From Cellulophaga sp. Hel_I_12 (GTDB lineage Bacteria > Bacteroidota > Bacteroidia > Flavobacteriales > Flavobacteriaceae), in contig NZ_JUHB01000001.1 in NCBI RefSeq assembly GCF_000799565.1, positions 2,979,501-3,043,500 of the forward strand: a DNA stretch of 64,000 nucleotides. The letters are read 5' to 3'. The translations under genes were made by a program, and so were the position numbers. Below, piece by piece: positions 1 to 64,000 of the stretch. The stretch's first letter is position 1; each line of letters opens with the position of its first letter. The notes beneath the pieces are model-generated. The model saw nothing but the letters and a program-made list of their open reading frames with translations. It was not told the DNA's origin and did not search any database.

Positions 1-802
1 TGTAAGGGGACCACAAGCCATCAAAAGTGAAAATACTTTTTTAGTTGGTTATGTTCTTTTCGATAAACGAGAAGGCAATGCAGAAGTAGATGTTGTAAAC
101 GATGCACAAGAAGCTATTCAAAAAAGAATTGATGCTGGGGAATTAATCGTTCCTGCTGGAATTAGCTATAAATTTTCAGGTAGTTATGAAAACCAGATTA
201 GAGCAGTAAAAAGATTGTCTATCGTAATACCCATCAGTTTGATCGTAATATTCTTGCTCCTTTTCTTTCAGTTCAAAACCGTCATTGCATCATCTATTCA
301 CTTTTCGGGCGTATTTGTCGCTTTTGCGGGAGGATTTATCATGCTGTGGCTTTATGGGCAGGATTGGTTCATGAATTTCGCTATATCAGGTGTCAATATG
401 CGTGATCTGTTTCAAATGCATACCATCAATTTAAGTGTTGCAGTTTGGGTAGGTTTTATTGCCCTGTTTGGAATAGCCACAGATGATGGTGTTATCATGG
501 GAACCTATATACATCAAGTTTTTGAGGAAAAAAAACCAGATACAATAGAAGGAGTAAGGGCAGCTGTTTTGGAGGCAGGTAAAAAAAGAGTTCGTCCAGC
601 AATGATGACAGCAGCTGTGGCAATTATTGCACTCTTACCAGTTCTAACCTCTACGGGGAAAGGAGCAGATATTATGATTCCTATGGCTATCCCAACCTTT
701 GGTGGTATGACCATACAGATTATGACCATGTTTGTAGTTCCTGTTCTCCAAGCGTATTGGAGAGAAACAGTTATTAAAAATCAAACTAAAAAATTGAAAT
801 AA
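1..802 (+). CDS. CusA/CzcA-family heavy-metal RND efflux pump, C-terminal part (5' truncated by window)
   Basis: The reading frame is open from base 2 to the TAA at 800-802 with no start in the window, so this is the last ~266 residues of a pump usually near 1000-1250 residues. It is the inner-membrane, proton-driven member of a tripartite metal exporter. The C-terminal transmembrane bundle is visible, and the segment KKRVRPAMMTAAVAIIALLP followed by STGKGADIM..PMAIPTFGG matches the conserved RND region before the last helices. The neighbouring helix carries IATDDGVIMG, with two acidic residues where CzcA proteins usually have none. The TTG at 215 is internal, not a start. The outer-membrane and adaptor genes follow at once, so this is a cusA-cusC-cusB operon. 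The metal is inferred to be copper/silver from the downstream genes. Confidence 0.9.
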   Translation, partial: VRGPQAIKSENTFLVGYVLFDKREGNAEVDVVNDAQEAIQKRIDAGELIVPAGISYKFSGSYENQIRAVKRLSIVIPISLIVIFLLLFFQFKTVIASSIHFSGVFVAFAGGFIMLWLYGQDWFMNFAISGVNMRDLFQMHTINLSVAVWVGFIALFGIATDDGVIMGTYIHQVFEEKKPDTIEGVRAAVLEAGKKRVRPAMMTAAVAIIALLPVLTSTGKGADIMIPMAIPTFGGMTIQIMTMFVVPVLQAYWRETVIKNQTKKLK

Positions 803-803
803 A

Positions 804-2042
804 ATGAAAAGGATATTTACAATACTAATACTATTTACAAGCATGGGATCGTTTGCCCAGACCTTGGAAGAATATTTCAAGGTTGCTGCCGATAATAATC
901 CTGGACTGCTTTCTCAATACAAAGAATTTGAGGCTGCATTACAAAAAGTACCACAAGTAAGTACTTTGCCCGATCCATCACTTTCGGTGAGTGCGTTTGG
1001 TCAAATGGTTGAGACAAGGGTAGGGCCACAAATGGCTAGGTTTTCGTTATCCCAGATGTTCCCTTGGTTTGGGACATTAAAAGCACAGGGCGACGCTGCA
1101 ACTTTAATGGCCGAGGCCAAGTATCAATCTTTTTTAGATGCACAGAATAAACTTTACTATGATGTGTCAGCTGCATACTTTCCTTTGTATGAACTCCAAG
1201 AATGGGCAAAAATAGAGGAAAGGAATGTTGCTATTCTAGAATCATATAAAACCATTTCCAATTCAAAATTTAAAAATGGAGCAGGAACATTGGTAGATGT
1301 TTTGCGTGTGGATATCATGTTAAAGGAGTCGCAGACAAATTTGAAAATTCTAAATAAGAAGGGAACTCCCTTGTTAGCATTATTCAATAAATTATTAAAC
1401 CGTGGTGAATTAGAATCTGTTATCATCAGCGACACCTTGATTATAGACCCAATGCAATTAGCTTATGTAAAGGACTCACTTGTTGTAAACCATCCTCTTT
1501 TGAATGCACTTGAATTGAGGATAAAGGCGGGGCAGGCTTCTGAAAGAGCAGCAAGCAAACAAGGCTTACCAAAATTAGGGATAGGTTTAGATTATATAAT
1601 GGTTGGGGAGCGTACTGATTTAGCACCAGGAGTTGCTACTCCACCCGATAATGGAAAGGATGCTATAATGCCAATGGTAAGTGTTACCCTTCCTATTTTT
1701 AGGCGAAAATATAGAGCGGCAGTTAAAGAGGCTCAATTAATGCAAGAAAGTTATACACTTCAAAAAACAGAAGTGACAAATTCGTTGAATTCAAATTACG
1801 AAATGGTACTGTTTGATATTCGGCAACAAACCGATTTAATTTCACTTTTTGATCAACAAATTAAGGAATCGGAGCAAGCGCTCAATCTTTTATTTAGGTC
1901 ATATTCTAATTCAGGAAAGGATTTCGAAGAGGTTTTGAGAATGCAACAGCAATTACTTAGATACGACAAACTGAAAATAAGTGCGTTAACACAATATCAA
2001 ATTGCATTGGCTAAATTAAATTATATCACAGCGAAAAAATAA
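804..2042 (+). CDS. TolC-family outer-membrane efflux protein (CusC/CzcC-like)
   Basis: 412 residues with a cleavable signal peptide (hydrophobic ILILFTSMGSFAQ, cleavage near residue 19). Long helical stretches rich in Q, E, L and K follow, typical of the two OEP repeats that build the periplasmic tunnel of TolC-type trimers. The conserved start of the mature protein, LEEYFKVAADNNPGL, and the proline-rich LPDPSLSVSAFGQM are characteristic of the family. It would form the outer-membrane exit duct for the RND pump. The ATG begins one base after the pump stop codon, so the genes are translationally close. The adaptor gene starts 4 nt after its stop. The export role is certain at family level; the metal is inferred from context. 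Confidence 0.92.
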   Translation: MKRIFTILILFTSMGSFAQTLEEYFKVAADNNPGLLSQYKEFEAALQKVPQVSTLPDPSLSVSAFGQMVETRVGPQMARFSLSQMFPWFGTLKAQGDAATLMAEAKYQSFLDAQNKLYYDVSAAYFPLYELQEWAKIEERNVAILESYKTISNSKFKNGAGTLVDVLRVDIMLKESQTNLKILNKKGTPLLALFNKLLNRGELESVIISDTLIIDPMQLAYVKDSLVVNHPLLNALELRIKAGQASERAASKQGLPKLGIGLDYIMVGERTDLAPGVATPPDNGKDAIMPMVSVTLPIFRRKYRAAVKEAQLMQESYTLQKTEVTNSLNSNYEMVLFDIRQQTDLISLFDQQIKESEQALNLLFRSYSNSGKDFEEVLRMQQQLLRYDKLKISALTQYQIALAKLNYITAKK

Positions 2043-2046
2043 AAGT

Positions 2047-3834
2047 ATGAAAACAGAAACTAAAAAAATAATAAAAATAGCCTTTTCCACCTTGATTTTA
2101 GGCTTGTTTTTCGGGTCGCTATTGTTTGGGGGTTCAGAGAATAAAAAAGCTGATGAACACCAACATGATAGTGAAAATGTCAGTGAAACCATTTGGACTT
2201 GTTCCATGCATCCACAAATTAGAAAGAATGAGCCAGGCGCTTGTCCAATCTGTGGAATGGATTTAATTCCATTAGAGGAAGATAACAATTTAGAATTGGA
2301 TCCTATGGCAATTAGCATGTCACAAACTGCAATGCAGATTGCAAATATCTCAACAGAAATAGTGAGTAAAATAAAACCAATCAAGTCTCTCAGGTTGAAC
2401 GGTAAAGTTCAGGCAGATGAGCGGTCTGTCTATTCTCAGTCATCCCATATACCTGGACGTATAGAAAGGTTAATGGTGAATTTTACTGGTGAATACGTGA
2501 ACAAAGGACAAGTTATTGCCTCCATTTATTCCCCAGATTTGGTTAATGCTCAAGAAGAGCTTTTCGAGGCCAGAAAAATTGTCGAAACACAGCCTCAATT
2601 GTTTAATGCAGCAAAGGAAAAATTAAAGAACTGGAAACTTTCTGATAAACAGATAACACTAATCCTTGAATCAGGAGTCGTTAAAGAGGAATTACCTATT
2701 TATTCGGATGTCTCTGGTTATGTAACCGAAAAGATGGTGAATCTAGGTGATTATGTTAATAAGGGTAAAGCCATATATCAAATTGCAAATCTCAGTAGTG
2801 TTTGGGTATTATTTGATGTTTACGAATCGGATATGGCATGGGTAAAAAAAGGAGATGAAGTAAGTTTCACTATCCCCTCGTTACCAGGAGAAACATTTAG
2901 GGGTAAAATTTCTTATATAGATCCCGTTATTGACCCTATGTCAAGAGTATCAAAGGCAAGAATTGAGATAAACAATAAAAGTTTAAAATTTAAACCTGAA
3001 ATGTTCGTTTCCGGAATTGTTGATGCAAAATTACCTGTCAAATCAAACGTTATTGTTATTCCAAAAACCGCTGTGATGTGGACAGGTAAACGTTCTGTTG
3101 TTTATATTAAAAACACCTCTTCCAAAGGAGTAAATTTTGTGATGCGTGACGTTACTTTAGGACCATCTTTAGGAAATGGATTTGTAGTAAATGAAGGTCT
3201 GCAAGATGGAGAGGAAATAGCTGTTAATGGAACCTTTAGTATCGATGCCGCAGCACAACTGGCAGGAAAACCCAGTATGATGAATCCAGAAGGAGGGCCA
3301 GCTATGACAGGGCATAATCATGGTGGCGGGGCAATGCCTACCTCAGATGAACCACAGAAAAAACCGATTTCTAAAAAGGTCTCCGTGAATCAAAAGGCAA
3401 AAGATGTGCTAAAACCCCTTCTAACCGAATATCTAATAATGAAAGACGCTTTAACCAATGATAATTTGGATGAAGCAAAACAGGCGGGAACGAATATTCT
3501 CAAATCCATGGAGGGTATAAATATGTCCTTGTTTACCGGGGAATCGCATAGTGTTTGGATGGGGTTGAGCAGTGATTTAAAGAATACGCTTCAACATGTT
3601 CAGCATTTCAAAACACTGGAAGAGATTCGAAAAGCATTTCAACAGGTTTCAAATACTATGCTTGGTTTGGAATCCTCATTTAACCCAAATAATGAAACCC
3701 TATATGTTCTGCACTGCCCGATGGCTAATAATAACAAGGGCGCGGATTGGTTGAGCACCTCCAAAGAAATAAAAAACCCATACTATGGGCAGGCAATGCT
3801 TACTTGTGGAGAGGTTACTAAAGAAATAAAATAA
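2047..3834 (+). CDS. RND periplasmic adaptor (CusB-like) with heavy-metal-binding domain and C-terminal DUF3347
   Basis: 595 residues. An N-terminal membrane anchor (about 9-28) is followed by a heavy-metal-binding domain at about 50-77 (TCSMHPQIRKNEPGACPICG, with C52, H55, C66 and C69). A membrane-fusion core comes next (lipoyl/hairpin/barrel, about 105-400; the hairpin contains SPDLVNAQEELFEARK). A His/Met-rich linker at about 410-435 (GHNHGGGAM) leads to a DUF3347 domain at about 446-595 with HCPM, NPYYG and ML.CG. It couples the inner-membrane pump to the outer-membrane channel and probably delivers metal. The HMBD plus DUF3347 layout makes it longer than E. coli CusB. Two further genes nearby (6992-7627, 8103-8666) carry the same DUF3347 domain. 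Confidence 0.93.
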   Translation: MKTETKKIIKIAFSTLILGLFFGSLLFGGSENKKADEHQHDSENVSETIWTCSMHPQIRKNEPGACPICGMDLIPLEEDNNLELDPMAISMSQTAMQIANISTEIVSKIKPIKSLRLNGKVQADERSVYSQSSHIPGRIERLMVNFTGEYVNKGQVIASIYSPDLVNAQEELFEARKIVETQPQLFNAAKEKLKNWKLSDKQITLILESGVVKEELPIYSDVSGYVTEKMVNLGDYVNKGKAIYQIANLSSVWVLFDVYESDMAWVKKGDEVSFTIPSLPGETFRGKISYIDPVIDPMSRVSKARIEINNKSLKFKPEMFVSGIVDAKLPVKSNVIVIPKTAVMWTGKRSVVYIKNTSSKGVNFVMRDVTLGPSLGNGFVVNEGLQDGEEIAVNGTFSIDAAAQLAGKPSMMNPEGGPAMTGHNHGGGAMPTSDEPQKKPISKKVSVNQKAKDVLKPLLTEYLIMKDALTNDNLDEAKQAGTNILKSMEGINMSLFTGESHSVWMGLSSDLKNTLQHVQHFKTLEEIRKAFQQVSNTMLGLESSFNPNNETLYVLHCPMANNNKGADWLSTSKEIKNPYYGQAMLTCGEVTKEIK

Positions 3835-3842
3835 ATACAAAA

Positions 3843-4277
3843 ATGAAAAAATTAGCAAAACCATTCGTATTACTATTATTAGTAACCTTTAGCTTAACAG
3901 CTTGTAATTCAAAAACGAAACAGAATAAAGAAAAAGAAACAGCTGTAGTTACACCACAAAAGGAGACAATTCAAGAAACACAACAAGAGTACCAAGTAGG
4001 TGCCAAAGTGCCAAACGATTTAGTTTGTATGGTAAACAATGCCTATATGGGAAAACCTCAAATACCAGTACCTGTAAATGGTAAGACCTATTATGGTTGT
4101 TGCCAAATGTGTGTTGGGAAATTAAATAGTGATGCTGTTGCCAGAACAGGTATAGACCCTTTTAGTTTCAAACCAATTGATAAAACGGAAGCTTATATTG
4201 TTTTAATGAAAAAAGAAGGCGAAGTAGCCTATTTTGAGTCTGAAGAAAATTACAGTAAGTTTAAAAAATCTCATTAA
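3843..4277 (+). CDS. Putative metal-binding lipoprotein with a Cys-rich TRASH/YHS-like motif
   Basis: 144 residues. The signal peptide ends in a lipobox (FSLTAC, Cys21), so the product should be a lipoprotein. After a charged, Q/E-rich linker there is one compact domain with a single Cys at 62 (LVCMVNN) and a cluster GCCQMC (C86, C87, C90), followed by GKLNSDAVARTGIDPFSF. This spacing resembles small YHS/TRASH/NosL-type metal-binding modules. It starts 8 nt after the adaptor gene and precedes the multicopper oxidase, so a periplasmic copper-binding or shuttle role is a reasonable inference. I do not recognise an established gene name. The lipoprotein call is firm; the fold is tentative. Confidence 0.75.
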   Translation: MKKLAKPFVLLLLVTFSLTACNSKTKQNKEKETAVVTPQKETIQETQQEYQVGAKVPNDLVCMVNNAYMGKPQIPVPVNGKTYYGCCQMCVGKLNSDAVARTGIDPFSFKPIDKTEAYIVLMKKEGEVAYFESEENYSKFKKSH

Positions 4278-4311
4278 AGATACTACCTGAAAAAGGTGGA
4301 TTTTAAAAAAA

Positions 4312-6960
4312 ATGAAAATGAAAACAAAACTAATAATACTATTCCTACTTGCATTAACTACTGGCGTTTTTGCTCAGGAAGTGCAAGTAACTGAAGGAAA
4401 TCTAAATAATCTTCCAGTACGAGAACACACGATTACCTTACGTGAGGCTACCGTAAACAAAGCAGGGAAAGAGGTTATGGGAATGACCGTTAACGGAACA
4501 ATTCCTGGTCCTACCTTAGAATTTACTGAAGGAGAATACGCGGTTATTTATGTAAAAAACGAAATGAGCGAAGAAACATCGGTGCATTGGCACGGTTTGT
4601 TATTGCCTAATTTCTATGATGGCGTCCCGTATTTAAATACTCCACCTATCGAACCTGGGCATACACAGAAATACGAGTTCCCTATCAAACAATCTGGAAC
4701 TTATTGGTATCATTCGCATACGATGTTACAAGAACAAAGTGGTGTATACGGTTCAATTGTGATAAAACCCAAAGAAAAAACGTTGGAATATGACAAGGAA
4801 TTGGTATTGATGTTATCTGATTGGACAAACGAAAAGCCAATGAATGTTCTTCGTAATCTAAAACGAGGTAATGAATGGTATGGCATACGAAAAGGAACGG
4901 CAACACCTTTAAACCAAGTAATTGCACGTGGAGCATTTGGCGCACAGCTTAATTTCTGGCGACAACGTATGGAAGGTGCAGATATAGCAGATGTATACTA
5001 TCCTGCATTTTTAATAAATGGCGAAGAAGGTATTGAGTATCCAGAATTTAAAGCTGGTGAAAAGGTACGATTGCGAATTATAGATGGTGCCGCCTCAACG
5101 TCCTTTTGGATGACGTTTGGTGGGGAAACACCTGTATTGGTTTCTTCAGATGGATTAGATGTTGTTCCTTTAGAAAGAAATAAAACATTTATAGGTGTAG
5201 CCGAAACGTATGACTTTATTGTCACGGTACCACAAGAAGGTAAGATGGAATTTAGAATTACTGCGCAGGATGGTTCTGGTACTGCATCAGCTTTTCTTGG
5301 AAAAGGCGAAGTGCTGCCAGCCGAGATTGTTGAGAGGCCAGATAAGATAGGAATGATGCAGAAAATGGCAAAGATGAATATGAAAATGGGAGCCCCCGCT
5401 TTAAAGTATCGCCCAAAAAAGGATGAACGTTTTGAGATGAAAGAAGAATATGGTATGCAGATGGGTAAAATGGAAGGTATGAAAATGGATGAAGAAATGA
5501 AGATGAACCAATCTAAAATGCCTGAAATGGATATGAGTAAGCTAAAGGATTCTTTGGGAATGGGTAAAATGGAAGGTATGAAGATGGATCATTCAAAGAT
5601 GTCTGGAATGGATATGAATAAGCCAGAAGATACTACAGCAATGGGCAAGATGGACCATTCTAATATGGCAGGATTGGATATGAAAAAAGACAAGAAAATG
5701 TCTGGAACGAAAATGCCTAAAGATTCTATGTCAATGGATCAATCTAAAATGGAGGGTATGAAGATGGATCATTCCAATATGGTAGGAATGGCTATGCAGA
5801 AACCAAAAGATACTACAGCAATGGGCAAGATGGACCATTCTAATATGTCGGGAATGGATATGAAGAAAGACGAAACAATGTCTGGAATGGATATGAAAAA
5901 AGAGGATTCTATGCCAGGAATGAAGATGGAAGGAATGGATCTATTTGCCGAATACAATTATGATTATTTGAAGTCGCCCAACAAAACGACCTATGATAAG
6001 AATGTTCCCGTTAAGGAAATATTACTAAACCTTACTGGTAATATGAATCGTTACATCTGGAGTATGAATGGTGTACCATTGTCTGAGGCTGATAACATCA
6101 AAATAAATAATAAAGAAGTAACACGCATTACCTTCAATAACCTGACGATGATGCACCACCCAATGCACTTGCACGGGCATTTCTTTAGAGTACTTAATGC
6201 AAATGGAGAATACTCGCCATTAAAGCACACGGTAAATGTGCCACCAATGCAAGAAATGACTATCGAGTTTTATGGAAATAATGGCGATGAATATGGTGAT
6301 TGGTTTTTCCATTGCCACATTTTATATCATATGATGGGTGGTATGGCAAGAGTAGTGTCTTATGATACACCAAGAGATCCAAGAATGGGTGAATTTCCAG
6401 CTTCAAAAATTATTGCAGAAACAGATAAATGGTATTCTTGGGGATTGGTAGATGCCGCGTCGCATACTACTGGTTTTAATTTAATGACCTCTAATATTAG
6501 AAATCAATTTAATGCCTCCTTTGAATATGGGTGGAACCAGAATCTGGAAGGAGAATTTACGTATGAACGTTATTTACATGATTATTTGAGAATTTTTGGT
6601 GGTGTTAATTTTGAGAATTCAACACGTGATAGCTTAGATGAATTTAGCACAACAGCAGTTGTTGGAGTAAGATATTTAACACCTTACTTATTCAATTTAG
6701 ATGTGCGCGTTGATAGTAAATTAAGACCAAGAATTGGTCTGGGACGTAGCATAATGATATTCCCAAAACTGTCTGTATTCGGTTATTATGAATATCAAAT
6801 AGATTTAGGTTTCGTAGATGACTTACCAATAAATAAAGACTTCACTTCAGAAACCGTATGGAGTGCAGGAGCAGAATATATGCTATCAAGAAATTTTTCA
6901 TTAATGGGAAGTTATGATAATCGTTTTGGAGCAGGTGGCGGATTATCAATAAGATTTTAA
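4312..6960 (+). CDS. Multicopper oxidase (CopA-type) fused to a CopB-like outer-membrane beta-barrel
   Basis: 882 residues. A signal peptide (about 1-21, LALTTGVFAQ) leads to cupredoxin domains with the canonical copper ligands: HWHG, YWYHSHT, HHPMHLHGHFF (near 613) and FFHCHILYHMMGGM (near 667). This is the periplasmic CopA/PcoA class that oxidises and sequesters copper. Between the second and last cupredoxin domains lies a long Met/His/Asp repeat (see 5440-5940). After about residue 715 the protein switches to alternating beta strands with aromatic ends (NASFEYGWNQNLEGEFTYER to GAGGGLSIRF). This is the CopB/PcoB type of outer-membrane copper-resistance barrel, normally a separate gene. Two ATGs (4312 and 4318) are possible. 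The fused layout is seen in the sequence; the joint function is inferred. Confidence 0.9.
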   Translation: MKMKTKLIILFLLALTTGVFAQEVQVTEGNLNNLPVREHTITLREATVNKAGKEVMGMTVNGTIPGPTLEFTEGEYAVIYVKNEMSEETSVHWHGLLLPNFYDGVPYLNTPPIEPGHTQKYEFPIKQSGTYWYHSHTMLQEQSGVYGSIVIKPKEKTLEYDKELVLMLSDWTNEKPMNVLRNLKRGNEWYGIRKGTATPLNQVIARGAFGAQLNFWRQRMEGADIADVYYPAFLINGEEGIEYPEFKAGEKVRLRIIDGAASTSFWMTFGGETPVLVSSDGLDVVPLERNKTFIGVAETYDFIVTVPQEGKMEFRITAQDGSGTASAFLGKGEVLPAEIVERPDKIGMMQKMAKMNMKMGAPALKYRPKKDERFEMKEEYGMQMGKMEGMKMDEEMKMNQSKMPEMDMSKLKDSLGMGKMEGMKMDHSKMSGMDMNKPEDTTAMGKMDHSNMAGLDMKKDKKMSGTKMPKDSMSMDQSKMEGMKMDHSNMVGMAMQKPKDTTAMGKMDHSNMSGMDMKKDETMSGMDMKKEDSMPGMKMEGMDLFAEYNYDYLKSPNKTTYDKNVPVKEILLNLTGNMNRYIWSMNGVPLSEADNIKINNKEVTRITFNNLTMMHHPMHLHGHFFRVLNANGEYSPLKHTVNVPPMQEMTIEFYGNNGDEYGDWFFHCHILYHMMGGMARVVSYDTPRDPRMGEFPASKIIAETDKWYSWGLVDAASHTTGFNLMTSNIRNQFNASFEYGWNQNLEGEFTYERYLHDYLRIFGGVNFENSTRDSLDEFSTTAVVGVRYLTPYLFNLDVRVDSKLRPRIGLGRSIMIFPKLSVFGYYEYQIDLGFVDDLPINKDFTSETVWSAGAEYMLSRNFSLMGSYDNRFGAGGGLSIRF
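5440..5940 (+). repeat. Met/His/Asp-rich repeat block inside the multicopper oxidase
   Basis: Within the oxidase the translation repeats units of the form [29 protein letters not shown] and MGKMEGMKMD more than a dozen times. At the DNA level, near-identical stretches recur; for example, the AAGATGGACCATTCTAATATG string appears around 5648 and again around 5828. Such Met-rich MDHSxM motifs bind Cu(I) in CopA/PcoA and CopC-type proteins. The repeated DNA is likely to expand and contract, so the exact copy number may differ between strains or assemblies. Confidence 0.85.
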
Positions 6961-6991
6961 CAAAAATAATATTAACACTAAAATAATTAAA

Positions 6992-7627
6992 ATGAGCAAA
7001 TTAAAATTAACATTAGGCATGGTTGCGTTAGCATTTATGACTTTAACAGCGGTGTCTTGTAAAGATGCAAAAAAAGAAAACAATAACTCAAATGAGCACC
7101 ATTCAGAAATGAGTGCTGATGAAGATCATTCAAAAATGGACCATGATAATAATGATGGTCATCACGACGGTGAGAAAACGGAAATGACAACAAATGGTAT
7201 TGGAGATGGAAATGCCGAAATGGTACTAAAAGATTATTTTAATCTAAAGGATGCTTTGATAGCAGATGATAATGCAAAAGCAAAAGAATTAGGCGGGAAT
7301 TTGGCAAAAAGTTTAGGGAATTTAGATGTTTCTAAATACGTAGATACACAAAAATCGGAATTAAATGAAATTATTGAAGATGCCGTAGAACATGCGGAAC
7401 ATATTTCAGAAAGCCCAATGGAACATCAAAGAGAGCATTTTAAAATTTTAAGTAAAGATTTAACAGATATGGTAGCCATTACTGGAACTGCGAATACTTT
7501 ATATGAGCAATTTTGCCCAATGTACGATGGTGGTAGTTCTTGGTTGAGTAGAAGCGAAGAGGTTCTTAACCCTTATTACGGAAGCAAAATGCTTAAATGT
7601 GGTAAGGTGCAAAAAGAGATTAACTAA
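6992..7627 (+). CDS. DUF3347-domain lipoprotein
   Basis: 211 residues. The signal peptide ends in a lipobox (LTAVSC, Cys23). A His/Asp/Met-rich linker at about 33-65 (HHSEMSADEDHSKMDHD) looks like a metal-binding tether. The C-terminal ~140 residues are a DUF3347 domain: [42 protein letters not shown] and [12 protein letters not shown]. This is the same domain that ends the CusB-like adaptor at 2047-3834, and a close paralogue lies at 8103-8666. The conserved His, Cys and Met residues suggest a periplasmic copper-binding helical bundle. It follows the oxidase gene by 31 nt and is joined directly to the next gene. The family is certain; the biochemical role is inferred. Confidence 0.9.
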   Translation: MSKLKLTLGMVALAFMTLTAVSCKDAKKENNNSNEHHSEMSADEDHSKMDHDNNDGHHDGEKTEMTTNGIGDGNAEMVLKDYFNLKDALIADDNAKAKELGGNLAKSLGNLDVSKYVDTQKSELNEIIEDAVEHAEHISESPMEHQREHFKILSKDLTDMVAITGTANTLYEQFCPMYDGGSSWLSRSEEVLNPYYGSKMLKCGKVQKEIN

Positions 7628-8080
7628 ATGAAGATAGTCAAAATTATAACATTGGTTTTATTGGTAGCGTTCGTGGGGATTCAGTTTATTCCTACGACAC
7701 GTAATCAAAGCGACCTTATACCTGAAACCGACTTTATGTTGGTCAATAAAGTACCTGAAACAATTCAAAAAAAACTTCAAGTATCTTGTTATGATTGCCA
7801 CAGTAATAATACTAAATATCCATGGTACAATAAAATCCAACCAGTTACTTGGTTTTTAGAAAATCATATAGAAGAAGGAAAAGCTGAACTCAATTTTAAC
7901 GAATGGGATTCGCTATCAAACCGAAGAAAGAAAAGTAAACTACGGTCAATTATAAAGCAGATTGAAAGTGGTGAAATGCCTTTAGAATCTTACACTTTAA
8001 TACATAAAGACGCAACATTTACAGAAGCCGAAGCAGTAGAAATGATCAGTTATATAACACAATTAAAAGATAGTCTATAA
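7628..8080 (+). CDS. Haem-binding domain-containing protein
   Basis: 150 residues. One N-terminal hydrophobic segment (about 5-22) acts as signal or anchor. A single c-type haem motif CYDCH (C54, C57, H58) follows, then the family-typical [19 protein letters not shown] and [10 protein letters not shown]. This matches the Bacteroidota haem-binding domain family (DUF4399/Haem_bd type), small periplasmic proteins with one haem. The ATG starts immediately after the TAA of the preceding DUF3347 gene, with no gap, and the next DUF3347 gene lies 22 nt downstream. A redox partner for the multicopper oxidase is possible but unproven. Confidence 0.85.
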
Positions 8081-8102
8081 TAAAAATTTAAAATCAGAAA
8101 AA

Positions 8103-8666
8103 ATGAAAAATTTAAAAATGAGTATAGCAGCAATGCTATTGTTAGCCGTTTCTTTTACCAATGCACAGGAAAAGGAAAAAATGAATCACGATCATGGAGA
8201 TATGAAAATGGATCATAGTAAAATGAAAATGGACCAAATGCAAGACGCCAAAGCAGAAGCAGTTCTTGCTGATTATTTTACTTTGAAAGATGCTTTAGTT
8301 GGAGATGACACAAAGAAAGCTGCACAATCAGGCACTAAATTAGTGGCCTCTCTCAAATCATTTGATAAGAGTAGCTATACTAAAGAACAACAAGAAGAAC
8401 TAGTTGATATCATAGATGATGCCACTGAACACGCTGAACATATTGTTAAAAGTGCCATAGATCATCAACGAGAGCACTTTAAAACTTTGAGCAAAGATAT
8501 TACAGATATGGTATCTATTACAGGGACAAAAAACACCTTGTACGAGCAATTTTGCCCAATGTATGACAAGGGTAGTGCTTGGTTAAGCGCAAGTAACGAA
8601 GTAAGAAATCCATATTATGGCAGTAAAATGCTTAAATGTGGTAAAGTTCAAAAAACTATTCAGTAG
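8103..8666 (+). CDS. DUF3347-domain periplasmic protein
   Basis: 187 residues. A cleavable signal peptide ([12 protein letters not shown], cleavage near 22) is followed by a short [18 protein letters not shown] copper-type tether and a DUF3347 domain with [27 protein letters not shown] and [12 protein letters not shown]. It is strongly similar along its length to the 6992-7627 product, but has a signal-peptidase I type leader instead of a lipobox, so one paralogue should be tethered and this one soluble. It is the last gene of the cusA-to-DUF3347 operon. About 410 bp without a gene follow. Confidence 0.9.
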
Positions 8667-8753
8667 ATATTCATAGTTTAATAATCATTCCAATTTTCTG
8701 GTTTATTAGTTAACAGAAGCTTGTATGATTAAGGAGTCTGGATAGTTTTTAGT

Positions 8754-8811
8754 CCTGTCGTGGGAAGGAAAACAATGTTGATGCTTAGTGTTAGTTCCTT
8801 CCCAAGTCAGG
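8754..8811 (+). repeat. Structured element A (long hairpin) in the gene-free stretch
   Basis: The arms 8762-8770 (GGGAAGGAA) and 8795-8803 (TTCCTTCCC) pair perfectly over 9 bp around a 24-nt loop. Beyond a small internal loop, CCTG at 8754-8757 pairs with CAGG at 8808-8811. It is the first of three hairpins of the same design. No run of T follows, so it is not an ordinary terminator. Confidence 0.6.
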
Positions 8812-8854
8812 CACAATGAATTTTGAAATAGTAATGTTGCTTTGTTTAATAGCA

Positions 8855-8917
8855 GCCTGCACAAGGGGGAGAGATTAAATCCCTAAGAATAAGAGTATCT
8901 CTCTTCCTATGTCAGGC
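8855..8917 (+). repeat. Structured element B (long hairpin) in the gene-free stretch
   Basis: Arms 8865-8875 (GGGGGAGAGAT) and 8897-8907 (ATCTCTCTTCC) pair over 11 bp with two G.U pairs around a 21-nt loop. Outside, GCCTG at 8855-8859 pairs with CAGGC at 8913-8917, and ACA/TGT within the internal loop can extend the stem. The arm sequence differs from element A but the outer CCTG/CAGG clamp is the same. Confidence 0.6.
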
Positions 8918-8952
8918 AAATACAAACTTTGAAAAAGAGAAGTTTAGTGAAA

Positions 8953-9028
8953 AATACTTGATTATGAGAAGTAAGCATTTTGGCAGGAATATTAGTTAAT
9001 AGCAGCAACCTTCTCATTCTCAGGTATT
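8953..9028 (+). repeat. Structured element C (long hairpin) in the gene-free stretch
   Basis: Inner arms 8964-8971 (ATGAGAAG) and 9010-9017 (CTTCTCAT) pair over 8 bp. Outer arms 8953-8961 (AATACTTGA) and 9020-9028 (TCAGGTATT) pair over 9 bp with one G.U. A 2x2 internal loop separates them and the apical loop is 38 nt. The outer arm carries CTTG/CAGG in the same place as the CCTG/CAGG clamp of A and B. The words TTAATAGCAGC occur in its loop and also just before element B. Confidence 0.6.
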
Positions 9029-9077
9029 ATTTAATATGTTCAATTGCTTTAATTAAAGTATAGAACAAATAGAGTTT

Positions 9078-9243
9078 ATGAAACAATATTGTAAAAGTGG
9101 TTGTGACAAAAAAAGAAAATCAAACAGGTCTAATGAAGTGGTTTAATTACATGCTGTATATAGATATGGCATTTATTGTGTTGAGTGCTTTGCTGATGAA
9201 GCTAATCAATTTTATATATAGAAACCTAGTAATAACTAACTAA
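9078..9243 (+). pseudogene. Frameshifted copy of the small Cys-rich membrane peptide encoded at 10037-10177
   Basis: The frame from ATG 9078 reads MKQYCKSGCDKKRK and stops at 9144-9146. Moving one base forward after the A-run, the frame TGLMKWFNYMLYIDMAFIVLSA continues to the TAA at 9241-9243. Joined, these match the intact 46-residue peptide at 10037 (MKECCKSGCDKKTKK, TGLRKWLNYLLYA). One extra base in or just after the 7-A tract explains the break. It is either a decayed duplicate or a gene needing slippage at the A-tract; decay is more likely because a working copy sits 960 bp away. Confidence 0.6.
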
Positions 9244-9244
9244 A

Positions 9245-9904
9245 ATGATAGTAAATAATAACAAAGAATATATACCTGCTTTAGGCTATGATTGGCTAAC
9301 AAATTTTTATGATAAGGCTATCAAATTCACAATGCCAGAGAAAGAATTTAGAAATAAATTGATTGATTATTTAAATCCAGGTAATAACGAGCAAATTCTT
9401 GAATTCGGATTTGGTACAGGTCAGAATTTGATTTTAGCAAGTGAGAGAAATATAAATACTCATTATGTAGGTTTAGATATTGATCCAAAGGTGAAATATA
9501 TTGCTCAAGAAAAATTAACTAAAAGGCAAATTAATATCAAGCTTGATCTATATGATGGAACTGTTTTTCCATATGCAGATAATACTTTTGATAAAGTGTT
9601 CAGTTCATTGGTATTTCATCAGCTTGATAAAGAGACTAAAACTTCATGTTTAAATGAAATTAATAGAGTTCTTAAACCAAAGGGAGAATTAATAGTTGGG
9701 GATTGGGGTGAGCCAAAATCTAAATTGATGAGAATCTTATTTTATGTAGTACAAATTCTTGATGGATTTGAAACAACTTCTGATAATGTAAAAGGATTAA
9801 TGCCACATTTTATAAGTAATACAGGATTTTCTAACGTTCAAGAATTGAGTTATATCAATACAAAAATTGGGAGCTATTGTTATTATAAAGGATTAAAAAA
9901 ATAA
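9245..9904 (+). CDS. Class I SAM-dependent methyltransferase
   Basis: 219 residues with a Rossmann-type methyltransferase core. Motif I is ILEFGFGTGQNL (about 57-68). The acidic loop YVGLDIDPK (about 80-88) binds the ribose of SAM. The post-motif region VFSSLVFHQL and NRVLKPKGELIVGDWG complete a UbiE/Methyltransf_11-like domain. There is no signal peptide, so it is cytoplasmic. The substrate cannot be told; the Cys pattern of arsenite methyltransferases is absent. The gene is AT-rich even for this window, and lies between two copies of a small membrane peptide, which suggests cargo acquired by the island. The ATG starts one base after the preceding broken ORF. Confidence 0.8.
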   Translation: MIVNNNKEYIPALGYDWLTNFYDKAIKFTMPEKEFRNKLIDYLNPGNNEQILEFGFGTGQNLILASERNINTHYVGLDIDPKVKYIAQEKLTKRQINIKLDLYDGTVFPYADNTFDKVFSSLVFHQLDKETKTSCLNEINRVLKPKGELIVGDWGEPKSKLMRILFYVVQILDGFETTSDNVKGLMPHFISNTGFSNVQELSYINTKIGSYCYYKGLKK

Positions 9905-9940
9905 TCATAACAAAATCAAGCTAAATAAAAGAGAACAAAA

Positions 9941-10033
9941 GTGAAATACAAGACTTACGATTTAACATCGATTATATTTTTAGTAATGGTAACATTATTG
10001 TTTAAAGGATGTAAAAAGACAATTAATAGATAA
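9941..10033 (+). CDS. Possible 30-residue membrane or lipoprotein-like peptide (GTG start)
   Basis: An open frame from GTG at 9941 encodes a short basic start, a hydrophobic run (SIIFLVMVTLLFKGC) and a basic tail, ending with TAA 3 nt before the next small gene. The GC at the end of the hydrophobic run resembles a weak lipobox. There is no strong ribosome-binding site and it is too short to judge by composition. It is listed because the frame fits exactly between the methyltransferase and the 46-residue peptide. Confidence 0.3.
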   Translation: MKYKTYDLTSIIFLVMVTLLFKGCKKTINR

Positions 10034-10036
10034 ACA

Positions 10037-10177
10037 ATGAAAGAATGTTGTAAAAGTGGATGTGATAAAAAAACAAAAAAGACTGGATTAAGAAAGTGGT
10101 TAAATTATTTACTCTATGCAATAATTGCAATTATAGTGTTAGGAGCTTTGCTACTTCAATTATTTGATAAAAAATAA
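10037..10177 (+). CDS. Small Cys-rich single-pass membrane protein (46 aa)
   Basis: The 46-residue product begins MKECCKSGCDKKTKK, giving a CC-x3-C cluster followed by a lysine-rich stretch. One transmembrane helix follows (NYLLYAIIAIIVLGALLLQL) and the protein ends in DKK. The positive N-terminal region predicts the Cys cluster on the cytoplasmic side. A second, frameshifted copy at 9078-9243 shows the same Cys cluster, lysine block and helix, and this conservation between copies argues that it is a real protein. Its position in a copper island makes metal binding plausible, but no function is known to me. The ion-channel ATG lies 10 nt downstream. Confidence 0.65.
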   Translation: MKECCKSGCDKKTKKTGLRKWLNYLLYAIIAIIVLGALLLQLFDKK

Positions 10178-10187
10178 ATATTCAAAA

Positions 10188-10739
10188 ATGCAAAAAACAA
10201 TTGATATATCAGAGTTCAGTAGCTTCTACAAACAGCTATTTAAGAAGCTTTTATTAACGACAATTTTGGTTGTAGTTATCTCACTGAGCTATGTCTTGTT
10301 GACGTCCCTTAATGTTACTCATCCAACCCTATCATATATTATAGTGGTGTTGGCATCTATAAAAGCTTTTTTTATTGTACGTCTAACCTTCATCCAGCTC
10401 ACTAAAATAATTGGCGAAAGCCATAAACTTAGTCACGTGTTAACACTTTTTGGAGTTTTAATTCTCTTAATAGTGTTGTCATTCTCATTCGATTATCACG
10501 CCTTATATGCAACAAATGTTGATAGTTTCAAAACAACATTGACAGGAAACACATCATTAATTGGTCAATTTTTCGAGTTTTTATATTTCAGTTTAATCAC
10601 TTTTTCTTCAGTTGGCTTTGGAGATATCGTTCCAATTTCTGTTGTAGGAAAAATAATAGTAATGCTAGAAGTCCTTTTAAGCTTTTTTGTTTTGGTTTTT
10701 GGTATTGCCAATATTAATAGAATACACGTGGATAAATAA
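10188..10739 (+). CDS. Potassium-channel-like membrane protein (Ion_trans_2 pore)
   Basis: About 183 residues from ATG 10188. An upstream TTG at 10164 would overlap the previous small gene and is unlikely to be the start. Hydrophobic segments lie at about 20-45, 55-78 and 88-108. A pore loop with the selectivity-filter-like SVGFGD (in FSLITFSSVGFGDIVP) and a last helix (IIVMLEVLLSFFVLVFGIANI) follow. GFGD in place of GYGD is common in prokaryotic two-helix channels. The protein should sit in the inner membrane as a tetramer and conduct K+ or a similar cation. It lies among metal-island genes; a link to metal stress is speculative. Confidence 0.8.
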   Translation: MQKTIDISEFSSFYKQLFKKLLLTTILVVVISLSYVLLTSLNVTHPTLSYIIVVLASIKAFFIVRLTFIQLTKIIGESHKLSHVLTLFGVLILLIVLSFSFDYHALYATNVDSFKTTLTGNTSLIGQFFEFLYFSLITFSSVGFGDIVPISVVGKIIVMLEVLLSFFVLVFGIANINRIHVDK

Positions 10740-10759
10740 CCCTTATTAAAACTATAATT

Positions 10760-11242
10760 ATGAAAGTACTAAAATTAATTACACTAGTAACTGTTCTTAT
10801 TGCATCAGTCAATTTTACCAATGCACAAAATAGCAAGGATACAGCAGATAAGCAAGACGTTATCGCCGTAATGAAATCATACAAGGATGCTTTGCAAAAC
10901 TTAACTACAGAGGGAACATTTGAGTTGTTTACCGAAGATTCTAAAGTATTTGAATCTGGAGGTGTAGAAGGTTCTTATGCGCATTACATTGAAAATCATC
11001 TAGGACCAGAATTGGGTCACTTTAAAAGCTTCACTTTTTCAGATTATGAAATCGATGTTCAGGTTGATGGCATTTATGCCTTTACAACTGAAACCTATTT
11101 ATATACCATTGTATTAAAGCCCAATGATAAAGGCGAAAGTAGAACTATAGCTAAGAAAGGAGTAGCAACTTCCATTCTAAAGCAAATAGATGAAAAATGG
11201 AAAATTATTAAAACTCATTCTTCTTCAAGAAATAAAAAATAA
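10760..11242 (+). CDS. Exported NTF2-like/SnoaL-like (DUF4440-type) protein
   Basis: 160 residues with a signal peptide (LITLVTVLIASVNFTNAQ, cleavage near 22). The mature part follows the cone-shaped NTF2-like pattern: a long first helix (DVIAVMKSYKDALQNL), FTEDSKVFESGG, and later strands ending in KKGVATSILKQIDEKWKI, where the WKI strand is typical. These domains serve as ligand-binding or enzymatic pockets, and the substrate is not evident. It begins 20 nt after the channel gene and runs closely into the DUF2911 lipoprotein gene, suggesting one transcript with 11249-12722. Confidence 0.75.
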   Translation: MKVLKLITLVTVLIASVNFTNAQNSKDTADKQDVIAVMKSYKDALQNLTTEGTFELFTEDSKVFESGGVEGSYAHYIENHLGPELGHFKSFTFSDYEIDVQVDGIYAFTTETYLYTIVLKPNDKGESRTIAKKGVATSILKQIDEKWKIIKTHSSSRNKK

Positions 11243-11248
11243 AATCAT

Positions 11249-11833
11249 ATGAAACTACCAATTCTTTTTACCCTAATGTTATGTGCTCTTCTTTTTACGT
11301 CTTGTAAGCAAGATAAAAAAGAAAAAAAGAAAACTCCAGAACAATCACAAACTGAAACTACATCTAAGCCGTCAAAGAAAATATTAAGTCCACATACTTC
11401 AACTATGGCAATGATAGGTGATGCTCATATTCATATCGACTATTCATCACCTGGAGTTCGAAATAGAATAATATTTGGTGGATTGTTGGCCTACGATCAG
11501 GTGTGGCAAGCTGGCGCACATAATGCAACTTGGTTAGAAACTAATAAAGATTTAACCATTGAAGGAAAAGAGTTGAAAGCTGGCAAATACGGATTCTTTG
11601 TAATTCCTAATGAGAAAGAATGGACAATCATTTTCAATACCAATTGGGATCAACACGGTAAAGATGAATATGACGAGAAAGATGATGTATGGCAATTTAA
11701 AGTAACCCCTCAAATGTCCGAAGAAGTTCAGGAACATTTAGAATATAAGATAGTAAAGACTTCCGATACATCAGGCACAGTGAGTTTGAGTTGGGAGAAG
11801 GTCTTTGTTATATTTCCATTTGAAGTAAATTAA
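11249..11833 (+). CDS. DUF2911-domain lipoprotein
   Basis: 194 residues. The leader ends in a lipobox (LLFTSC, Cys19), followed by a lysine/threonine-rich linker and a DUF2911 domain (about 55-190). Recognisable family pieces are HIHIDYSSPGVRNR, FGGLLAYDQVWQAGAHNAT, GKYGFFVIPNEKEW and IIFNTNWDQHGKDEYD. DUF2911 proteins are abundant in Bacteroidota as cell-surface or periplasmic lipoproteins of unknown activity. It is packed between the NTF2-like gene (6 nt) and the PepSY gene (1 nt), so the three are probably co-transcribed. Confidence 0.88.
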   Translation: MKLPILFTLMLCALLFTSCKQDKKEKKKTPEQSQTETTSKPSKKILSPHTSTMAMIGDAHIHIDYSSPGVRNRIIFGGLLAYDQVWQAGAHNATWLETNKDLTIEGKELKAGKYGFFVIPNEKEWTIIFNTNWDQHGKDEYDEKDDVWQFKVTPQMSEEVQEHLEYKIVKTSDTSGTVSLSWEKVFVIFPFEVN

Positions 11834-11834
11834 A

Positions 11835-12539
11835 ATGGTAAAAAGGAAGACAGCATTAAAAATTAGAAAAGCACATCGTTATTTGGGCCTCTTTTTAGGT
11901 GTCCAATTTTTAATGTGGACTATCAGCGGGATGTATTTTAGTTGGACGGATATTGATGATATACACGGTGATCAGTTCAGGAATTTAGAGTACCAGCCTA
12001 AAGCGTTTAATAACCTAATTAGTCCATCTCAACTGGAAGTTGCCAAAGGAATCAACAGTATTGAAATGCGGGACATTAATGGTGTACCATATTACTGGAT
12101 AAACCAAGAACAACTTTATAATGCCTCAAATGGAGAATTAAGGGTAGGAATTACAGAAACTGAAGCTCTGTATGTAGCCAATCAGTTTATGGACAGCTCG
12201 TTAGAGTTTAATAATGTGGTACGGATAAATGAAGTCGATAAAAAACACGAGTATCGCGAAAAACTATTGCCGGCCTATGTGATTTCTTACGATAATGATG
12301 AAGCTATCAAATCGTATGTATCTGTTAATGACGGCAAATTCCAAACCGTAAGACACCGCAGTTGGCGTTGGTTCGACTTCTTATGGATGACACATACTAT
12401 GGACTATGAAGGAAGGGATAATTTCAATACAATCGTTTTAAGGGGATTTTCACTTTTAGGACTAATTACTGTATTAAGTGGATTTTTACTTTGGTACACG
12501 TCATCACAAACCATTAGAAAAATAAAAAAAAGAATTTGA
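11835..12539 (+). CDS. PepSY-domain, PepSY-associated transmembrane protein
   Basis: 234 residues. A membrane helix follows a basic start (RKAHRYLGLFLGVQFLMWTISGMYFSW). A periplasmic PepSY-type region comes next (about 75-160, with ITETEALYVANQFM and YVSVNDGKFQTVRHRSWRWFDFLWMTHTMDY), then a second helix near 200-222 (GFSLLGLITVLSGFLLWYTS). This is the PepSY_TM layout seen in proteins tied to iron and copper uptake or reduction. It shares an operon with the DUF2911 protein, and a small basic membrane protein follows 6 nt later. The family is firm; the substrate is unknown. Confidence 0.85.
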   Translation: MVKRKTALKIRKAHRYLGLFLGVQFLMWTISGMYFSWTDIDDIHGDQFRNLEYQPKAFNNLISPSQLEVAKGINSIEMRDINGVPYYWINQEQLYNASNGELRVGITETEALYVANQFMDSSLEFNNVVRINEVDKKHEYREKLLPAYVISYDNDEAIKSYVSVNDGKFQTVRHRSWRWFDFLWMTHTMDYEGRDNFNTIVLRGFSLLGLITVLSGFLLWYTSSQTIRKIKKRI

Positions 12540-12545
12540 AAAATA

Positions 12546-12722
12546 GTGAGTGATAATAGAAGAAATAGAAGGAAAAGTGAAAGAAATAAGCATCGGCCTA
12601 AAAGTGATATTGCAAGAAAGGATAAAATTATTGGATTACTATGTATACTAATCATTTTTATATTGGCAGCCGTTATTGCATATTATTATTCACTTTCTAA
12701 AGCAGGATTAAAACTATTTTAA
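12546..12722 (+). CDS. Small basic single-pass membrane protein (58 aa, GTG start)
   Basis: An open frame from GTG 12546 to TAA 12720-12722 encodes 58 residues. The first ~28 are very rich in Arg, Lys and Asn (NRRNRRKSERNKHRPK). One hydrophobic helix follows (IIGLLCILIIFILAAVIAYYY), then a short tail. The positive start predicts an N-in, C-out topology. The frame exactly fills the space between the PepSY gene (6 nt before) and the AraC regulator (4 nt after), which supports it being real. No family is recognised. Confidence 0.55.
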   Translation: MSDNRRNRRKSERNKHRPKSDIARKDKIIGLLCILIIFILAAVIAYYYSLSKAGLKLF

Positions 12723-12726
12723 AAAA

Positions 12727-13293
12727 ATGAGTTCTACAATCCACATAAAAAATATGGTTTGTCCAAGATGTATCTCGGCAGTATCCAACATTTTAAAAGA
12801 GCTAACTATTCCTCATAGCTCAATTAAATTAGGAGAGGTTGAATTAACAACGCCTTTAAATGAGGAAACTAAAAACATTTTTTCTAAAGCACTTCAAGAT
12901 TCAGGCTTCAGCTTAATCAACAATCGTAAAAGCCAACTTATTGAACAAATGAAAACTTTGATTGTAGATAAAATCTATCATTCAACTGTTGAACTAAATA
13001 TTAAATGGGCAGACTATTTAAGTGAAAAATTGCATCTTGATTATAAATATTTAAGTTCCCTATTCTCGTCGGTAGAAAGTATCACGTTTGAGCAGTACAT
13101 CATCAACCAAAAAATAGAACGGATTAAAGAACTTATAGTTTATGACGAATTAACCTTGAGTGAGATAGCTTTTAAACTTCATTATAGTAGTGTCGCGTAT
13201 TTAAGCAATCAGTTTAAAAAGGTTACAGGAATGACACCTACACAGTTTAAAAAATCTGTGAATAAGAACCGAAAATCTTTGGATGATATTTGA
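12727..13293 (+). CDS. AraC-family regulator with N-terminal HMA-like metal-binding domain
   Basis: 188 residues. Residues about 3-70 resemble a heavy-metal-associated domain (IHIKNMVCPRCISAVSNIL), with C12 and C15 in the usual CxxC position. Residues about 85-180 are an AraC DNA-binding domain with two helix-turn-helix units: a degenerate first (YLSSLFSSVESITFEQYI) and a clear second (LTLSEIAFKLHYSSVAYLSNQFKKVTGMTPTQFK). The fusion suggests a one-component copper sensor. The targets are probably the adjacent transporter genes and copA, whose upstream region holds inverted and direct repeats (14145-14213). The domains are visible; metal sensing is inferred. Confidence 0.88.
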   Translation: MSSTIHIKNMVCPRCISAVSNILKELTIPHSSIKLGEVELTTPLNEETKNIFSKALQDSGFSLINNRKSQLIEQMKTLIVDKIYHSTVELNIKWADYLSEKLHLDYKYLSSLFSSVESITFEQYIINQKIERIKELIVYDELTLSEIAFKLHYSSVAYLSNQFKKVTGMTPTQFKKSVNKNRKSLDDI

Positions 13294-13311
13294 ATTTTAT
13301 AAAAGAAAATA

Positions 13312-14106
13312 GTGCTAAAAACAATATTTGAAATAACCAAAATGGACTGCCCTTCGGAAGAAAATCTAATCCGAATGAAATTGGACGTAATTTCAGAAAT
13401 TAAAAATCTTGACTTTGATATCGCTAACCGAAAACTGACCGTTTTTCACCAAGGTCAAATTGAGGAAATAGAACAATCAATTTTACAACTTAATTTAGGC
13501 GGAAAATTATTGACAACAGAAGAAACAGACCAAATCGAATTCAAAGAAGAAACAAATCAAAAAAAATTACTTTGGACAGTTCTCGGAATCAACTTTGCTT
13601 TCTTTGTTATTGAAATGGTAACAGGCTTGATTTCAAAATCAATGGGACTTGTTGCGGACAGTTTGGATATGTTAGCTGACAGTTTTGTTTATGGAATTAG
13701 CTTATTCGCTATTGGCGGCACATTAATCAAAAAGAAAAGAATAGCTAAAATTGCAGGATATTTTCAAATACTACTTGCTACAATAGGATTTTTGGAAGTT
13801 TTAAGACGGTTTTTCGGAGCGGAAAAACTTCCCGACTTTTCCACAATGATTATCGTTTCGATATTTGCACTTATAGCAAACGGAATTTGTCTTTACATTT
13901 TACAAAAGTCAAAAAGTAAAGACGAGGCACATATGAAAGCAAGTATGATTTTTACCTCAAATGATGTAATTATAAATACAGGTGTAATTATTGCAGGACT
14001 TTTAGTTTACTGGTTGAATTCTAATAAGCCAGATTTGATTGTAGGAACAATAGTCTTTATTTTAGTTATTCAAGGTGCTTTTAGGATATTAAAGTTAAGT
14101 AAGTAA
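13312..14106 (+). CDS. CDF-like cation transporter with N-terminal HMA-like domain
   Basis: 264 residues from a GTG start at 13312. The first ~80 residues look like a degenerate HMA fold (FEITKMDCPSEENLIRMKLD) with only one Cys in the motif. Membrane helices follow, with the cation-diffusion-facilitator signature SMGLVADSLDMLADSFVYG (acidic residues in helix 2) and a later HMKASMIFTSNDVIINTGVI segment that mirrors CDF helix 5. These proteins exchange protons for divalent metal and export it from the cytoplasm. The exact metal is not readable. The gene follows the HMA-AraC regulator by 18 nt. Confidence 0.82.
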   Translation: MLKTIFEITKMDCPSEENLIRMKLDVISEIKNLDFDIANRKLTVFHQGQIEEIEQSILQLNLGGKLLTTEETDQIEFKEETNQKKLLWTVLGINFAFFVIEMVTGLISKSMGLVADSLDMLADSFVYGISLFAIGGTLIKKKRIAKIAGYFQILLATIGFLEVLRRFFGAEKLPDFSTMIIVSIFALIANGICLYILQKSKSKDEAHMKASMIFTSNDVIINTGVIIAGLLVYWLNSNKPDLIVGTIVFILVIQGAFRILKLSK

Positions 14107-14144
14107 TAATATATAAATGCCGATATTCTTTTAATCGGTTAATT

Positions 14145-14213
14145 CTACAAATCATTCAGCCTAAAACATAACAGATTAAAGTCCATTAATTCTGAAATTT
14201 GTAGTCTACAAGT
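14145..14213 (+). promoter_or_regulatory. Candidate operator upstream of copA: large inverted repeat plus direct repeat
   Basis: CTACAAAT (14145-14152) and TTCAG (14155-14159) pair with CTGAA (14192-14196) and ATTTGTAG (14197-14204), giving an inverted repeat with a 2-nt bulge and a ~32-nt centre. TCTACAA recurs directly at 14144 and 14205, about 60 bp apart. AraC proteins usually bind direct repeats, and the HMA-AraC gene lies 1.4 kb upstream. The symmetry is seen; the binding protein is a guess. Confidence 0.45.
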
Positions 14214-14225
14214 AAGAATAGGATT

Positions 14226-16484
14226 ATGGAGACAATTAACGTATTTGAAACTAAAGAAAAGAACCACGAACAGGGTATAAAAGAATCATTTCCTGTTACA
14301 GGAATGACCTGCGCATCGTGTGCATCAAGTGTTGAATCTGTATTAAAACACACAGCAGGAGTATTTGATGCCAGCGTAAACTTTGCCAATAGTTCTGTTC
14401 TTGTCGAATACGACAAAGAGTTGAGTCCTAATCAACTTCAAAATGCACTTCGCGAAGTGGGTTATGACATTATCATTGATGCGGAGAATCCTTCAGAAGT
14501 ACAACAAGAACTACAGCAAAAACATTATCAAGACATAAAAAACCGTACTATCTGGTCGGCCATACTTACTCTTCCCATTTTTGTATTAGGAATGTTTTTT
14601 ATGCAATGGGAACCAGGTAAGTGGATTTCTTTGGTGTTAACTTTTCCAATTCTTTTTTGGTTTGGGCGTAGCTTTTTCATCAACGCTTTCAAGCAAGCCA
14701 AACACGGTAAAGCAAATATGGATACCTTGGTAGCTTTGAGCACAGGAATCGCTTTTATCTTTAGTGTATTCAATACCTTTTTTCCAGAATTTTGGTTGAG
14801 CCGTGGTATTGAACCTCACGTTTATTATGAAGCGGCTACGGTAATTATAACTTTTATTTCCTTGGGAAAATTATTGGAGGAAAAGGCAAAATCAAATACG
14901 TCTTCAGCCATCAAAAAACTAATGGGTCTTCAGCCCAAAACCCTAAAAATAATTGAGAATGGAGAAGAAAAGGAAATCCCTATTTCATCTGTACAGGTGG
15001 GTCAGACCATTTTGGTACGTCCTGGAGAAAAGATTCCTGTAGATGGAGAAGTTTCCAAGGGAAGCTCGTATGTAGATGAAAGTATGATTACGGGAGAACC
15101 TGTTCCAGTTGAAAAAATAAAAGATGAAAAAGTATTTGCAGGCACGGTAAACCAAAAAGGGAGCTTTCAATTTACTGCCGAAAAAGTAGGTGGAGAAACC
15201 TTACTATCACAAATCATTAAAATGGTTCAGGAAGCTCAAGGAAGCAAGGCGCCGGTTCAAAAGCTGGTTGATAAGATTGCCGGAATATTTGTTCCTGTCG
15301 TATTAGTCATTTCTATCATTACATTCATTGTCTGGATGTCAGTTGGTGGCGATAACGCATTTTCACAAGCCTTGTTGACCTCTGTAGCCGTGTTGGTTAT
15401 CGCTTGTCCTTGCGCATTGGGCTTGGCAACACCTACCGCAATTATGGTGGGAATTGGTAAAGGCGCAGAAAATAATATTTTGATAAAGGATGCCGAAAGT
15501 TTAGAACTCGGTTATAAAGTGAATGCTATTATCCTTGATAAAACGGGTACAATTACCGAAGGAAAACCCTTAGTAACTGATATAATTTGGAAGGATAAAC
15601 TTGAAAATAGCAATGAATACAAGCAAATTCTTTTGGCTATAGAAGCACAATCGGAACATCCTTTGGCGGAAGCAATAGTCAACCATTTAAAAGATGAAAA
15701 GGTTGAACAAGCTGAAATTGCTTCTTTTGAAAGTATTACAGGAAAAGGCGTAAAAGCTCAAACAGAAAACGGTTCACAATACTATGTTGGAAACCATAAA
15801 TTAATGCTTGAGAAAAATATTCAAATCGACCATTCTTTAATGCAAATAGCAGAAAGTCTCGAAGAGCAGGCTAAAACGGTCATATTCTTTGGTAATGAAA
15901 AACAAGTGCTGGCGATACTCGCCATTGCAGACAAGATTAAGGAAACTTCAAAAAGGGCTATAGCAACGCTTCAAGAAAGAGGTATCGAGGTCTATATGCT
16001 CACAGGAGATAATAATAAAACCGCATCTGCTGTCGCAAAACAAGTAGGAATAACAAATTACCAAGGCGAAGTAATGCCTTCGGACAAGGCAGCTTTTGTT
16101 GAAAAATTGCAGGCGGATGGAAAGATTGTCGCAATGGTTGGCGATGGTATTAATGATTCCCAGGCTTTGGCGCAAGCCAATGTGAGTATTGCAATGGGAA
16201 AAGGTTCAGATATAGCGATGGACGTAGCAAAAATGACCTTGATAACATCAGATTTACAATCCATTCCAAAAGCGTTGGAACTATCAAAAAGAACCGTGTT
16301 GGGCATACGTCAGAATCTATTTTGGGCATTCATTTATAATCTCATCGGTATTCCAATAGCAGCAGGCGTTTTGTATCCCGTTAATGGATTTTTATTGGAC
16401 CCAATGATTGCAGGAATGGCAATGGCTTTCAGCAGCGTATCTGTAGTTCTAAATAGCTTAAGACTTAAACGAGTAAAACTTTAA
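14226..16484 (+). CDS. copA: Copper-translocating P1B-type ATPase
   Basis: 752 residues. An N-terminal HMA domain (GMTCASC at about 26-32) precedes the P1B membrane core. The actuator loop holds TGEP, the metal-binding helix is [11 protein letters not shown] (Cys394 region), and the phosphorylation motif is DKTGT (Asp438). SEHPLAEA is the HP motif of the nucleotide-binding domain, and [15 protein letters not shown] is the hinge. The CPC motif with a single HMA marks the Cu(I)-exporting IB-1 class. It pumps Cu+ from cytoplasm to periplasm, where the multicopper oxidase and RND system act. A CopZ-like chaperone gene follows 23 nt later. The long, repeat-containing leader upstream suggests its own promoter. 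Confidence 0.95.
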
Positions 16485-16507
16485 TATTAATTATAAATTC
16501 AAATACT

Positions 16508-16720
16508 ATGAAAACTTTAAAATTTAAAACAAATATCAATTGTGGTGGTTGTGTATCAAAAGTAACCCCATTTTTAAATAAGCAAGAAGGTGTAGAAAGT
16601 TGGGAAGTGGATACCGCTAATCCTGATAAAATCCTGACTATTGAAAGCGATGGTGCTACAGAAGAAGATGTAAAGGCTACCCTGCAAAAAGTTGGCTTTA
16701 AAGCGGAACCTGTAGATTAA
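16508..16720 (+). CDS. Heavy-metal-associated domain protein, copper chaperone-like (CopZ-type)
   Basis: The 70-residue product is a single HMA (ferredoxin-like) domain. The CxxC is in NCGGCVSKV (Cys12 and Cys15 region), near the end of the first strand. The remaining pattern (EGVESWEVDTANPDKILTIE, then EEDVKATLQKVGFKAEPV) is the usual beta-alpha-beta-beta-alpha-beta order. It is cytoplasmic and lacks a signal. Directly downstream of copA, it probably hands Cu(I) to the N-terminal HMA of that ATPase. The CGGC sequence differs from the MxCxxC of classical CopZ, so some other use is possible. Confidence 0.88.
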   Translation: MKTLKFKTNINCGGCVSKVTPFLNKQEGVESWEVDTANPDKILTIESDGATEEDVKATLQKVGFKAEPVD

Positions 16721-16734
16721 CACTCACGTTTAAT

Positions 16735-17514
16735 ATGGTTTATATTTTAATTTTGGTTGTGATTCTTCTGTTTGCTATTCATTTTTATCGAAAAGCGAAA
16801 CGGAATAGCGTAAAGCCATTTCCAGAGCATTGGGATAAATTATTAATTGATAATGTGCTGTTTTATAGAAATCTATCAAAAGGCAGACAGCTAATTTTTC
16901 AGCGAAAAATGATGCTATTTTTAAGTGAGGTTTATATAGATGGTGTGCAGTTTGAATTGGAAGAATTGGACAAGATTTTAATTGCGGCAAGCGCAGTAAT
17001 CCCTGTTTTTGGTTTTAAAGAATGGCATTACACCAACTTAAGCGGTATCCTTTTATATCCAGATTATTTTAATGAGGATATGCAATTTAGTAGTAAGGAT
17101 AACTCAAGAAATATTGGTGGAATAGTTGGGAATGGACGTTTTGAGAAGCAAATGATTTTATCTAAAAAAGCCTTGTACCACGGCTTTAAAAACACAACCG
17201 ATAAAAGCAATACTGGCATACACGAATTTGTGCACCTTATTGATAAGCTGGATGATAGTACAGATGGAGTTCCAGAGCGATTATTAGAACATCAATATGC
17301 ATTACCTTGGTTGAATTTAATTCATAAGGAAATGGAAGCCATAAACGACAACCATTCTGATATCCGAAAATATGGAGGTACAAATCAAGCTGAATTTTTT
17401 GCAGTAGCTTCAGAATATTTCTTCGAGCGTCCAGACTTACTCAAAAAGAAACATCCTGACCTATATAAAATGTTGGTAAAATGTTTCAATCAAAAATTAG
17501 CGGATCCAATTTAA
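16735..17514 (+). CDS. MtfA-like zinc-dependent peptidase
   Basis: 259 residues. An N-terminal hydrophobic anchor (LILVVILLFAIHFY) is followed by the MtfA (DgsA anti-repressor, M90) domain. The zinc motif is HEFVHLID (His163, Glu164, His167), with a downstream glutamate in AEFFAVASEYFFE as the third ligand region. FGFKEWHYTNLSGILLYPDYF corresponds to the conserved substrate-cleft strand. In enterobacteria MtfA acts on the Mlc regulator, which is not expected here, so the substrate is unknown. The gene starts 14 nt after the HMA chaperone and ends at a strong bidirectional terminator facing the integrase. Confidence 0.85.
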   Translation: MVYILILVVILLFAIHFYRKAKRNSVKPFPEHWDKLLIDNVLFYRNLSKGRQLIFQRKMMLFLSEVYIDGVQFELEELDKILIAASAVIPVFGFKEWHYTNLSGILLYPDYFNEDMQFSSKDNSRNIGGIVGNGRFEKQMILSKKALYHGFKNTTDKSNTGIHEFVHLIDKLDDSTDGVPERLLEHQYALPWLNLIHKEMEAINDNHSDIRKYGGTNQAEFFAVASEYFFERPDLLKKKHPDLYKMLVKCFNQKLADPI

Positions 17515-17565
17515 ATTTAATTCCTATTTAGGAAAGACTAAATTTTTTTATTGGAAAAGATAAAG

Positions 17566-17624
17566 AGCGGATATTTTGTTGTTACAGATAGGTTTAGCAT
17601 ATTCAAAATATCCGCTAATTGATT
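17566..17624. terminator. Bidirectional terminator between the mtfA-like gene and the integrase
   Basis: AGCGGATATTTTG (17566-17578) and CAAAATATCCGCT (17604-17616) form a perfect 13-bp stem around a 25-nt loop, followed by AATTGATTTTTTTA. The genes on both sides converge on it. The long loop is unusual for a simple terminator, so a second role as a recombinase-related inverted repeat is possible. Confidence 0.65.
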
Positions 17625-17635
17625 TTTTTATTCCT

Positions 17636-18850
17636 TCAAAAATTTACCACACTATCTAATGCGTCATCCGCATCTCTATGCATAAAGTTAGATTGATAAT
17701 TTATTGTAGTGGTAATCGATGAATGTCTGTATAATTTTTGGAGCATATTAATTGGGATTTTATCTTCCGATATATTCCCAAATGTATGTCTAGCAATATG
17801 CATAGTTACCTTTTTTGATATTTTGGCTTTATCAGCTACTGTTACCAAATATTTATTGAATTTCTTATTGGCGGTTTTTGTTTTAGCATAAACATCTTTA
17901 GCATCTTTTAAATCGGCTTTTTTCATTTCAGGAAATATAAAGTCCTCATCGCTCTGCTTGTCATTTATGTAATCTTTCAAAATTGGAAAAACTTTATCTG
18001 GAATTTTTAGGGATAATAGTTTTGAATTCTTGTTCATTCGATAGTGAAGTCTATTATCAAAAATGTCGTTCCAACGAATTTTTAATATATCAGCTACACG
18101 GATGCCAGCAAAGTAAAAACTGAAAAGCCAGAGATTTCGGGCGTGAGTTTCATTCTTGTTAAGGTTTTCAACTGACTCTAGCTCTATGACTTCATTTCGA
18201 GTAAGACCTATCTTTTCAGTTTCAGGGAACTTAATCCGTATTTTATCTGAACCGAATGGGTAAAGTTTTCTATCTACGATACCCAATTTAATGGCTCTGT
18301 TATAGATAGTTCTAATCACAATAAGATTATTTACTATCGACCTTTCTGATAGGTTGTGTTTTTTACGGAGGTAGGTTTTAAATTTCTTTAAAAAATTTTC
18401 ATCAATTTCTTGAAAGGTAAGCTGCTTTGATGTGGTAAATTTTAAAACGTGATTAATTCTTGCTTTATCTGTTGAAAGCCTAGACAGCTTTTCATTTGCC
18501 TTTAAATCATCAAGAAAATCTTGTGCTACTTCGAAAAAAGTAACTGATTCCGAAGAAGCATAAAGTTTCTCTTTTATTTGATTGGCCGATATATCCTTTT
18601 TGCTCGATTGCAAATCAATCAGCATCTTATTCGCCTCAGACAGTTTAGTACTAAGCAAACCATTTAACCTATCTGAGTAAGGGTGTGATTTTCTAACTCT
18701 AATATTTTTCCCATCCCAATCATTAGGATCAATATTATGACCTATATAATGATAATTTGAGCGACGGTTTTTAGTAATACGAATACAAAGAGGACAATGC
18801 CCTTCTTTATTAGGCTTTTTCCGAAGTACTATTTTTGCATTTGATGACAT
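17636..18850 (-). CDS. Tyrosine site-specific integrase (Bacteroidota type)
   Basis: 404 residues. An N-terminal arm-DNA-binding region (about 5-90, IVLRKKPNKEGHCPLCIRI) is followed by a core-binding SAM-like domain (about 100-195). The catalytic domain has Arg251 (GIRVADILKIRW), His351/Arg354 (HIARHTFG), His376 (YRHSS) and Tyr385 (TTINYQ), the full tyrosine-recombinase set. Length and layout match integrases of Bacteroidota conjugative and genomic islands. It points away from the tRNA-Leu fragment at 19006-19058, and its start lies about 150 bp from it, the usual int-att arrangement. It probably catalyses integration at the tRNA 3' end. No excisionase is recognised nearby. Confidence 0.93.
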   Translation of the reverse strand: MSSNAKIVLRKKPNKEGHCPLCIRITKNRRSNYHYIGHNIDPNDWDGKNIRVRKSHPYSDRLNGLLSTKLSEANKMLIDLQSSKKDISANQIKEKLYASSESVTFFEVAQDFLDDLKANEKLSRLSTDKARINHVLKFTTSKQLTFQEIDENFLKKFKTYLRKKHNLSERSIVNNLIVIRTIYNRAIKLGIVDRKLYPFGSDKIRIKFPETEKIGLTRNEVIELESVENLNKNETHARNLWLFSFYFAGIRVADILKIRWNDIFDNRLHYRMNKNSKLLSLKIPDKVFPILKDYINDKQSDEDFIFPEMKKADLKDAKDVYAKTKTANKKFNKYLVTVADKAKISKKVTMHIARHTFGNISEDKIPINMLQKLYRHSSITTTINYQSNFMHRDADDALDSVVNF

Positions 18851-19005
18851 ATCTTAAATATTAGGATATAAAGATAATCATTTTTGGTACAACATAGGTA
18901 CAACAAATTATGATTTTAAACGATATCAATTAATATTATATAAAATTAAATATATGCTAATCAGTTGATTATAATATAACTTATGGAAATTTGGCGGTAA
19001 ATACG

Positions 19006-19058
19006 CTGGATTCAAAATCCAGTTCTTCGGAGTGTGGGTTCGATTCCCACCTTGAGTA
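19006..19058 (+). other. 3' part of a tRNA-Leu(CAA) gene; putative attachment site (island right end)
   Basis: The anticodon arm CTGGA-TTCAAAA-TCCAG (19006-19022, anticodon CAA at 19013-19015), a variable region, the T-arm GTGGG-TTCGATT-CCCAC (19034-19050) and the 3' acceptor strand CTTGAGT plus A (19051-19058) are intact. The 5' side is not: the D-arm is shortened and there is no ACTCAAG to pair with the acceptor. It is therefore a remnant and not a working tRNA. Next to a tyrosine integrase this is the expected 3' tRNA fragment of an integration site. A degenerate tRNA-like stretch continues weakly to about 18991. Confidence 0.75.
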
Positions 19059-19060
19059 CT

Positions 19061-19098
19061 AAAAACCCTGTTAATCTTTTGATTTTCAGGTTTTTTTT
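19061..19098 (+). terminator. Likely terminator of the original tRNA-Leu transcript
   Basis: AAAAACCCTG and CAGGTTTTTTTT flank a 16-nt loop; they pair with one bulged C and end in eight T residues. It sits 3 nt after the tRNA fragment, where a tRNA terminator would be, suggesting that the sequence to the right is the original chromosomal flank. Confidence 0.5.
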
Positions 19099-19253
19099 AT
19101 TCTTTTTGAGAGTATTTTCTTCTGATACTTCGCTGACTACGCCACATCTTTTGAATTATAGGATTTGAAACAGCAATTCCACGTTCATCTCGGAAAACCA
19201 TTGAATTGTATTTGTTTTATGTGATACATTTTATTTTGAATTATCTTAGTGGC

Positions 19254-20183
19254 ATGAATGTACAGTCAGAATTAGACAAAGCTACCTTATTTCAAAACTT
19301 AGAATTATTGGCAAGCCAAGTGGTTGAGGGTTTTATTAGTGGCATCCACAAAAGTCCGTTTCATGGCTTTTCTGCAGAATTTGCGGAACATAAAATCTAT
19401 AACAACGGCGAAAGCACGAAGCATATAGACTGGAAACTTTTTGCGAAAACCGATAAGTTGTACACGAAGCGTTACGAAGAAGAAACGAATTTACGATGTC
19501 ACATGATTTTAGACAATTCGTCTTCTATGTACTATCCTGAAATCAAAAAACTAGACATTAGCCATTTAAACAAAATAGGTTTTGGTGTTTTAGCGATTGC
19601 TGCCCTTATGCATATTTTAAAAAAGCAAAGAGATGCTGTTGGTTTAAGTATTTATGCGGATAAAGACACATTTTATACTTCAGAAAAAAGTAGTGAGCGC
19701 CACCATCAAATGTTGCTAGCCAAATTAAATGAGGTTTGTAATGCGGTAAGAGGGGCATCAGAAACCAAAACCTATACCTATTTACATTTAATTGCAGAAA
19801 AGCTAAAACGGAGAAGCCTATTATTCTTGTTTAGCGATATGTTTCAAACCGAAACAGAAGATGCCCAATTATTTGAGGCACTGCGCCATTTAAAATACAA
19901 CAAACATGAAGTAGTTTTATTTCATTTACTTGATCATCAAAAAGAGGTAGCTTTTGAATTTGAAAACACGCCAAAGCGCTTTGTAGATGTTGAAACGGGG
20001 ATGTCTATAGATTTGTATGCCGAAAATATTCAAAAAGCCTATCAGCAAAAAATAAGCGAATATATACAGCAACTAAAGCTAAAATGTGCACAGTATAAAA
20101 TTAAATATGTGCCTGTTGATATTAATGGCGATTTTTCTACCATATTGAATACCTACATCAGCGAAAGGAAAAACTTCTTATAG
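19254..20183 (+). CDS. DUF58 (vWA-like) domain-containing protein
   Basis: About 309 residues from ATG 19254 (MNVQSELDKATLF). An upstream TTG at 19206 adds an unlikely hydrophobic leader. The DUF58 signature GESTKHIDWKLFAKTDKLYTKRYEEE is followed by DNSSSMYYP, a DxSxS metal-ion-adhesion-like motif of the von Willebrand A fold. No transmembrane helix is present, so it is cytoplasmic. DUF58 proteins usually sit beside a MoxR AAA+ ATPase and Bat membrane proteins and act as chaperones in envelope or metal-insertion processes. Here no MoxR gene is adjacent: upstream is the island junction and downstream is tRNA-Asp. The partner genes must be elsewhere or were separated. Confidence 0.88.
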   Translation: MNVQSELDKATLFQNLELLASQVVEGFISGIHKSPFHGFSAEFAEHKIYNNGESTKHIDWKLFAKTDKLYTKRYEEETNLRCHMILDNSSSMYYPEIKKLDISHLNKIGFGVLAIAALMHILKKQRDAVGLSIYADKDTFYTSEKSSERHHQMLLAKLNEVCNAVRGASETKTYTYLHLIAEKLKRRSLLFLFSDMFQTETEDAQLFEALRHLKYNKHEVVLFHLLDHQKEVAFEFENTPKRFVDVETGMSIDLYAENIQKAYQQKISEYIQQLKLKCAQYKIKYVPVDINGDFSTILNTYISERKNFL

Positions 20184-20379
20184 GCTTAACCTTTAATACC
20201 TATACTCTTAGTGATTACAGGATGTATAAAAATGAAAAATGAAGTTTTTATGTATTAGGATCATAAAAATTATAAACTGAATAAGGTATGTAAGTCATTG
20301 ATTAGTAGCGCTAATTTTAGGTTTAATCCTAGCCCTGCTATTTTTTTTTCATTAAAAAGTATTTTTTTAATGAAATTTG

Positions 20380-20410
20380 TTTGCGAAATTAAATAAGCGA
20401 TGTATATTTG
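20380..20410 (+). promoter_or_regulatory. Bacteroidota-type promoter of tRNA-Asp
   Basis: TTTG at 20380-20383 and TATATTTG at 20403-20410 are separated by exactly 19 nt, matching the Bacteroidota sigma consensus TTTG-N19-TAnnTTTG. The tRNA starts 17 nt further on. Confidence 0.8.
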
Positions 20411-20427
20411 CAACCGCTTAAAGCAAC

Positions 20428-20501
20428 GGTTCGGTAGTTCAGTTGGTTAGAATACCTGCCTGTCACGCAGGGGGTCGCGGGTTCGAGTCCCGTCCGGACC
20501 G
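20428..20501 (+). tRNA. tRNA-Asp (GTC)
   Basis: A complete 74-nt cloverleaf without encoded CCA. The acceptor arms GGTTCGG and CCGGACC pair over 7 bp with one G.U, and the discriminator is G as expected for Asp. Anticodon GTC lies at 20462-20464 in the loop CTGTCAC. The T-loop TTCGAGT lies within GCGGG-TTCGAGT-CCCGT. A consensus promoter lies upstream and a hairpin terminator follows. Confidence 0.95.
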
Positions 20502-20508
20502 CTAAAAG

Positions 20509-20534
20509 GCTTCAACGTAAAGTTGAAGCTTTTT
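20509..20534 (+). terminator. Terminator of tRNA-Asp
   Basis: GCTTCAAC (20509-20516) pairs with GTTGAAGC (20522-20529) around a 5-nt loop, followed by TTTTT. Confidence 0.8.
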
Positions 20535-20629
20535 CGGTTTATATAGTTTCGTTAAGAAATATGGTAAGGGCTAGAAGTTTATCCTGAGCGAAGCTAAGGG
20601 AGTCAGGTTCGGCTCGTCAAATAATTTTA

Positions 20630-20668
20630 AATCCTTGTAAATCATATATTTACGAGGATTTTTTATTT
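20630..20668 (+). terminator. Hairpin with T-tract
   Basis: AATCCTTGTAAAT (20630-20642) and ATTTACGAGGATT (20648-20660) form a 13-bp stem with one G.U around a 5-nt loop, followed by TTTTATTTTT. Just before it lies a TCCTGAGCGAAGCTAAGG word (from about 20582) resembling the short dispersed repeat found in many Bacteroidota genomes. No gene directly precedes it on the + strand except tRNA-Asp, so it may close a longer read-through transcript or serve the opposite strand. Confidence 0.5.
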
Positions 20669-20703
20669 TTAGGGAACAAATAGAAGAGGTGGTAAACTCT
20701 CTT

Positions 20704-20812
20704 TTATTCATCATAACCTGAAGTGCTTACCCGATGTATAAATTTTTCAATATTTTCTTTAAGTGCTTTATTCATTTCTTGCCTTGTTGAGCGCCCTTTG
20801 TTTTTCTTGATC
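20704..20812 (-). pseudogene. Possible C-terminal gene remnant
   Basis: On the minus strand, a frame ending at TAA 20704-20706 reads RIKKNKGRSTRQEMN then KALKENIEKFIHRVSTSGYDE. The adjacent frame just upstream reads KTIDDLALERKP before a stop, as though one frameshift split a short charged protein. There is no start codon or promoter. The rest of the 20536-20966 stretch shows only the hairpin at 20630. I do not recognise the family, and chance cannot be excluded. Confidence 0.22.
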
Positions 20813-20966
20813 CTAAGGTTTACGTTCAAGTGCCAAATCATCAATAGTTTTATTATTGCTTATATTGTTATATCTTTTAGTATTGTTTATTGACCGTGTA
20901 TTGATTTTGAAAAACCCAAAGCCTGTAAACTATTCGTAAGTAAACAAAACAAAATTTAGTACCTCT

Positions 20967-23900
20967 ATGGAGAAAAAATTATCGGAGTTGAACAAAGCCT
21001 ATCAAATTATGGATACTGCATCCGAAGTTGATTATGACGAGATCACTAAACTGGCCTCCGTAATTTGTGATTGTCCTATGTCATTGATCACTTTTTTTAA
21101 TGAAGAAAAACAATTCTTTAAATCTCATTTCGGAATTGATGCCATAGAAACACCTATTGCTGATTCTTTTTGCAAATATGTCATTGAAGGGGGAGATGAG
21201 CCTATGATTGTCAATAATGCTAACGACGATATGCGATTCAACCAAAATCCGCTAGTTGTAGGGGATCCAAACATTGTTTTTTATGCGGGCTACCCCATTA
21301 AAAACTATGAGGGTATTGCATTTGCGTCTATTTGTGTGGTCGACAAAAAATCAAAGGATCTTACACTTCAACAAAAGGAAGCTTTAAAAGCATTAGCACA
21401 TCAGGTCGAGCAGCTTTTAGAACTACGCAGGAGCAAAATTGAGTTGGAAAAGAAGAATTTGACCATAAGTACTAAAAATACAACTTTAGAAAATATTATT
21501 GAGGGAACAGATGCCGGAACTTGGGAATGGGACGTTCCGTCAGGCATTATTCTTCTAAATAAAAAATGGTTTCAACTGCTGGGTTATGAAGATCATAATC
21601 ACGAAGCGATGACCATTGAAAAATGGAAAAAATTAGTGTTTTTAGAAGATCTAGATCGGTTTGAAAGAGGTTTAGCTGATTGTTTGAGTGAGCGCGCTGG
21701 GACATTTAATTTAAAATACCGCATAAAAGATGCAAATGCTAACTTTATTTGGGTAGAAAATAGAGCAAAAGTTACGATACGATCAAGTGACGGCAGCCCC
21801 ATTAAAGTATTTGGTATTCAATTAAATATTCACAAAGAGAAAGTATTTGAAGATCAATTTGTAACTATCGCAGATAGTATTCCTGGGGCGGTTTTTAGGT
21901 ATGAATTAGCTAACGACGGCAGCGATGATTTAACCTACGTAAGTCAAGGGTTTCTAGATTTGTGGGGAATCTCAGCGGAAGAAGCTATGGAAGATAATAG
22001 TCGTATTTGGAGTTTAATTTTAGAAGAGGATTTCCCAAAAGTTCAAAAATCTATAGAAGAATCTGCCCAACATATGACGAATTGGGTATCCGAATGGAGG
22101 ATAAAACAACCCAATGGTGCTATGAAATGGCATAAGGGAATTGGGAAACCTTCTAAAAACCCAGACGGAAGTACGTATTGGGACTCTATTATTTTAGATA
22201 TCACCGAGGAAAAGAAAATTTCTGAGAGCTTATTAAAAAGAAATGAATTTATTGAAGTAATCTTGGAGAATTTGCCAATCGGTATTGCCGTAAATGATAT
22301 AAGCACTGGTCAAGCGAGTATTGTTAATCAAAAATTTTCAGAAATATACGGATGGAGTTCAAAGGATCTTACTGATGTTAATACATTTTTTGAAAAGATT
22401 CATTCCGATGACGCTAGGAAAAAAGAGATGAAGAAAAATTTCTTGGCAGACGTACAAAGTGGAGTTTCGGAAAGAATGTCTTGGAAGCGCAGGGAGATTG
22501 TACAGGAAAGCGGGGAGAAAAGAATCATAGACGCCAAAAACATTCCTTTATATTCCCAAAATATTATGATTTCAACCGTGTTAGACCATACGGAACTGTA
22601 TACCAATCAGAATAGATTAAAAGAATTAAATGAACGCTTTAGATTTGCAACAAAAGCAACTTCTGATACCATATGGGATTATGACCTCATAAAAAATGAA
22701 TTGTATTGGGGCGAAAACTATGAGCTTAATTTTGGAAGTAGGCCTTCAGAAGATCTTTCTCAAAATATTACTATTTGGGAAGAAAAAATACATCCCGAAG
22801 ATAGGGATAGAGTAACCGAAAGTCTTAATAGTTTTATAGGGAGTTTAGAGACTAACTGGATTTGTAATTATAGATTTAAAAAACAGGATGGAACCTATTT
22901 AGAGATATTGGATAAAGGCTTTATTGTAAGAGATAGTGACGAGAAAGGTACCCGGATGATTGGCGCTATGCAAGATATCACGGATCAAAAAGTAAGAGAA
23001 CAACAATTAAAATTATTTGAATCTGTCATTAATCATTCTGCCGATCCAATCATCATTACTGAGGCAGAGCCCTTGGATTATCCCAATGGTCCAAAAATAA
23101 TTTATGTAAACGATTCCTTTGAAAAATTAACTGGATTTAAGGAAGAAGAAGTATTAGGGAAAACACCTCGTATTTTACAGGGAGTACGTTCAAGTCCAGA
23201 AACTCTAAAACGAATCGGAACAGATTTAAGGTCTTGGAATACGGTCGATGAAGACATCCTAAATTACACCAAAGATGGTAAAGAATTTTGGGTAAACCTT
23301 TCCATTGCGCCAGTTCGAAATGAGAAGGGCTATTGTACGCATTGGATATCTGTTCAAAAAGATATTACTCAGAAGAAGAATTTAGCCCTCTTTAAAGAGG
23401 TTTTAAGGAATATTTCTAATGTTTTCAGTAAAGAACTTAATTTCAATGATTCTTTAAGCGAGGTATCAAACCTTTTAATGAACCATTACAAGTCTGACCT
23501 TGTGGAGGTTTGGTTGCTAAATGTAAATAGAGATAAAATTTATTTGGCTGCAAATCAAGCGCAAGATTCAAAGTTTGCAGGCTTTACAAAGAACGGCTAT
23601 AACTTAAAAGGTTTTAAAAAAGGGGAGGGATTACCCGGCCTTACATGGGAAAGTGAGTCAAAACAACATTGGCAATACAATCAAGATAATAAAAATTTTG
23701 TACGTGTTGAGATTGCTAAAAATTTAGGCTTGAAAAGTGCTGATAGTTTACCATTAATTTATAACGGAGAAATTATTGGAACCTTAATTTTGGGTAAAAG
23801 TTCTTTAGATCCCAATTACTTAGAGCAAGTTACGGACAATATTGCCGAATTAGGTGAATTTTTAGGGGTTGAATTGTCAAGAAAACGTTTAGAAGTCGAG

Positions 23901-25364
23901 TTAGATCAATTGATAAATTATGCGCCTGGCTATATTTGTAGTTTAGACGATAAAGGATGTTTAAAAAGGGTCAATGTGGCCTTTTATGAATTTTTTGATA
24001 TTGAACCTATAGATTTATTTAAAATTAATTTCAAAGATCTTGTACACCCGGCAGATAGTCATTTGGTAGATGAAATTTTAAATGATATTGATGCACCCAG
24101 AAAGTCAATAGAAATGAGGTCGTTGACGAAGGATAAAAAAACCGTATGGTTTTCGTGGAGTTTTAATCCGGGAATAGAAGATGATACTTTTTATGTGGTT
24201 GGTAGCGATATTACAAAAGCAAAGGAAACTTTGGAACAAATAAAATATTCAAATGAGCGCTTTTTGAAAATTTCCAAAGCAACCCAAGATGCTATATGGG
24301 AGTGGGATATTTTAAAAAACACTTTATTTTGGGGTGATGGTTTTAAAGATCGTTTTGGACAAAATATAGCAGAAAAAGAATTGAATTTAGAAACATGGTC
24401 CTTACTGGTCCACCCAAAAGATCGCCAGGCTTTTTTTGATAAAATTACAGATTCGCTTAAAGATAGAAACGCCTCATTTTTTAAAAATGAATATAGGTTT
24501 AAAAAAAATAATGGCAAGTACGCTTATGTCATTGATAGTGCCTATATCATAAGAGGAAATAGAGGGGAGCCTATTAAATTAGTAGGAGCCATTCAGGATA
24601 TTACCAATCAAAAAAAATATGAAAAATCTTTAAAGCGCTTAAACAATGAATTAACCCTAAAGGCTAAATTATTAGAAACTTCAAATACAGAACTGGAACA
24701 ATTTGCTTACGTCGCTTCTCATGACCTTCAGGAACCGCTTAGAATGATAACTAGTTTTCTGTCCCTACTTGAAAAAAGATATTCTGATAGGTTAGATGAA
24801 AAAGGCAAACAATTCATTTCTTTTGCCGTGGACGGTGCCACAAGAATGAGACAAATTATTTTAGAGCTACTGGATTACTCCAGAGTGGGTAACTTATTAG
24901 AAAATTTACAAGAAATAGATATTGAGGCCTTGATAAAAGAAGTAAGTATTTTACATAAAAAGCAGATTCAAGATAGCGCGGCTCTAATTACGACTAGTAA
25001 TTTACCCGTAATTAACGCCATAAAATCACCAATTAGACAAATTTTTCTAAACCTGATTAGCAATAGTATAAAATATTGCGATGCTCAGACAACGCCGAGA
25101 ATTCATATTTCATGCACAGAAGAAAAGCACTTTTGGAAATTTTCGGTGAAAGACAACGGAATAGGTATTGACTCCTTATATTTTGAAAAGATTTTTATTA
25201 TTTTTCAAAGGCTACACAATAGAGATCAATATTCTGGAACAGGAATGGGCTTGGCAATTACCAAGAAAATTGTAGAAAGTATGGGTGGTAGCATTTGGTT
25301 AACTTCTGAGGAGGGCAAAGGAAGTACTTTTTATTTTACACTAAAAAAGAACAGAAATGAATAA
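20967..25364 (+). CDS. Giant hybrid-sensor-type histidine kinase with GAF and multiple PAS domains
   Basis: 1465 residues without transmembrane helices, so it is a cytoplasmic sensor. An N-terminal GAF (about 15-150) is followed by a series of PAS/PAC units whose ends are marked by LDITEEKK, QDITDQK, QKDITQKK and QDITNQKK. A second GAF-like block lies at about 800-960, and two more PAS units follow. The HisKA box is ASHDLQEPLRM (His1252), and the ATPase has N-box LISNSIKY, G1 DNGIGID and G2 GTGMGLAI. One PAS (about 660-785) has GKTPRILQG, LOV-like but without the flavin-binding Cys. No receiver domain is attached. The REC-PAS-DHp gene 130 bp downstream is the nearest candidate partner. The signal is unknown. 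Confidence 0.92.
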   Translation: MEKKLSELNKAYQIMDTASEVDYDEITKLASVICDCPMSLITFFNEEKQFFKSHFGIDAIETPIADSFCKYVIEGGDEPMIVNNANDDMRFNQNPLVVGDPNIVFYAGYPIKNYEGIAFASICVVDKKSKDLTLQQKEALKALAHQVEQLLELRRSKIELEKKNLTISTKNTTLENIIEGTDAGTWEWDVPSGIILLNKKWFQLLGYEDHNHEAMTIEKWKKLVFLEDLDRFERGLADCLSERAGTFNLKYRIKDANANFIWVENRAKVTIRSSDGSPIKVFGIQLNIHKEKVFEDQFVTIADSIPGAVFRYELANDGSDDLTYVSQGFLDLWGISAEEAMEDNSRIWSLILEEDFPKVQKSIEESAQHMTNWVSEWRIKQPNGAMKWHKGIGKPSKNPDGSTYWDSIILDITEEKKISESLLKRNEFIEVILENLPIGIAVNDISTGQASIVNQKFSEIYGWSSKDLTDVNTFFEKIHSDDARKKEMKKNFLADVQSGVSERMSWKRREIVQESGEKRIIDAKNIPLYSQNIMISTVLDHTELYTNQNRLKELNERFRFATKATSDTIWDYDLIKNELYWGENYELNFGSRPSEDLSQNITIWEEKIHPEDRDRVTESLNSFIGSLETNWICNYRFKKQDGTYLEILDKGFIVRDSDEKGTRMIGAMQDITDQKVREQQLKLFESVINHSADPIIITEAEPLDYPNGPKIIYVNDSFEKLTGFKEEEVLGKTPRILQGVRSSPETLKRIGTDLRSWNTVDEDILNYTKDGKEFWVNLSIAPVRNEKGYCTHWISVQKDITQKKNLALFKEVLRNISNVFSKELNFNDSLSEVSNLLMNHYKSDLVEVWLLNVNRDKIYLAANQAQDSKFAGFTKNGYNLKGFKKGEGLPGLTWESESKQHWQYNQDNKNFVRVEIAKNLGLKSADSLPLIYNGEIIGTLILGKSSLDPNYLEQVTDNIAELGEFLGVELSRKRLEVELDQLINYAPGYICSLDDKGCLKRVNVAFYEFFDIEPIDLFKINFKDLVHPADSHLVDEILNDIDAPRKSIEMRSLTKDKKTVWFSWSFNPGIEDDTFYVVGSDITKAKETLEQIKYSNERFLKISKATQDAIWEWDILKNTLFWGDGFKDRFGQNIAEKELNLETWSLLVHPKDRQAFFDKITDSLKDRNASFFKNEYRFKKNNGKYAYVIDSAYIIRGNRGEPIKLVGAIQDITNQKKYEKSLKRLNNELTLKAKLLETSNTELEQFAYVASHDLQEPLRMITSFLSLLEKRYSDRLDEKGKQFISFAVDGATRMRQIILELLDYSRVGNLLENLQEIDIEALIKEVSILHKKQIQDSAALITTSNLPVINAIKSPIRQIFLNLISNSIKYCDAQTTPRIHISCTEEKHFWKFSVKDNGIGIDSLYFEKIFIIFQRLHNRDQYSGTGMGLAITKKIVESMGGSIWLTSEEGKGSTFYFTLKKNRNE

Positions 25365-25494
25365 AATATGTAAGCGGTGCCCTACTAATGTTGCTATGGT
25401 AAGGGCGATGAATGGAACAACCTTTATGTATACCGTGACAAGTAGTAGGCAATTTTGAGTTTATATCCTTAAATTACCAGAAAAATTGGGTCAT

Positions 25495-26496
25495 ATGGAA
25501 AAAGATAATAAAGTTTATCATATTCTTATCATAGAAGATAATATTGGAGATCAAATACTTATTAAAGAATATTTAGAAGAGCATATTTTAGAACCTAAAT
25601 TTACCAGTGCTAGTACCTTCACGGCAGCTAAAGAATTCTTGGTAAATAGTGACCTCAGTTTTGATATCATTCTTTTAGACCTATCCTTACCTGATAAAAG
25701 TGGCGAACATTTAATTCAAACGATGTTACAATTAGCTGCAGAGGTACCCGTAGTGATCTTAACAGGTTATACAGATATGCCCCTGAGCATTAGATCACTG
25801 CATTTAGGGATTTCAGATTACCTTCTCAAGGATGATTTAACTTCCTTTAGTCTTTATAAAAGTTTGTTATATAATATTCAAAAGAAGAAGTACCTACTCG
25901 ATTTAAAAAAATCAGAAAAGCGGTATAGCGACCTGTTTCATTTAAGTCCGCTCCCTATGTGGGTGTGCGATGTAGAAAATCATCATTTTTTAGATGTAAA
26001 CGATGCGGCAATACAGCAATATGGATATTCTCACGCCGAATTTATGGGAATGAAGTTTCAAGATATTGAAAATAAACCAAGGGAATCTAATGCCTTAATA
26101 AGCAATCCTTTAAATGGTCAAGTTTCGGGTATTAGGGAAGGTCGGCATCGCTTAAAAAATGGGACAATTATCGATGTCGAAACAACCAGTAATGAACTGC
26201 TATACAATGCTAAAAAATCTCTGGTTACCTTGGTTAATAATGTTACCGAAAAAAATATTTATATCAAAGCGGTAGAGGAGCAAAATGCGAAATTAAAGGA
26301 AATAGCTTGGATACAGTCTCATATTGTTCGTGCACCATTGGCCAGAATTATGGGTATTGTTAATTTATTGGAGGTAGATGAAAATGAGTTGAATGAAGAA
26401 CAATTATTCTTATTTAAAGGACTCATAAATTCAGCTCACGAGTTAGATGAAATAATAAAGGATATCTCTTCTAAAACGGCTAAAGCTGATATTTAG
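25495..26496 (+). CDS. Response regulator: receiver-PAS-HisKA-like, lacking a kinase ATPase domain
   Basis: 334 residues from ATG 25495; the TTG at 25486 is an extension artefact. A receiver domain (about 8-125) has acidic residues IIEDN and phospho-acceptor Asp62 (LLDLSLPDKSG). A PAS domain (about 140-255) follows, ending NNVTEKN. A DHp-like two-helix segment has SHIVRAPLARIMG (His276 in the H-box position). The protein stops at KTAKADI with no HATPase. It could dimerise with, or accept phosphate from, the large kinase encoded just upstream. No DNA-binding domain is present, so its output is protein contact or phosphotransfer. Confidence 0.85.
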   Translation: MEKDNKVYHILIIEDNIGDQILIKEYLEEHILEPKFTSASTFTAAKEFLVNSDLSFDIILLDLSLPDKSGEHLIQTMLQLAAEVPVVILTGYTDMPLSIRSLHLGISDYLLKDDLTSFSLYKSLLYNIQKKKYLLDLKKSEKRYSDLFHLSPLPMWVCDVENHHFLDVNDAAIQQYGYSHAEFMGMKFQDIENKPRESNALISNPLNGQVSGIREGRHRLKNGTIIDVETTSNELLYNAKKSLVTLVNNVTEKNIYIKAVEEQNAKLKEIAWIQSHIVRAPLARIMGIVNLLEVDENELNEEQLFLFKGLINSAHELDEIIKDISSKTAKADI

Positions 26497-27051
26497 TTAG
26501 GAATCTATGATGGAAACTTTAAATTACCTAGAAACATAAAATACTTGTTTTGTTATCCAGAATACTAAGGCAAAAAGCAAATTTGCCAAATTCAACCCAC
26601 ATAGCAATACCAATTTCTAGTAGAGCCGATAGAAAAGGAGAAAACTCCCACTACTAATTTTTTTATGCCGATAAGATTTAAAAATCTCAAGCATCAAAAG
26701 GGCCCTACTTTTAATAATTTTAAATTCATTTACGCTCGAAGCCAATCTGTAAGTGTTGAGCAGTTTAGAGTTGATAGCTGCAGGAGATATCAAAAAATTA
26801 AATTGATTTTTGGTTTGGATTTCCTTTCTTCACTAAACTATCTAAGCTGGGAGATCTTGCTAAATTTAACAAAGTTGGCTATAACGAGTAATTCTTTAAT
26901 AAAATGGCTAGTAGGTGCTAATTGTCAGAATTAAGAATACACACTTTAAGAAATTTATTATCTTAGGTTATTTTTAACCAATCAATAACAAATTAGTAAC
27001 TTGTTGTTAGTTGATGGTCCTTAAGAATAACCGCAAAATATTAAACTTAGT
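26497..27051. other. 555-bp interval without a convincing gene
   Basis: An 89-codon frame at 26665-26934 (+) has no recognisable domain, no ribosome-binding site and a composition unlike its neighbours, so I do not call it. I see no tRNA, repeat or strong hairpin. The last ~100 bp presumably hold the promoter of the second PAS kinase, but no TAnnTTTG box stands out. Confidence 0.4.
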
Positions 27052-30000
27052 ATGAATCAAGCGCAGTTGACAAATATATACCTAGATCAAAGCAAAGATC
27101 ATATTTGGATATTTAACCTTGACTTTCAATTGCTTTATGCCAATAAAAGATGGTTAAGCGTAGTTAAGGAGGTAGCGGGAGTTGAAAAGAAAATTTATGA
27201 TTCTGTGTTTGCAGAGGGCTTTGGTGAGGGGTACACCGAAAAATGGAAAGCTTATTACATTAGGGCTATAAACGGAGAATTTCTAGAAATTGAGGAACAT
27301 TACTCTCATCCAGAAACAAATGACATACAATACGGTCAAATTACCTTAAAACCTTTAAGAGGAGAAGATCATAAGATTTTTGCAGTGGCCTGCCAATCTC
27401 GGGATATTACGAGTATCGTTAAGCAAAAATCTGAAGCAAGTCAGCTGATTGATGCTTCTTTGGATATCTTTTGTACCATTAATGAACAAGGTAATTTTGT
27501 TTTTGTCACTGCAGCCACTGCTAGTCATTGGGGGTATGAGCCTGAAGAATTAATAGGGAGCCCTTATGTAGATTTGATTCTGGAAGAAGACTTACAAAAA
27601 ACCGAAGAAGTAGCGGCTGCTATTTTAGGAGGTCAGGACGTAAAATCTTTCGTAAATCGCTATAAGAAAAAAAATGGGGGCATAGCTTATAATTTATGGT
27701 CTGTAAAATGGGATAACACATCAAAACTAATGTATTGTGTAGTACGCGACGCCCAAGAAATACTTGAACAGAAAGAACAAGTGCTGCAAAGTGAACAGCG
27801 CTTTAAAGCACTGATTCAAGAGGGGTCTGACCTGATTGGAATCTTAGACGAAGAGGGCAACTATAGCTATGTAAGTCCAACGAGCACTGCGGTTTTAGGA
27901 ATGGCACCTGAAGCGTTTATTGGCCGTAATGCTCTTGAGTTTGTTCATCCCGATGATGTTGAACTAACTTTAGCCAGTTTAAAAAAAGTGGTGCATGAAA
28001 ATAGGGTAGTGATTCCACCTTTGCGTTTTCAAAATCACAAAAAAGAATGGAGATGGCTTGAAACGGTATTGACCAATATGCTAGATAATCCTGCCGTGAA
28101 GGGTATAGTAGCTAATTCAAGGGATATTACGGAAGAAAAAAACCTTCGCGAATTGAATCGCCAGGTGGGCAAACTAGCCAAAATAGGAAGTTGGGAGTTT
28201 GATGCAATACTTAACACTATCTTTTGGTCAGATGAAGTGCATCAAATCTATGGAACAGACCCTCGTTCCTTTGTGCCGAACGTAGATGCCGCTATTAACT
28301 TTTACAGAGAGGATTATCGCCATCTAGCACTATCAAGTTTCGAAAAATGTATTCTAACCCAAGAGCCATATACTATTGAAGCAGTTATTGTCAACTCTAA
28401 TAATAAAGAAATTTGGGTACGCACCACAGCTAAAGCAGAATATAGTGATGGTGTATGCACACGTGTGTATGGTAGTTTTCAAGATATAACCGAACGTAAA
28501 GAAGCAGAAATAAGATTACAATTATTAGCTGATAATTTGCCTGGGATAGTATTTCAATATCTATTCTATCCCGATGGAACCGAGGCTTTAAAGTATGTTA
28601 CCAAAGGTTCGGAACAACTCTGGGGTTATGCAGCCGAAGCGGTAGTTGAAAATAATCAGTTAATCTGGGAAAGGATACGCGCTGCTGGTGATATTGAATA
28701 TGTAAGAAAAAGCATTTCTGATGCTTTAACCACAAAGGCTAAATGGACTTGTCGCTTCAATTATGTGATGCCAACTGGTGAACTTCGCACACATTTTGGC
28801 ATTGGAACACCCTCTTTTTTGATTGACGGTACCATTCTTTTCAACTGCGTTCTTCTTGATATTACCCAGGAAGCAAAAAATGAAAAGTTATTAGAGCAAG
28901 TAACAGAAATTGCACGAATTGGAAGTTGGGAACTTGATTTAATTAACACTGATGGAGAAAATATGTACTGGTCCCCTATGTTATTTGACATACTAGAGCT
29001 CGATACGAGTTACAACCCTACTTTGACAGGTGGAATAGAATTCCATATTGGTGAGAGTAAAGAACGGATACAAGCAGCATTAAATAATTTAATTGCGAAT
29101 GGCACTGAGTTCGTTGAGGATATATTAATCCGGACAGCGAAAGGCAATAAGCGCTGGAACAGAGCTATAGGTAAAAGCGAAACAGTAAATAATAGGCGAA
29201 TCAGAATTTACGGCAGCTATCAGGATATTCATGAGCGCAAAGTGGCAGAATTAGAATTATTAAAGGCTAAAGAAAAAGCGGAAAAAAGTGATGCGCAATT
29301 TAAAGCCTATACTGAACAATCGCCTATTGCAATATATACCACGAATATTGATGGAGATTGCGTTTATGCTAATGAAACTTGGCTTCAAATGACGGGCATG
29401 AATATAAAGGAGGTCTTAGGGAAAGGGTGGATTAATGCTTTACATCCAGATGACTTAGTTGATGTTGGCAATAATTGGTATACATCTATTAAATCAAATG
29501 GTAAATGGGCTTATGAGTATCGGTTTGTAAATAAAGAAGGAAAAGTTACCTGGGTGAAGGGAACAGCAAAAGAGCTATTTAATGAAAAAAAGGAACTTGT
29601 TGGATATCTAGGAACGAATATTAATATCACCGAGCAGAAATATGCACAACAAGAAAAAGATAGTTTACAAGCAACTATAGAAAATAGTTTGAATGAAATT
29701 TACACCTTCGACACAAAAACATTTCGGTTTAACTATGTTAATAAAGGGGCCCTTTTGAACTTGGGCTATTCAAAAAGTGAAATCATAAACTTAACTCCCC
29801 TAGATATAAAACCGGACTATACGCTAGCTTCTTTTACAGCACTTATAGCGCCACTAGTTTCTAATGAAAAAGAAAAAATTGTGTTTTTTACACAGCACCA
29901 ACGAAAAGATGGAAGCCAATATCCCACAGAAATACATTTACAATTAGTAGTAGAAAACAATAATAAGCGATTTTTGGCTATTGTATTGGATATCACGGAA

Positions 30001-31089
30001 CGTAAAAAAGCAGAAGAAGAAAACAAGTTCAAAGCTAATTTACTAAGTACTGTAGGCCAGGCAGCTATAGCAACGAGCCTCGATGGTGTAGTTAAATACT
30101 GGAATACAGCAGCTCAAAATATCTATGGCTGGACACCTGAAGAAGCCATAGGAAAGAATATAATGGAACTTACTACCATTGAAACTGATAAAGAACAAGC
30201 GAACCAGATCATGGATGTGCTAAAAAAAGGGCAAACATGGTCGGGTGAATTTAAGGTACGTAATAAGAATGGCACTAATTTCCCAGCCTTTATCACCAAT
30301 TCACCCATTTATAATGATAATAATATCTTGTCAGGTATCATCGGTATTTCATCAGACATTACAGAAGAAGTTAAGAATAAGGAGTTACTCAGCCAGTATA
30401 CCTATGAGCTGGAACGTTCCAACGAAGAATTAGAGCAATTTGCTTTTGTGGCCTCACACGACTTACAGGAGCCTCTGCGTATGATTTCAAGTTTCATGGA
30501 ACTATTACAGCGAAAATACGAAGATCAACTCGATGAAAAGGGGCACCTTTATATCGATTATGCCATAGATGGCGCAAAAAGAATGAGGCAGATTATCCTA
30601 GATCTTTTAGCCTATTCTAGAGCGAATAAACCAACGGAAGGAAAAGAAGAGGTAGACTTGAACCAGCTATACCTAGAGTATCAACAATTACGTAGACAAC
30701 TAATTTCAAAAAAAAGGGCGGTCATTAAATCTGATCATCTGCCAACGCTGAACACCTATAGAGCAGCTATAACTCAAATTTTTCATTGTTTACTTGACAA
30801 TGCACTTAAGTATTCAAAGGACGATCTTACACCATTAATTGTGATTCAAGTTGTAGAAAATAAAAATGACTGGAAATTTTCTATTGAAGACAATGGCATT
30901 GGAATAGATGCCGAATTTTATGAGAAAATATTTCTAATTTTTCAAAGATTACATAATAAAGATGCGTACTCTGGTACAGGAATCGGACTTACCATAGCCA
31001 AAAGACATGTTGAATTTTTAGGAGGGCGGATTTGGCTAGAATCCATGCCAGAGAAAGGATCAATATTTTATTTCACCATCCCTAAATAG
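27052..31089 (+). CDS. Giant multi-PAS sensor histidine kinase
   Basis: 1345 residues, soluble. About nine consecutive PAS/PAC units fill residues 1-1105, their ends marked by SRDITEEK, FQDITERK, LLDITQEA, YQDIHERK, NINITEQK, VLDITERK and SSDITEE. The HisKA box is ASHDLQEPLRM (His1136). The ATPase has LLDNALKYS (N), DNGIGID (G1) and GTGIGLTIAK (G2). The kinase core is clearly paralogous to the protein at 20967-25364, but the N-terminal GAF is missing. The Rcp1-like receiver gene 7 nt downstream is almost certainly co-transcribed and is the likely phospho-acceptor. What the PAS units sense cannot be read from the sequence. Confidence 0.92.
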   Translation: MNQAQLTNIYLDQSKDHIWIFNLDFQLLYANKRWLSVVKEVAGVEKKIYDSVFAEGFGEGYTEKWKAYYIRAINGEFLEIEEHYSHPETNDIQYGQITLKPLRGEDHKIFAVACQSRDITSIVKQKSEASQLIDASLDIFCTINEQGNFVFVTAATASHWGYEPEELIGSPYVDLILEEDLQKTEEVAAAILGGQDVKSFVNRYKKKNGGIAYNLWSVKWDNTSKLMYCVVRDAQEILEQKEQVLQSEQRFKALIQEGSDLIGILDEEGNYSYVSPTSTAVLGMAPEAFIGRNALEFVHPDDVELTLASLKKVVHENRVVIPPLRFQNHKKEWRWLETVLTNMLDNPAVKGIVANSRDITEEKNLRELNRQVGKLAKIGSWEFDAILNTIFWSDEVHQIYGTDPRSFVPNVDAAINFYREDYRHLALSSFEKCILTQEPYTIEAVIVNSNNKEIWVRTTAKAEYSDGVCTRVYGSFQDITERKEAEIRLQLLADNLPGIVFQYLFYPDGTEALKYVTKGSEQLWGYAAEAVVENNQLIWERIRAAGDIEYVRKSISDALTTKAKWTCRFNYVMPTGELRTHFGIGTPSFLIDGTILFNCVLLDITQEAKNEKLLEQVTEIARIGSWELDLINTDGENMYWSPMLFDILELDTSYNPTLTGGIEFHIGESKERIQAALNNLIANGTEFVEDILIRTAKGNKRWNRAIGKSETVNNRRIRIYGSYQDIHERKVAELELLKAKEKAEKSDAQFKAYTEQSPIAIYTTNIDGDCVYANETWLQMTGMNIKEVLGKGWINALHPDDLVDVGNNWYTSIKSNGKWAYEYRFVNKEGKVTWVKGTAKELFNEKKELVGYLGTNINITEQKYAQQEKDSLQATIENSLNEIYTFDTKTFRFNYVNKGALLNLGYSKSEIINLTPLDIKPDYTLASFTALIAPLVSNEKEKIVFFTQHQRKDGSQYPTEIHLQLVVENNNKRFLAIVLDITERKKAEEENKFKANLLSTVGQAAIATSLDGVVKYWNTAAQNIYGWTPEEAIGKNIMELTTIETDKEQANQIMDVLKKGQTWSGEFKVRNKNGTNFPAFITNSPIYNDNNILSGIIGISSDITEEVKNKELLSQYTYELERSNEELEQFAFVASHDLQEPLRMISSFMELLQRKYEDQLDEKGHLYIDYAIDGAKRMRQIILDLLAYSRANKPTEGKEEVDLNQLYLEYQQLRRQLISKKRAVIKSDHLPTLNTYRAAITQIFHCLLDNALKYSKDDLTPLIVIQVVENKNDWKFSIEDNGIGIDAEFYEKIFLIFQRLHNKDAYSGTGIGLTIAKRHVEFLGGRIWLESMPEKGSIFYFTIPK

Positions 31090-31096
31090 GAAAATA

Positions 31097-31537
31097 ATGA
31101 AAAAACAAAACACTAGAATTGCCCATATTTTATTAGTAGAAGATAACGAAGGAGATGTTTTACTCACCCTAGAAGCTTTTGAAGAATGTAAATTAAAAAT
31201 AGAGATAAGTGTTGCGCGTAATGGAAAAGAGGCTTTAGATTTTCTGTTTCAGCAAGGCGATTTTTCAAAGGTAAAAATACCTGACCTAATTCTTTTAGAT
31301 ATAAATATCCCTATTTTTAATGGCCACGAAGTATTAAGACGAATCAAGTCTGATGCTCTTCTTAAAAAAATTCCAGTAATTATGCTGACTACATCGTCAA
31401 GTCAAAAAGACCTCGATGAGGCTTATGAAAACCACTGCAATAGCTATATAAAAAAGCCTTTAGAAATGAGTGGGTTTTTAGAGGCCATATTAAAAATTGA
31501 GGAGTTTTGGTTGGAGCTAACCACCTTGTCAAAATAA
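31097..31537 (+). CDS. Single-domain response regulator (Rcp1-like)
   Basis: The 146-residue product is a lone receiver domain: ILLVEDNEGD (acidic pocket), phospho-acceptor Asp68 in LILLDINIP, the Thr region IMLTTSSSQKDL, and the conserved Lys in SYIKKPLEM. The EDNEGD start and the extended loop before IPDLILLD are typical of the Rcp1/phytochrome-partner subfamily, which often pairs with PAS/GAF kinases. There is no output domain. It starts 7 nt after the kinase gene, so it probably shuttles phosphate from that kinase. Confidence 0.92.
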   Translation: MKKQNTRIAHILLVEDNEGDVLLTLEAFEECKLKIEISVARNGKEALDFLFQQGDFSKVKIPDLILLDINIPIFNGHEVLRRIKSDALLKKIPVIMLTTSSSQKDLDEAYENHCNSYIKKPLEMSGFLEAILKIEEFWLELTTLSK

Positions 31538-31724
31538 TAGATATTCAAATCTCCTGGCTATTTTTTATAGTTTCCCCGCTACTTTTGGGTGTATGCCATA
31601 TTTTTAGAAATAAACTACATTTTAGTAATATTTTCCCTACATTTATTATATCTTAACAAGTGTAGCCTAAAAAAGTGTTTTAAAAATAATCACTTTTCGT
31701 GAGTATACTATTAAATAAGTAGCT

Positions 31725-32123
31725 ATGTATTCGAAAATTTACTTAGTCGACGATGAGGAGATTATTATCTTCATGCATAGTATTCTGCTTAGAAAAATAG
31801 GCGAGGAAGAGAAAGTATTGAGCTATACAAATCCTGAAGAAGCTTTGGATCATCTACGTTTTAATAAAGACAAATCTGAGTCTATTCTAGTATTGTTGGA
31901 TATCAATATGCCAGAAATGGACGGTTTTGAATTCTTAGAATTTATGGTTCTTGAGGAAATGTCTACCAATATTGATGTGGTATTGGTCACTTCTTCCGTT
32001 TCAGAAGACGATAAGCGTTTGGCTAAGGATTTTCCAAGCTACGTTCAAGATTTTGTTTCAAAACCTTTAAATGTCGAAAAACTTCAAGAGCTGGTACATG
32101 GCTCAAAAAGTATTTCTCTTTAA
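31725..32123 (+). CDS. Single-domain response regulator (CheY-like)
   Basis: 132 residues forming one receiver domain: IYLVDDEEI, phospho-acceptor Asp59 (VLLDINMPEMDGFEF), the Thr/Ser switch VLVTSSVSEDD and Lys in FVSKPLNVEKL. No output domain is attached. It stands 187 bp after the Rcp1-like gene and so may have its own promoter. It is probably the third receiver of the local kinase cluster, but the partner kinase is not provable from sequence alone. Confidence 0.9.
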   Translation: MYSKIYLVDDEEIIIFMHSILLRKIGEEEKVLSYTNPEEALDHLRFNKDKSESILVLLDINMPEMDGFEFLEFMVLEEMSTNIDVVLVTSSVSEDDKRLAKDFPSYVQDFVSKPLNVEKLQELVHGSKSISL

Positions 32124-32506
32124 TTTTATATTAACCTTCCTAATTCAATAAGAAAATAAAATTGATTACGTACAGCGGAAATAAATGTGTTATTCTATGG
32201 GCTAAACCTCATAAAGCATTTAAAGTGTTTTCATCCAATAACTTACAAAACATTTGATAAAATTGCTTTCTACTTCATTTAGAAATATATGTCTTTTTTG
32301 CCTGCGAGTAATAAAGACTTTTTTAGATTTTAAAATGATTTCTTCATGGTAGAGATGCTAAACGCTACGGATTCGTTCGATGAAGTATAAAAAACTAAGT
32401 ACAGACTGCTGTCCCTTTGATTCACGGTGAAATAAAATCTATTTGAAGGTATGTTTAATAGCGCTTAAAAATTTTCAAAAGAATCGAGCCCTCTATCAAG
32501 GGTCGC
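32124..32506. other. 383-bp interval with no gene seen
   Basis: It lies between a + strand receiver gene and a - strand DUF3667 gene, which converge. I find no open frame with recognisable content, no tRNA and no good terminator. A small CCCT/AGGG hairpin at the left end of the DUF3667 gene is weak. Confidence 0.4.
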
Positions 32507-33547
32507 TTAATACAGCATAAAAGAAATAAAAATTACCCCTACCATAGCAATAGGCAGAACAATCAGCATATAAATAAAAGTAATAAAACCAGCCTTAAAA
32601 AATGCACCTATCCAATTACTTTCGTAAAAAGTACGCAAGGCCAACATTAAATAGATAATGAACGAAAAAAATAGGAGCACCTCAACCCAAATGGGGATAT
32701 CTAAAAATCTATTGGCCAAAATAAGTAAGCAAAAGGTGGTGAATAAAAAGGTGAAAAAATAAAAGCTGAATACGGTATGATGGGCAAACGTACCACGTCT
32801 CCAATAAAAAACCTTTAATAATAGCGCAAACAAGGGCAGCATAAAAAACATGGCAATTGGAATGGTATCATAAAGCGCCTGAATAATTCCCCCTCCCCTT
32901 TGCTCGTATAATTTTAATAATTGTACATAAACCTTAGTCAAAAAAGCACCAGTATCTTCTTTTTTCCCCATGGCCTTTAATTTTTCAGCCTGCGGAGCCC
33001 CAATTGCAATAAGGGAGTCCAACATATTTTTTTGAAGGATCAAAGAGCTTCCAGAAATTTTTTGACTACCTACAGTAATAGAGTCAATGTTTCTAATTTC
33101 CTCAGCAGACATTCCAGCCTTTTCCTCTAATGTATTTTTAGCGGCTTCAACACCTAAAGAATCTATTTTAACGGCTAAAGAATCTAGCGCTATTGGTTGG
33201 TTGAAACCTTCCGCTATTGCTTTTGACATCTGGTCATCCACCTTTCGTATTGTAAAAGAAAAGAAAAAGAAAAAAACCACGGAAATGAAAAGGTAGAACT
33301 GTGCGGGATGCAGGTACAAGAGTCGTTTCCCATTTACAAATCGTTTGGCCAGTAGTCCTGGTTTTGTCATTAGAGGAAAAAAGCTTCTAAAAAAACGCGC
33401 ATCTATAGAAAAGTAATTGTTGATTGTATTTTTAAACAGCACACCAAAAGTTAGTGTATCCGCTGTTTCTTGTCCACAATAAGGACAAAAATCGAAGGAA
33501 GTATCAATAATTTCCTCACAGTTTTTGCATTGGTCAGTGCCTTTCAT
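32507..33547 (-). CDS. DUF3667-domain membrane protein with N-terminal zinc ribbon
   Basis: 346 residues. The start CKNCEEIIDTSFDFCPYCGQ is a CxxC-CxxC zinc ribbon (about 7-26). The DUF3667 hallmark follows: FGVLFKNTINNYFSIDARFFRSF, then MTKPGLLAKRFVNGKRLLYLHPAQFYLF leading into a helix. A long soluble middle portion precedes four or five transmembrane helices in the last ~130 residues. The family is widespread in Bacteroidota and uncharacterised; the topology suggests an inner-membrane protein with a cytoplasmic zinc finger. It stands alone, converging with the receiver genes. Confidence 0.88.
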   Translation of the reverse strand: MKGTDQCKNCEEIIDTSFDFCPYCGQETADTLTFGVLFKNTINNYFSIDARFFRSFFPLMTKPGLLAKRFVNGKRLLYLHPAQFYLFISVVFFFFFSFTIRKVDDQMSKAIAEGFNQPIALDSLAVKIDSLGVEAAKNTLEEKAGMSAEEIRNIDSITVGSQKISGSSLILQKNMLDSLIAIGAPQAEKLKAMGKKEDTGAFLTKVYVQLLKLYEQRGGGIIQALYDTIPIAMFFMLPLFALLLKVFYWRRGTFAHHTVFSFYFFTFLFTTFCLLILANRFLDIPIWVEVLLFFSFIIYLMLALRTFYESNWIGAFFKAGFITFIYMLIVLPIAMVGVIFISFMLY

Positions 33548-33772
33548 TACAAATGATTTAAAGTAAGTTACAAAAAATTACTACGTATAATAATTTATCT
33601 ATAATTAATTTGCAGCAACTTGAGAATTCAACAATGCCTAGAAAAGTTATTTAATGCATTTTTTTCTCTAATAATAAACGTGTACCACCCTTTTACTCCT
33701 TTTTACAACAAAAATAGTAGATATAGCTTCCTAATTTTTAGATTTATATTCGTAAACCAAACCAACTAAATA

Positions 33773-34285
33773 ATGAAAATTTTTGTAATAGCAGTTGCGC
33801 TACTTTTTACTAGTGCTTACACCCATGCCCAAGAAGGCCTAAAAATTGGGGTTCAAGGGGGTATTCCTTTAAACGATTTTAACGATGAAGTAGGGGTAGT
33901 CCTTGGCGCAAATATTGGGTATATGTGGGCATTGGGAGAGGTAGTAGATTTGGGAATTATGGCTGGGTATACTTATGGTTTTCCTGAAAAATTTGGTACA
34001 GATAATCCATTAGTAGATTTGCCTAGTGTGCAATTTGCTCCATTGGCCATATCCACGCGCATTTGGCCTTCGAATTCTTTTTCTTTTGGAATAGATGTAG
34101 GGCAAGCCTTAGGCATAAGTCAAGGAAATGATGGGGGGCTCTATTACCGACCACAAATAGGGTTTTTAATGAGTGCCAATACCGAGCTCAATATATCCTA
34201 TTCCGCTATAGTACTCGAAGAAAAAGAATGGAATACTCTTACTTTGGGTTTTTTGTTCACCATACCTTCAAAAAGGTCGTACTAA
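33773..34285 (+). CDS. Small outer-membrane beta-barrel-type protein
   Basis: 170 residues with a signal peptide (VIAVALLFTSAYTHAQ, cleavage near 20). Short alternating beta strands follow (LKIGVQGGIPLNDFND, VLGANIGYMWALGE, LGIMAGYTYGF), and the last strand is LTLGFLFTIP, fitting an OmpW/OprF-like eight-stranded barrel. It probably resides in the outer membrane. The last 4 nt overlap the end of the convergent siroheme-pathway gene. No functional motif is visible. Confidence 0.75.
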   Translation: MKIFVIAVALLFTSAYTHAQEGLKIGVQGGIPLNDFNDEVGVVLGANIGYMWALGEVVDLGIMAGYTYGFPEKFGTDNPLVDLPSVQFAPLAISTRIWPSNSFSFGIDVGQALGISQGNDGGLYYRPQIGFLMSANTELNISYSAIVLEEKEWNTLTLGFLFTIPSKRSY

Positions 34286-34863
34286 TTTTTTTTGTTCACC
34301 AAACCTTTTGTAAACTCGTTTAAAGTCTCTACTTTTTCTTCGAAATCACCTTTGATTGTTTTTCTAAATTCGTTGAGGTTTTTTACTAAATCGTCGATAT
34401 TGTCAGGAAGCACATCTTCAAAAAACTGACGCAATCTTTTGGCGGTCGTCGGTGATTTTCCGTTGGTAGAAATGGCCACTTTTACATTGCCTTTAGTGAC
34501 AATACCACCCATATAAAAATCACAAAACGGTGGATTGTCGGCTACATTGACCAATATATTTTGTGCTCTACAATCATGGTATACTTGTTCGTTTACAGGG
34601 ACATTATCAGTCGTAGCAACGACCATATGCTTATTTTTTAAAAAGCTGGGGTCGTAATTAGCCACCGTGGTTTTTATATTAAATTTTTGAATTAAGGTTA
34701 AAGTTTCTTCTCGAAACATGGGTGATACCAATTCTACATTTGCGTCTGGACTGGATTTTAGAAGGAAACTTAATTTTTCTAGTGCCACGTTTCCACCACC
34801 CACGATTAAAATATTTAAGTTTGATGTTTTTAAAAATATGGGGTATAGATTGTTGCGTTCCAT
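34282..34863 (-). CDS. Precorrin-2 dehydrogenase / sirohydrochlorin ferrochelatase (siroheme synthesis, CysG N-terminal type)
   Basis: 193 residues. It starts NLYPIFLKTSNLNILIVGGGNVALEKL, a Rossmann NAD-binding motif (GGGNVA at about 22-27). VATTDNVPVNEQVYHDC, NVADNPPFCDFYMGGIV and VKVAISTNGKSPTTAKRLR follow; the last piece is the conserved SP-T-A-R substrate/ferrochelatase region of the Met8/CysG-B family. It oxidises precorrin-2 to sirohydrochlorin and may insert iron to give siroheme for sulfite or nitrite reductase. No other siroheme or sulfate-assimilation gene is in the window. The cytoplasmic enzyme is of usual length for stand-alone versions. Confidence 0.9.
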   Translation of the reverse strand: MERNNLYPIFLKTSNLNILIVGGGNVALEKLSFLLKSSPDANVELVSPMFREETLTLIQKFNIKTTVANYDPSFLKNKHMVVATTDNVPVNEQVYHDCRAQNILVNVADNPPFCDFYMGGIVTKGNVKVAISTNGKSPTTAKRLRQFFEDVLPDNIDDLVKNLNEFRKTIKGDFEEKVETLNEFTKGLVNKKN

Positions 34864-34944
34864 GGATACTTATTTTTACTATTTTAAATAGGAAACAAAA
34901 TTAGGACATATTTTTTAATACCTTTAATATGAGCTAATAGAATA

Positions 34945-35263
34945 TATTTGACTTGGCCAATACTACACCTGAAAGCATAGATGCATACATTGCTAATTTT
35001 CTAAATGAAGTTCAGTTAGTTTTAGGAAACCTATAAAACAAGCAGTGACAGAGGCTACAGAAGCGATCAGTTACAAAATGCCTGCAATTAACGATCACGG
35101 CGCCTTTCCCACGGCACATGAAAAATTTAAGGAAGACCTAAAAGCGTTTTAAACAAGTATAGGTGGTGTACAATTTCCTTTGAATACCCCTTTGCCCTTA
35201 GCACTAATCAAGAAAATGGTCATCTTTAGAGTACAAGAAAATAGAACTAAAGGGCTGAAATAA
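34945..35263 (+). pseudogene. Decayed DUF1801 (YdhG-like) gene
   Basis: Fragments in different frames spell one protein. They are LANTTPESIDAYIANFLNEV and then a stop; IKQAVTEATEAISYKMPAIN in the next frame; FPTAHEKFKEDLKAF and a TAA; then SIGGVQFPLNTPLPLALIKK and VQENRTKGLK. This is the order of DUF1801 proteins, but about 30 central residues are missing, and at least one frameshift and one in-frame stop are present. It explains most of the 490-bp gap before hemN. Confidence 0.75.
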
Positions 35264-35293
35264 AGTATTTTACGTTCAGTTCTTGAAGCAACA

Positions 35294-35336
35294 TGATAAT
35301 TGTCATAGTAATTGACGAGCCTACGTGTTAATTTTG
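35294..35336 (+). promoter_or_regulatory. FNR-type site and promoter of hemN
   Basis: TGATAATTGTCA (35294-35305) fits the FNR core TGAT-N4-ATCA with one mismatch. Exactly 23 nt further lies a perfect Bacteroidota -7 box, TAATTTTG (35329-35336), followed by the hemN ATG at 35354. The geometry is the same as at the ccoS, ccoI and USP promoters in this window. Confidence 0.7.
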
Positions 35337-35353
35337 GGCTAAATAAAAATTAC

Positions 35354-36712
35354 ATGTGCAGTTTAGTCCAAAAATACAATGTCCCAGGACCGCGATATAC
35401 GAGTTACCCCACAGTACCTTATTGGGATTTACCTAGCTTTTCTGGTAAAAAATGGGAGTCAACTTTGTTGAAGAGTTTTGAAGAAAGTAATGCTACCGAA
35501 GGTATTAGCTTGTATATTCATTTACCTTTTTGTGAGCGTATGTGTACTTTTTGCGGCTGCCACAAACGCATTACCAAACGGCACGAAGTAGAGTCGCCAT
35601 ACATTAGCACCGTATTAAAAGAATGGCGTTTATATTGTGATATATTAGGGCAAAAACCACGAATTAAAGAATTACATTTAGGAGGCGGGACACCAACTTT
35701 TTTTTCACCTGAAAATTTACAAGGCTTAATTCAAGGTATTTTTAGATCTGCTGATAAAGCCGATGGCTACGAGTTTAGTTTTGAAGGGCACCCAAATAAT
35801 ACCACCAAAGAACATTTACAAGCCTTGTTTGATGTGGGCTTTAGAAGAGTAAGTTATGGTGTTCAAGATTATAATGAAAAGATTCAAAAAGCAATTCATA
35901 GAATTCAACCTTTTGAAAATGTGGAAAAAGTGACCAAATGGGCAAGGGAAATTGGCTATACTTCTGTTGGACACGATCTCATTTTTGGCTTACCACATCA
36001 AACCATTGATGACGTTGAGCATACGATTTTAAAAACAAAAAGTTTAATGCCTGACCGTTTGGCTTTTTATAGTTATGCCCATGTGCCATGGCTTAGTGGT
36101 AACGGACAAAGAGGCTATAAAGATGCTGATGTACCATCAGGGGAAGCCAAGCGCAAGCAATATGAACGCGGTAAAGAATTACTGGCGCAGGTGGGTTACG
36201 AAGAAATAGGGATGGATCATTTTGCCTTGCCAACCGACAGTTTGTCAAAAGCATTACATACAGGCAGTCTACATCGCAATTTTATGGGGTATACTGCTTC
36301 AAAAACTCAAGTGATGGTAGGTTTAGGCGCCTCAAGTATAAGTGATAGTTGGTATAGCTTTGCACAAAATGTAAAAGGATTAGAAGAGTATCAACATTTG
36401 GTAGAAAATAATATTATTCCGATTTATAGAGGTCATATTTTAACGGAAGAAGATAGTATTATTCGCAAACATATTTTAAATTTAATGTGCCAGTTTAAAA
36501 CGGTATTAGACATTAATGACAGCACTTTAGACACCGATTTAATTATGATGAAACTTCAGGAAATGGAAGCTGATAATTTGTTAGAAATTTCATCAAATAC
36601 AATAGTAGTCACCGAAAAAGGACGTGCATTTGTTCGAAATATATGTATGGCTTTTGATATGCATTTGTATCGAAAAGAACCTGAAACAAGATTGTTTTCA
36701 ATGACCGTATAA
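35354..36712 (+). CDS. hemN: Oxygen-independent coproporphyrinogen III oxidase (radical SAM)
   Basis: 452 residues from ATG 35354. An earlier TTG at 35312 lies inside the promoter and is rejected. The start CSLVQKYNVPGPRYTSYPT is typical of HemN. The radical-SAM cluster motif CxxxCxxC is Cys60, Cys64 and Cys67 (FCERMCTFCGC). LHLGGGTPTF, SFEGHPNN, YGVQDYNEKIQKAIHRIQ and GHDLIFGLPHQT are further family blocks, and the C-terminal HemN domain is present. It decarboxylates coproporphyrinogen III to protoporphyrinogen IX without oxygen, supplying haem under low oxygen. The FNR-type promoter fits that role and links it to the neighbouring cbb3 oxidase genes. Confidence 0.95.
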   Translation: MCSLVQKYNVPGPRYTSYPTVPYWDLPSFSGKKWESTLLKSFEESNATEGISLYIHLPFCERMCTFCGCHKRITKRHEVESPYISTVLKEWRLYCDILGQKPRIKELHLGGGTPTFFSPENLQGLIQGIFRSADKADGYEFSFEGHPNNTTKEHLQALFDVGFRRVSYGVQDYNEKIQKAIHRIQPFENVEKVTKWAREIGYTSVGHDLIFGLPHQTIDDVEHTILKTKSLMPDRLAFYSYAHVPWLSGNGQRGYKDADVPSGEAKRKQYERGKELLAQVGYEEIGMDHFALPTDSLSKALHTGSLHRNFMGYTASKTQVMVGLGASSISDSWYSFAQNVKGLEEYQHLVENNIIPIYRGHILTEEDSIIRKHILNLMCQFKTVLDINDSTLDTDLIMMKLQEMEADNLLEISSNTIVVTEKGRAFVRNICMAFDMHLYRKEPETRLFSMTV

Positions 36713-36887
36713 AACCTTGGTTGTTCTTAGTGGATACCCGTCAAAAGAAGCACAAGAAAAAGTAGCTATTAGGCCTGTAGTGAGCAGTACATTATTATTG
36801 CATCAACTATTTCGTATGCATCAGCAAATAAATAGAAAGATTTAAACGTTACATTAAAACCTATTATAATTAGAAAAATATAATCCT

Positions 36888-37712
36888 ATGAAAAATATAA
36901 TTGTACCAGTAGATTTTTCAATTCAGTCTGAAAATGCTTTAAAAGTAGCAGCTTCATTGGCAAAAAAATACAAGGCTACTATTTTTGCTTTACACATGCT
37001 AGAGCTCAATGACGCCTATATTACCTCTTCTCAAGCTGCACATCCAGAGCAAACTGTTTTTCTGCTTAAATTGGCAGAAAAACGCTTTAATGAGTTTTTA
37101 AGTAAGCCTTTTTTAAAAGACGTAAATGTTAAGCCAATTATTAAACACTTTAAAGTATTTAGTGAAGTAAATGAGGTAGCAGAAGCGAATAATGCAGATC
37201 TTATTATTATGGGTTCCCATGGAACCGACGGCCTCATGGAAATATTTGTAGGTTCGAATACTGAAAAAGTGGTGCGAAATGCAGACATTCCTGTTTTAGT
37301 GATTAAAAACGATATGGAAGCATTCTTGCCAGAAAAAATGCTTTTTGCTTGCGATTTGGCTGATGAAAATATTAATGCTTACCAGCGTGCAAAATATATC
37401 TCCAATTTATTAAATGTCAGCCTGCATATTTTATACATCAATACACCAGGTGATAACTTTTTAAGCACTCAAGATATCGATGATAAAATTGCGAAATTTT
37501 CAAATGCTGTTGGGGCCGAATTTATCGATGTTAAAGTATACAACGATTACACCGTTGAAAAAGGTGTTTTAAATTATGCGGAAGACCATAATATAGACCT
37601 TATTGGAATTACAACGCATGGTAGAAAAGGTTTAGCACATTTCTTTCGTGGTAGCATAGGGGAAGACATTGCAAACCACTCTGTACTGCCGGTTATTACA
37701 TTTAAGATATAA
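36888..37712 (+). CDS. Universal stress protein, two tandem UspA domains
   Basis: 274 residues with two UspA folds. The first is IIVPVDFSIQSENALKVAASLA to IIMGSHGTDGLMEIFVGSNTEKVVRNADIPVLVI (about 1-145), with the ATP-binding G-x2-G-x9-GS pattern. The second (about 148-274) ends GITTHGRKGLAHFFRGSIGEDIANHSVLPV. It is cytoplasmic. USPs with two domains often mark oxygen-limitation regulons. It follows hemN by 175 bp with no FNR site of its own that I can see, so it may be read through from hemN. It ends at a strong terminator. Confidence 0.92.
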   Translation: MKNIIVPVDFSIQSENALKVAASLAKKYKATIFALHMLELNDAYITSSQAAHPEQTVFLLKLAEKRFNEFLSKPFLKDVNVKPIIKHFKVFSEVNEVAEANNADLIIMGSHGTDGLMEIFVGSNTEKVVRNADIPVLVIKNDMEAFLPEKMLFACDLADENINAYQRAKYISNLLNVSLHILYINTPGDNFLSTQDIDDKIAKFSNAVGAEFIDVKVYNDYTVEKGVLNYAEDHNIDLIGITTHGRKGLAHFFRGSIGEDIANHSVLPVITFKI

Positions 37713-37740
37713 TTATTTTCTTGGTAAAAAAGTTTCACTT

Positions 37741-37767
37741 ATCCCGCTTTTTTAGCGGGATTTTTTA
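37741..37767 (+). terminator. Rho-independent terminator after the universal stress gene
   Basis: ATCCCGCT (37741-37748) pairs with AGCGGGAT (37754-37761) around a 5-nt T-loop, followed by a T-run. Confidence 0.88.
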
Positions 37768-37808
37768 TTTAGGTTTTTTTAAACCTTCAATAGCTTACCT
37801 AGTGTTTC

Positions 37809-38198
37809 TTATTTGCTTCGGTTCTGAAACATTTGTAGGTACAGCATAGAGCTTATTTGCCTAGCTCTGTTTTTAGCGATAAAAGCATTATCGCCCATAA
37901 ACAATTCGTCAATAGTCTGAAACCATAAATTGAGCCACAAACCAAAGTGTTCTGGAGTAGTGTTGTGATTCATTTTTTCATCAACTTCGTTATGAGCTTT
38001 AATAGGGTTGCCATGATATTTTCTTTTTAAGAAAAGCTGGGTATCCCAGAAGTCGGTTAAAAGTGCTAAGTGGCTTTCCCAATCCGTTATAATACCATTA
38101 AAAATAGGGCCTAAAACCTCGTCTACACGTACTTTAGCGTAAAAGCTACGTACTAGTTGACTCACATCTTCTCTGTTCTCTAACTCTTTTAATTCCAT
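37809..38198 (-). CDS. Group III truncated haemoglobin
   Basis: 129 residues of 2-over-2 globin type. VSQLVRSFYAKVRVDEVLGPIF begins the fold. The B/E region is DWESHLALLTDFWDTQLF, and KYHGNPIKAHNEV holds the proximal His (KAH-type, F8). GLWLNLWFQTIDELFMG and the C-terminal RARQISSMLYLQ helix follow. The family binds oxygen or NO in the cytoplasm, often in microaerobic or nitrosative settings. It lies between the hemN/USP pair and the cbb3 genes, facing the same way as the latter. No FNR palindrome is seen in its upstream 140 bp. Confidence 0.9.
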   Translation of the reverse strand: MELKELENREDVSQLVRSFYAKVRVDEVLGPIFNGIITDWESHLALLTDFWDTQLFLKRKYHGNPIKAHNEVDEKMNHNTTPEHFGLWLNLWFQTIDELFMGDNAFIAKNRARQISSMLYLQMFQNRSK

Positions 38199-38337
38199 GA
38201 TTATTTCAAGGATTTTTTATTTTATCTCGGTAGCAAGCAGTTGAAAAAGAAGAGCTAGAGTAAAAAGTCTAGTTTCTTTATTCTTAAAGCGCAGCGGTCT
38301 TGATTCTTCTGCTCAAATTTCTTGTATTAGGTACAGC

Positions 38338-39042
38338 TTACTCATGACACTCCATATCTGCTGAAACAACTTGTGTAACGGGTGCTGGTGAAATATAAGG
38401 AATACCCAGACCTAAACCTCGTAGAATAAAAAGTGCACCAATCAACACTACAAAAACAGGAATTAATTTTTGAATTTTTTGTTTCGCTGTATTTTTTAAA
38501 AGTGCGCTAAAATAAATAGCCGTTGTCATTAACGGAATAGTACCTGCACCGAATATTACCATATATAATGCGCCTTGAAGCGCATCTCCCATAGCAATAG
38601 CGCCAAATAATGCCATATATACTAATCCGCAAGGTAAAAACCCATTTAAAAACCCTATCGTCAAAAAAGTATCAGGAGTTTTTTTCTGAAGTTCTTTTCC
38701 CAAGCTGTTTTTAACTTTCCCAACTATTTTATATACAGGTTTTGAAAAGTTGTATTTACTAAAGGTTTTGTAGGGAATTAAAATCACCACAATCATCAAT
38801 ACACCAATGGTAATTGATAGTTTTTGTTGCATTCCAAAAACGAATAAACCTTTTCCTAAGAGTCCAAAGACCAAACCTAGTATTCCATACGCCAATAATC
38901 GCCCAAAATGATAAATAAATATTTGAATGAATTTTTTTAGGTGATTGGTTCTATCAACAGGTAACATAAAGGCAATAGGGCCACACATGCCTACACAGTG
39001 TAGACTGCCCATTAAACCTAATATGAGTGCGGATAGAATCAT
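38338..39042 (-). CDS. TauE/SafE-like (UreH-type) membrane protein of the cbb3 cluster
   Basis: 234 residues with about six transmembrane helices. It starts LILGLMGSLHCVGMCGPIAF, the CxxxC-containing motif of the DsbD/UreH-like transmembrane family usually annotated as sulfite exporter TauE/SafE. A second motif, GFLNGFLPCGLVYMALFGAI, mirrors it. In Bacteroidota this gene regularly follows ccoG and ccoH and is thought to help copper or cytochrome c assembly of cbb3 oxidase, not sulfite export. It begins 3 nt after the FixH-like gene and ends the operon. A His/Cys pair at the C-terminus (ADMECHE) could bind metal. Confidence 0.88.
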   Translation of the reverse strand: MILSALILGLMGSLHCVGMCGPIAFMLPVDRTNHLKKFIQIFIYHFGRLLAYGILGLVFGLLGKGLFVFGMQQKLSITIGVLMIVVILIPYKTFSKYNFSKPVYKIVGKVKNSLGKELQKKTPDTFLTIGFLNGFLPCGLVYMALFGAIAMGDALQGALYMVIFGAGTIPLMTTAIYFSALLKNTAKQKIQKLIPVFVVLIGALFILRGLGLGIPYISPAPVTQVVSADMECHE

Positions 39043-39045
39043 TGT

Positions 39046-39492
39046 TTAATAAGTAATACTTTTTTTCGATAGAAATTCTTCATCTTTGTAGTTCCAAGAA
39101 ACTTTAATGTCCCAGCGACCATCTAACAAACGTTTGTCAGGTACGAGCAAATTTGTGTTGGATAGACTTATAGGAAAGTCAAAATCCAATTGTTTATTAG
39201 ATGGTCTGTATAGGGACACCGTGCCTTTTACTTTTTCAAATTCCAAATTTTCAGGAAATGTAACAAGTAATCCTTCTGGTGTTTTTGCAACAATTAAATT
39301 ATTATTCGTGTTTATCGCATTATTTTGAGCATCTAAATCTTTTTGAAAGGTTAGCTCTTGTTTATAATACTCTTCGGTCACTAAATCGTGGTTCGATTTA
39401 TCGTCCATACTCATGCGAATCACAAAAAATAAGATAAAACTTATAAATGCAGCCAATGCTAATACGATACCTGTTCCCCAATTTATTTTCAT
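39046..39492 (-). CDS. ccoH: FixH/CcoH-family cbb3 oxidase assembly protein
   Basis: 148 residues with one N-terminal membrane helix (WGTGIVLALAAFISFILFFV). The family motif SNHDLVTEEYYKQELTFQKDLDAQNNA follows, then an immunoglobulin-like periplasmic portion (GTVSLYRPSNKQLDFDFPIS) and a final WDIKVSWNYKDEEF strand. FixH/CcoH proteins stabilise late cbb3 assembly intermediates. It lies between ccoG and the TauE/SafE-like gene. A 7-nt tandem repeat occupies the gap to ccoG, directly upstream of this start. Confidence 0.9.
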   Translation of the reverse strand: MKINWGTGIVLALAAFISFILFFVIRMSMDDKSNHDLVTEEYYKQELTFQKDLDAQNNAINTNNNLIVAKTPEGLLVTFPENLEFEKVKGTVSLYRPSNKQLDFDFPISLSNTNLLVPDKRLLDGRWDIKVSWNYKDEEFLSKKSITY

Positions 39493-39502
39493 ATTTATTT
39501 TT

Positions 39503-39532
39503 GTCTAATGTCTAATGTCTAATGTCTAATGT
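39503..39532. repeat. Heptanucleotide tandem repeat (GTCTAAT x4) between ccoG and ccoH
   Basis: GTCTAAT repeats four times without error from 39503 to 39530 and a partial GT follows. It occupies the ribosome-binding/leader zone of ccoH (start at 39492, minus strand). Such pure short repeats change length by slippage, and 7 is not a multiple of 3, but here the repeat is outside coding sequence, so it could only alter spacing. Confidence 0.85.
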
Positions 39533-39595
39533 TGAAAGTTGTTTTGAACAATTACGTATAACCTTTATTTTTTTTACTATTCTCGAACAACGAAA

Positions 39596-41014
39596 TTATC
39601 GATAACTTCTCGGTGCTAAAAATGCCGTTGTGGTAGTTTCAATTAATGTATCCCCACTATAAATTTCAATTTTTATTTTTTCTTTATCACTTTTTATGGC
39701 AGCGTTATTTATTTCTATAAACAAGGTGCCTTCGGCTAATTGCTGCCCTTTAACATTAAAATCTCCTTCACGTACTAATTTTATCGTGCCTTTATGCGAA
39801 ACTAAAGCGAAATGAATATTATTAATATCAGTTGATGTTTTGTTCACTAATTTAAAAGTGTACACATTGCTAATTATATTCCCTTCTTTATGTTCATATA
39901 ATTGGCCTGGTAATCTTAGAATGGTTGCATCTAAATCGTTTCGTAAAAATAACATTCCGATTAAAACACCGGTTAAAATTACTAAGACAGCCGTATACCC
40001 TTTTAGACGAGGTGAAAACGTAAATTTTTCTTTTTTAACAATTTCATCTTCACTAGCATACCGAATTAAGCCTTTAGGAAGGTCTACTTTTTCCATAATA
40101 GTATCGCACTCGTCAATACAAGCGGTACAGTTTACGCATTCTAATTGGGTACCGTTTCGAATATCTATCCCAGTCGGACAAACATTTACGCACTGAAAAC
40201 AGTCGATACAATCGCCATGCCCTAAAGCTTCACGATCTTCATTTTTACGCCATTTTTTTCTGCCATTTTCTGCTTCACCACGCTTGTGGTCATAGGCAAC
40301 CACAATTGATTTATTATCTAATAAAACACTTTGCATTCGGCCATAAGGACAAGCAATGATACATACTTGCTCTCTGAACCAAGCAAAAACAAAATAAAAT
40401 ACAGCCGTAAAAATTAACAGCGATACCATAGTACTTACATGTGCTAAAGGCCCATCATAAACATATTGTATCAAGCGATCACTACCAATTAAATAAGCTA
40501 AAAATACATTGGCAATTAAAAACGAGATGATAAAAAAGATAATCCATTTTAAAACACGTTTTCTAATTTTTTCCGCGTTCCATTCTTGTCGCTCTAGTTT
40601 AATTTGGGCACCTCGATCCCCATCAATCCAATATTCAATTCTTCGAAAAACCATTTCCATAAAAATGGTCTGTGGGCACATCCAACCACAAAAAATGCGT
40701 CCGAAAGCAACTGTGAAAAGAGCAATAAAGATAACCCCAATAATCATAGAGATTACAAACAAATGAAAGTCTTGTGGCCAAAATGGAAATCCAAATATAT
40801 TAAAGCGACGCTCTAATACATTAAACATCAAAAACTGATTGCCGTTAATTTTTACAAAGGGTGCTGCAAACAAAAAAACGAGTAAAAAATAGCTAACATA
40901 TTTGCGATATTCGTATAATTTACCACTAGGCTTTTTTGGAAAAACCCATGCTCTTTTGCCCTCCTCGTTTATGGTTCCGATGGTGTCTCTAAAATTATCT
41001 TGATCTTGCGACAT
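39596..41014 (-). CDS. ccoG: cbb3 oxidase accessory ferredoxin-type protein CcoG (FixG/RdxA)
   Basis: About 472 residues from MSQDQDNF; an ATG 21 nt upstream (41035) is also possible. Helices anchor it in the membrane. Iron-sulfur motifs are CGWMCPQTIF, CIIACPYGRMQS and two ferredoxin clusters, CIDCFQCVNVCPTG and CVNCTACIDECD. The C-terminal FixG immunoglobulin-like domain (about 360-470) follows. CcoG is a cupric reductase that supplies Cu(I) for the cbb3 active site in characterised bacteria. It follows ccoP after a hairpin, and the order ccoP-ccoG-ccoH is the standard one. The heptamer repeat lies just after its stop codon. Confidence 0.93.
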   Translation of the reverse strand: MSQDQDNFRDTIGTINEEGKRAWVFPKKPSGKLYEYRKYVSYFLLVFLFAAPFVKINGNQFLMFNVLERRFNIFGFPFWPQDFHLFVISMIIGVIFIALFTVAFGRIFCGWMCPQTIFMEMVFRRIEYWIDGDRGAQIKLERQEWNAEKIRKRVLKWIIFFIISFLIANVFLAYLIGSDRLIQYVYDGPLAHVSTMVSLLIFTAVFYFVFAWFREQVCIIACPYGRMQSVLLDNKSIVVAYDHKRGEAENGRKKWRKNEDREALGHGDCIDCFQCVNVCPTGIDIRNGTQLECVNCTACIDECDTIMEKVDLPKGLIRYASEDEIVKKEKFTFSPRLKGYTAVLVILTGVLIGMLFLRNDLDATILRLPGQLYEHKEGNIISNVYTFKLVNKTSTDINNIHFALVSHKGTIKLVREGDFNVKGQQLAEGTLFIEINNAAIKSDKEKIKIEIYSGDTLIETTTTAFLAPRSYR

Positions 41015-41109
41015 TTTTTGTTGTATTTGTAGCATTAGAATACCCTATTCTGATACTATTCGGTGCGCTTGGAAGGACTGTTTTTGTTGCGATTCTATTG
41101 TGATGTAAA

Positions 41110-41133
41110 CCTGCCCTTAATAAAAAGAGCAGG
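41110..41133 (-). terminator. Intercistronic hairpin between ccoP and ccoG
   Basis: Read on the minus strand, CCTGCTCTT and AAGGGCAGG form a 9-bp stem with one G.U pair and a 6-nt loop, 25 nt after the ccoP stop. Only a short TTTA follows, so it may be a partial terminator or an mRNA-processing/stabilising structure. Confidence 0.5.
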
Positions 41134-41157
41134 GTGGTTTTTACAAGGCTTATTAAA

Positions 41158-42147
41158 CTATTCTATGGTAGTGCCATCTACATCTAGTGTTTCTTTAAAC
41201 TCTAAGGTATCAACTTGTACTTCAATTTTTACTTTTGTAGCATCAATATCTACTCCTTCAACCTTCATGTGTGGATCTATCCATATTTCTCCTTCAGCAA
41301 TTTTTGGATTTGCAGCTGTTTTTCCTTCAAAACCTAAAACATAACTGGCAACTTGCGCCATTTCAAGAGGTTTCAAGCTTTGTTTCCAAGCTACCATACC
41401 TTTACCGTCACGACCACCTTCGGATATCGTATTAAAGACATTTTTAATACCTCCACCTAAAATCCAGTTTCTATCTGTTAAGTTAGGGCCAATTCCACCA
41501 CCACCATCGGCCATATGGCAGGCAACGCAGTTGCTTTCAAAAATGGCTTTACCAGCACTTAAGTCCGATGCATCCGCTAATAATTCAACCGTAGTAACAT
41601 CGACCAAATCCTTAGCATTTTTCTTGTATTCTTCTATTTCAGCTTGTGCAATAGCAACTTCTGTTAAGTATTCGGCATCTTGATTGTAGTCATTAAATAT
41701 GTGAAAACGCGCTAAATAAACGACAGCGAAAACGATAGACGCATAAAATAAATATACCCACCATGGCGGTAATTTATTATCTAATTCTTTAATGCCATCG
41801 TAGTTGTGATCTAGAATAATTTCATGCTCAACTTCAGCAGGTTTAGAACCAAGCAATTTTTTGTACATATTTTTAGCCCATGTCCATTCAAATCGGGTTG
41901 CTTTATGGGTTAAATAACGTTCTTTTGCTTCTTCTGAAAGGGTTTGGAACATTACATTTTCAATAGAACTCAAAATTAGCTCTATAGCTATTAATAATAT
42001 TAAAACCATCAGCATAAAAAACTGAGTGATAGGGTAGGCTAAAATAGCGGGTTGTTTTCCCGAGTCTATAAAGAATTCCATCATTCCGAAAATGATAAAG
42101 AAGGCTACGGGTATTCTTATCCACCAAAGTGACGATGTGTTTTTCAT
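41158..42147 (-). CDS. ccoP: cbb3-type cytochrome c oxidase subunit III (CcoP, single-haem form)
   Basis: 329 residues. Two N-terminal helices (about 8-30 and 34-55, the second extra relative to proteobacteria), a cytoplasmic stretch, a third helix (PPWWVYLFYASIVFAVVYLARF) and a periplasmic cytochrome c domain are visible. There is only one haem motif, CVACH, with IGPNLTDRNWILGG, and the Met ligand is in KGMVAWKQSL. Proteobacterial CcoP has two haems, so electrons here take a shorter route. It overlaps ccoQ by 4 nt, indicating translational coupling. The last ~50 residues form an extra acidic tail. Confidence 0.93.
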   Translation of the reverse strand: MKNTSSLWWIRIPVAFFIIFGMMEFFIDSGKQPAILAYPITQFFMLMVLILLIAIELILSSIENVMFQTLSEEAKERYLTHKATRFEWTWAKNMYKKLLGSKPAEVEHEIILDHNYDGIKELDNKLPPWWVYLFYASIVFAVVYLARFHIFNDYNQDAEYLTEVAIAQAEIEEYKKNAKDLVDVTTVELLADASDLSAGKAIFESNCVACHMADGGGGIGPNLTDRNWILGGGIKNVFNTISEGGRDGKGMVAWKQSLKPLEMAQVASYVLGFEGKTAANPKIAEGEIWIDPHMKVEGVDIDATKVKIEVQVDTLEFKETLDVDGTTIE

Positions 42148-42335
42148 AATTCTAAGTTTTGTTGGTTGTCTTTTTCCATAGGTAATTCACTTACTTCTTT
42201 AATGTATTCTTTTGAGGCTGTAAAAACCCAAAGGAATAAAACCATGAAGAAAATAAAGAAGATTAATAACGATATAATAGGGTAGGTGGCAACGCCATCT
42301 ATAGTTTCCATATATCCTTTTACAAATTTGAACAT
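42144..42335 (-). CDS. ccoQ: cbb3 oxidase small subunit CcoQ
   Basis: 63 residues: a short start, one membrane helix (YPIISLLIFFIFFMVLFLWVF) and a polar tail (TASKEYIKEVSELPME), the usual FixQ/CcoQ shape. It lies between ccoNO and ccoP and overlaps ccoP by 4 nt. Upstream, a 113-bp intercistronic space holds two hairpins. CcoQ stabilises the interaction of CcoP with the core. Confidence 0.88.
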   Translation of the reverse strand: MFKFVKGYMETIDGVATYPIISLLIFFIFFMVLFLWVFTASKEYIKEVSELPMEKDNQQNLEL

Positions 42336-42351
42336 GATTTCTATTTTTATG

Positions 42352-42435
42352 CGACAAGGTTTTTAAGCCTTGTTGGTTTGATTCAACGTTTTTTTATGGC
42401 TACAAGGAGCATTGTAAGGTGTCAGCCCCTTGTAG
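42352..42435 (-). other. Two hairpins between ccoNO and ccoQ
   Basis: CGACAAGG (42352-42359) pairs with CCTTGTTG (42368-42375) including one G.U. CTACAAGG (42400-42407) pairs with CCTTGTAG (42428-42435) perfectly. Both stems share the ACAAGG/CCTTGT core. No T-run follows on the coding strand. They are likely to affect mRNA processing or relative expression of ccoNO and ccoQP. Confidence 0.5.
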
Positions 42436-42448
42436 ATTTACTTTTGAA

Positions 42449-44656
42449 TTAGTTATTATCCGTAACTATTTCTCCGGTTTCTTTGATCTTAATATCAGTA
42501 CCCAAGCGCTGTAAGTAAGCTATTAACGAAACTATTTCACGGTCGCGCATTTGTACAAACTCCATTCCGTTTTCTGCGGCATACTTTTTATCAGCTTCGT
42601 AGTTTGTTGCGAAATCAGGATCGGCATATAAGTTTTTTTCTATTTGGGTAGCTTGTGCATCCATCGACGTAATAGCGTTTTCTATGTCTTCATCTGAATA
42701 GGGTACACCAAGGGATACCATTGTTTTCATTTTAGCTTGAATATCTGAGCGATCATGTTCATCGCGAACCATCCAAGAGTATGAGGGCATAATTGAACCA
42801 GAAGAAGTACTTTGTGGATCGTACATGTGATTTAAGTGCCAATTGTCTGAATATTTGCCACCTACACGTAATAAATCTGGACCTGTACGCTTGCTTCCCC
42901 AAAGGAAAGGGTGATCGTAAACAAACTCACCTGCTTTAGCATATTCGCCATAACGTTCTACTTCACTTCTAAACGGGCGTACCATCTGTGAGTGACAACC
43001 CACACAGCCTTCGCGAATGTATAAATCACGACCTTCTAATTCTAAAGGGGTGTAAGGTTTAACACTTGTTATGGTTGGAATATTAGATTTTACCAAAATG
43101 GTAGGTATAATTTGTACCGCGCCACCAATTAAAATCGCAATAGTGGCAAAAATAGTCAACTGCACAGGCTTACGCTCTAACCAAGTATGGTAGGTTTCTC
43201 CAGCCGTTCTCTTTTTAGAAACTTTTGTTAAAGCCGCAGCTTCTGCCAATTCGTCTTCTACTTTACTTCCAGATTTAATGGTGAGTACTACGTTGTAAAT
43301 CATCACACAAGCACCAACAATATACATGGTGCCACCAATAGCACGCATCCAGTACATGGGCATAATTTCAGTTACGGTCTCTAAAAAGTTCCCATAAACT
43401 AATGTCCCATCTGGGTTAAAGTCTTTCCACATTAAGGCCTGAGTAAAACCAGCAACGTACATGGGTAATGCGTATAAAATAATCCCTAAAGTACCAATCC
43501 AGAAGTGAAAATTAGCTAAACCAACAGAGGCTAAACGCGTTTTGAAAATTTTAGGCACCATCCAATAAATCATACCAAAGGCTAAAAATCCGTTCCACGC
43601 TAGCGCTCCAACGTGTACGTGAGCAATGATCCAATCACTAAAGTGTGCAATAGCATTTACGTTTTTTAAAGATAATAAGGGTCCTTCAAAAGTGGCCATA
43701 CCATAACCGGTAATAGCAACTACCATAAATTTTAAGGTTGGGTCTGTACGTACTTTATCCCAGGCACCTCTTAAGGTCAATAGTCCGTTAATCATACCAC
43801 CCCAAGATGGCGCTAATAACATAATAGAGAAGGCTACCCCTAAATTTTGAGCCCAATCCGGTAATGCAGAATACAATAAATGGTGAGGGCCTGCCCAGAT
43901 GTATATAAAGATTAAAGACCAAAAGTGAACAATAGATAATTTATAAGAATAAACTGGTCTGTTGGCAGCCTTTGGAACAAAATAATACATTAAACCTAGA
44001 AAGGGCGTAGTTAAGAAAAATGCTACGGCATTATGGCCGTACCACCATTGTACTAAAGCATCTTGAACTCCAGCATATACAGAATAACTTTTCATTCCAC
44101 CTAGGCTTACGGGTAATGCCAAACTATTAAAAATATGAAGTACGGCAACCGTTACAAATGTGGCTAAATAAAACCAAATCGCAACATATAAGTGGCGTTG
44201 CCTTCTTTTGATCATAGTACCAATAAGGTTCGCCCCGAAGGCTACCCAAACTAGTGCAATAGCAATATCTATTGGCCATTCAAGTTCAGCATATTCTTTT
44301 GAAGTTGAGTACCCAAGTGGTAATGTAATTGCAGCGGCTACAATAATTAATTGCCATCCCCAGAAATTAAAATTACTTAAAAAATCGCTATACATACGCG
44401 CTTTTAATAGGCGTTGTGTAGAGTAATACACCCCTGCGAAAATAGCGTTCCCCACAAAAGCAAAAATAACAGCGTTGGTATGTAAAGGCCTTAAACGACC
44501 AAAACTAAGCCATGATATGCCGTCAGTAAGGTTTGGAAAGATGAAAAGAAAAGCCAATAGTAGGCCTACTGTCATCCCTATAATTCCCCAAAACATTGTT
44601 GCGTAGAGGAACTTTTTAACGACTTTATTGTCGTAATAAAACTGCTGTACTTCCAT
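42449..44656 (-). CDS. ccoNO: Fused cbb3 cytochrome oxidase subunits I and II (CcoN-CcoO)
   Basis: 735 residues. The CcoN part (about 1-470) has 12 or more helices with the haem/copper histidines in LRPLHTNAVIFAFVGN, WWYGHNAVAFFLT, GPHHLLYSALPDW and IAHVHVGALAWNG. After a linker and another helix (LTIFATIAILIGGAVQIIPT), the CcoO domain (about 545-725) has CVGCH, SQMVRPFRSEVERYGEY, RTGPDLLRVGGKYS and the axial Met in SIMPSYSWM. The fusion is the norm in Bacteroidota. It reduces O2 to water with high affinity and pumps protons in the inner membrane. It starts 2 nt after ccoS, whose FNR promoter must drive it. Confidence 0.96.
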   Translation of the reverse strand: MEVQQFYYDNKVVKKFLYATMFWGIIGMTVGLLLAFLFIFPNLTDGISWLSFGRLRPLHTNAVIFAFVGNAIFAGVYYSTQRLLKARMYSDFLSNFNFWGWQLIIVAAAITLPLGYSTSKEYAELEWPIDIAIALVWVAFGANLIGTMIKRRQRHLYVAIWFYLATFVTVAVLHIFNSLALPVSLGGMKSYSVYAGVQDALVQWWYGHNAVAFFLTTPFLGLMYYFVPKAANRPVYSYKLSIVHFWSLIFIYIWAGPHHLLYSALPDWAQNLGVAFSIMLLAPSWGGMINGLLTLRGAWDKVRTDPTLKFMVVAITGYGMATFEGPLLSLKNVNAIAHFSDWIIAHVHVGALAWNGFLAFGMIYWMVPKIFKTRLASVGLANFHFWIGTLGIILYALPMYVAGFTQALMWKDFNPDGTLVYGNFLETVTEIMPMYWMRAIGGTMYIVGACVMIYNVVLTIKSGSKVEDELAEAAALTKVSKKRTAGETYHTWLERKPVQLTIFATIAILIGGAVQIIPTILVKSNIPTITSVKPYTPLELEGRDLYIREGCVGCHSQMVRPFRSEVERYGEYAKAGEFVYDHPFLWGSKRTGPDLLRVGGKYSDNWHLNHMYDPQSTSSGSIMPSYSWMVRDEHDRSDIQAKMKTMVSLGVPYSDEDIENAITSMDAQATQIEKNLYADPDFATNYEADKKYAAENGMEFVQMRDREIVSLIAYLQRLGTDIKIKETGEIVTDNN

Positions 44657-44658
44657 AA

Positions 44659-44931
44659 TTAATTGTTTAAACTTTTATTTAGTTGGATACTTTTTTTATT
44701 CGAGATTACGAGCGCAGCCTTGCGATCTGTTTGATTGGATTGTAATTTTTTTTCGGATGTTATAGCTTGCTTCGTAGAACTTTCTTTTACCAATTCATCA
44801 TCAAAAAGCATACGAACAGATGGGGTATACGAATCATCATATTGCCCACTGCGTACCGATACAATAAAAGCAATAAAGAAAATTAGAGCAACAATAATGC
44901 TGATGGATAATAATAAATAAATAACGCTCAT
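44659..44931 (-). CDS. ccoS: cbb3 oxidase maturation protein CcoS
   Basis: 90 residues: one N-terminal helix (VIYLLLSISIIVALIFFIAFIVSV), the CcoS signature SGQYDDSYTPSVRMLFDDE, and a non-conserved polar tail. The family is needed for cofactor insertion into CcoN. It is the first gene of the ccoS-NO-Q-P-G-H operon, and the next gene starts 2 nt later. The promoter upstream (44951-44993) carries an FNR-type palindrome. Confidence 0.9.
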   Translation of the reverse strand: MSVIYLLLSISIIVALIFFIAFIVSVRSGQYDDSYTPSVRMLFDDELVKESSTKQAITSEKKLQSNQTDRKAALVISNKKSIQLNKSLNN

Positions 44932-44950
44932 ACCTACCTGAATTCTTGTG

Positions 44951-44993
44951 TAAAACTACGTTGATGATAAAAGGAATAATATGACATTTATCA
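44951..44993 (-). promoter_or_regulatory. FNR-type site and promoter of the cco operon
   Basis: On the minus strand TGATAAATGTCA (44993-44982) fits TGAY-N4-RTCA. After exactly 23 nt comes TAGTTTTA (44958-44951), a good -7-like box. The ccoS ATG is 20 nt further. The same box, TAGTTTTAcac, appears at the USP promoter at 48417. Confidence 0.72.
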
Positions 44994-45005
44994 TCTTTCT
45001 AAAAT

Positions 45006-47402
45006 TTATCTTAATTTTTTTCCTAATAGCGTAGTGGCAATAGTTGTAAACGCTACAATGCTAATAGAACTTAAGGGCATTAAAATGGCCGCTATAACAG
45101 GTTGTAACTGTCCGGTAACGGCAAAATATAAGCCTATACTATTATAGAGTAAAGACAAAAAAAAGCTCCATTTTATAATGGTCATTGCTTTTTTTGAAGC
45201 TAAAACATAACTGTACAATTCTTTAAATTTTGTGGCATCAAGGATACCATCACAGGCCGGAGAAAAAATGGTGACGTTTTCTGATATGGCAATGCCCACA
45301 TTACTCTGCGCTAAAGCACCAGCATCATTTAAGCCATCACCGACCATCATCACTTTTTTGTCTTGATCTTGTAATGCTTTTATAAAGTGTAATTTATCTG
45401 GTGGTTTCTGATTAAAATACAGCGGCGTGAGTTTTGGCAATAAGGCTTCTAAGCGCTCTTTTTCGCCTTCGTTGTCGCCAGATAAAATAGCCAATTGTAA
45501 ACTTTTTGACATTTCTTTAAAAACTTCAGAAACCCCTTCTCTATATTGATTTTTAAAAACAAAGCACCCTTTATAGGCATCATTGCTACTGATGTGAACC
45601 GTGGTAGTTTTTATATCTTCTGATGCTGTCTTGCCTACAAAATTTGCGGATCCTACTTTTATATGGCTCTTATTGAGATACCCTTCTATGCCTTTGCCTA
45701 GGTGTTCTTCATATTCGTCAAGAGTGATAATATCATGTTCCGCAAGCATGTCGTATAAACTTCTGCTTAATGGGTGGTTTGATGCTCTCAATGTGTTTTT
45801 TAAGAGTGCTTCTTCTTCCTTGCTTAACTCTAATCCTTCATACGTAACACTACTTTTTTTGGCGGTTGTAAGAGTACCTGTTTTGTCAAAAATTGCCGTA
45901 TCAATTTGGGCTAATTTCTCAATAGTTTGGGTGTCTTTCAAATAGAATTTCTTTTTGCCAAATATTCGCAACATGTTCCCTAAAGTAAAGGGCGAAGCTA
46001 GCGCTATAGCACAAGGACATGCGATGATTAAAACTGCAGTAAATACATTCATAACCTTGCTCGGATCATAAAAAATCCAAAAAAGAGAAGCAGAAAAAGC
46101 AACCGTTAAAACAAATATTGTAAATCGTTTTCCGATACTATCTGTTAGTGTTTGAAATTTACTTGAGGCATCGTCTTGAAAAACTGAATTACTCCAAAGT
46201 TGGGTTAAATAACTTTGCGAAACAGACTTTAGAGCTTCCATTTCAATAGCACCCCGCAGTTGTTTTCCACCGGCAAAAATTTTGTCACCAGCGATTTTGT
46301 GCACTGGTTCTGATTCTCCAGTTACAAAACTGTAATCAATATTGGCATTTCCATGCATTAAAATACCATCAACAGGGATCAACTCCTCGTTTCGGATTAA
46401 AAGTCTGTCGCCTCTTTTAAGGTCGTGAACCTGTATGGTTTCTTCTTTTCGATCCTCTAAAATTCGAGTAACAGCAATCGGAAAATACGACTTGTAGTCT
46501 CGCTCAAAAGAAAGGAAAGAATAGGTTTTTTGCTGAAAAAATTTTCCAAGGAGTAAGAAAAAAATTAAGCCCGTTAAACTATCGAAAAAGCCAGGCCCCC
46601 ATTCAAATATAATCTCTAAAGTACTACGAATAAAAAGTACTACAATTCCCAAGGCAATAGGAACATCAATATTTAATATTTTGGAGCGTAAACCTTTATA
46701 CGCTGAAATAAAATAATCAATTCCGGCATAAAACACTACGGGTAATGAAAAGGTGAACATCAACCATCTAAAAACACCTTCGTACTCGTTGAGCCAATAT
46801 TCTCCGCCATTGGCCTTGCTGCTCGATAGATCAAAATACTCGGGAAAGGATAAAAACATAACGTTGCCAAAGGCAAAGCCTGCAATCCCTAGCTTATAGA
46901 GTAAACTACGATCAACAGCTTTTTTCTTATTGTCAAAATCATCTAAAGAAATATACGGCTCGTAGCCAATATGTGCCAGTAAAATAACAATTTCTTTAAG
47001 TGATGTTAACTCAGAATTATAATGAATTCGAATGGTCTTTTTTGGAAAATCGACTTGAGAACTGCTTATAGTAGGGATTAACTTATTTAAGTTTTCTAAA
47101 ATCCAAATACAGGAACTACAATGAATATGTGGAATATATAAATTTATAATTTGAAGCTGATGATCATTAAACTCTGTTAATCTTTCAATAATAGTAGCAT
47201 CATCGAGAAAATCATACTTTCCTTCAACCACCTTTGGAGTTGCACCTGCAGCAGCCTGTAAGTCATAATAATAGGATAGGTTATTAGCTGAAAAAATATC
47301 ATAGACGGTTTTACAGCCATGACAACAGAACATTTTCTCATCATGTAAAATAGGCGTATTTGAACAATCCTCACCACAGTGATAACACTTGTTTTTATGC
47401 AT
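45006..47402 (-). CDS. ccoI: cbb3 oxidase-associated copper P-type ATPase CcoI (FixI)
   Basis: 798 residues from ATG 47402; a longer frame to 47468 would run through the FNR site and is rejected. A Cys-rich start (CYHCGEDC, FCCHGCKTVYDIF) is a zinc-ribbon-like region typical of FixI. An HMA-like domain with HIHCSSCIWILENL follows. The P1B core has TGESEPV, ACPCAIALASPF, DKTGTLTT and MVGDGLNDAGALAQS. CcoI exports Cu(I) for cbb3 assembly instead of detoxification, which separates it from the island's CopA. It is preceded by an FNR site shared with the divergent crp/fnr gene, and is followed by ccoS after a 74-bp promoter gap. Confidence 0.95.
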   Translation of the reverse strand: MHKNKCYHCGEDCSNTPILHDEKMFCCHGCKTVYDIFSANNLSYYYDLQAAAGATPKVVEGKYDFLDDATIIERLTEFNDHQLQIINLYIPHIHCSSCIWILENLNKLIPTISSSQVDFPKKTIRIHYNSELTSLKEIVILLAHIGYEPYISLDDFDNKKKAVDRSLLYKLGIAGFAFGNVMFLSFPEYFDLSSSKANGGEYWLNEYEGVFRWLMFTFSLPVVFYAGIDYFISAYKGLRSKILNIDVPIALGIVVLFIRSTLEIIFEWGPGFFDSLTGLIFFLLLGKFFQQKTYSFLSFERDYKSYFPIAVTRILEDRKEETIQVHDLKRGDRLLIRNEELIPVDGILMHGNANIDYSFVTGESEPVHKIAGDKIFAGGKQLRGAIEMEALKSVSQSYLTQLWSNSVFQDDASSKFQTLTDSIGKRFTIFVLTVAFSASLFWIFYDPSKVMNVFTAVLIIACPCAIALASPFTLGNMLRIFGKKKFYLKDTQTIEKLAQIDTAIFDKTGTLTTAKKSSVTYEGLELSKEEEALLKNTLRASNHPLSRSLYDMLAEHDIITLDEYEEHLGKGIEGYLNKSHIKVGSANFVGKTASEDIKTTTVHISSNDAYKGCFVFKNQYREGVSEVFKEMSKSLQLAILSGDNEGEKERLEALLPKLTPLYFNQKPPDKLHFIKALQDQDKKVMMVGDGLNDAGALAQSNVGIAISENVTIFSPACDGILDATKFKELYSYVLASKKAMTIIKWSFFLSLLYNSIGLYFAVTGQLQPVIAAILMPLSSISIVAFTTIATTLLGKKLR

Positions 47403-47424
47403 AATAATTTGCTTGTACCGACGA

Positions 47425-47467
47425 CAAAGATGTATATTTACGAGTGAATGAAATATGACTTTTGTCA
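47425..47467 (-). promoter_or_regulatory. FNR-type site between ccoI and the Crp/Fnr gene
   Basis: TGACTTTTGTCA (47456-47467) is a near-perfect palindrome. On the ccoI side, 23 nt away, lies CATCTTTG (47432-47425), matching five of six positions of TAnnTTTG. The Fnr gene starts 50 nt away in the other direction, so autoregulation from the same site is possible, although its -7 box (TACATTG at 47484) does not have the same spacing. Confidence 0.65.
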
Positions 47468-47516
47468 TGTTTAACGAATTTGGTACATTGCAAGTTATCA
47501 GAATAATAAGCTAAGT

Positions 47517-48215
47517 ATGAAAGATGGTATAGAAACTAGATGCGAGCAGTGTATTGTACGGCAGTTCAATTCGTTGCGTGCCATGAGCAAAGAGGAGTTA
47601 AAGAAAGTTTCTGATTCTAAAACATCAAAAATTGTAAAAAAGGGAGAAAGCATTTTTGAGGAAGGTGAAAAATTGAACGGGGTTTTTTGCGTTCGAAGTG
47701 GCGTTTCTAAACTGTCTAAGTTAAGCGCCAATGGGAAAGACCAAATTGTTAAATTAGCAACAAAGGGTCAAGTGCTTGGTCAGCGATCGGTTATTTCGGA
47801 AGAAGTATCTAATTTAAGCGCAAAAGCAGTGGAAGATATGGAGGTTTGTTTTATACCAAAGGAAGAAATAGTACACACCTTAAATACCAATCCTAATTTT
47901 GCTGTTGAGGTTTTAAGGCATATGGCTCACGATTTGAAAGAAGCAGATGACGTGATTGTTAACATGTCACAAAAAACAGTAAAACAACGTGTTGCTGAAG
48001 CTTTTTTGTACATGAAAAAAAATTTTGGAGTGGACGACAAAGGCTTTCTACTTTTAACATTGTCTAGAGAAGATATAGCAAGTGTTGTAGGAACTGCAAC
48101 AGAATCTTGTATCAGAATTATTTCTGAATTCAAAAAGGAAAAGTATATTAAAACTTCTGGAAAACAAATTGGTATTATCAATGAAAAGGCGCTACAAGAT
48201 ATGATTGAGTTTTAA
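47517..48215 (+). CDS. Crp/Fnr-family transcriptional regulator, probable oxygen-responsive Fnr
   Basis: 232 residues. It begins with CEQC (Cys9, Cys12); further cysteines at 58 and 111 could complete an iron-sulfur site as in FNR. A cyclic-nucleotide-binding-type barrel spans about 25-140, then a long dimer helix, then a winged helix with SREDIASVVGTATESCIRIISEF. The recognition helix keeps Glu and Arg (ES-x2-R) in the positions that read TGA-N-TCA half-sites. It is divergent from ccoI with a palindrome between them. Four matching sites nearby make it the obvious regulator of the cbb3/hemN/USP regulon. Oxygen sensing by an Fe-S cluster is inferred. Confidence 0.9.
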   Translation: MKDGIETRCEQCIVRQFNSLRAMSKEELKKVSDSKTSKIVKKGESIFEEGEKLNGVFCVRSGVSKLSKLSANGKDQIVKLATKGQVLGQRSVISEEVSNLSAKAVEDMEVCFIPKEEIVHTLNTNPNFAVEVLRHMAHDLKEADDVIVNMSQKTVKQRVAEAFLYMKKNFGVDDKGFLLLTLSREDIASVVGTATESCIRIISEFKKEKYIKTSGKQIGIINEKALQDMIEF

Positions 48216-48381
48216 AAATTTTAAATTCACCTTTTAAGGTAAAGAATAGATAAGAATAAATTTTGCTTTACAGTTTGTCAGTCATAAAGTACTTCCCTTT
48301 TTTATACTTAAGCATCTAGCTTTTTTTTGCCAATAAACAAGTACTCCTTTTCCCTTATCTTTTCAAGGTATTTTCATAAGC

Positions 48382-48424
48382 TGATAATTATCATAGTTTT
48401 AAGAAGCCTCATCCGCTAGTTTTA
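48382..48424 (+). promoter_or_regulatory. FNR-type site and promoter of the universal stress gene
   Basis: TGATAATTATCA (48382-48393) is a perfect 12-bp palindrome identical to the FNR core consensus TGAT-N4-ATCA. A -7-like TAGTTTTA (48417-48424) begins after exactly 23 nt. The gene starts 27 nt later. Confidence 0.75.
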
Positions 48425-48451
48425 CACTTTATTATAAAAAAAAACAGCGCG

Positions 48452-49351
48452 ATGAAAAACATATTAATACCCACTGATTTTTCTAAAAATGCATGGAATG
48501 CTGTTACTTATGCCATTGCATTGTACGACAATGAGGATTGTAATTTTTACTTGCTAAATACCTATACGCCTAGCATATCAAACAGCCGATTCATGGCTTC
48601 TATGGCTTATGACGAAGCTGAAATAGTACAAAATTGCTCCAAAGAAGGGCTAAATCATCTACTTCTTAAGATTAAAGCCAATTACCACAACCCTAAACAT
48701 AATTTCACTACAATTTCGTCCTTCAATTTGCTGGTTGACGAAGTTAAAGAAATCATAGAACAACATACTATTGAGATGGTTATTTTAGGTTCTAAAGGAG
48801 CCTCTGGGTTGGCTGAAGTTTTTATGGGAAGTAATGCCGTACGCATTATTAAAGCGATTAAAAGTTGTCCAGTATTGGCCATTCCTGAGTATTTTAACTT
48901 CGAAAAACCTACGGAAATAGCTTTTGCAACAGATTTTAATAGGTTTTATACGCCGTCAGAACTAGAGCCAATTATAAACTTAGCAACTACTTTTAATTCT
49001 GTTTTACGGATTGTTCATGTGCAATATGAAATTAAAGCACTTACCGATGTTCAACAGTTTAATTTAAATATGCTTCGAAAGTATTTGGGTGAGGTGGAAC
49101 ATTACATTCATACCATTACTGAGTTGAATTCTGTTTCAAAGACACTAGAAGTTTTTGTTGCGGAATTAGACGTGCATTTGTTAGCTATGCTGAATTATCA
49201 ACACAGTTATATGGAACGAATGACCCGAGAGCCCGTCATAGAAAAAGTGGCTTTTCATACGCGAACGCCATTACTTGTTATTCCAGAATTGGGAATGAGG
49301 GCGTCTTCTAAACAAAAAAAAACACAAGACTTGTTTTCTGAAAAGAACTAA
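48452..49351 (+). CDS. Universal stress protein, two tandem UspA domains
   Basis: 299 residues. The first UspA domain (about 1-148) runs from ILIPTDFSKNAWNAVTYAIAL to VILGSKGASGLAEVFMGSNAVRIIKAIKSCPVLAI, with the nucleotide-binding G-x2-G-x9-GS-like pattern. The second (about 150-290) is more divergent: the glycine motif before the last strand is missing (QHSYMERMTREPVIEKVAFHTRTPLLVI), so it probably does not bind ATP. The gene has its own FNR-type promoter and sits beside the Crp/Fnr gene, so it is expected to be induced when oxygen is low. Confidence 0.92.
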   Translation: MKNILIPTDFSKNAWNAVTYAIALYDNEDCNFYLLNTYTPSISNSRFMASMAYDEAEIVQNCSKEGLNHLLLKIKANYHNPKHNFTTISSFNLLVDEVKEIIEQHTIEMVILGSKGASGLAEVFMGSNAVRIIKAIKSCPVLAIPEYFNFEKPTEIAFATDFNRFYTPSELEPIINLATTFNSVLRIVHVQYEIKALTDVQQFNLNMLRKYLGEVEHYIHTITELNSVSKTLEVFVAELDVHLLAMLNYQHSYMERMTREPVIEKVAFHTRTPLLVIPELGMRASSKQKKTQDLFSEKN

Positions 49352-49432
49352 ATTTCGAATTAATTTTAGTTCTTTTATGATATCAGTACTACGATTAAAA
49401 CCAACAATAGTCATTAAATAAAAAAGCTTTTA

Positions 49433-49563
49433 TATATTTGCAATGTTGTGTTGTGCTTCGTAAGAAGTACAAGTTGTGGTAAATAACAATTCTAATTAGT
49501 CTTATCAATTAGTTAGAGTGTAAAAACCAGTGAAAGGCTTTCCATATTTGGAAGGCTTTTTTT
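49433..49563 (+). ncRNA. Candidate small RNA with promoter box, tetraloop hairpin and terminator
   Basis: TATATTTG at 49433-49440 is a perfect -7 box; no clear TTTG lies 19 nt before it. A 9-bp stem TTGTGCTTC/GAAGTACAA (49451-49459, 49464-49472) closes on a GUAA tetraloop of the GNRA class. At the end, GCTTTCC (49537-49543) pairs with GGAAGGC (49550-49556) and is followed by seven T. No open frame fits. The predicted transcript is about 115-120 nt. I see none of the conserved SRP RNA, 6S or tmRNA motifs, so its identity is open. Confidence 0.45.
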
Positions 49564-49601
49564 GTTTATTCTAGGTATAACACACCACATTGTGATAAGG
49601 C

Positions 49602-49835
49602 TTATCTATAGTTTTCTTGCTGGCTTATGGGGTGATCTTCATAAAAATCATCAAAGGTTTTTGTCGTCGTATAGTTATCTCTCAAAACTTTATAAACCAT
49701 AACCACGAGTAAAACTTGACCTAAAATAGTAAGGTAGAATACCCAACTAAAAGAGAAATTCATAGAAGCCATTACCGTTGCCGTGATTAACACTAAGGTA
49801 GTTACTGCGATGTAAAAATAAATTTTGTCTTTCAT
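49602..49835 (-). CDS. Small two-helix membrane protein
   Basis: 77 residues. Two hydrophobic helices (FYIAVTTLVLITATVMASM and FYLTILGQVLLVVMVYKVL) are joined by a short FSFSW loop. A charged C-terminal tail follows (TTKTFDDFYEDHPISQQENYR). I do not recognise a named family; such short proteins are common in Flavobacteriaceae. It is oriented with the hydrophilic 49905-50192 gene, 69 bp apart, and may share a transcript with it. Confidence 0.65.
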   Translation of the reverse strand: MKDKIYFYIAVTTLVLITATVMASMNFSFSWVFYLTILGQVLLVVMVYKVLRDNYTTTKTFDDFYEDHPISQQENYR

Positions 49836-49904
49836 AACTTTTTTGGTCTTAAAGTATTGATTTATTGCCTACAGCGATAACTTTTTTCGTTAAATAAAAG
49901 TTAT

Positions 49905-50192
49905 TTAACGTTCTGTAGTTTCTAGGTTATCATTGTTCGCTCCACCTTGACCGTAAAGCGAATTTTCTTCGTCCTTAAGGTTTTGATGGCTGTTTTGATT
50001 TTTTTCATTCCGACCCGGAACGTCTAAATCTTCTCCTGCAAAATCAATTTTTTCTTTTCTTTTTTCAAGGAGTCTATCATCACCTGTATCCATGCTTAAG
50101 CCCTTCTTTCCTAAAGCCGTTTTATCGTTGGCTGTGACATTCGGGTTGTACTTCTTAGCTTCAATCACATCTTTGTTTTTTTTCTTTTCCAT
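49905..50192 (-). CDS. Hydrophilic hypothetical protein
   Basis: 95 residues, almost without hydrophobic runs: rich in Lys, Asn, Asp and Glu (KNKDVIEAKKYNPNVTANDK to GQGGANNDNLETTER). There is no signal, helix or Cys. The composition suggests an intrinsically disordered or stress-type protein. The frame begins ATG with several lysines and ends just before an AT-rich leader. No family is recognised. The reading frame is longer than expected by chance in this composition, so I accept it with moderate confidence. Confidence 0.6.
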   Translation of the reverse strand: MEKKKNKDVIEAKKYNPNVTANDKTALGKKGLSMDTGDDRLLEKRKEKIDFAGEDLDVPGRNEKNQNSHQNLKDEENSLYGQGGANNDNLETTER

Positions 50193-50360
50193 TTGTATTT
50201 ATGTATTAATTATTAGCTTAATATCTTGTTAAATAGTTGATCGCATTGACGCACTCCGTATAAAAATTGATGCATTAGCCATTCGCTTTGCGAAACGAGG
50301 AAAAGAACCGCTTTTTTTATTTAAAATTATCGTATTTTTAGGGAGAAAAAATAGAAACGC

Positions 50361-51539
50361 ATGCCACTTTATCACAAATTAGGGGTTACACCTCAAAAAC
50401 GACATACAATTTTCAAAAAAGAAGATGGTACCCTGCATTATGAGCAACTCTTTGGGACTATTGGTTTTGATGGAATGTCGTCCTTAATGTACCATTTACA
50501 TCGGCCAACGCAAGTAAAAGAAGTAGGAGTATCCATTGATGTTTCTCCCAAGGCTGCTGTTCCCCATAACATAAAATCAAGGCTTCTAAAAGGCTTTCAG
50601 ATAGCTCCTCAAGATGATTTTTTAGATAGCAGAACAACGATATTATTTAATAGTGATGTGCATATAGGCCTAGCGGCTCCTAAAAAATCAATGACAAGCT
50701 ATTTCTATAAAAACACAGATGCCGATGAGCTTCTGTTTGTACACAAAGGAACAGGTACGCTTAAAACCATGCTTGGAGAAATTAGCTTTGAATATGGAGA
50801 TTATTTAGTCATCCCGAGAGGAATGATTTATCAAATTCATTTTGATACGGAAGATAATCGATTATTAGTAACAGAAAGTTACCATCCTATCTATACGCCA
50901 AAACGATACCGGAATTGGTTTGGACAACATTTAGAGCATTCGCCCTTTTGTGAGCGCGATTTTAAATTGCCTGAAAACTTGCAAACCCACGATGAAAAAG
51001 GAGATTTTTTAATCAAAATTAAAAAAGAAGGCCAATTGCATCATTTAACCTATGCCACGCACCCTTTTGATATTGTAGGTTGGGATGGCTATAATTTTCC
51101 TTATGGATTCTCTATTCACAATTTTGAACCCATAACAGGTCGTGTTCATCAGCCACCACCAGTGCACCAAACTTTTGAAACCAGTGCTTTTGTGGTGTGT
51201 TCTTTTGTGCCTCGTATGTATGATTATCATCCACAAGCAATTCCTGCGCCCTACAATCATTCCAACATAGATTCAGACGAAATGTTGTATTATGTGGATG
51301 GGGACTTTATGAGTAGAAAAAATATTGATAAAGGATATATTTCATTACATCCGGCTGGTATTCCCCATGGGCCACACCCAGGAACCTACGAGGCCAGTAT
51401 TGGTAAGTCGAAAACGGAAGAATTAGCAGTAATGATCGATACCTTTAAGCCCTTAAAACTAACCCAAGCGGCTTTAGATTTAGATGATGGTAAGTATTAT
51501 CAGAGTTGGTTAGAAGACGCCCATTCCCCAAAGGGTTAA
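50361..51539 (+). CDS. hmgA: Homogentisate 1,2-dioxygenase
   Basis: 392 residues, cytoplasmic, cupin-type. The start YHKLGVTPQKRHTIFKKEDG and HLHRPTQV are family-typical. Iron ligands fall in the C-terminal block: HNFEPITGRVHQPPPVHQTF (with the conserved His/Glu region), MLYYVDGDFMSR and SLHPAGIPHGPHPGTYE. The enzyme cleaves homogentisate to maleylacetoacetate in tyrosine/phenylalanine degradation. The Bacteroidota form is shorter than the ~440-residue human and Pseudomonas type. It converges with hutG, the next gene. No other tyrosine-degradation gene (hpd, fahA) is in the window. Confidence 0.9.
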   Translation: MPLYHKLGVTPQKRHTIFKKEDGTLHYEQLFGTIGFDGMSSLMYHLHRPTQVKEVGVSIDVSPKAAVPHNIKSRLLKGFQIAPQDDFLDSRTTILFNSDVHIGLAAPKKSMTSYFYKNTDADELLFVHKGTGTLKTMLGEISFEYGDYLVIPRGMIYQIHFDTEDNRLLVTESYHPIYTPKRYRNWFGQHLEHSPFCERDFKLPENLQTHDEKGDFLIKIKKEGQLHHLTYATHPFDIVGWDGYNFPYGFSIHNFEPITGRVHQPPPVHQTFETSAFVVCSFVPRMYDYHPQAIPAPYNHSNIDSDEMLYYVDGDFMSRKNIDKGYISLHPAGIPHGPHPGTYEASIGKSKTEELAVMIDTFKPLKLTQAALDLDDGKYYQSWLEDAHSPKG

Positions 51540-51558
51540 AGACTCTAGATTTTTTATA

Positions 51559-52527
51559 TCAACTGTTTTCGAGGTTTATCGCATGCATTACAAAATGCAC
51601 TAACGAAGCCGCTAATTTGGCGGTTTGTTGGTCTCTGTCGTAGTTTGGATTCATTTCGGCAATATCAAAACTAATTAGTTTTTTGCTGTCGATGATTGTT
51701 TTTAAGCTCTCCAAAACAATGTCAGGCGAAAAGCCCATGGGAGAAGCAGCACTTACTCCGGGAGCAAAGGCAGACGAAAATCCGTCTAAATCTACCGTCG
51801 TATACACATAGTCGACATCCTCTAAAAATTGCATTAAAATTAAATGCACATGTTCCACATGATGTAGATTGAAATTGTTATGCTCAATGTAGCTTACACC
51901 AAGTGACGTTGCTGTTTCAAACAGTTTTTTGTCATTCGCATCTTTTCGAATTCCTAAACACAAGTAATTAAAAGCAATGCTTTGTGCTTTGCAATCTTGT
52001 GCAATCTGATAAAACGGAGTGCCAGAGGTATTGCCATTTTCGGTAGAACGCAAATCAAAATGTGCATCAAAGTTTATAATCCCTATTTTTTTATCGCCGA
52101 GGTAGTTTCTAATGCCTTGATAATGCCCGTAAGCGATATCGTGACCACCGCCCAAAACAATAGGAAATAATTTTTTTGAAAGTAGGAGGCTTATTTTTTC
52201 AGCGAGTGCTTCCTGTACTTTTTCTAACTCATGAGCTACGCATTCGATAGTTCCCACATCAAAGAATGGTGTGGTACTCGCTAAGTGATTTGGAAATTTT
52301 CCTAGGGATGATTTAATGGCCGCTGGGCCTTCAACAGCACCAATTCTACCTTGGTTTCGTTTTACGCCCTCGTCGCAGGCATAGCCTAAAAGTGCAATAG
52401 ATTGGGTGTCAGCTATGGTCTCAAGAGCATCAATAGCGACACATTGTACTTTTTCATGAAGGTATAATTCCTGACTTGAAATTCTACCAGTCCATATGCT
52501 TTTTGGTGTTTGTTTATACCTTGCCAT
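51559..52527 (-). CDS. hutG: Formimidoylglutamase (arginase family)
   Basis: 322 residues. The ureohydrolase manganese motifs are GGGHDIAYGHY, NFDAHFDLR (DAHxD), and VDLDGFSSAFAPGVSA (DxD). RNQGRIGAVEGPAAIKSSL is the N-terminal family element. It hydrolyses N-formimidoyl-L-glutamate to glutamate and formamide, the last step of the short histidine pathway. It is the last gene of hutH-hutI-hutU-hutG, starting 2 nt after the hutU stop, so it is surely co-transcribed. Confidence 0.93.
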   Translation of the reverse strand: MARYKQTPKSIWTGRISSQELYLHEKVQCVAIDALETIADTQSIALLGYACDEGVKRNQGRIGAVEGPAAIKSSLGKFPNHLASTTPFFDVGTIECVAHELEKVQEALAEKISLLLSKKLFPIVLGGGHDIAYGHYQGIRNYLGDKKIGIINFDAHFDLRSTENGNTSGTPFYQIAQDCKAQSIAFNYLCLGIRKDANDKKLFETATSLGVSYIEHNNFNLHHVEHVHLILMQFLEDVDYVYTTVDLDGFSSAFAPGVSAASPMGFSPDIVLESLKTIIDSKKLISFDIAEMNPNYDRDQQTAKLAASLVHFVMHAINLENS

Positions 52528-52529
52528 TT

Positions 52530-54572
52530 TTAACTGAATAAATCATCTAATAAAGAATCGTTTACGAAGTTAGGCAAAGTTATTTTTAATTCAGGTGTTC
52601 GCTCCATTTCTCGTTGAATCGCGAAAATAGCTTCTTTGTTCCGGGCCCAACTTCGGCGAGAAATACCATTATTTACATCGTAAAAAAGCATGTTTTTGAG
52701 TCTTGTAGATGCTGCTTCGCTACCGTCTAATACCATTCCAAAACCGCCATTGATCACTTCACCCCAGCCAACACCACCACCGTTATGGATAGAAACCCAA
52801 GTAGCACCTCTAAAACTATCTCCAATGACATTATGAATGGCCATATCTGCGGTAAATTTACTTCCATCATAAATATTACTGGTTTCTCTGTAGGGTGAAT
52901 CGGTACCGCTCACATCGTGATGATCTCGTCCTAAAATTACAGGAGCAGATAGTTCTCCTGATGCAATTGCTTTATTGAAAGCATCCCCAATTTTGGCTCT
53001 ACCCTCTGCATCGGCATATAAAATACGTGCTTGTGAACCCACCACCATCTTATTCTTGTGAGCTTGCTGAATCCATGTGATATTATCCTGCATTTGTTGC
53101 TGAATTTCTTCTGGAGCTGTTTTTTTTATTGCGGTTAAAATTTGAGCTGCAATAGTGTCTGTTTTTTGAAGGTCTTTCGGGTCGCCAGATGCACAAACCC
53201 ATCTAAAGGGACCAAAACCATAGTCAAAACACATAGGGCCTAAAATATCCTGAACGTAGGAGGGATACTCCCAATCTTGATTTTTATCTTTTAGTGCATC
53301 ATAATTCACATAGGCTCCCTGAGAATTCTTATATACTGCCGCACCAGCTCTTGACGCTTCTAGAAGGAAGGCATTCCCATAATCAAAAAAATAGGTTCCT
53401 TTTTGAGCATGTTGGTTGATCGCTGCAACCTGTCGCTTTAAGGAGGCTTGTACTTTTACTTTAAAAAGCTCGGGGTTGGTGACCATCAGTTCGTTTGCTT
53501 TTTCAAAAGAAACATCCACCGGATAATAGCCACCTGCCCAAGGATTATGCAAAGAGGTTTGGTCTGATCCCAAATGAACAAAAATATGCTCCTCTAAAAA
53601 GCGCTCCCAGACAGCAACAATATTTCCAATATAGGCGATAGACACCACCTCTTTATTTTCTTGTGCTTTTTTTGTTCTACTGACCAAATCGTCTAAGTTG
53701 TGGACCAATACATCTACCCAACCCTGTTTGTGTCTTTTTGTGGCAGCTGCGGCATTCACTTCGGCACAAACAGTGATACATCCTGCAATGTTTCCGGCTT
53801 TGGGTTGAGCACCACTCATACCACCTAAACCAGCCGTTAAGAAAATTTTCCCAGCCGGATTTTCATCTTTTTGTAATACCTTTCTAAAGGCATTCATGAC
53901 AGTAATCGTAGTGCCATGTACAATGCCTTGGGGGCCAATATACATATAGGAACCAGCGGTCATTTGACCATATTGTGTGACCCCCAAAGCATTAAATTTT
54001 TCCCAATCATCGGGCTTAGAGTAATTTGGGATCATCATACCATTGGTAACTACAACGCGTGGTGCTTCTTTGGTTGAAGGAAATAATCCCATCGGATGGC
54101 CAGAATACACATGTAGCGTTTGCTCGTTTGTCATGCAGGCGAGATACCGCATGGTTAACAGGTACTGTACCCAGTTTTGAAAAACGCTACCATTACCACC
54201 GTACGTAATTAATTCTTCAGGATGTTGAGCTACCGCAGGATCCAAATTATTCTGAATCATCAACATAATGCCTGCAGCTTGAATGGTCTGATAGGGATAT
54301 TCATGAATAGGTCGAGCATACAATTCATAATCAGGGGCAAAGCGATGCATGTAAATACGACCGTAGCTATTCAATTCATGAGTAAACTCTTTGGATAGCT
54401 CTGGATGCCAAGCCTCAGGAAAATATCGCAATGCATTTCGAACAGCGAGCTTTTTTTCGGCTACTGAGAGCATATCTTTCCGCTTTGGGGCGTGACTAAC
54501 CTTGTGGTTATAGGCCTTTTTGGCGGGAAGTACTGCGGGAATGCCTTGAAGTATTTGTTCTTTGAAAATCAT
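52530..54572 (-). CDS. hutU: Urocanate hydratase
   Basis: 680 residues, longer than the usual ~560 of proteobacterial HutU but typical of the Bacteroidota/eukaryote-like form. Recognisable parts are SGHPMGLFPS, GSYMYIGPQGIVHGTTITVMN, AGLGGMSGAQPKAGNIAGC (NAD+-binding region), FDYGNAFLLEASRAG, GPMCFDYGFGPFRWVCASGD, and HNGGGVGWGEVINGGFGMVLDG. It adds water to urocanate to give 4-imidazolone-5-propionate using tightly bound NAD+. The gene lies 37 bp after hutI. It acts in the cytoplasm as the second step of histidine degradation. Confidence 0.95.
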   Translation of the reverse strand: MIFKEQILQGIPAVLPAKKAYNHKVSHAPKRKDMLSVAEKKLAVRNALRYFPEAWHPELSKEFTHELNSYGRIYMHRFAPDYELYARPIHEYPYQTIQAAGIMLMIQNNLDPAVAQHPEELITYGGNGSVFQNWVQYLLTMRYLACMTNEQTLHVYSGHPMGLFPSTKEAPRVVVTNGMMIPNYSKPDDWEKFNALGVTQYGQMTAGSYMYIGPQGIVHGTTITVMNAFRKVLQKDENPAGKIFLTAGLGGMSGAQPKAGNIAGCITVCAEVNAAAATKRHKQGWVDVLVHNLDDLVSRTKKAQENKEVVSIAYIGNIVAVWERFLEEHIFVHLGSDQTSLHNPWAGGYYPVDVSFEKANELMVTNPELFKVKVQASLKRQVAAINQHAQKGTYFFDYGNAFLLEASRAGAAVYKNSQGAYVNYDALKDKNQDWEYPSYVQDILGPMCFDYGFGPFRWVCASGDPKDLQKTDTIAAQILTAIKKTAPEEIQQQMQDNITWIQQAHKNKMVVGSQARILYADAEGRAKIGDAFNKAIASGELSAPVILGRDHHDVSGTDSPYRETSNIYDGSKFTADMAIHNVIGDSFRGATWVSIHNGGGVGWGEVINGGFGMVLDGSEAASTRLKNMLFYDVNNGISRRSWARNKEAIFAIQREMERTPELKITLPNFVNDSLLDDLFS

Positions 54573-54609
54573 TTTAATTTGTTTTTTGCTATCTGCTTAG
54601 CGCTTTGTT

Positions 54610-55860
54610 TTAAGAGTGTTTATCATACACCAGATTTCCATTTTTAAAAACCATACAAGGCTTAAACGACCCTTGATGGTATAAAATTTCATTGTAATTA
54701 TCGGTATGAAATAGCGCCAAATCGGCTAGGAATCCTTCTTTAATTTCACCCCTGTCTTTTAGATGTAAAGCGGCTGCTGCACGATAGGTGATGCCTGCTA
54801 AAACTTCGGCATTACTCAGTTTTTCAAAGCTTTGTAAAATGGCCGCTTGGGTAAGTAAATCGCCCATAGGAGCAGAACCAGGATTATGGTCGCTTGCAAT
54901 GGCGAGACAACAACCAGCGTCTAATAATTTTCTGGCGGGCGTAAAGGCGCAACCCAATCCCAAACTTGCACCGGGTAGGGCAGTAGCAATCACATTACTT
55001 TTGGCTAAAAGTGCAATTTCTTTATCTGTTGAGGCTTCTAAATGGTCAGCACTCAAAGCATCAAATTCTATAGCTGTCGCACTTCCACCCGTTGAAAATT
55101 GATCTGCATGCACGGTAATATCAAAACCCATAGCTTTTGCTTTGGAAAAATAGGGTCGAATATCCTCCCTAGAAAAAGCACTTTCTTCGATAAAAGCGTC
55201 AATTCTGTTCGCCAATTTTTCTTCTTTTAAAATAGGAAAAAGGCTTGAACTGATTTCAGCTAAGTACTCGGCATGACTCCCGGAAAAATCCTTAGGTTTC
55301 ATATGAGCTGCTAGGCAGGTGGCAATTAAATCGATTGCAATGTCTGTATTCGCTTTTTTAATGGCACGAAGCATTTTTAATTCTTCGTTTACAGATAAAC
55401 CGTACCCGCTTTTTACTTCCACCGTAGTTACACCATTTTTTAAATGTTGTTGGGCCCGTTTTATGGTTTTTTTAATGAGTTCTTCGGACGATGCTTTGCG
55501 TGTTTCGGTAACGGTATCCCATATGCCTCCACCAGCTTTTGCAATTTCTAAGTAGGTTTTTCCTGCATTTCGCATGGCATAATCTTTGGCTCTCGTTCCT
55601 CCAAAGCAAATATGCGTGTGGGCATCAATAAACCCGGGTAAGCCAACATGGTTTCCTTCTAGTTTTATATGCACTGTAGTTTTAGATGCCTCGGATACAA
55701 GTTTATCAAAATCCCCAATTTTCTGAATAATACCGTTTTCCATAAGAATCCCAACATCGGCTAAAATTTCTAGCTGTTCATCTTTTAAAGCACCTTTTAG
55801 AGGCAAATTAGCCATAGTCACTAACTGCTTAAACGGACCTATAAGTTTTAAATTCTTCAT
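54610..55860 (-). CDS. hutI: Imidazolonepropionase
   Basis: 416 residues of the amidohydrolase superfamily. The metal site is GFIDAHTHICFGGTRAKDYAM (HxH near residue 80-85), with VHADQFS (metal-binding His) and ASDHNPGSAPMGDL (catalytic Asp). AKAGGGIWDTVTETRKAS and VEVKSGYGL bind substrate. It opens the imidazolone ring to give N-formimidoylglutamate. It lies between hutH and hutU with spacings of 85 and 37 bp in the same direction. Length and motifs are normal for the family. Confidence 0.95.
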   Translation of the reverse strand: MKNLKLIGPFKQLVTMANLPLKGALKDEQLEILADVGILMENGIIQKIGDFDKLVSEASKTTVHIKLEGNHVGLPGFIDAHTHICFGGTRAKDYAMRNAGKTYLEIAKAGGGIWDTVTETRKASSEELIKKTIKRAQQHLKNGVTTVEVKSGYGLSVNEELKMLRAIKKANTDIAIDLIATCLAAHMKPKDFSGSHAEYLAEISSSLFPILKEEKLANRIDAFIEESAFSREDIRPYFSKAKAMGFDITVHADQFSTGGSATAIEFDALSADHLEASTDKEIALLAKSNVIATALPGASLGLGCAFTPARKLLDAGCCLAIASDHNPGSAPMGDLLTQAAILQSFEKLSNAEVLAGITYRAAAALHLKDRGEIKEGFLADLALFHTDNYNEILYHQGSFKPCMVFKNGNLVYDKHS

Positions 55861-55945
55861 TTTTTAGATCGTTAGATTGTTCGATACTTTCATTATTAAG
55901 TGCATCGCGCTTGGCGGAATGCGTTTAGCGCACAGCGTAATTATT

Positions 55946-57526
55946 TCAAAACACTTCAAATTCCTCAGAATACTTGGTTTTTAAGGATACCCCTTTTTTA
56001 GCACTTACCTTTTCGATTACTTTTATGATGGTTTTATCTTGGATCATTTTGATGCCTTTTTCAATATCGTCAGAGAAAACTCGGTCTTTGTCGGCAAACG
56101 AGACCTGTTTACGCACTTCTTTATGAATTTCATCTAAAAACAAACCCGATTTCATCGGTTTTCTAAATTCAAAGGCCTGAGCAGCCGTCAATAATTCTAT
56201 CGCTAATATTTTTTCTACATTTTCTAAGACTTGCAAGGCCTTTCGACCACCGATAGACCCCATACTTACGTGGTCTTCTTGTCCCAAAGACGTAGGAATG
56301 CTATCTGCACTAGACGGAAAACACAAGCCTTTATTTTCACTTGCTAAAGCAGCGGTGGTATATTGCAAAATCATATAGCCCGAATTAATGCCTGTTTCGT
56401 GCATCAATAATTTGGGCACGCCGGGGCTGTTTCCTTCTAGTGCTAAATAAATTCTTCGGTCAGAGATATTGCCCAATTCTGACGCTGCTAGGCACGCATA
56501 ATCTAGGGCCATGGCCAAGGGTTGCCCGTGAAAGTTGCCACCGCTAATCGTTAAATCTTCATCAATAATAATAGGATTATCGGTGACAGAATTTAGTTCT
56601 ACTTCGACCAATTCTTTTAAATGCAACCAAGCATTTCGAGAGGCCCCATGCACTTGTGGCATACAACGCAATGAATACGGATCTTGAACGCGATCACAAT
56701 CAATATGGTCTTCCATAATTTCAGAACCTTTTAATAATCGTTTGATGCGCTTGGCAACATGGATATTTCCCTTGAAGGGTCGTAAGGCATGCAATTCGTT
56801 AAAAAATGGTTTTACCGAGCCTTGTAAACCTTCAATCATCATCGCACCAATAATATCGGCTTGAGATAAACAACTGTGTAATTTTTCTACCACTTTTACG
56901 GCATGCGCTGCGATAAATTGGGTTCCATTTATAAGGGCTAAACCTTCTTTTGGCCCTAAATCAACGCTAGACAGGCCCGTTCGCTCAAATAGTTCAGAAG
57001 TCGGAATTTCAGCGCCTTGAAACTGAACTTTTCCCAAGCCAATTAAGGGTAAGAATAAATGCGATAGGGGAGCCAAATCGCCCGAAGCACCAACCGATCC
57101 TTGTGAAGGTACTATGGGAATAGCATCATTTTCTATATGCCAAATAATTCTATCGATGCTGGTTTCTGAAATACCAGAATAGCCTTTTGCTAAAGAATGG
57201 ACTTTTAAAATCAGCATCAATTTAGCCAGTTCTGTAGCAATAGGTTTCCCTACGCCTACACTATGGCTTTTGAGAATATTGGTTTGTAATATTTTGGTTT
57301 CTTCTTTTGATATTTTGGTGGTACATAAGGGACCAAAGCCGGTATTGATGCCGTAAACGGCATGACCCTTTGCCACAATATTCGCTACGGTTTGTGCACT
57401 TTCTTGTACTTTTTTTCTTTTGGCAGCAGTGAGTTCAAGCTTTATTTCTCCTGCTGCAATGGCCATGGCCTTGCTTACCGTGAGCCAATCTTCACCAATT
57501 AGAAATATACTTTGAGAGGATGACAT
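55946..57526 (-). CDS. hutH: Histidine ammonia-lyase
   Basis: 526 residues from ATG 57526. An ATG 33 nt upstream (57559) would lie only 5 nt from the 57565 operator and is less likely. The self-made MIO cofactor comes from the Ala-Ser-Gly of GSVGASGDLAPLSH. VYGINTGFGPLC is the Tyr/Gly-rich N-terminal loop. VTDNPII and SGGNFHGQPLAMALDY follow, and GQEDHVSMGSIGGRKAL is near the active site. It removes ammonia from histidine to form urocanate, the first step of the hut route. It is divergent from the LysR gene, suggesting regulation by it. Confidence 0.94.
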   Translation of the reverse strand: MSSSQSIFLIGEDWLTVSKAMAIAAGEIKLELTAAKRKKVQESAQTVANIVAKGHAVYGINTGFGPLCTTKISKEETKILQTNILKSHSVGVGKPIATELAKLMLILKVHSLAKGYSGISETSIDRIIWHIENDAIPIVPSQGSVGASGDLAPLSHLFLPLIGLGKVQFQGAEIPTSELFERTGLSSVDLGPKEGLALINGTQFIAAHAVKVVEKLHSCLSQADIIGAMMIEGLQGSVKPFFNELHALRPFKGNIHVAKRIKRLLKGSEIMEDHIDCDRVQDPYSLRCMPQVHGASRNAWLHLKELVEVELNSVTDNPIIIDEDLTISGGNFHGQPLAMALDYACLAASELGNISDRRIYLALEGNSPGVPKLLMHETGINSGYMILQYTTAALASENKGLCFPSSADSIPTSLGQEDHVSMGSIGGRKALQVLENVEKILAIELLTAAQAFEFRKPMKSGLFLDEIHKEVRKQVSFADKDRVFSDDIEKGIKMIQDKTIIKVIEKVSAKKGVSLKTKYSEEFEVF

Positions 57527-57564
57527 ACCGTATTTTTTTATTTCCTTAAAAATAATCATTAAGT

Positions 57565-57584
57565 TTGATACTTACCAATATCAA
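57565..57584. promoter_or_regulatory. Candidate LysR operator between hutH and the LysR gene
   Basis: TTGATA (57565-57570) and TATCAA (57579-57584) form a perfect 6-bp inverted repeat with an 8-nt centre. A further ATCAATAT follows at 57589. LysR sites are typically interrupted dyads of this size in the shared region of divergent genes. Confidence 0.6.
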
Positions 57585-57605
57585 TTTTATCAATATATAA
57601 TAACT

Positions 57606-58502
57606 GTGAGTTATCAACTAGAACTACGTCATTTTAACTATTTTTTAGCGGTGGCCGAGGAATTACACTACCGCAAAGCAGCTGAAAAACTCTGTATTTC
57701 TCAACCTGGTTTGAGTCGGCAAATAAAACAAATGGAAGAAATTTTAGGAACGTCTTTGTTTGTTCGGGATAAGAAAAAAGTGAGTCTCACTGCTGCCGGT
57801 TCGTATTTAAAAACCGAAGTAGAATTTATCGTAAATCATTTGGCCATCACACAAAAACAGCTGAAATTAATCGCTGAAGGCAGCGTTGGAGAATTGCGAA
57901 TTGGCTTTTTAGGCTCTGCGATGCAAACGGTTATTCCTGAGTTATTGGTGAGCTTACACCACCATTTTCCTGAAATTAAAACAAGCTTAGAAGAGTTGTC
58001 AAATACCGCTCAAGTAAATGCTCTTTTGAAAGATACCCTAGACCTTGGGTTTGTGCGCTTGGCGCGCGTACCTGACGAATTAGCGATAAAAACAATTTTG
58101 TATGATAGTTTCTCGCTGGTACTACCCGCATCGCACCCTATCACGCCAAACAATTTTAGATCCGTAGGGCAATTGGCTAACGAAGATTTTATTTTGTTTT
58201 CACAGGAATATAGTCCCTTGTATTTTGATACCATTATGAGTATCTGCGAAGATGCTGGTTTCACGCCTAAAATTTCCCACAAATCGGTACATGCCCAAAC
58301 AATTTTTCGCCTGGTTGAAAACAACTTGGGTATTTCCATAGTACCTAGTTCGTTGCAATACGGATATAAACTAGGGGTGAAGTTTATTGAACTTAAAGAA
58401 ATAGCACAAAAGGCGGAGTTATCGGTTATCTGGAAGAAGGAGAATCGGAACCCCACGATAGCGCAAACGCTTAAATTAATCTTAACGAGCGCAGAGAAAT
58501 AA
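57606..58502 (+). CDS. LysR-family transcriptional regulator, probable hut regulator
   Basis: 298 residues from GTG 57606. The N-terminal winged helix-turn-helix is LRHFNYFLAVAEELHYRKAAEKLCISQPGLSRQIKQMEEILG (about 7-48). The substrate-binding domain (about 90-295) follows, starting GELRIGFLGSAMQTVIPELL. It is divergent from hutH across a ~47-80 bp gap with a TTGATA/TATCAA dyad. Regulation of histidine use by urocanate or histidine is a plausible inference; in most bacteria HutC, a GntR protein, does this, so the pairing is noteworthy. The nitroreductase downstream is in the same direction. Confidence 0.9.
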   Translation: MSYQLELRHFNYFLAVAEELHYRKAAEKLCISQPGLSRQIKQMEEILGTSLFVRDKKKVSLTAAGSYLKTEVEFIVNHLAITQKQLKLIAEGSVGELRIGFLGSAMQTVIPELLVSLHHHFPEIKTSLEELSNTAQVNALLKDTLDLGFVRLARVPDELAIKTILYDSFSLVLPASHPITPNNFRSVGQLANEDFILFSQEYSPLYFDTIMSICEDAGFTPKISHKSVHAQTIFRLVENNLGISIVPSSLQYGYKLGVKFIELKEIAQKAELSVIWKKENRNPTIAQTLKLILTSAEK

Positions 58503-58539
58503 ATCAATAGTTTTAAATTTGTTACAGCAAAAAACAGCA

Positions 58540-59100
58540 ATGATGATACTTGAAATAATACGAAATAGAAGATCCATTTTCCCGGCTCAGTATAACGATA
58601 CTCCCATAACTAAGGAGGCTATTGAAACCATTTTGGAAGCTGCCAATTGGGCGCCTACCCACCGAAAAACCGAACCTTGGCGCTTTAGAGTGCTGCAAGG
58701 CGAAACGCTAGAAAAACTCGGTTTGTTTTTATCCCTGAAATATTTAGAAACAGAGGCTAGTCCTAAAGAGTTTAAAGCTAAAAAACTGATTGAAAACCCT
58801 AAAAAAGCAGGAGCGATTATTGCGATTTGCATGCAGCGTGATCCAAATAAATCGGTACCCGAATGGGAAGAAGTTGCTGCGACGGCTATGGCAGTCCAGA
58901 ATATGTGGCTTGCTTGTACCGAAATGAAGATTGGGGCCTATTGGAGTTCACCAGCGTTGACCAAATATATGGGTGAGTTTTTTGAAATGGCAGATGAAGA
59001 GGCGTGTTTGGGCTTTTTCTATATGGGAAATTACGATAAAGACATAGAAATTCCCGAAGTGACCAGAACTCCGATTGCTGAGAAAACGGTTTGGTTGTAA
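58540..59100 (+). CDS. Nitroreductase-family oxidoreductase
   Basis: 186 residues from ATG 58540 (a second ATG at 58543); a TTG-start extension to 58519 is unlikely. The nitroreductase fold is seen in IIRNRRSIFPAQYNDTPI (FMN-binding R-x-R-S), EAANWAPTHRKTEPWRF, AIIAICMQRD, and WLACTEMKIGAYWSSPALT. It is homologous to YdjA-like NAD(P)H-FMN reductases. The substrate is unknown. It begins 37 nt after the LysR gene and might be co-transcribed with it. Confidence 0.88.
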   Translation: MMILEIIRNRRSIFPAQYNDTPITKEAIETILEAANWAPTHRKTEPWRFRVLQGETLEKLGLFLSLKYLETEASPKEFKAKKLIENPKKAGAIIAICMQRDPNKSVPEWEEVAATAMAVQNMWLACTEMKIGAYWSSPALTKYMGEFFEMADEEACLGFFYMGNYDKDIEIPEVTRTPIAEKTVWL

Positions 59101-59103
59101 TAC

Positions 59104-60072
59104 TTACACTAATGTTTTTATGGTCGTATATAGTTGTTGAATAACGGCGCTCATTTTCTGAATATCGATGGTGCTGAGTACATCTTTTGACGTGTGGTAG
59201 TAGGCATTGCGATAAAACGAAGTATTGGTTATCATTACAGCTGGATAGTTTAAGTTCCAATAATTCAAATGATCCGAAAAATCAACACCGCGAACTAAGG
59301 CAGATCCTTTAAAAGATTTTGTGGGAATAAGTGTTTGTGCCTTCATTAAGGTTTCGATTTGTGACCCAAAATCGCCCCTATTTTCATTTTGTACAACGGT
59401 AATAAAATTAGCACGTGTACCGTAAACAGTGCTCATGGCTGGAATTGGATATTTTTGAGAATCAGCTGCTTCATTATAATAACCAATCATTTCCAAGCAA
59501 ATCATCCCTTTTATAGGTATCTGATTATCAAATAAATAGTTCGAATGTATATAGCTTCCCATTTGTTCGGTTCTAAAAAAGGGGGGTTCTTCTAAAGTAT
59601 AGGCAACAAAATCTATTCTGTATTTTAAGTTTTCTTTGGAAAGCAGACGCGCTAATTCTAACAATCCACTTACGCCACTGGCATTATCATCCGCTCCTTA
59701 TTGCTCGCCAAACACATCATAATGCGTACCTATAATAATCCACTCTTTTTGATTGCTATTCAATGAACCAATCACATTTTTATAGGTTTCGTCACCTACC
59801 TTATATTCCTGAAAACTTACCGAATCACATACTTTAGCAAGTTCTGTTTGAATAAAATCGGCAATGTGGTTTAAGGTTTTTATGTTTTTGTGGTTTCTGC
59901 TTTCTGTAGTTTGGGTGATGGTTTTTAAATCATTTTTAATGCGAAGTGTATCGAAAACAAAAGTATGTTCGATTGTGGATTTATTTTGCCCTTTACAACT
60001 CGTTATAAACAAAGTAAAGCTTAGAATAAATAATAGAACTCGATAGTTTTTAAGGTTTTTTATTTTACTCAT
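59104..60072 (-). pseudogene. M28-family metallopeptidase gene interrupted by one in-frame stop
   Basis: A lipobox (LFITSC) leads into an M28 aminopeptidase. The frame runs IIIGTHYDVFGEQ, then TAA at 59700-59698 (codon 125), then GADDNASGVSGLLELARLLS in the same frame to the stop at 59104. Zinc ligands H (THYD), D (GADDNASG), the EE pair (TLEEPPFF), E/D (CLEMIGYY) and H (DHLNYW) are all still present. One base change restores the gene, so inactivation is recent, or the stop is a sequencing error or is read through. Family members usually have Pro-Gly-Ala-Asp here. The start overlaps the upstream gene by 8 nt. Confidence 0.85.
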
Positions 60073-60817
60073 TACTATTTGTTGAAATATCATTTTGAAA
60101 AGTATTCCATTCCTCCATTAAAAAAAAGCTAAACTTATCTTTTTCATGATTTTTAATGCGATATTCTAAATCTTTATTTTCAACAAGGTAGCTAAAAAAA
60201 AGACCAACTTCTCCCTCCTTTAACTTCATTTGGTTTAGTGCAAAATCGGTATAATTAGTTTCTAAGAATTCAAAATTATTTTGTTTATTTTCACGAATAA
60301 CCCCTTGTTTCATTCTTTTTGTTCTGCCGCTAATCGCGTTTACAATAGGATCTACTTGAAGAGAGCCACCTAATAGGGAGAGTAAGTGTATGGGTTTAAA
60401 ATCGCCAGCCGTTGCAAGTCGCCTTTCATATTGGCTAAAAGTTTTCATTTCTTTTGGGATTATTCCAAGAGAAACGGCATTGATACTTTCATATTTAACA
60501 ACTTCTACTTCTTTTAATTCGATAGATTTTTCATACATCACAATTTTAATAATTGTTGTTGACATTTCTTTAGTAGTTATAATTTTTGTTAAATCTTGCA
60601 TACCTACATAAGAAATAGATAAACTATCACCAAGACTTACTTTTATGTCAAACAAACCAAACTCGTTCGAAATGGTACTATTATTTTGAGAAATATTTAT
60701 AATGTTTACGCCTTCTAAGTTTTCATTATTAAAAATTATTAAACCTTCTAACCTATTGGTTTGAGACGATACAAAAAGGGAGTAAAGGCATAGAGAAAAA
60801 CAAAGTATATGCTTCAT
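60065..60817 (-). CDS. Carboxypeptidase-regulatory-like domain protein (exported)
   Basis: 250 residues with a signal peptide (HILCFSLCLYSLFVSSQ, cleavage near 20). It is followed by a CarboxypepD_reg-like beta-sandwich (about 22-105: LEGLIIFNNENLEGVNIINI to DLTKIITTKEMS) of the type that starts TonB-dependent receptors. No barrel follows; the remaining ~145 residues are a polar region. It probably resides in the periplasm. It overlaps the broken peptidase gene by 8 nt, so the two form a pair in one transcript. Confidence 0.8.
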   Translation of the reverse strand: MKHILCFSLCLYSLFVSSQTNRLEGLIIFNNENLEGVNIINISQNNSTISNEFGLFDIKVSLGDSLSISYVGMQDLTKIITTKEMSTTIIKIVMYEKSIELKEVEVVKYESINAVSLGIIPKEMKTFSQYERRLATAGDFKPIHLLSLLGGSLQVDPIVNAISGRTKRMKQGVIRENKQNNFEFLETNYTDFALNQMKLKEGEVGLFFSYLVENKDLEYRIKNHEKDKFSFFLMEEWNTFQNDISTNSNE

Positions 60818-60903
60818 GAAAGTAATCTTAGCTTCGTTTATTTCTGATGAAGAATGTCTAAAATATAATAATTAAGACTCAATTTTTTACTTTTTAACAA
60901 AGT

Positions 60904-61419
60904 TTAAGAACTAAACGAAAATAGCACGTTTTTATATTCCCAAGCCTTAGCAATAAAAAGCCCTAGGTAAACCACAGCGACCATAAACTTTAAAAATGTT
61001 CCTGTTAAGAAGCCTAAAAAAGAACCAAATGCCGCTTTGAGGGCAGTTTTATTATCTGCTTTATTAAAGATTTCACCCACAAAAGCACCTACAAAAGGCC
61101 AAATAATAATTCCGAAAATACCGAGAATAGGGAACACTAAGGCCACTACCAAACCTATGGTAGTGCCAATCATGCCAGATTTACTGCCACCAAATTTTTT
61201 AGTGCCGATAGCCGGAATGATATAGTCCATCACCAAAACAAGTAGGGCAATACCCAAAGTAATGCCTAAAAACCACCAATCTAGAGGAATAGCCTTGGTT
61301 ACATACAATAATAAAAGGCCAAGCCAACTGATTGGTGGACCTGGTAACATTGGCAAAAAGCTTCCAAGAATACCGACAAGCATAAAAATAAAGCCCAAAA
61401 TCAGTAATGCAATATCCAT
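60904..61419 (-). CDS. DUF456-domain membrane protein
   Basis: 171 residues, largely hydrophobic, with about four helices. LALLILGFIFMLVGILGSFL-like start and LPGPPISWLGLLLLY are the DUF456 hallmark, followed by a glycine-rich GTKKFGGSKSGMIGTTIGLVVALVFPILGIF and GAFVGEIF, another glycine-zipper repeat. The function is unknown in all bacteria known to me. It is in the inner membrane and stands alone, divergent from the M56 gene. Confidence 0.88.
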   Translation of the reverse strand: MDIALLILGFIFMLVGILGSFLPMLPGPPISWLGLLLLYVTKAIPLDWWFLGITLGIALLVLVMDYIIPAIGTKKFGGSKSGMIGTTIGLVVALVFPILGIFGIIIWPFVGAFVGEIFNKADNKTALKAAFGSFLGFLTGTFLKFMVAVVYLGLFIAKAWEYKNVLFSFSS

Positions 61420-61509
61420 TGTAATTGTTTTCTATAGGACTAAGATACTCGCATTTTGTTACATGGTTCATGTGAAATAGTTAAATAATACATATTTTAA
61501 ACTATTTTA

Positions 61510-61546
61510 TTAGTTTAAACTAAATTTTTAGTTATATTTGAACTAA
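61510..61546 (+). promoter_or_regulatory. Operator-promoter of the M56/BlaI cluster
   Basis: TTAGTTTAAACTAA (61510-61523) is a perfect 14-bp palindrome. TTAGTT-N7-AACTAA (61528-61546) follows and contains the -7 box TATATTTG (61533-61540). The -33 position (61510-61513, TTAG) lies at 19 nt spacing inside the first palindrome. A repressor bound to both would block transcription. The BlaI protein at 63206 is the natural candidate. Confidence 0.65.
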
Positions 61547-61623
61547 TAAGATAGTTGAATATCAAATTAGAACCTGTTTATTTCATTTATTTAGCTATAA
61601 ATTGTGACTTAAAAATGAATAGT

Positions 61624-63117
61624 ATGATTCAGTATATAATAGAATGTATAGGGTTTCAATTGCTTTTTTTAATCATCTATGATGTTTTTTTAAAGAAGGA
61701 AACCTTTTTTCAATGGAATAGAGTGTATTTAATAGGTGCTTTTTTGGCTTCTTTAGTACTGCCATTTATAAAAATTGATGTTTTTAAAACAACAATAGCC
61801 AGTTCATTTGTTGAATTCCCTACCTATTTTCAGGGCATATTGTTAGATGAGCTAGTACTTAAAGGGGAGAACAATGCTACTTTTATCCTTTCTTTGGAAC
61901 ACATCATACTTTTTTCAGGAATGTTCGTGGCGCTGCTAATTTTCTGCTATAAATTATACCAAGTACATCAATTAACAAACAAAGGCACTGTTCGGTATTT
62001 AACCGATTTTACACGTGTAATTATTCAAAATAGTGAAATCGCCTTTTCATTTTTTAAGTCCGTTTTCATTGGTGATAAAATCATGGCTCAAAATCACCAG
62101 GCCATTATCGCCCATGAATTGGTGCATATTCGTCAGGGGCATTCGTACGATCTCATCTTTTTTGAATTGATGCGAGTCGTAGCTTGGTTTAATCCTTTGG
62201 TGTATGTGTATCAAAACAGAATTTCAGAAGTGCACGAGTTTATTGCGGATGCCGCAGTGGCAAAAACGCATAAAAAAGAACAGTATCAATTATTGCTAAC
62301 GCAAGTATTTAGAACACAACATATATCTTTCATCAATCCATTTTTTAAATCATCATTAATCAAAAAACGAATCGTCATGTTACAAAAATCAAAATCAAGA
62401 AAGGCCTTAGCCTTAAAGTATGCATTAGTAGTACCCGCATTTTTAGCTATTTTATTTTATACCTCCTGTGAAAGTGATAGTAAAATAATAGATGAAGAGG
62501 TAGGTATGGAAACTATAACTGAAGAGTTAAGTGTGTTAGAAGTTAGCGACATTAAAAATCCTACTTCAGAAGAAGCAATTAAAATCAATCACTTTTTTAA
62601 TGATTTAAGTGGAAAGGGTAATTTTATTATTAAAGATAATAAAGGAGGTTCGATAGAATACAAAATAAGTTCATCGGGAGATAACACAACTTATTTTAAA
62701 ATCAAAAGGAATGATGAAGATAAGGCAGGAAATTTTCAAGAAAAAAATATGGATTTTAATGATGCTCAGTTAGACATTCCGTTTTCAGTCATTGAAAATC
62801 CACCAGTTTTTCCGGGCTGTGAAGATGCCGATGATAAAAGAGCTTGTTTTCAAGAAAAAATGTTTTCGCACATCAGTAAAAATTTTAGGTATCCTGAAGA
62901 TGCTCAAGAAAATGGAATTCAAGGTAAAGTATATATAAATTTTATTATTGGAACCGATGGAAGTATTCAAAAGGTAAGAACAAGAGGGCCTAATGTGTCT
63001 TTGGAAGAGGAAGCTGAGCGTATTGTTGCAAAGCTACCAAAAATGACCCCTGGTTTGCAAAGAGGAAAAGCAGTAAATGTGCCTTTTTCAATCCCTATTA
63101 CGTTTAAATTAGAGTAA
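61624..63117 (+). CDS. M56-family (BlaR1-like) membrane metallopeptidase with C-terminal TonB domain
   Basis: 497 residues from ATG 61624 (the TTG at 61555 is an artefact; ATG 61615 is possible). Four membrane helices and a zinc site AIIAHELVHIRQGHS (HExxH) with EVHEFIADAAV as the third ligand region form the M56 domain. After a further helix (ALVVPAFLAILFYTSC), the periplasmic part ends in a TonB C-terminal fold (about 395-497: YPEDAQENGIQGKVYINFII, PFSIPITFKLE). It probably cleaves or signals across the membrane and relieves BlaI repression. It is near-identical at its N-terminus to the gene at 63565. Confidence 0.9.
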   Translation: MIQYIIECIGFQLLFLIIYDVFLKKETFFQWNRVYLIGAFLASLVLPFIKIDVFKTTIASSFVEFPTYFQGILLDELVLKGENNATFILSLEHIILFSGMFVALLIFCYKLYQVHQLTNKGTVRYLTDFTRVIIQNSEIAFSFFKSVFIGDKIMAQNHQAIIAHELVHIRQGHSYDLIFFELMRVVAWFNPLVYVYQNRISEVHEFIADAAVAKTHKKEQYQLLLTQVFRTQHISFINPFFKSSLIKKRIVMLQKSKSRKALALKYALVVPAFLAILFYTSCESDSKIIDEEVGMETITEELSVLEVSDIKNPTSEEAIKINHFFNDLSGKGNFIIKDNKGGSIEYKISSSGDNTTYFKIKRNDEDKAGNFQEKNMDFNDAQLDIPFSVIENPPVFPGCEDADDKRACFQEKMFSHISKNFRYPEDAQENGIQGKVYINFIIGTDGSIQKVRTRGPNVSLEEEAERIVAKLPKMTPGLQRGKAVNVPFSIPITFKLE

Positions 63118-63205
63118 ATAAACAGTCAGATTGAGGTGCTACGTTGGCAATGGGATTGCGTCGCTACGCTCGCAATGAAAAATAACAAAAGAAATACAAA
63201 CCAGA

Positions 63206-63565
63206 ATGAAACAATTAACAAAAGCGGAAGAAGAGGTAATGCAAGTATTGTGGCAGTTGCAGAAATGCAACGTAGCTGCTGTGATTGAGCAGTTGCCAGA
63301 ACCAAAACCTGCCTACAATACGGTATCTACTATTGTACGTATTTTAGAAAGTAAGGGTTTTGTAGCACATGAGCAAGAGGGTAAAGGTTATTTGTATTTC
63401 CCGTTGCTTAAAAAGTCGGACTACAGCAATCAATCGATAAACAAGCTAGTCGATGGTTATTTTCAAGGGTCGTTTAAAAGTATGGTGTCGTTCTTTGTGA
63501 AGAAGAATGATATGAACTTGTCAGAATTAGAGGCCATTTTAAAAGAAATTAAAAAAGAAGACTAA
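63206..63565 (+). CDS. BlaI/MecI/CopY-family transcriptional repressor
   Basis: 119 residues: MKQLTKAEEEVMQVLWQL is the typical start, a winged helix follows (AAVIEQLPEPKPAYNTVSTIVRILESKGFVAHE, with NTVSTIVRIL as the recognition helix), and the C-terminal dimer arm ends with LSELEAILKEIKKED. It stands between two M56 genes, 88 bp after the first and overlapping the start of the second (taATG). Its likely targets are the palindromes at 61510-61546. In Bacteroidota such pairs are widespread and not tied to beta-lactamase. Confidence 0.92.
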   Translation: MKQLTKAEEEVMQVLWQLQKCNVAAVIEQLPEPKPAYNTVSTIVRILESKGFVAHEQEGKGYLYFPLLKKSDYSNQSINKLVDGYFQGSFKSMVSFFVKKNDMNLSELEAILKEIKKED

Positions 63566-64000
63566 TGCTACAATACGTTTTAGAGTGCATGGGGTTTCAA
63601 CTACTTTTTTTAATCATCTACGATGTTTTTTTAAAGAAAGAAACCTTTTTTCAATGGAATAGAGCGTATTTATTAAGCACTTTTTTGGGTTCTATGATAC
63701 TACCTTTCGTGAAAATTGATGAATTTTTTACGAATGTTGCCACGCCTCTAGTTGCGTATCCAAAGCTTGTTTTACATCGAACAAACGATACTATTACAGT
63801 TGCAATGCCTCAACAAAACGGATTTGACTTGCCTTGGGGAATAATGTTGCTTTTTTTAGGAATGTTTTTAGCTTCTTTAATTTTTGCTAAAAAGATGTAT
63901 CATATACATCAACTGAAAAACAAAAATACCGTTGAATATATAGATAATTATAAACAATTTACCTTAAGTGATAGCGAAATTGCTTTCTCATTTTTTAGGT
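63565..64000 (+). CDS. M56-family (BlaR1-like) membrane protein, N-terminal part (3' truncated by window)
   Basis: Open frame from ATG 63565 to the window end (~145 residues). It begins LQYVLECMGFQLLFLIIYDV, the same as the N-terminus of the 61624 gene (VFLKKETFFQWNR identical), showing recent duplication. Two helices and a divergent periplasmic loop follow, with a third helix (WGIMLLFLGMFLASLIFAKK). The zinc motif is beyond the window. Its start codon overlaps the BlaI stop codon, so translation is coupled. Confidence 0.88.
   Translation, partial: MLQYVLECMGFQLLFLIIYDVFLKKETFFQWNRAYLLSTFLGSMILPFVKIDEFFTNVATPLVAYPKLVLHRTNDTITVAMPQQNGFDLPWGIMLLFLGMFLASLIFAKKMYHIHQLKNKNTVEYIDNYKQFTLSDSEIAFSFFR

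Follow-up and report, generated by a model that had tools for sequence, protein, structure and literature searches.

The FNR protein of E. coli recognizes the operator TTGAT-N4-ATCAA, and members of the FNR group carry three clustered N-terminal cysteines and a central one (C20, C23, C29 and C122 in E. coli) as well as an E-x2-S-R recognition helix. Islands of hypoxia and dormancy genes are known from the mycobacterial DosR regulon, which is run by a NarL/FixJ-type regulator, and from the proteobacterial Anr/FixK islands. In the part of PMC3688515 that tabulates E. coli promoters, 23 are directly activated by FNR and have a known start, and in 19 of these the site is at -41.5 +/- 4. In the Bacteroidota, HcpR2 and the MalR-type proteins belong to the same phylum and to the same Crp/Fnr family as the regulators described here; in the sections of PMC1274295 and PMC8510549 that treat them, HcpR2 has the motif GTAAC-N4-GTTAC and, in most Bacteroides, hcp as its only target, both types are said to be without the FNR cysteine motif, and MalR is described as responsive to carbon sources, whereas the targets here are cbb3 oxidase, hemN and stress genes. 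For Flavobacterium psychrophilum, the relevant part of PMC9723704 places the sigma-A box at -12 to -5 and reports higher expression of the genes for cbb3 oxidase and haem synthesis when O2 is low. Among the top matches in the open PMC literature (titles and abstract openings), no study dealt with a Flavobacteriaceae FNR regulon, with activation from -41.5 in Bacteroidota or with the receiver-Crp system described here. Bacteroidota sigma-A promoters are unlike those of E. coli, and activator action on them is little described in these matches.

The locus compared here lies in a stretch of 64,000 nucleotides from Cellulophaga sp. Hel_I_12 (the window), with the following features:

35294..35305, +, dyad TGATAATTGTCA upstream of hemN (pattern match)
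35329..35336, +, hemN -7 box TAATTTTG, 23 nt past the dyad
35354..36712, +, hemN, oxygen-independent coproporphyrinogen III oxidase (TIGR00538, 417.5 bits, cut-off 324.95); start set at 35354 rather than at the longest-ORF start 35312
38338-39042, -, DsbD_2-type membrane protein (PF13386)
39046-39492, -, FixH (PF05751)
39596..44656, -, cbb3 oxidase genes ccoNO, ccoP, ccoG and putative ccoQ, as in the next four lines
39596-41035, -, ccoG
41158-42147, -, ccoP (profile match under its cut-off)
42144-42335, -, small ORF, putative ccoQ by position only, with no Pfam match
42449-44656, -, ccoNO
44659..44931, -, ccoS/FixS, first gene of the cbb3 operon (PF03597)
44951..44958, -, cco operon -7 box TAGTTTTA, 23 nt past the dyad
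44982..44993, -, ccoS dyad, gene strand TGATAAATGTCA (pattern match)
45006..47402, -, ccoI, P-type ATPase with heavy-metal domain, named by its cco neighbours (copper-type models match, but below cut-off); start set at 47402, the longest-ORF start 47468 being rejected as it falls at the dyad
47425..47432, -, ccoI -7 box CATCTTTG, 23 nt past the dyad
47456..47467, -, dyad common to the divergent ccoI and fnr (pattern match)
47491..47498, +, fnr-side -7 box position, decayed here, CAAGTTAT
47517..48215, +, Crp/Fnr regulator (Fnr) with C9, C12, C58 and C111 (PF00027, PF13545)
48382..48393, +, dyad TGATAATTATCA upstream of the USP gene (pattern match)
48417..48424, +, USP -7 box TAGTTTTA, 23 nt past the dyad
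48452..49351, +, universal stress protein, USP (PF00582)

All four TGAY-N4-RTCA dyads that a sequence-only reading had placed before hemN, ccoS, ccoI and the USP gene are present (TGAYNNNNRTCA at 35294, 44982, 47456 and 48382), as is the Crp/Fnr gene with a CEQC motif amid the set. Their number, taken alone, is unremarkable, since TGAYN4RTCA has seven matches in the window against 3.7 expected, and at least seven were reached in 10 of 100 shuffles. Exactly 23 nt past the four dyads, however, the gene strands carry TAATTTTG, TAGTTTTA, CATCTTTG and TAGTTTTA, and at each promoter the dyad centre lies 29.5 bp from the first box base, which is the class II distance to a -10/-7 element. The same reading had been right about the spacing; it erred in taking the ccoI box for TANNTTT, its actual sequence being CANNTTTG. 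Neither strand carries such a box at the dyads at 7117, 7153 and 41681 (the last inside ccoP), which were dropped as regulator sites and taken as chance matches. On the fnr side of the shared ccoI/fnr dyad, the box has decayed in this genome, and we do not claim fnr autoregulation through it.

A genome-wide search for the dyad-N23-box pattern enlarged the set well beyond these four promoters, the exact count at spacer 23 being 35, versus 5 with the reversed pattern. When the spacer was left free (TGAYN4RTCA-N(8-38)-TANNTTT), the genome gave 117 matches; among the 100 listed, 31 have a spacer of 23 and the other 30 spacings occur 0-6 times each (mean 2.3; Poisson P of the peak about 2e-24). Spacers of 22, 23 and 24 occur 1, 31 and 2 times among the matches listed, which looks stricter than in the tabulated part of the E. 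coli data, where most activated promoters range from -40.5 to -45.5 (PMC3688515). With the box extended to TANNTTTR and spacers of 18-28, TGAYN4RTCA is at 23 in 31 of 41 cases, other TGAN6TCA sequences in 1 of 40. Unlike the E. coli operator, the dyad is followed by T (RTCAT) in 81-89% of cases (own genome and the fusion-only and Fnr-only samples described below), and past RTCAT the base tallies show just a T-rich stretch and no TTTG -33 element. A start codon follows 22-37 nt past the box at 27 of the 36 sites examined. Several of these 36 are probably chance matches, because site 869046 is inside an ORF, no ORF of 60 aa begins within 300 nt of sites 1057021 and 1211468, and the ORF nearest to site 560201 begins only at 287 nt.

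The arrangement is conserved in the family: 149 genomes, each of a different genus, hold 2359 sites against 180 for the reversed-pattern control. Furthermore, 80 named Flavobacteriaceae loci, which end short of hemN and keep its promoter outside the comparison, contain 206 dyad-box pairs at 23; no other spacing between 5 and 45 has more than 18, and a control dyad gives a single pair at 23. Among loci with usable upstream sequence, the N23-TANNTTT pattern stands at the ccoS promoter in 71 of 72 and at the USP promoter in 75 of 77, with T as first box base throughout (71/71 and 75/75). The dyad precedes ccoI in all 76 usable loci, and there the first box base (-12) is T in none of the 76. It lies between ccoI and fnr in 73 of the 80 named loci, and in 48 of these 73 the fnr side has TANNTTT at 23 nt.

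The regulator encoded at 47517..48215 has a cNMP-type beta-roll and a Crp helix-turn-helix (PF00027, PF13545), and its structure model matches A. fischeri holo-FNR (5e44) with a TM of 0.77, residues 1-11 having a pLDDT <50. Every one of the 129 family loci keeps C9, C12, C58 and C111. In contrast to E. coli FNR, the third N-terminal cysteine is missing, its place being taken by N or S in all 129 (N, S or T in the phylum set), with C58 invariant instead. The recognition helix likewise departs from E-x2-S-R, as E196 and R200 are invariant in 42 sequences, yet the residue before R200 is I199. Judged by these residues, the window Fnr is a non-canonical FNR with a shifted cysteine set. It is unlikely, in our view, that its cysteines sense nitric oxide, redox or a metal rather than O2. 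Such a role would agree with the non-canonical set and with the predicted status of the cluster; the window targets, however, belong to respiration at low O2 and to haem synthesis, A. fischeri FNR has its CxxC and its central cysteine at the places of C9/C12 and C111 in the alignment, and the four cysteines are kept or lost together, two distant relatives being without all four. The preferred reading, O2 sensing by an iron-sulfur cluster on the four cysteines, would add a probable new arrangement of such a site.

The same dyad-box arrangement is used in an island at 360-405 kb, at first guessed to be a denitrification island, where family searches with the first genes gave stress and carbon-metabolism genes instead: USPs, Hsp20, a PfkB-type kinase, a CBS-domain protein, PEP synthase and thioredoxin. 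This content is shared with the DosR and Anr/FixK islands; here, in contrast, the local Crp/Fnr-type regulators are two receiver-Crp fusions, proposed to act via class II sites. Both have PF00072, PF00027 and PF13545, a composition that makes them response regulators with Crp-type output, and their recognition helices have ATE(S/T)xIR in common with the window Fnr. In three island pairs, one dyad serves two divergent genes with 23 nt on both sides.

Site number follows the regulator genes. In genomes at least 90% complete, as a raw association that ignores kinship and in which 'Fnr only' and 'fusion only' genomes may hold other Crp/Fnr paralogues, we counted 2.2 sites per genome with neither regulator (n=17, control 1.18), 11.2 with an Fnr orthologue only (n=46, control 1.33), 18.3 with a receiver-Crp fusion only (n=28, control 1.04) and 29.5 with both (n=35, control 1.23); the number climbs additively with the two regulators. 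Three genomes have many sites though neither regulator was found above thresholds: G048 (31 sites; 82% complete, one weak Crp-like match), G147 (18 sites; 73% complete) and G138 (11 sites, control 7). Separate operators for each regulator were considered and rejected: in the four fusion-only and four Fnr-only genomes with full 23-nt match lists (8 and 9 searched), the dyads differ just slightly in the central four bases, G/C making up 13% in 84 fusion-only and 8% in 72 Fnr-only dyads (P 0.10). In the own genome, the values are 22% for 16 island sites and 10% for 15 others (P 0.009); these differences are not enough to assign sites to regulators. Very likely, the receiver-Crp fusions also read the operator. 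That they are its main or only readers, including in the window, with Fnr acting elsewhere, we consider distinctly improbable. The near identity of the dyads, the higher mean of fusion-only genomes and the position of 53 of the 84 sites within 60 kb of a fusion gene in the four such genomes would fit, but the 46 Fnr-only genomes still exceed their control severalfold, and the operator and box beside fnr itself (73/80 and 48/73 loci) speak against it.

Reading by both regulator types stays our preferred explanation, and class-II-like activation with a Bacteroidota sigma factor, already proposed from the sequence, is its best form, given the centre position, the family-wide fixed spacing and the site numbers that track regulator genes. 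Because the Flavobacterium sigma-A box is at -12 to -5 and the offset is 29.5 bp, we infer a dyad centre at -41.5, where FNR sites stand in class II promoters. A dimeric Crp/Fnr-family protein would bind TGAY-N4-RTCA there and contact sigma-A and the alpha subunit, replacing the absent -33 element, and RNA polymerase would then use the TANNTTTR -7 box. In the window, this protein would most likely be Fnr, active at low O2 and turning on the cbb3 oxidase (ccoS operon), the metal pump (ccoI), O2-independent haem synthesis (hemN) and the USP, while the receiver-Crp fusions of the island very likely use the same operator and geometry. This is reminiscent of the E. coli class II promoters of the dmsA and narG type, likewise centred at -41.5 and with low-O2 respiratory targets (PMC3688515, in part); in contrast to these, the sigma box here is TANNTTTG, placed at -12 to -5 by Flavobacterium analogy. 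Dyads acting instead as repressor sites, spaced to block RNA polymerase until derepression at low O2, are highly improbable: they do lie just upstream of a would-be -33 element, but repression needs no single exact spacing, no TTTG remains to block, and one dyad can serve divergent genes at 23 nt each side (the three island pairs and the 48 ccoI/fnr loci).

Taken as a whole, we think it quite probable that these are class II activator-dependent promoters read by Fnr-type and receiver-Crp proteins. Such a rigid, countable pattern lets regulons be read throughout the family from the sequence alone, points to a switch for low oxygen and stress common to the family, seemingly with a second regulator class on the same operator, and offers a direct test case for class II activation on a Bacteroidota sigma factor. 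More tentatively, the Bacteroidota may have their own FNR lineage, with a cluster on the CxxC and beta-roll C58 and C111, whose operator in Flavobacteriaceae, shared with phosphorylation-controlled receiver-Crp proteins, would stand at a rigid -41.5 on a TANNTTTG sigma-A promoter; O2 and a two-component signal would enter one promoter code for respiration and a dormancy-like stress island, with dyads shared by divergent pairs and ccoI kept weak by the conserved non-T at -12.

Beyond the family, the geometry was followed in 158 phylum genomes, with 316 sites versus 32 control sites in 16 genomes of the same family, 25 versus 3 in two of the same order and 130 versus 12 in 21 of the same class. 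A weak excess persists outside the class, where 119 genomes hold 155 sites versus 44 in the control, with at most 7 per genome.

The four dyad-box pairs with an exact 23-nt spacing proposed by the sequence-only reading are real, as TGAYN4RTCA dyads in front of hemN, ccoS, ccoI and USP are followed exactly 23 nt further on by the sigma-A-type, -7-like boxes TAATTTTG, TAGTTTTA, CATCTTTG and TAGTTTTA, respectively. The window, positions 2979501-3043500 of a single contig of 4.03 Mb, contains seven TGAYNNNNRTCA dyads against 3.7 expected, and only these four have a box at this distance. Family searches placed hemN, ccoNO and ccoG above the cut-off and backed FixS/ccoS, FixH, the USP and the Crp/Fnr protein (hereafter Fnr), and supported a P-type ATPase for the gene named ccoI, a name taken from its context. 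A 129-aa ORF at 37809-38198, which by eye resembles a small haemoglobin-type protein, had no match in Pfam or NCBIfam.

Across the own genome, a search for dyads plus TANNTTT with spacers of 8-38 nt gave 117 matches, and among the 100 listed, 31 had a spacer of 23 nt, while the other 30 spacings occurred 0-6 times each (mean 2.3; Poisson P for the peak among the matches listed about 2e-24). The exact whole-genome search at 23 nt, which the sequence-only reading had called for, returned 35 sites versus 5 for the reversed pattern. With the longer TANNTTTR box and spacers of 18-28 nt, 31 of 41 pairs with TGAYN4RTCA were at 23 nt versus 1 of 40 with other TGAN6TCA dyads, thus both Y/R letters and the spacing are part of the signal. 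A start codon lies 22-37 nt past the first box base in 27 of 36 sites from the fetched stretches and the window, and four of the remaining nine look chance-like or lack a near gene. Allowing a first box base other than T added six own-genome sites including ccoI (control, one).

In Flavobacterium psychrophilum, the sigma-A box TAnnTTTG is placed at -12 to -5 (PMC9723704); since the dyad centre lies 29.5 bp before the box, on that placement it would fall at -41.5, the class II position. In E. coli, 19 of 23 FNR-activated promoters with known starts use the class II position within 4 nt (PMC3688515). Base tallies of our sites revealed a T and then a T-rich tract downstream of the dyad, and no -33 element. 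The pattern is real, and a class II Crp/Fnr mechanism is well supported by comparative evidence. The promoter architecture is of a known kind, here in Bacteroidota; among the papers listed by literature searches, none was seen to describe it for this phylum. Three features are unusual. Two regulator classes apparently share an operator, the cysteine set of Fnr is shifted, and the box at ccoI is weak in a conserved way.

Among 80 named Flavobacteriaceae fnr loci, which belong to related genera and are not independent, dyad-box pairs numbered 206 at 23 nt, and no other spacing between 5 and 45 exceeded 18. Ranked by Fnr, in a search that may omit the own genome's record, the nearest named relatives were a Cellulophaga MAG (90 %) and Maribacter halichondriae (86 %), which places the genome in Flavobacteriaceae. 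Counting only loci with usable upstream sequence, the pair is kept before ccoS in 71 of 72 and before USP in 75 of 77 (none of the loci extends to hemN). The first box base is T in all 71 and all 75 of these; in contrast, ccoI retains its dyad in 76/76 loci, with a first box base that is C in 59, A in 10, G in 7 and never T. The ccoI promoter, with its box at 47425-47432, appears detuned and conserved as such.

A dyad also precedes fnr in 73 of the 80 loci, where the ccoI box lies on the opposite flank; 48 of these 73 additionally carry a TANNTTT box for fnr at the 23-nt distance. A single dimer site therefore faces two promoters, whose box is good towards fnr and weak towards ccoI. At 47456-47498, the fnr-side box has degenerated both in the window genome and in L096, its nearest named relative. 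Elsewhere in the own genome (G000:C1), further single dyads, each flanked on both sides by a box at 23 nt, occur at 369100-369111, 370390-370401, 384549-384560 and 249814-249825, the last having AATCTTTA as one of its flanking boxes.

The region at 360-405 kb holds 16 of the 31 listed 23-nt sites, within 60 kb of two genes for fusion proteins that both combine receiver, cNMP and HTH_Crp_2 domains. Counting boxes of the form [TC]ANNTTT at the 23-nt spacing, G000:C1:360000-405050 (L042-L044) contains 20 sites. The first genes behind the island sites include four USPs, a thioredoxin, an Hsp20 protein, a PAS histidine kinase, a PEP synthase and an MlaE permease, together with some proteins that had no match in family searches, and one dyad is common to a divergent pair (PfkB-type kinase/CBS-domain M50 peptidase). 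By gene content, this is a stress- or dormancy-like island, reminiscent of mycobacterial DosR and proteobacterial Anr/FixK islands. Non-island sites precede, for instance, genes for a cytochrome c, a USP, a pyridine-nucleotide oxidoreductase, a DJ-1/PfpI protein and, at 162 nt, phosphate acetyltransferase.

Furthermore, 149 family genomes (one per genus) contain 2359 exact matches versus 180 for the control, with at least ten sites in 97 genomes, a number that the control never reaches. We classified genomes by an Fnr orthologue (E below 1e-44) and a receiver-Crp fusion (E below 1e-60); at completeness of at least 90 %, mean sites per genome were 2.2 with neither regulator (n=17; control 1.18), 11.2 with Fnr only (n=46), 18.3 with the fusion only (n=28) and 29.5 with both (n=35), in statistics that ignore kinship and among genomes where other Crp/Fnr paralogues occur. 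As site numbers are additive across the classes, this suggests that Fnr and the fusions use one operator in one geometry. Among the 84 sites of four fusion-only genomes, 53 are no more than 60 kb from a fusion gene. Genome size is not the sole cause of site number, since nine genomes of at least 2.6 Mb and 90 % completeness with neither regulator have 0-11 sites each. Three genomes without a regulator above threshold count against the two-regulator reading: G048 (31 sites, 82 % complete), G147 (18 sites, 73 % complete) and G138 (11 sites, control 7). Across a phylum sample, the family gave a strong signal and the order and class a clear one; outside the class there was a weak excess, with 155 sites versus 44 for the control in 119 genomes.

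The window Fnr (47517-48215) can be aligned with A. fischeri FNR, and its model (mean pLDDT 84.5) has a TM-score of 0.77 to holo-FNR 5e44 and 0.83 to P. gingivalis 2gau. C9 and C12 (CxxC) and C111 match FNR ligands in the alignment, but across 129 family loci the position of the third N-terminal cysteine is occupied by N in 125 and by S in 4. C58, an Ala in FNR, is invariant in 129/129 of these loci down to 40 % identity, although some genomes may be present twice. All four cysteines occur in 28 of 30 phylum-level loci, some of which overlap the family set; L280 and L281 lack every one of the four and have no CxxC. That the four are kept or lost together suggests a single metal site with a relocated ligand. 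In the model, which is of low confidence over its first 11 residues, C58 is on strand 55-61 and C111 on strand 108-114, strands that are neighbours in the Crp jelly roll. Fnr and the two fusions have a similar G73-K74 loop, which by alignment corresponds to the part of E. coli FNR that contacts sigma.
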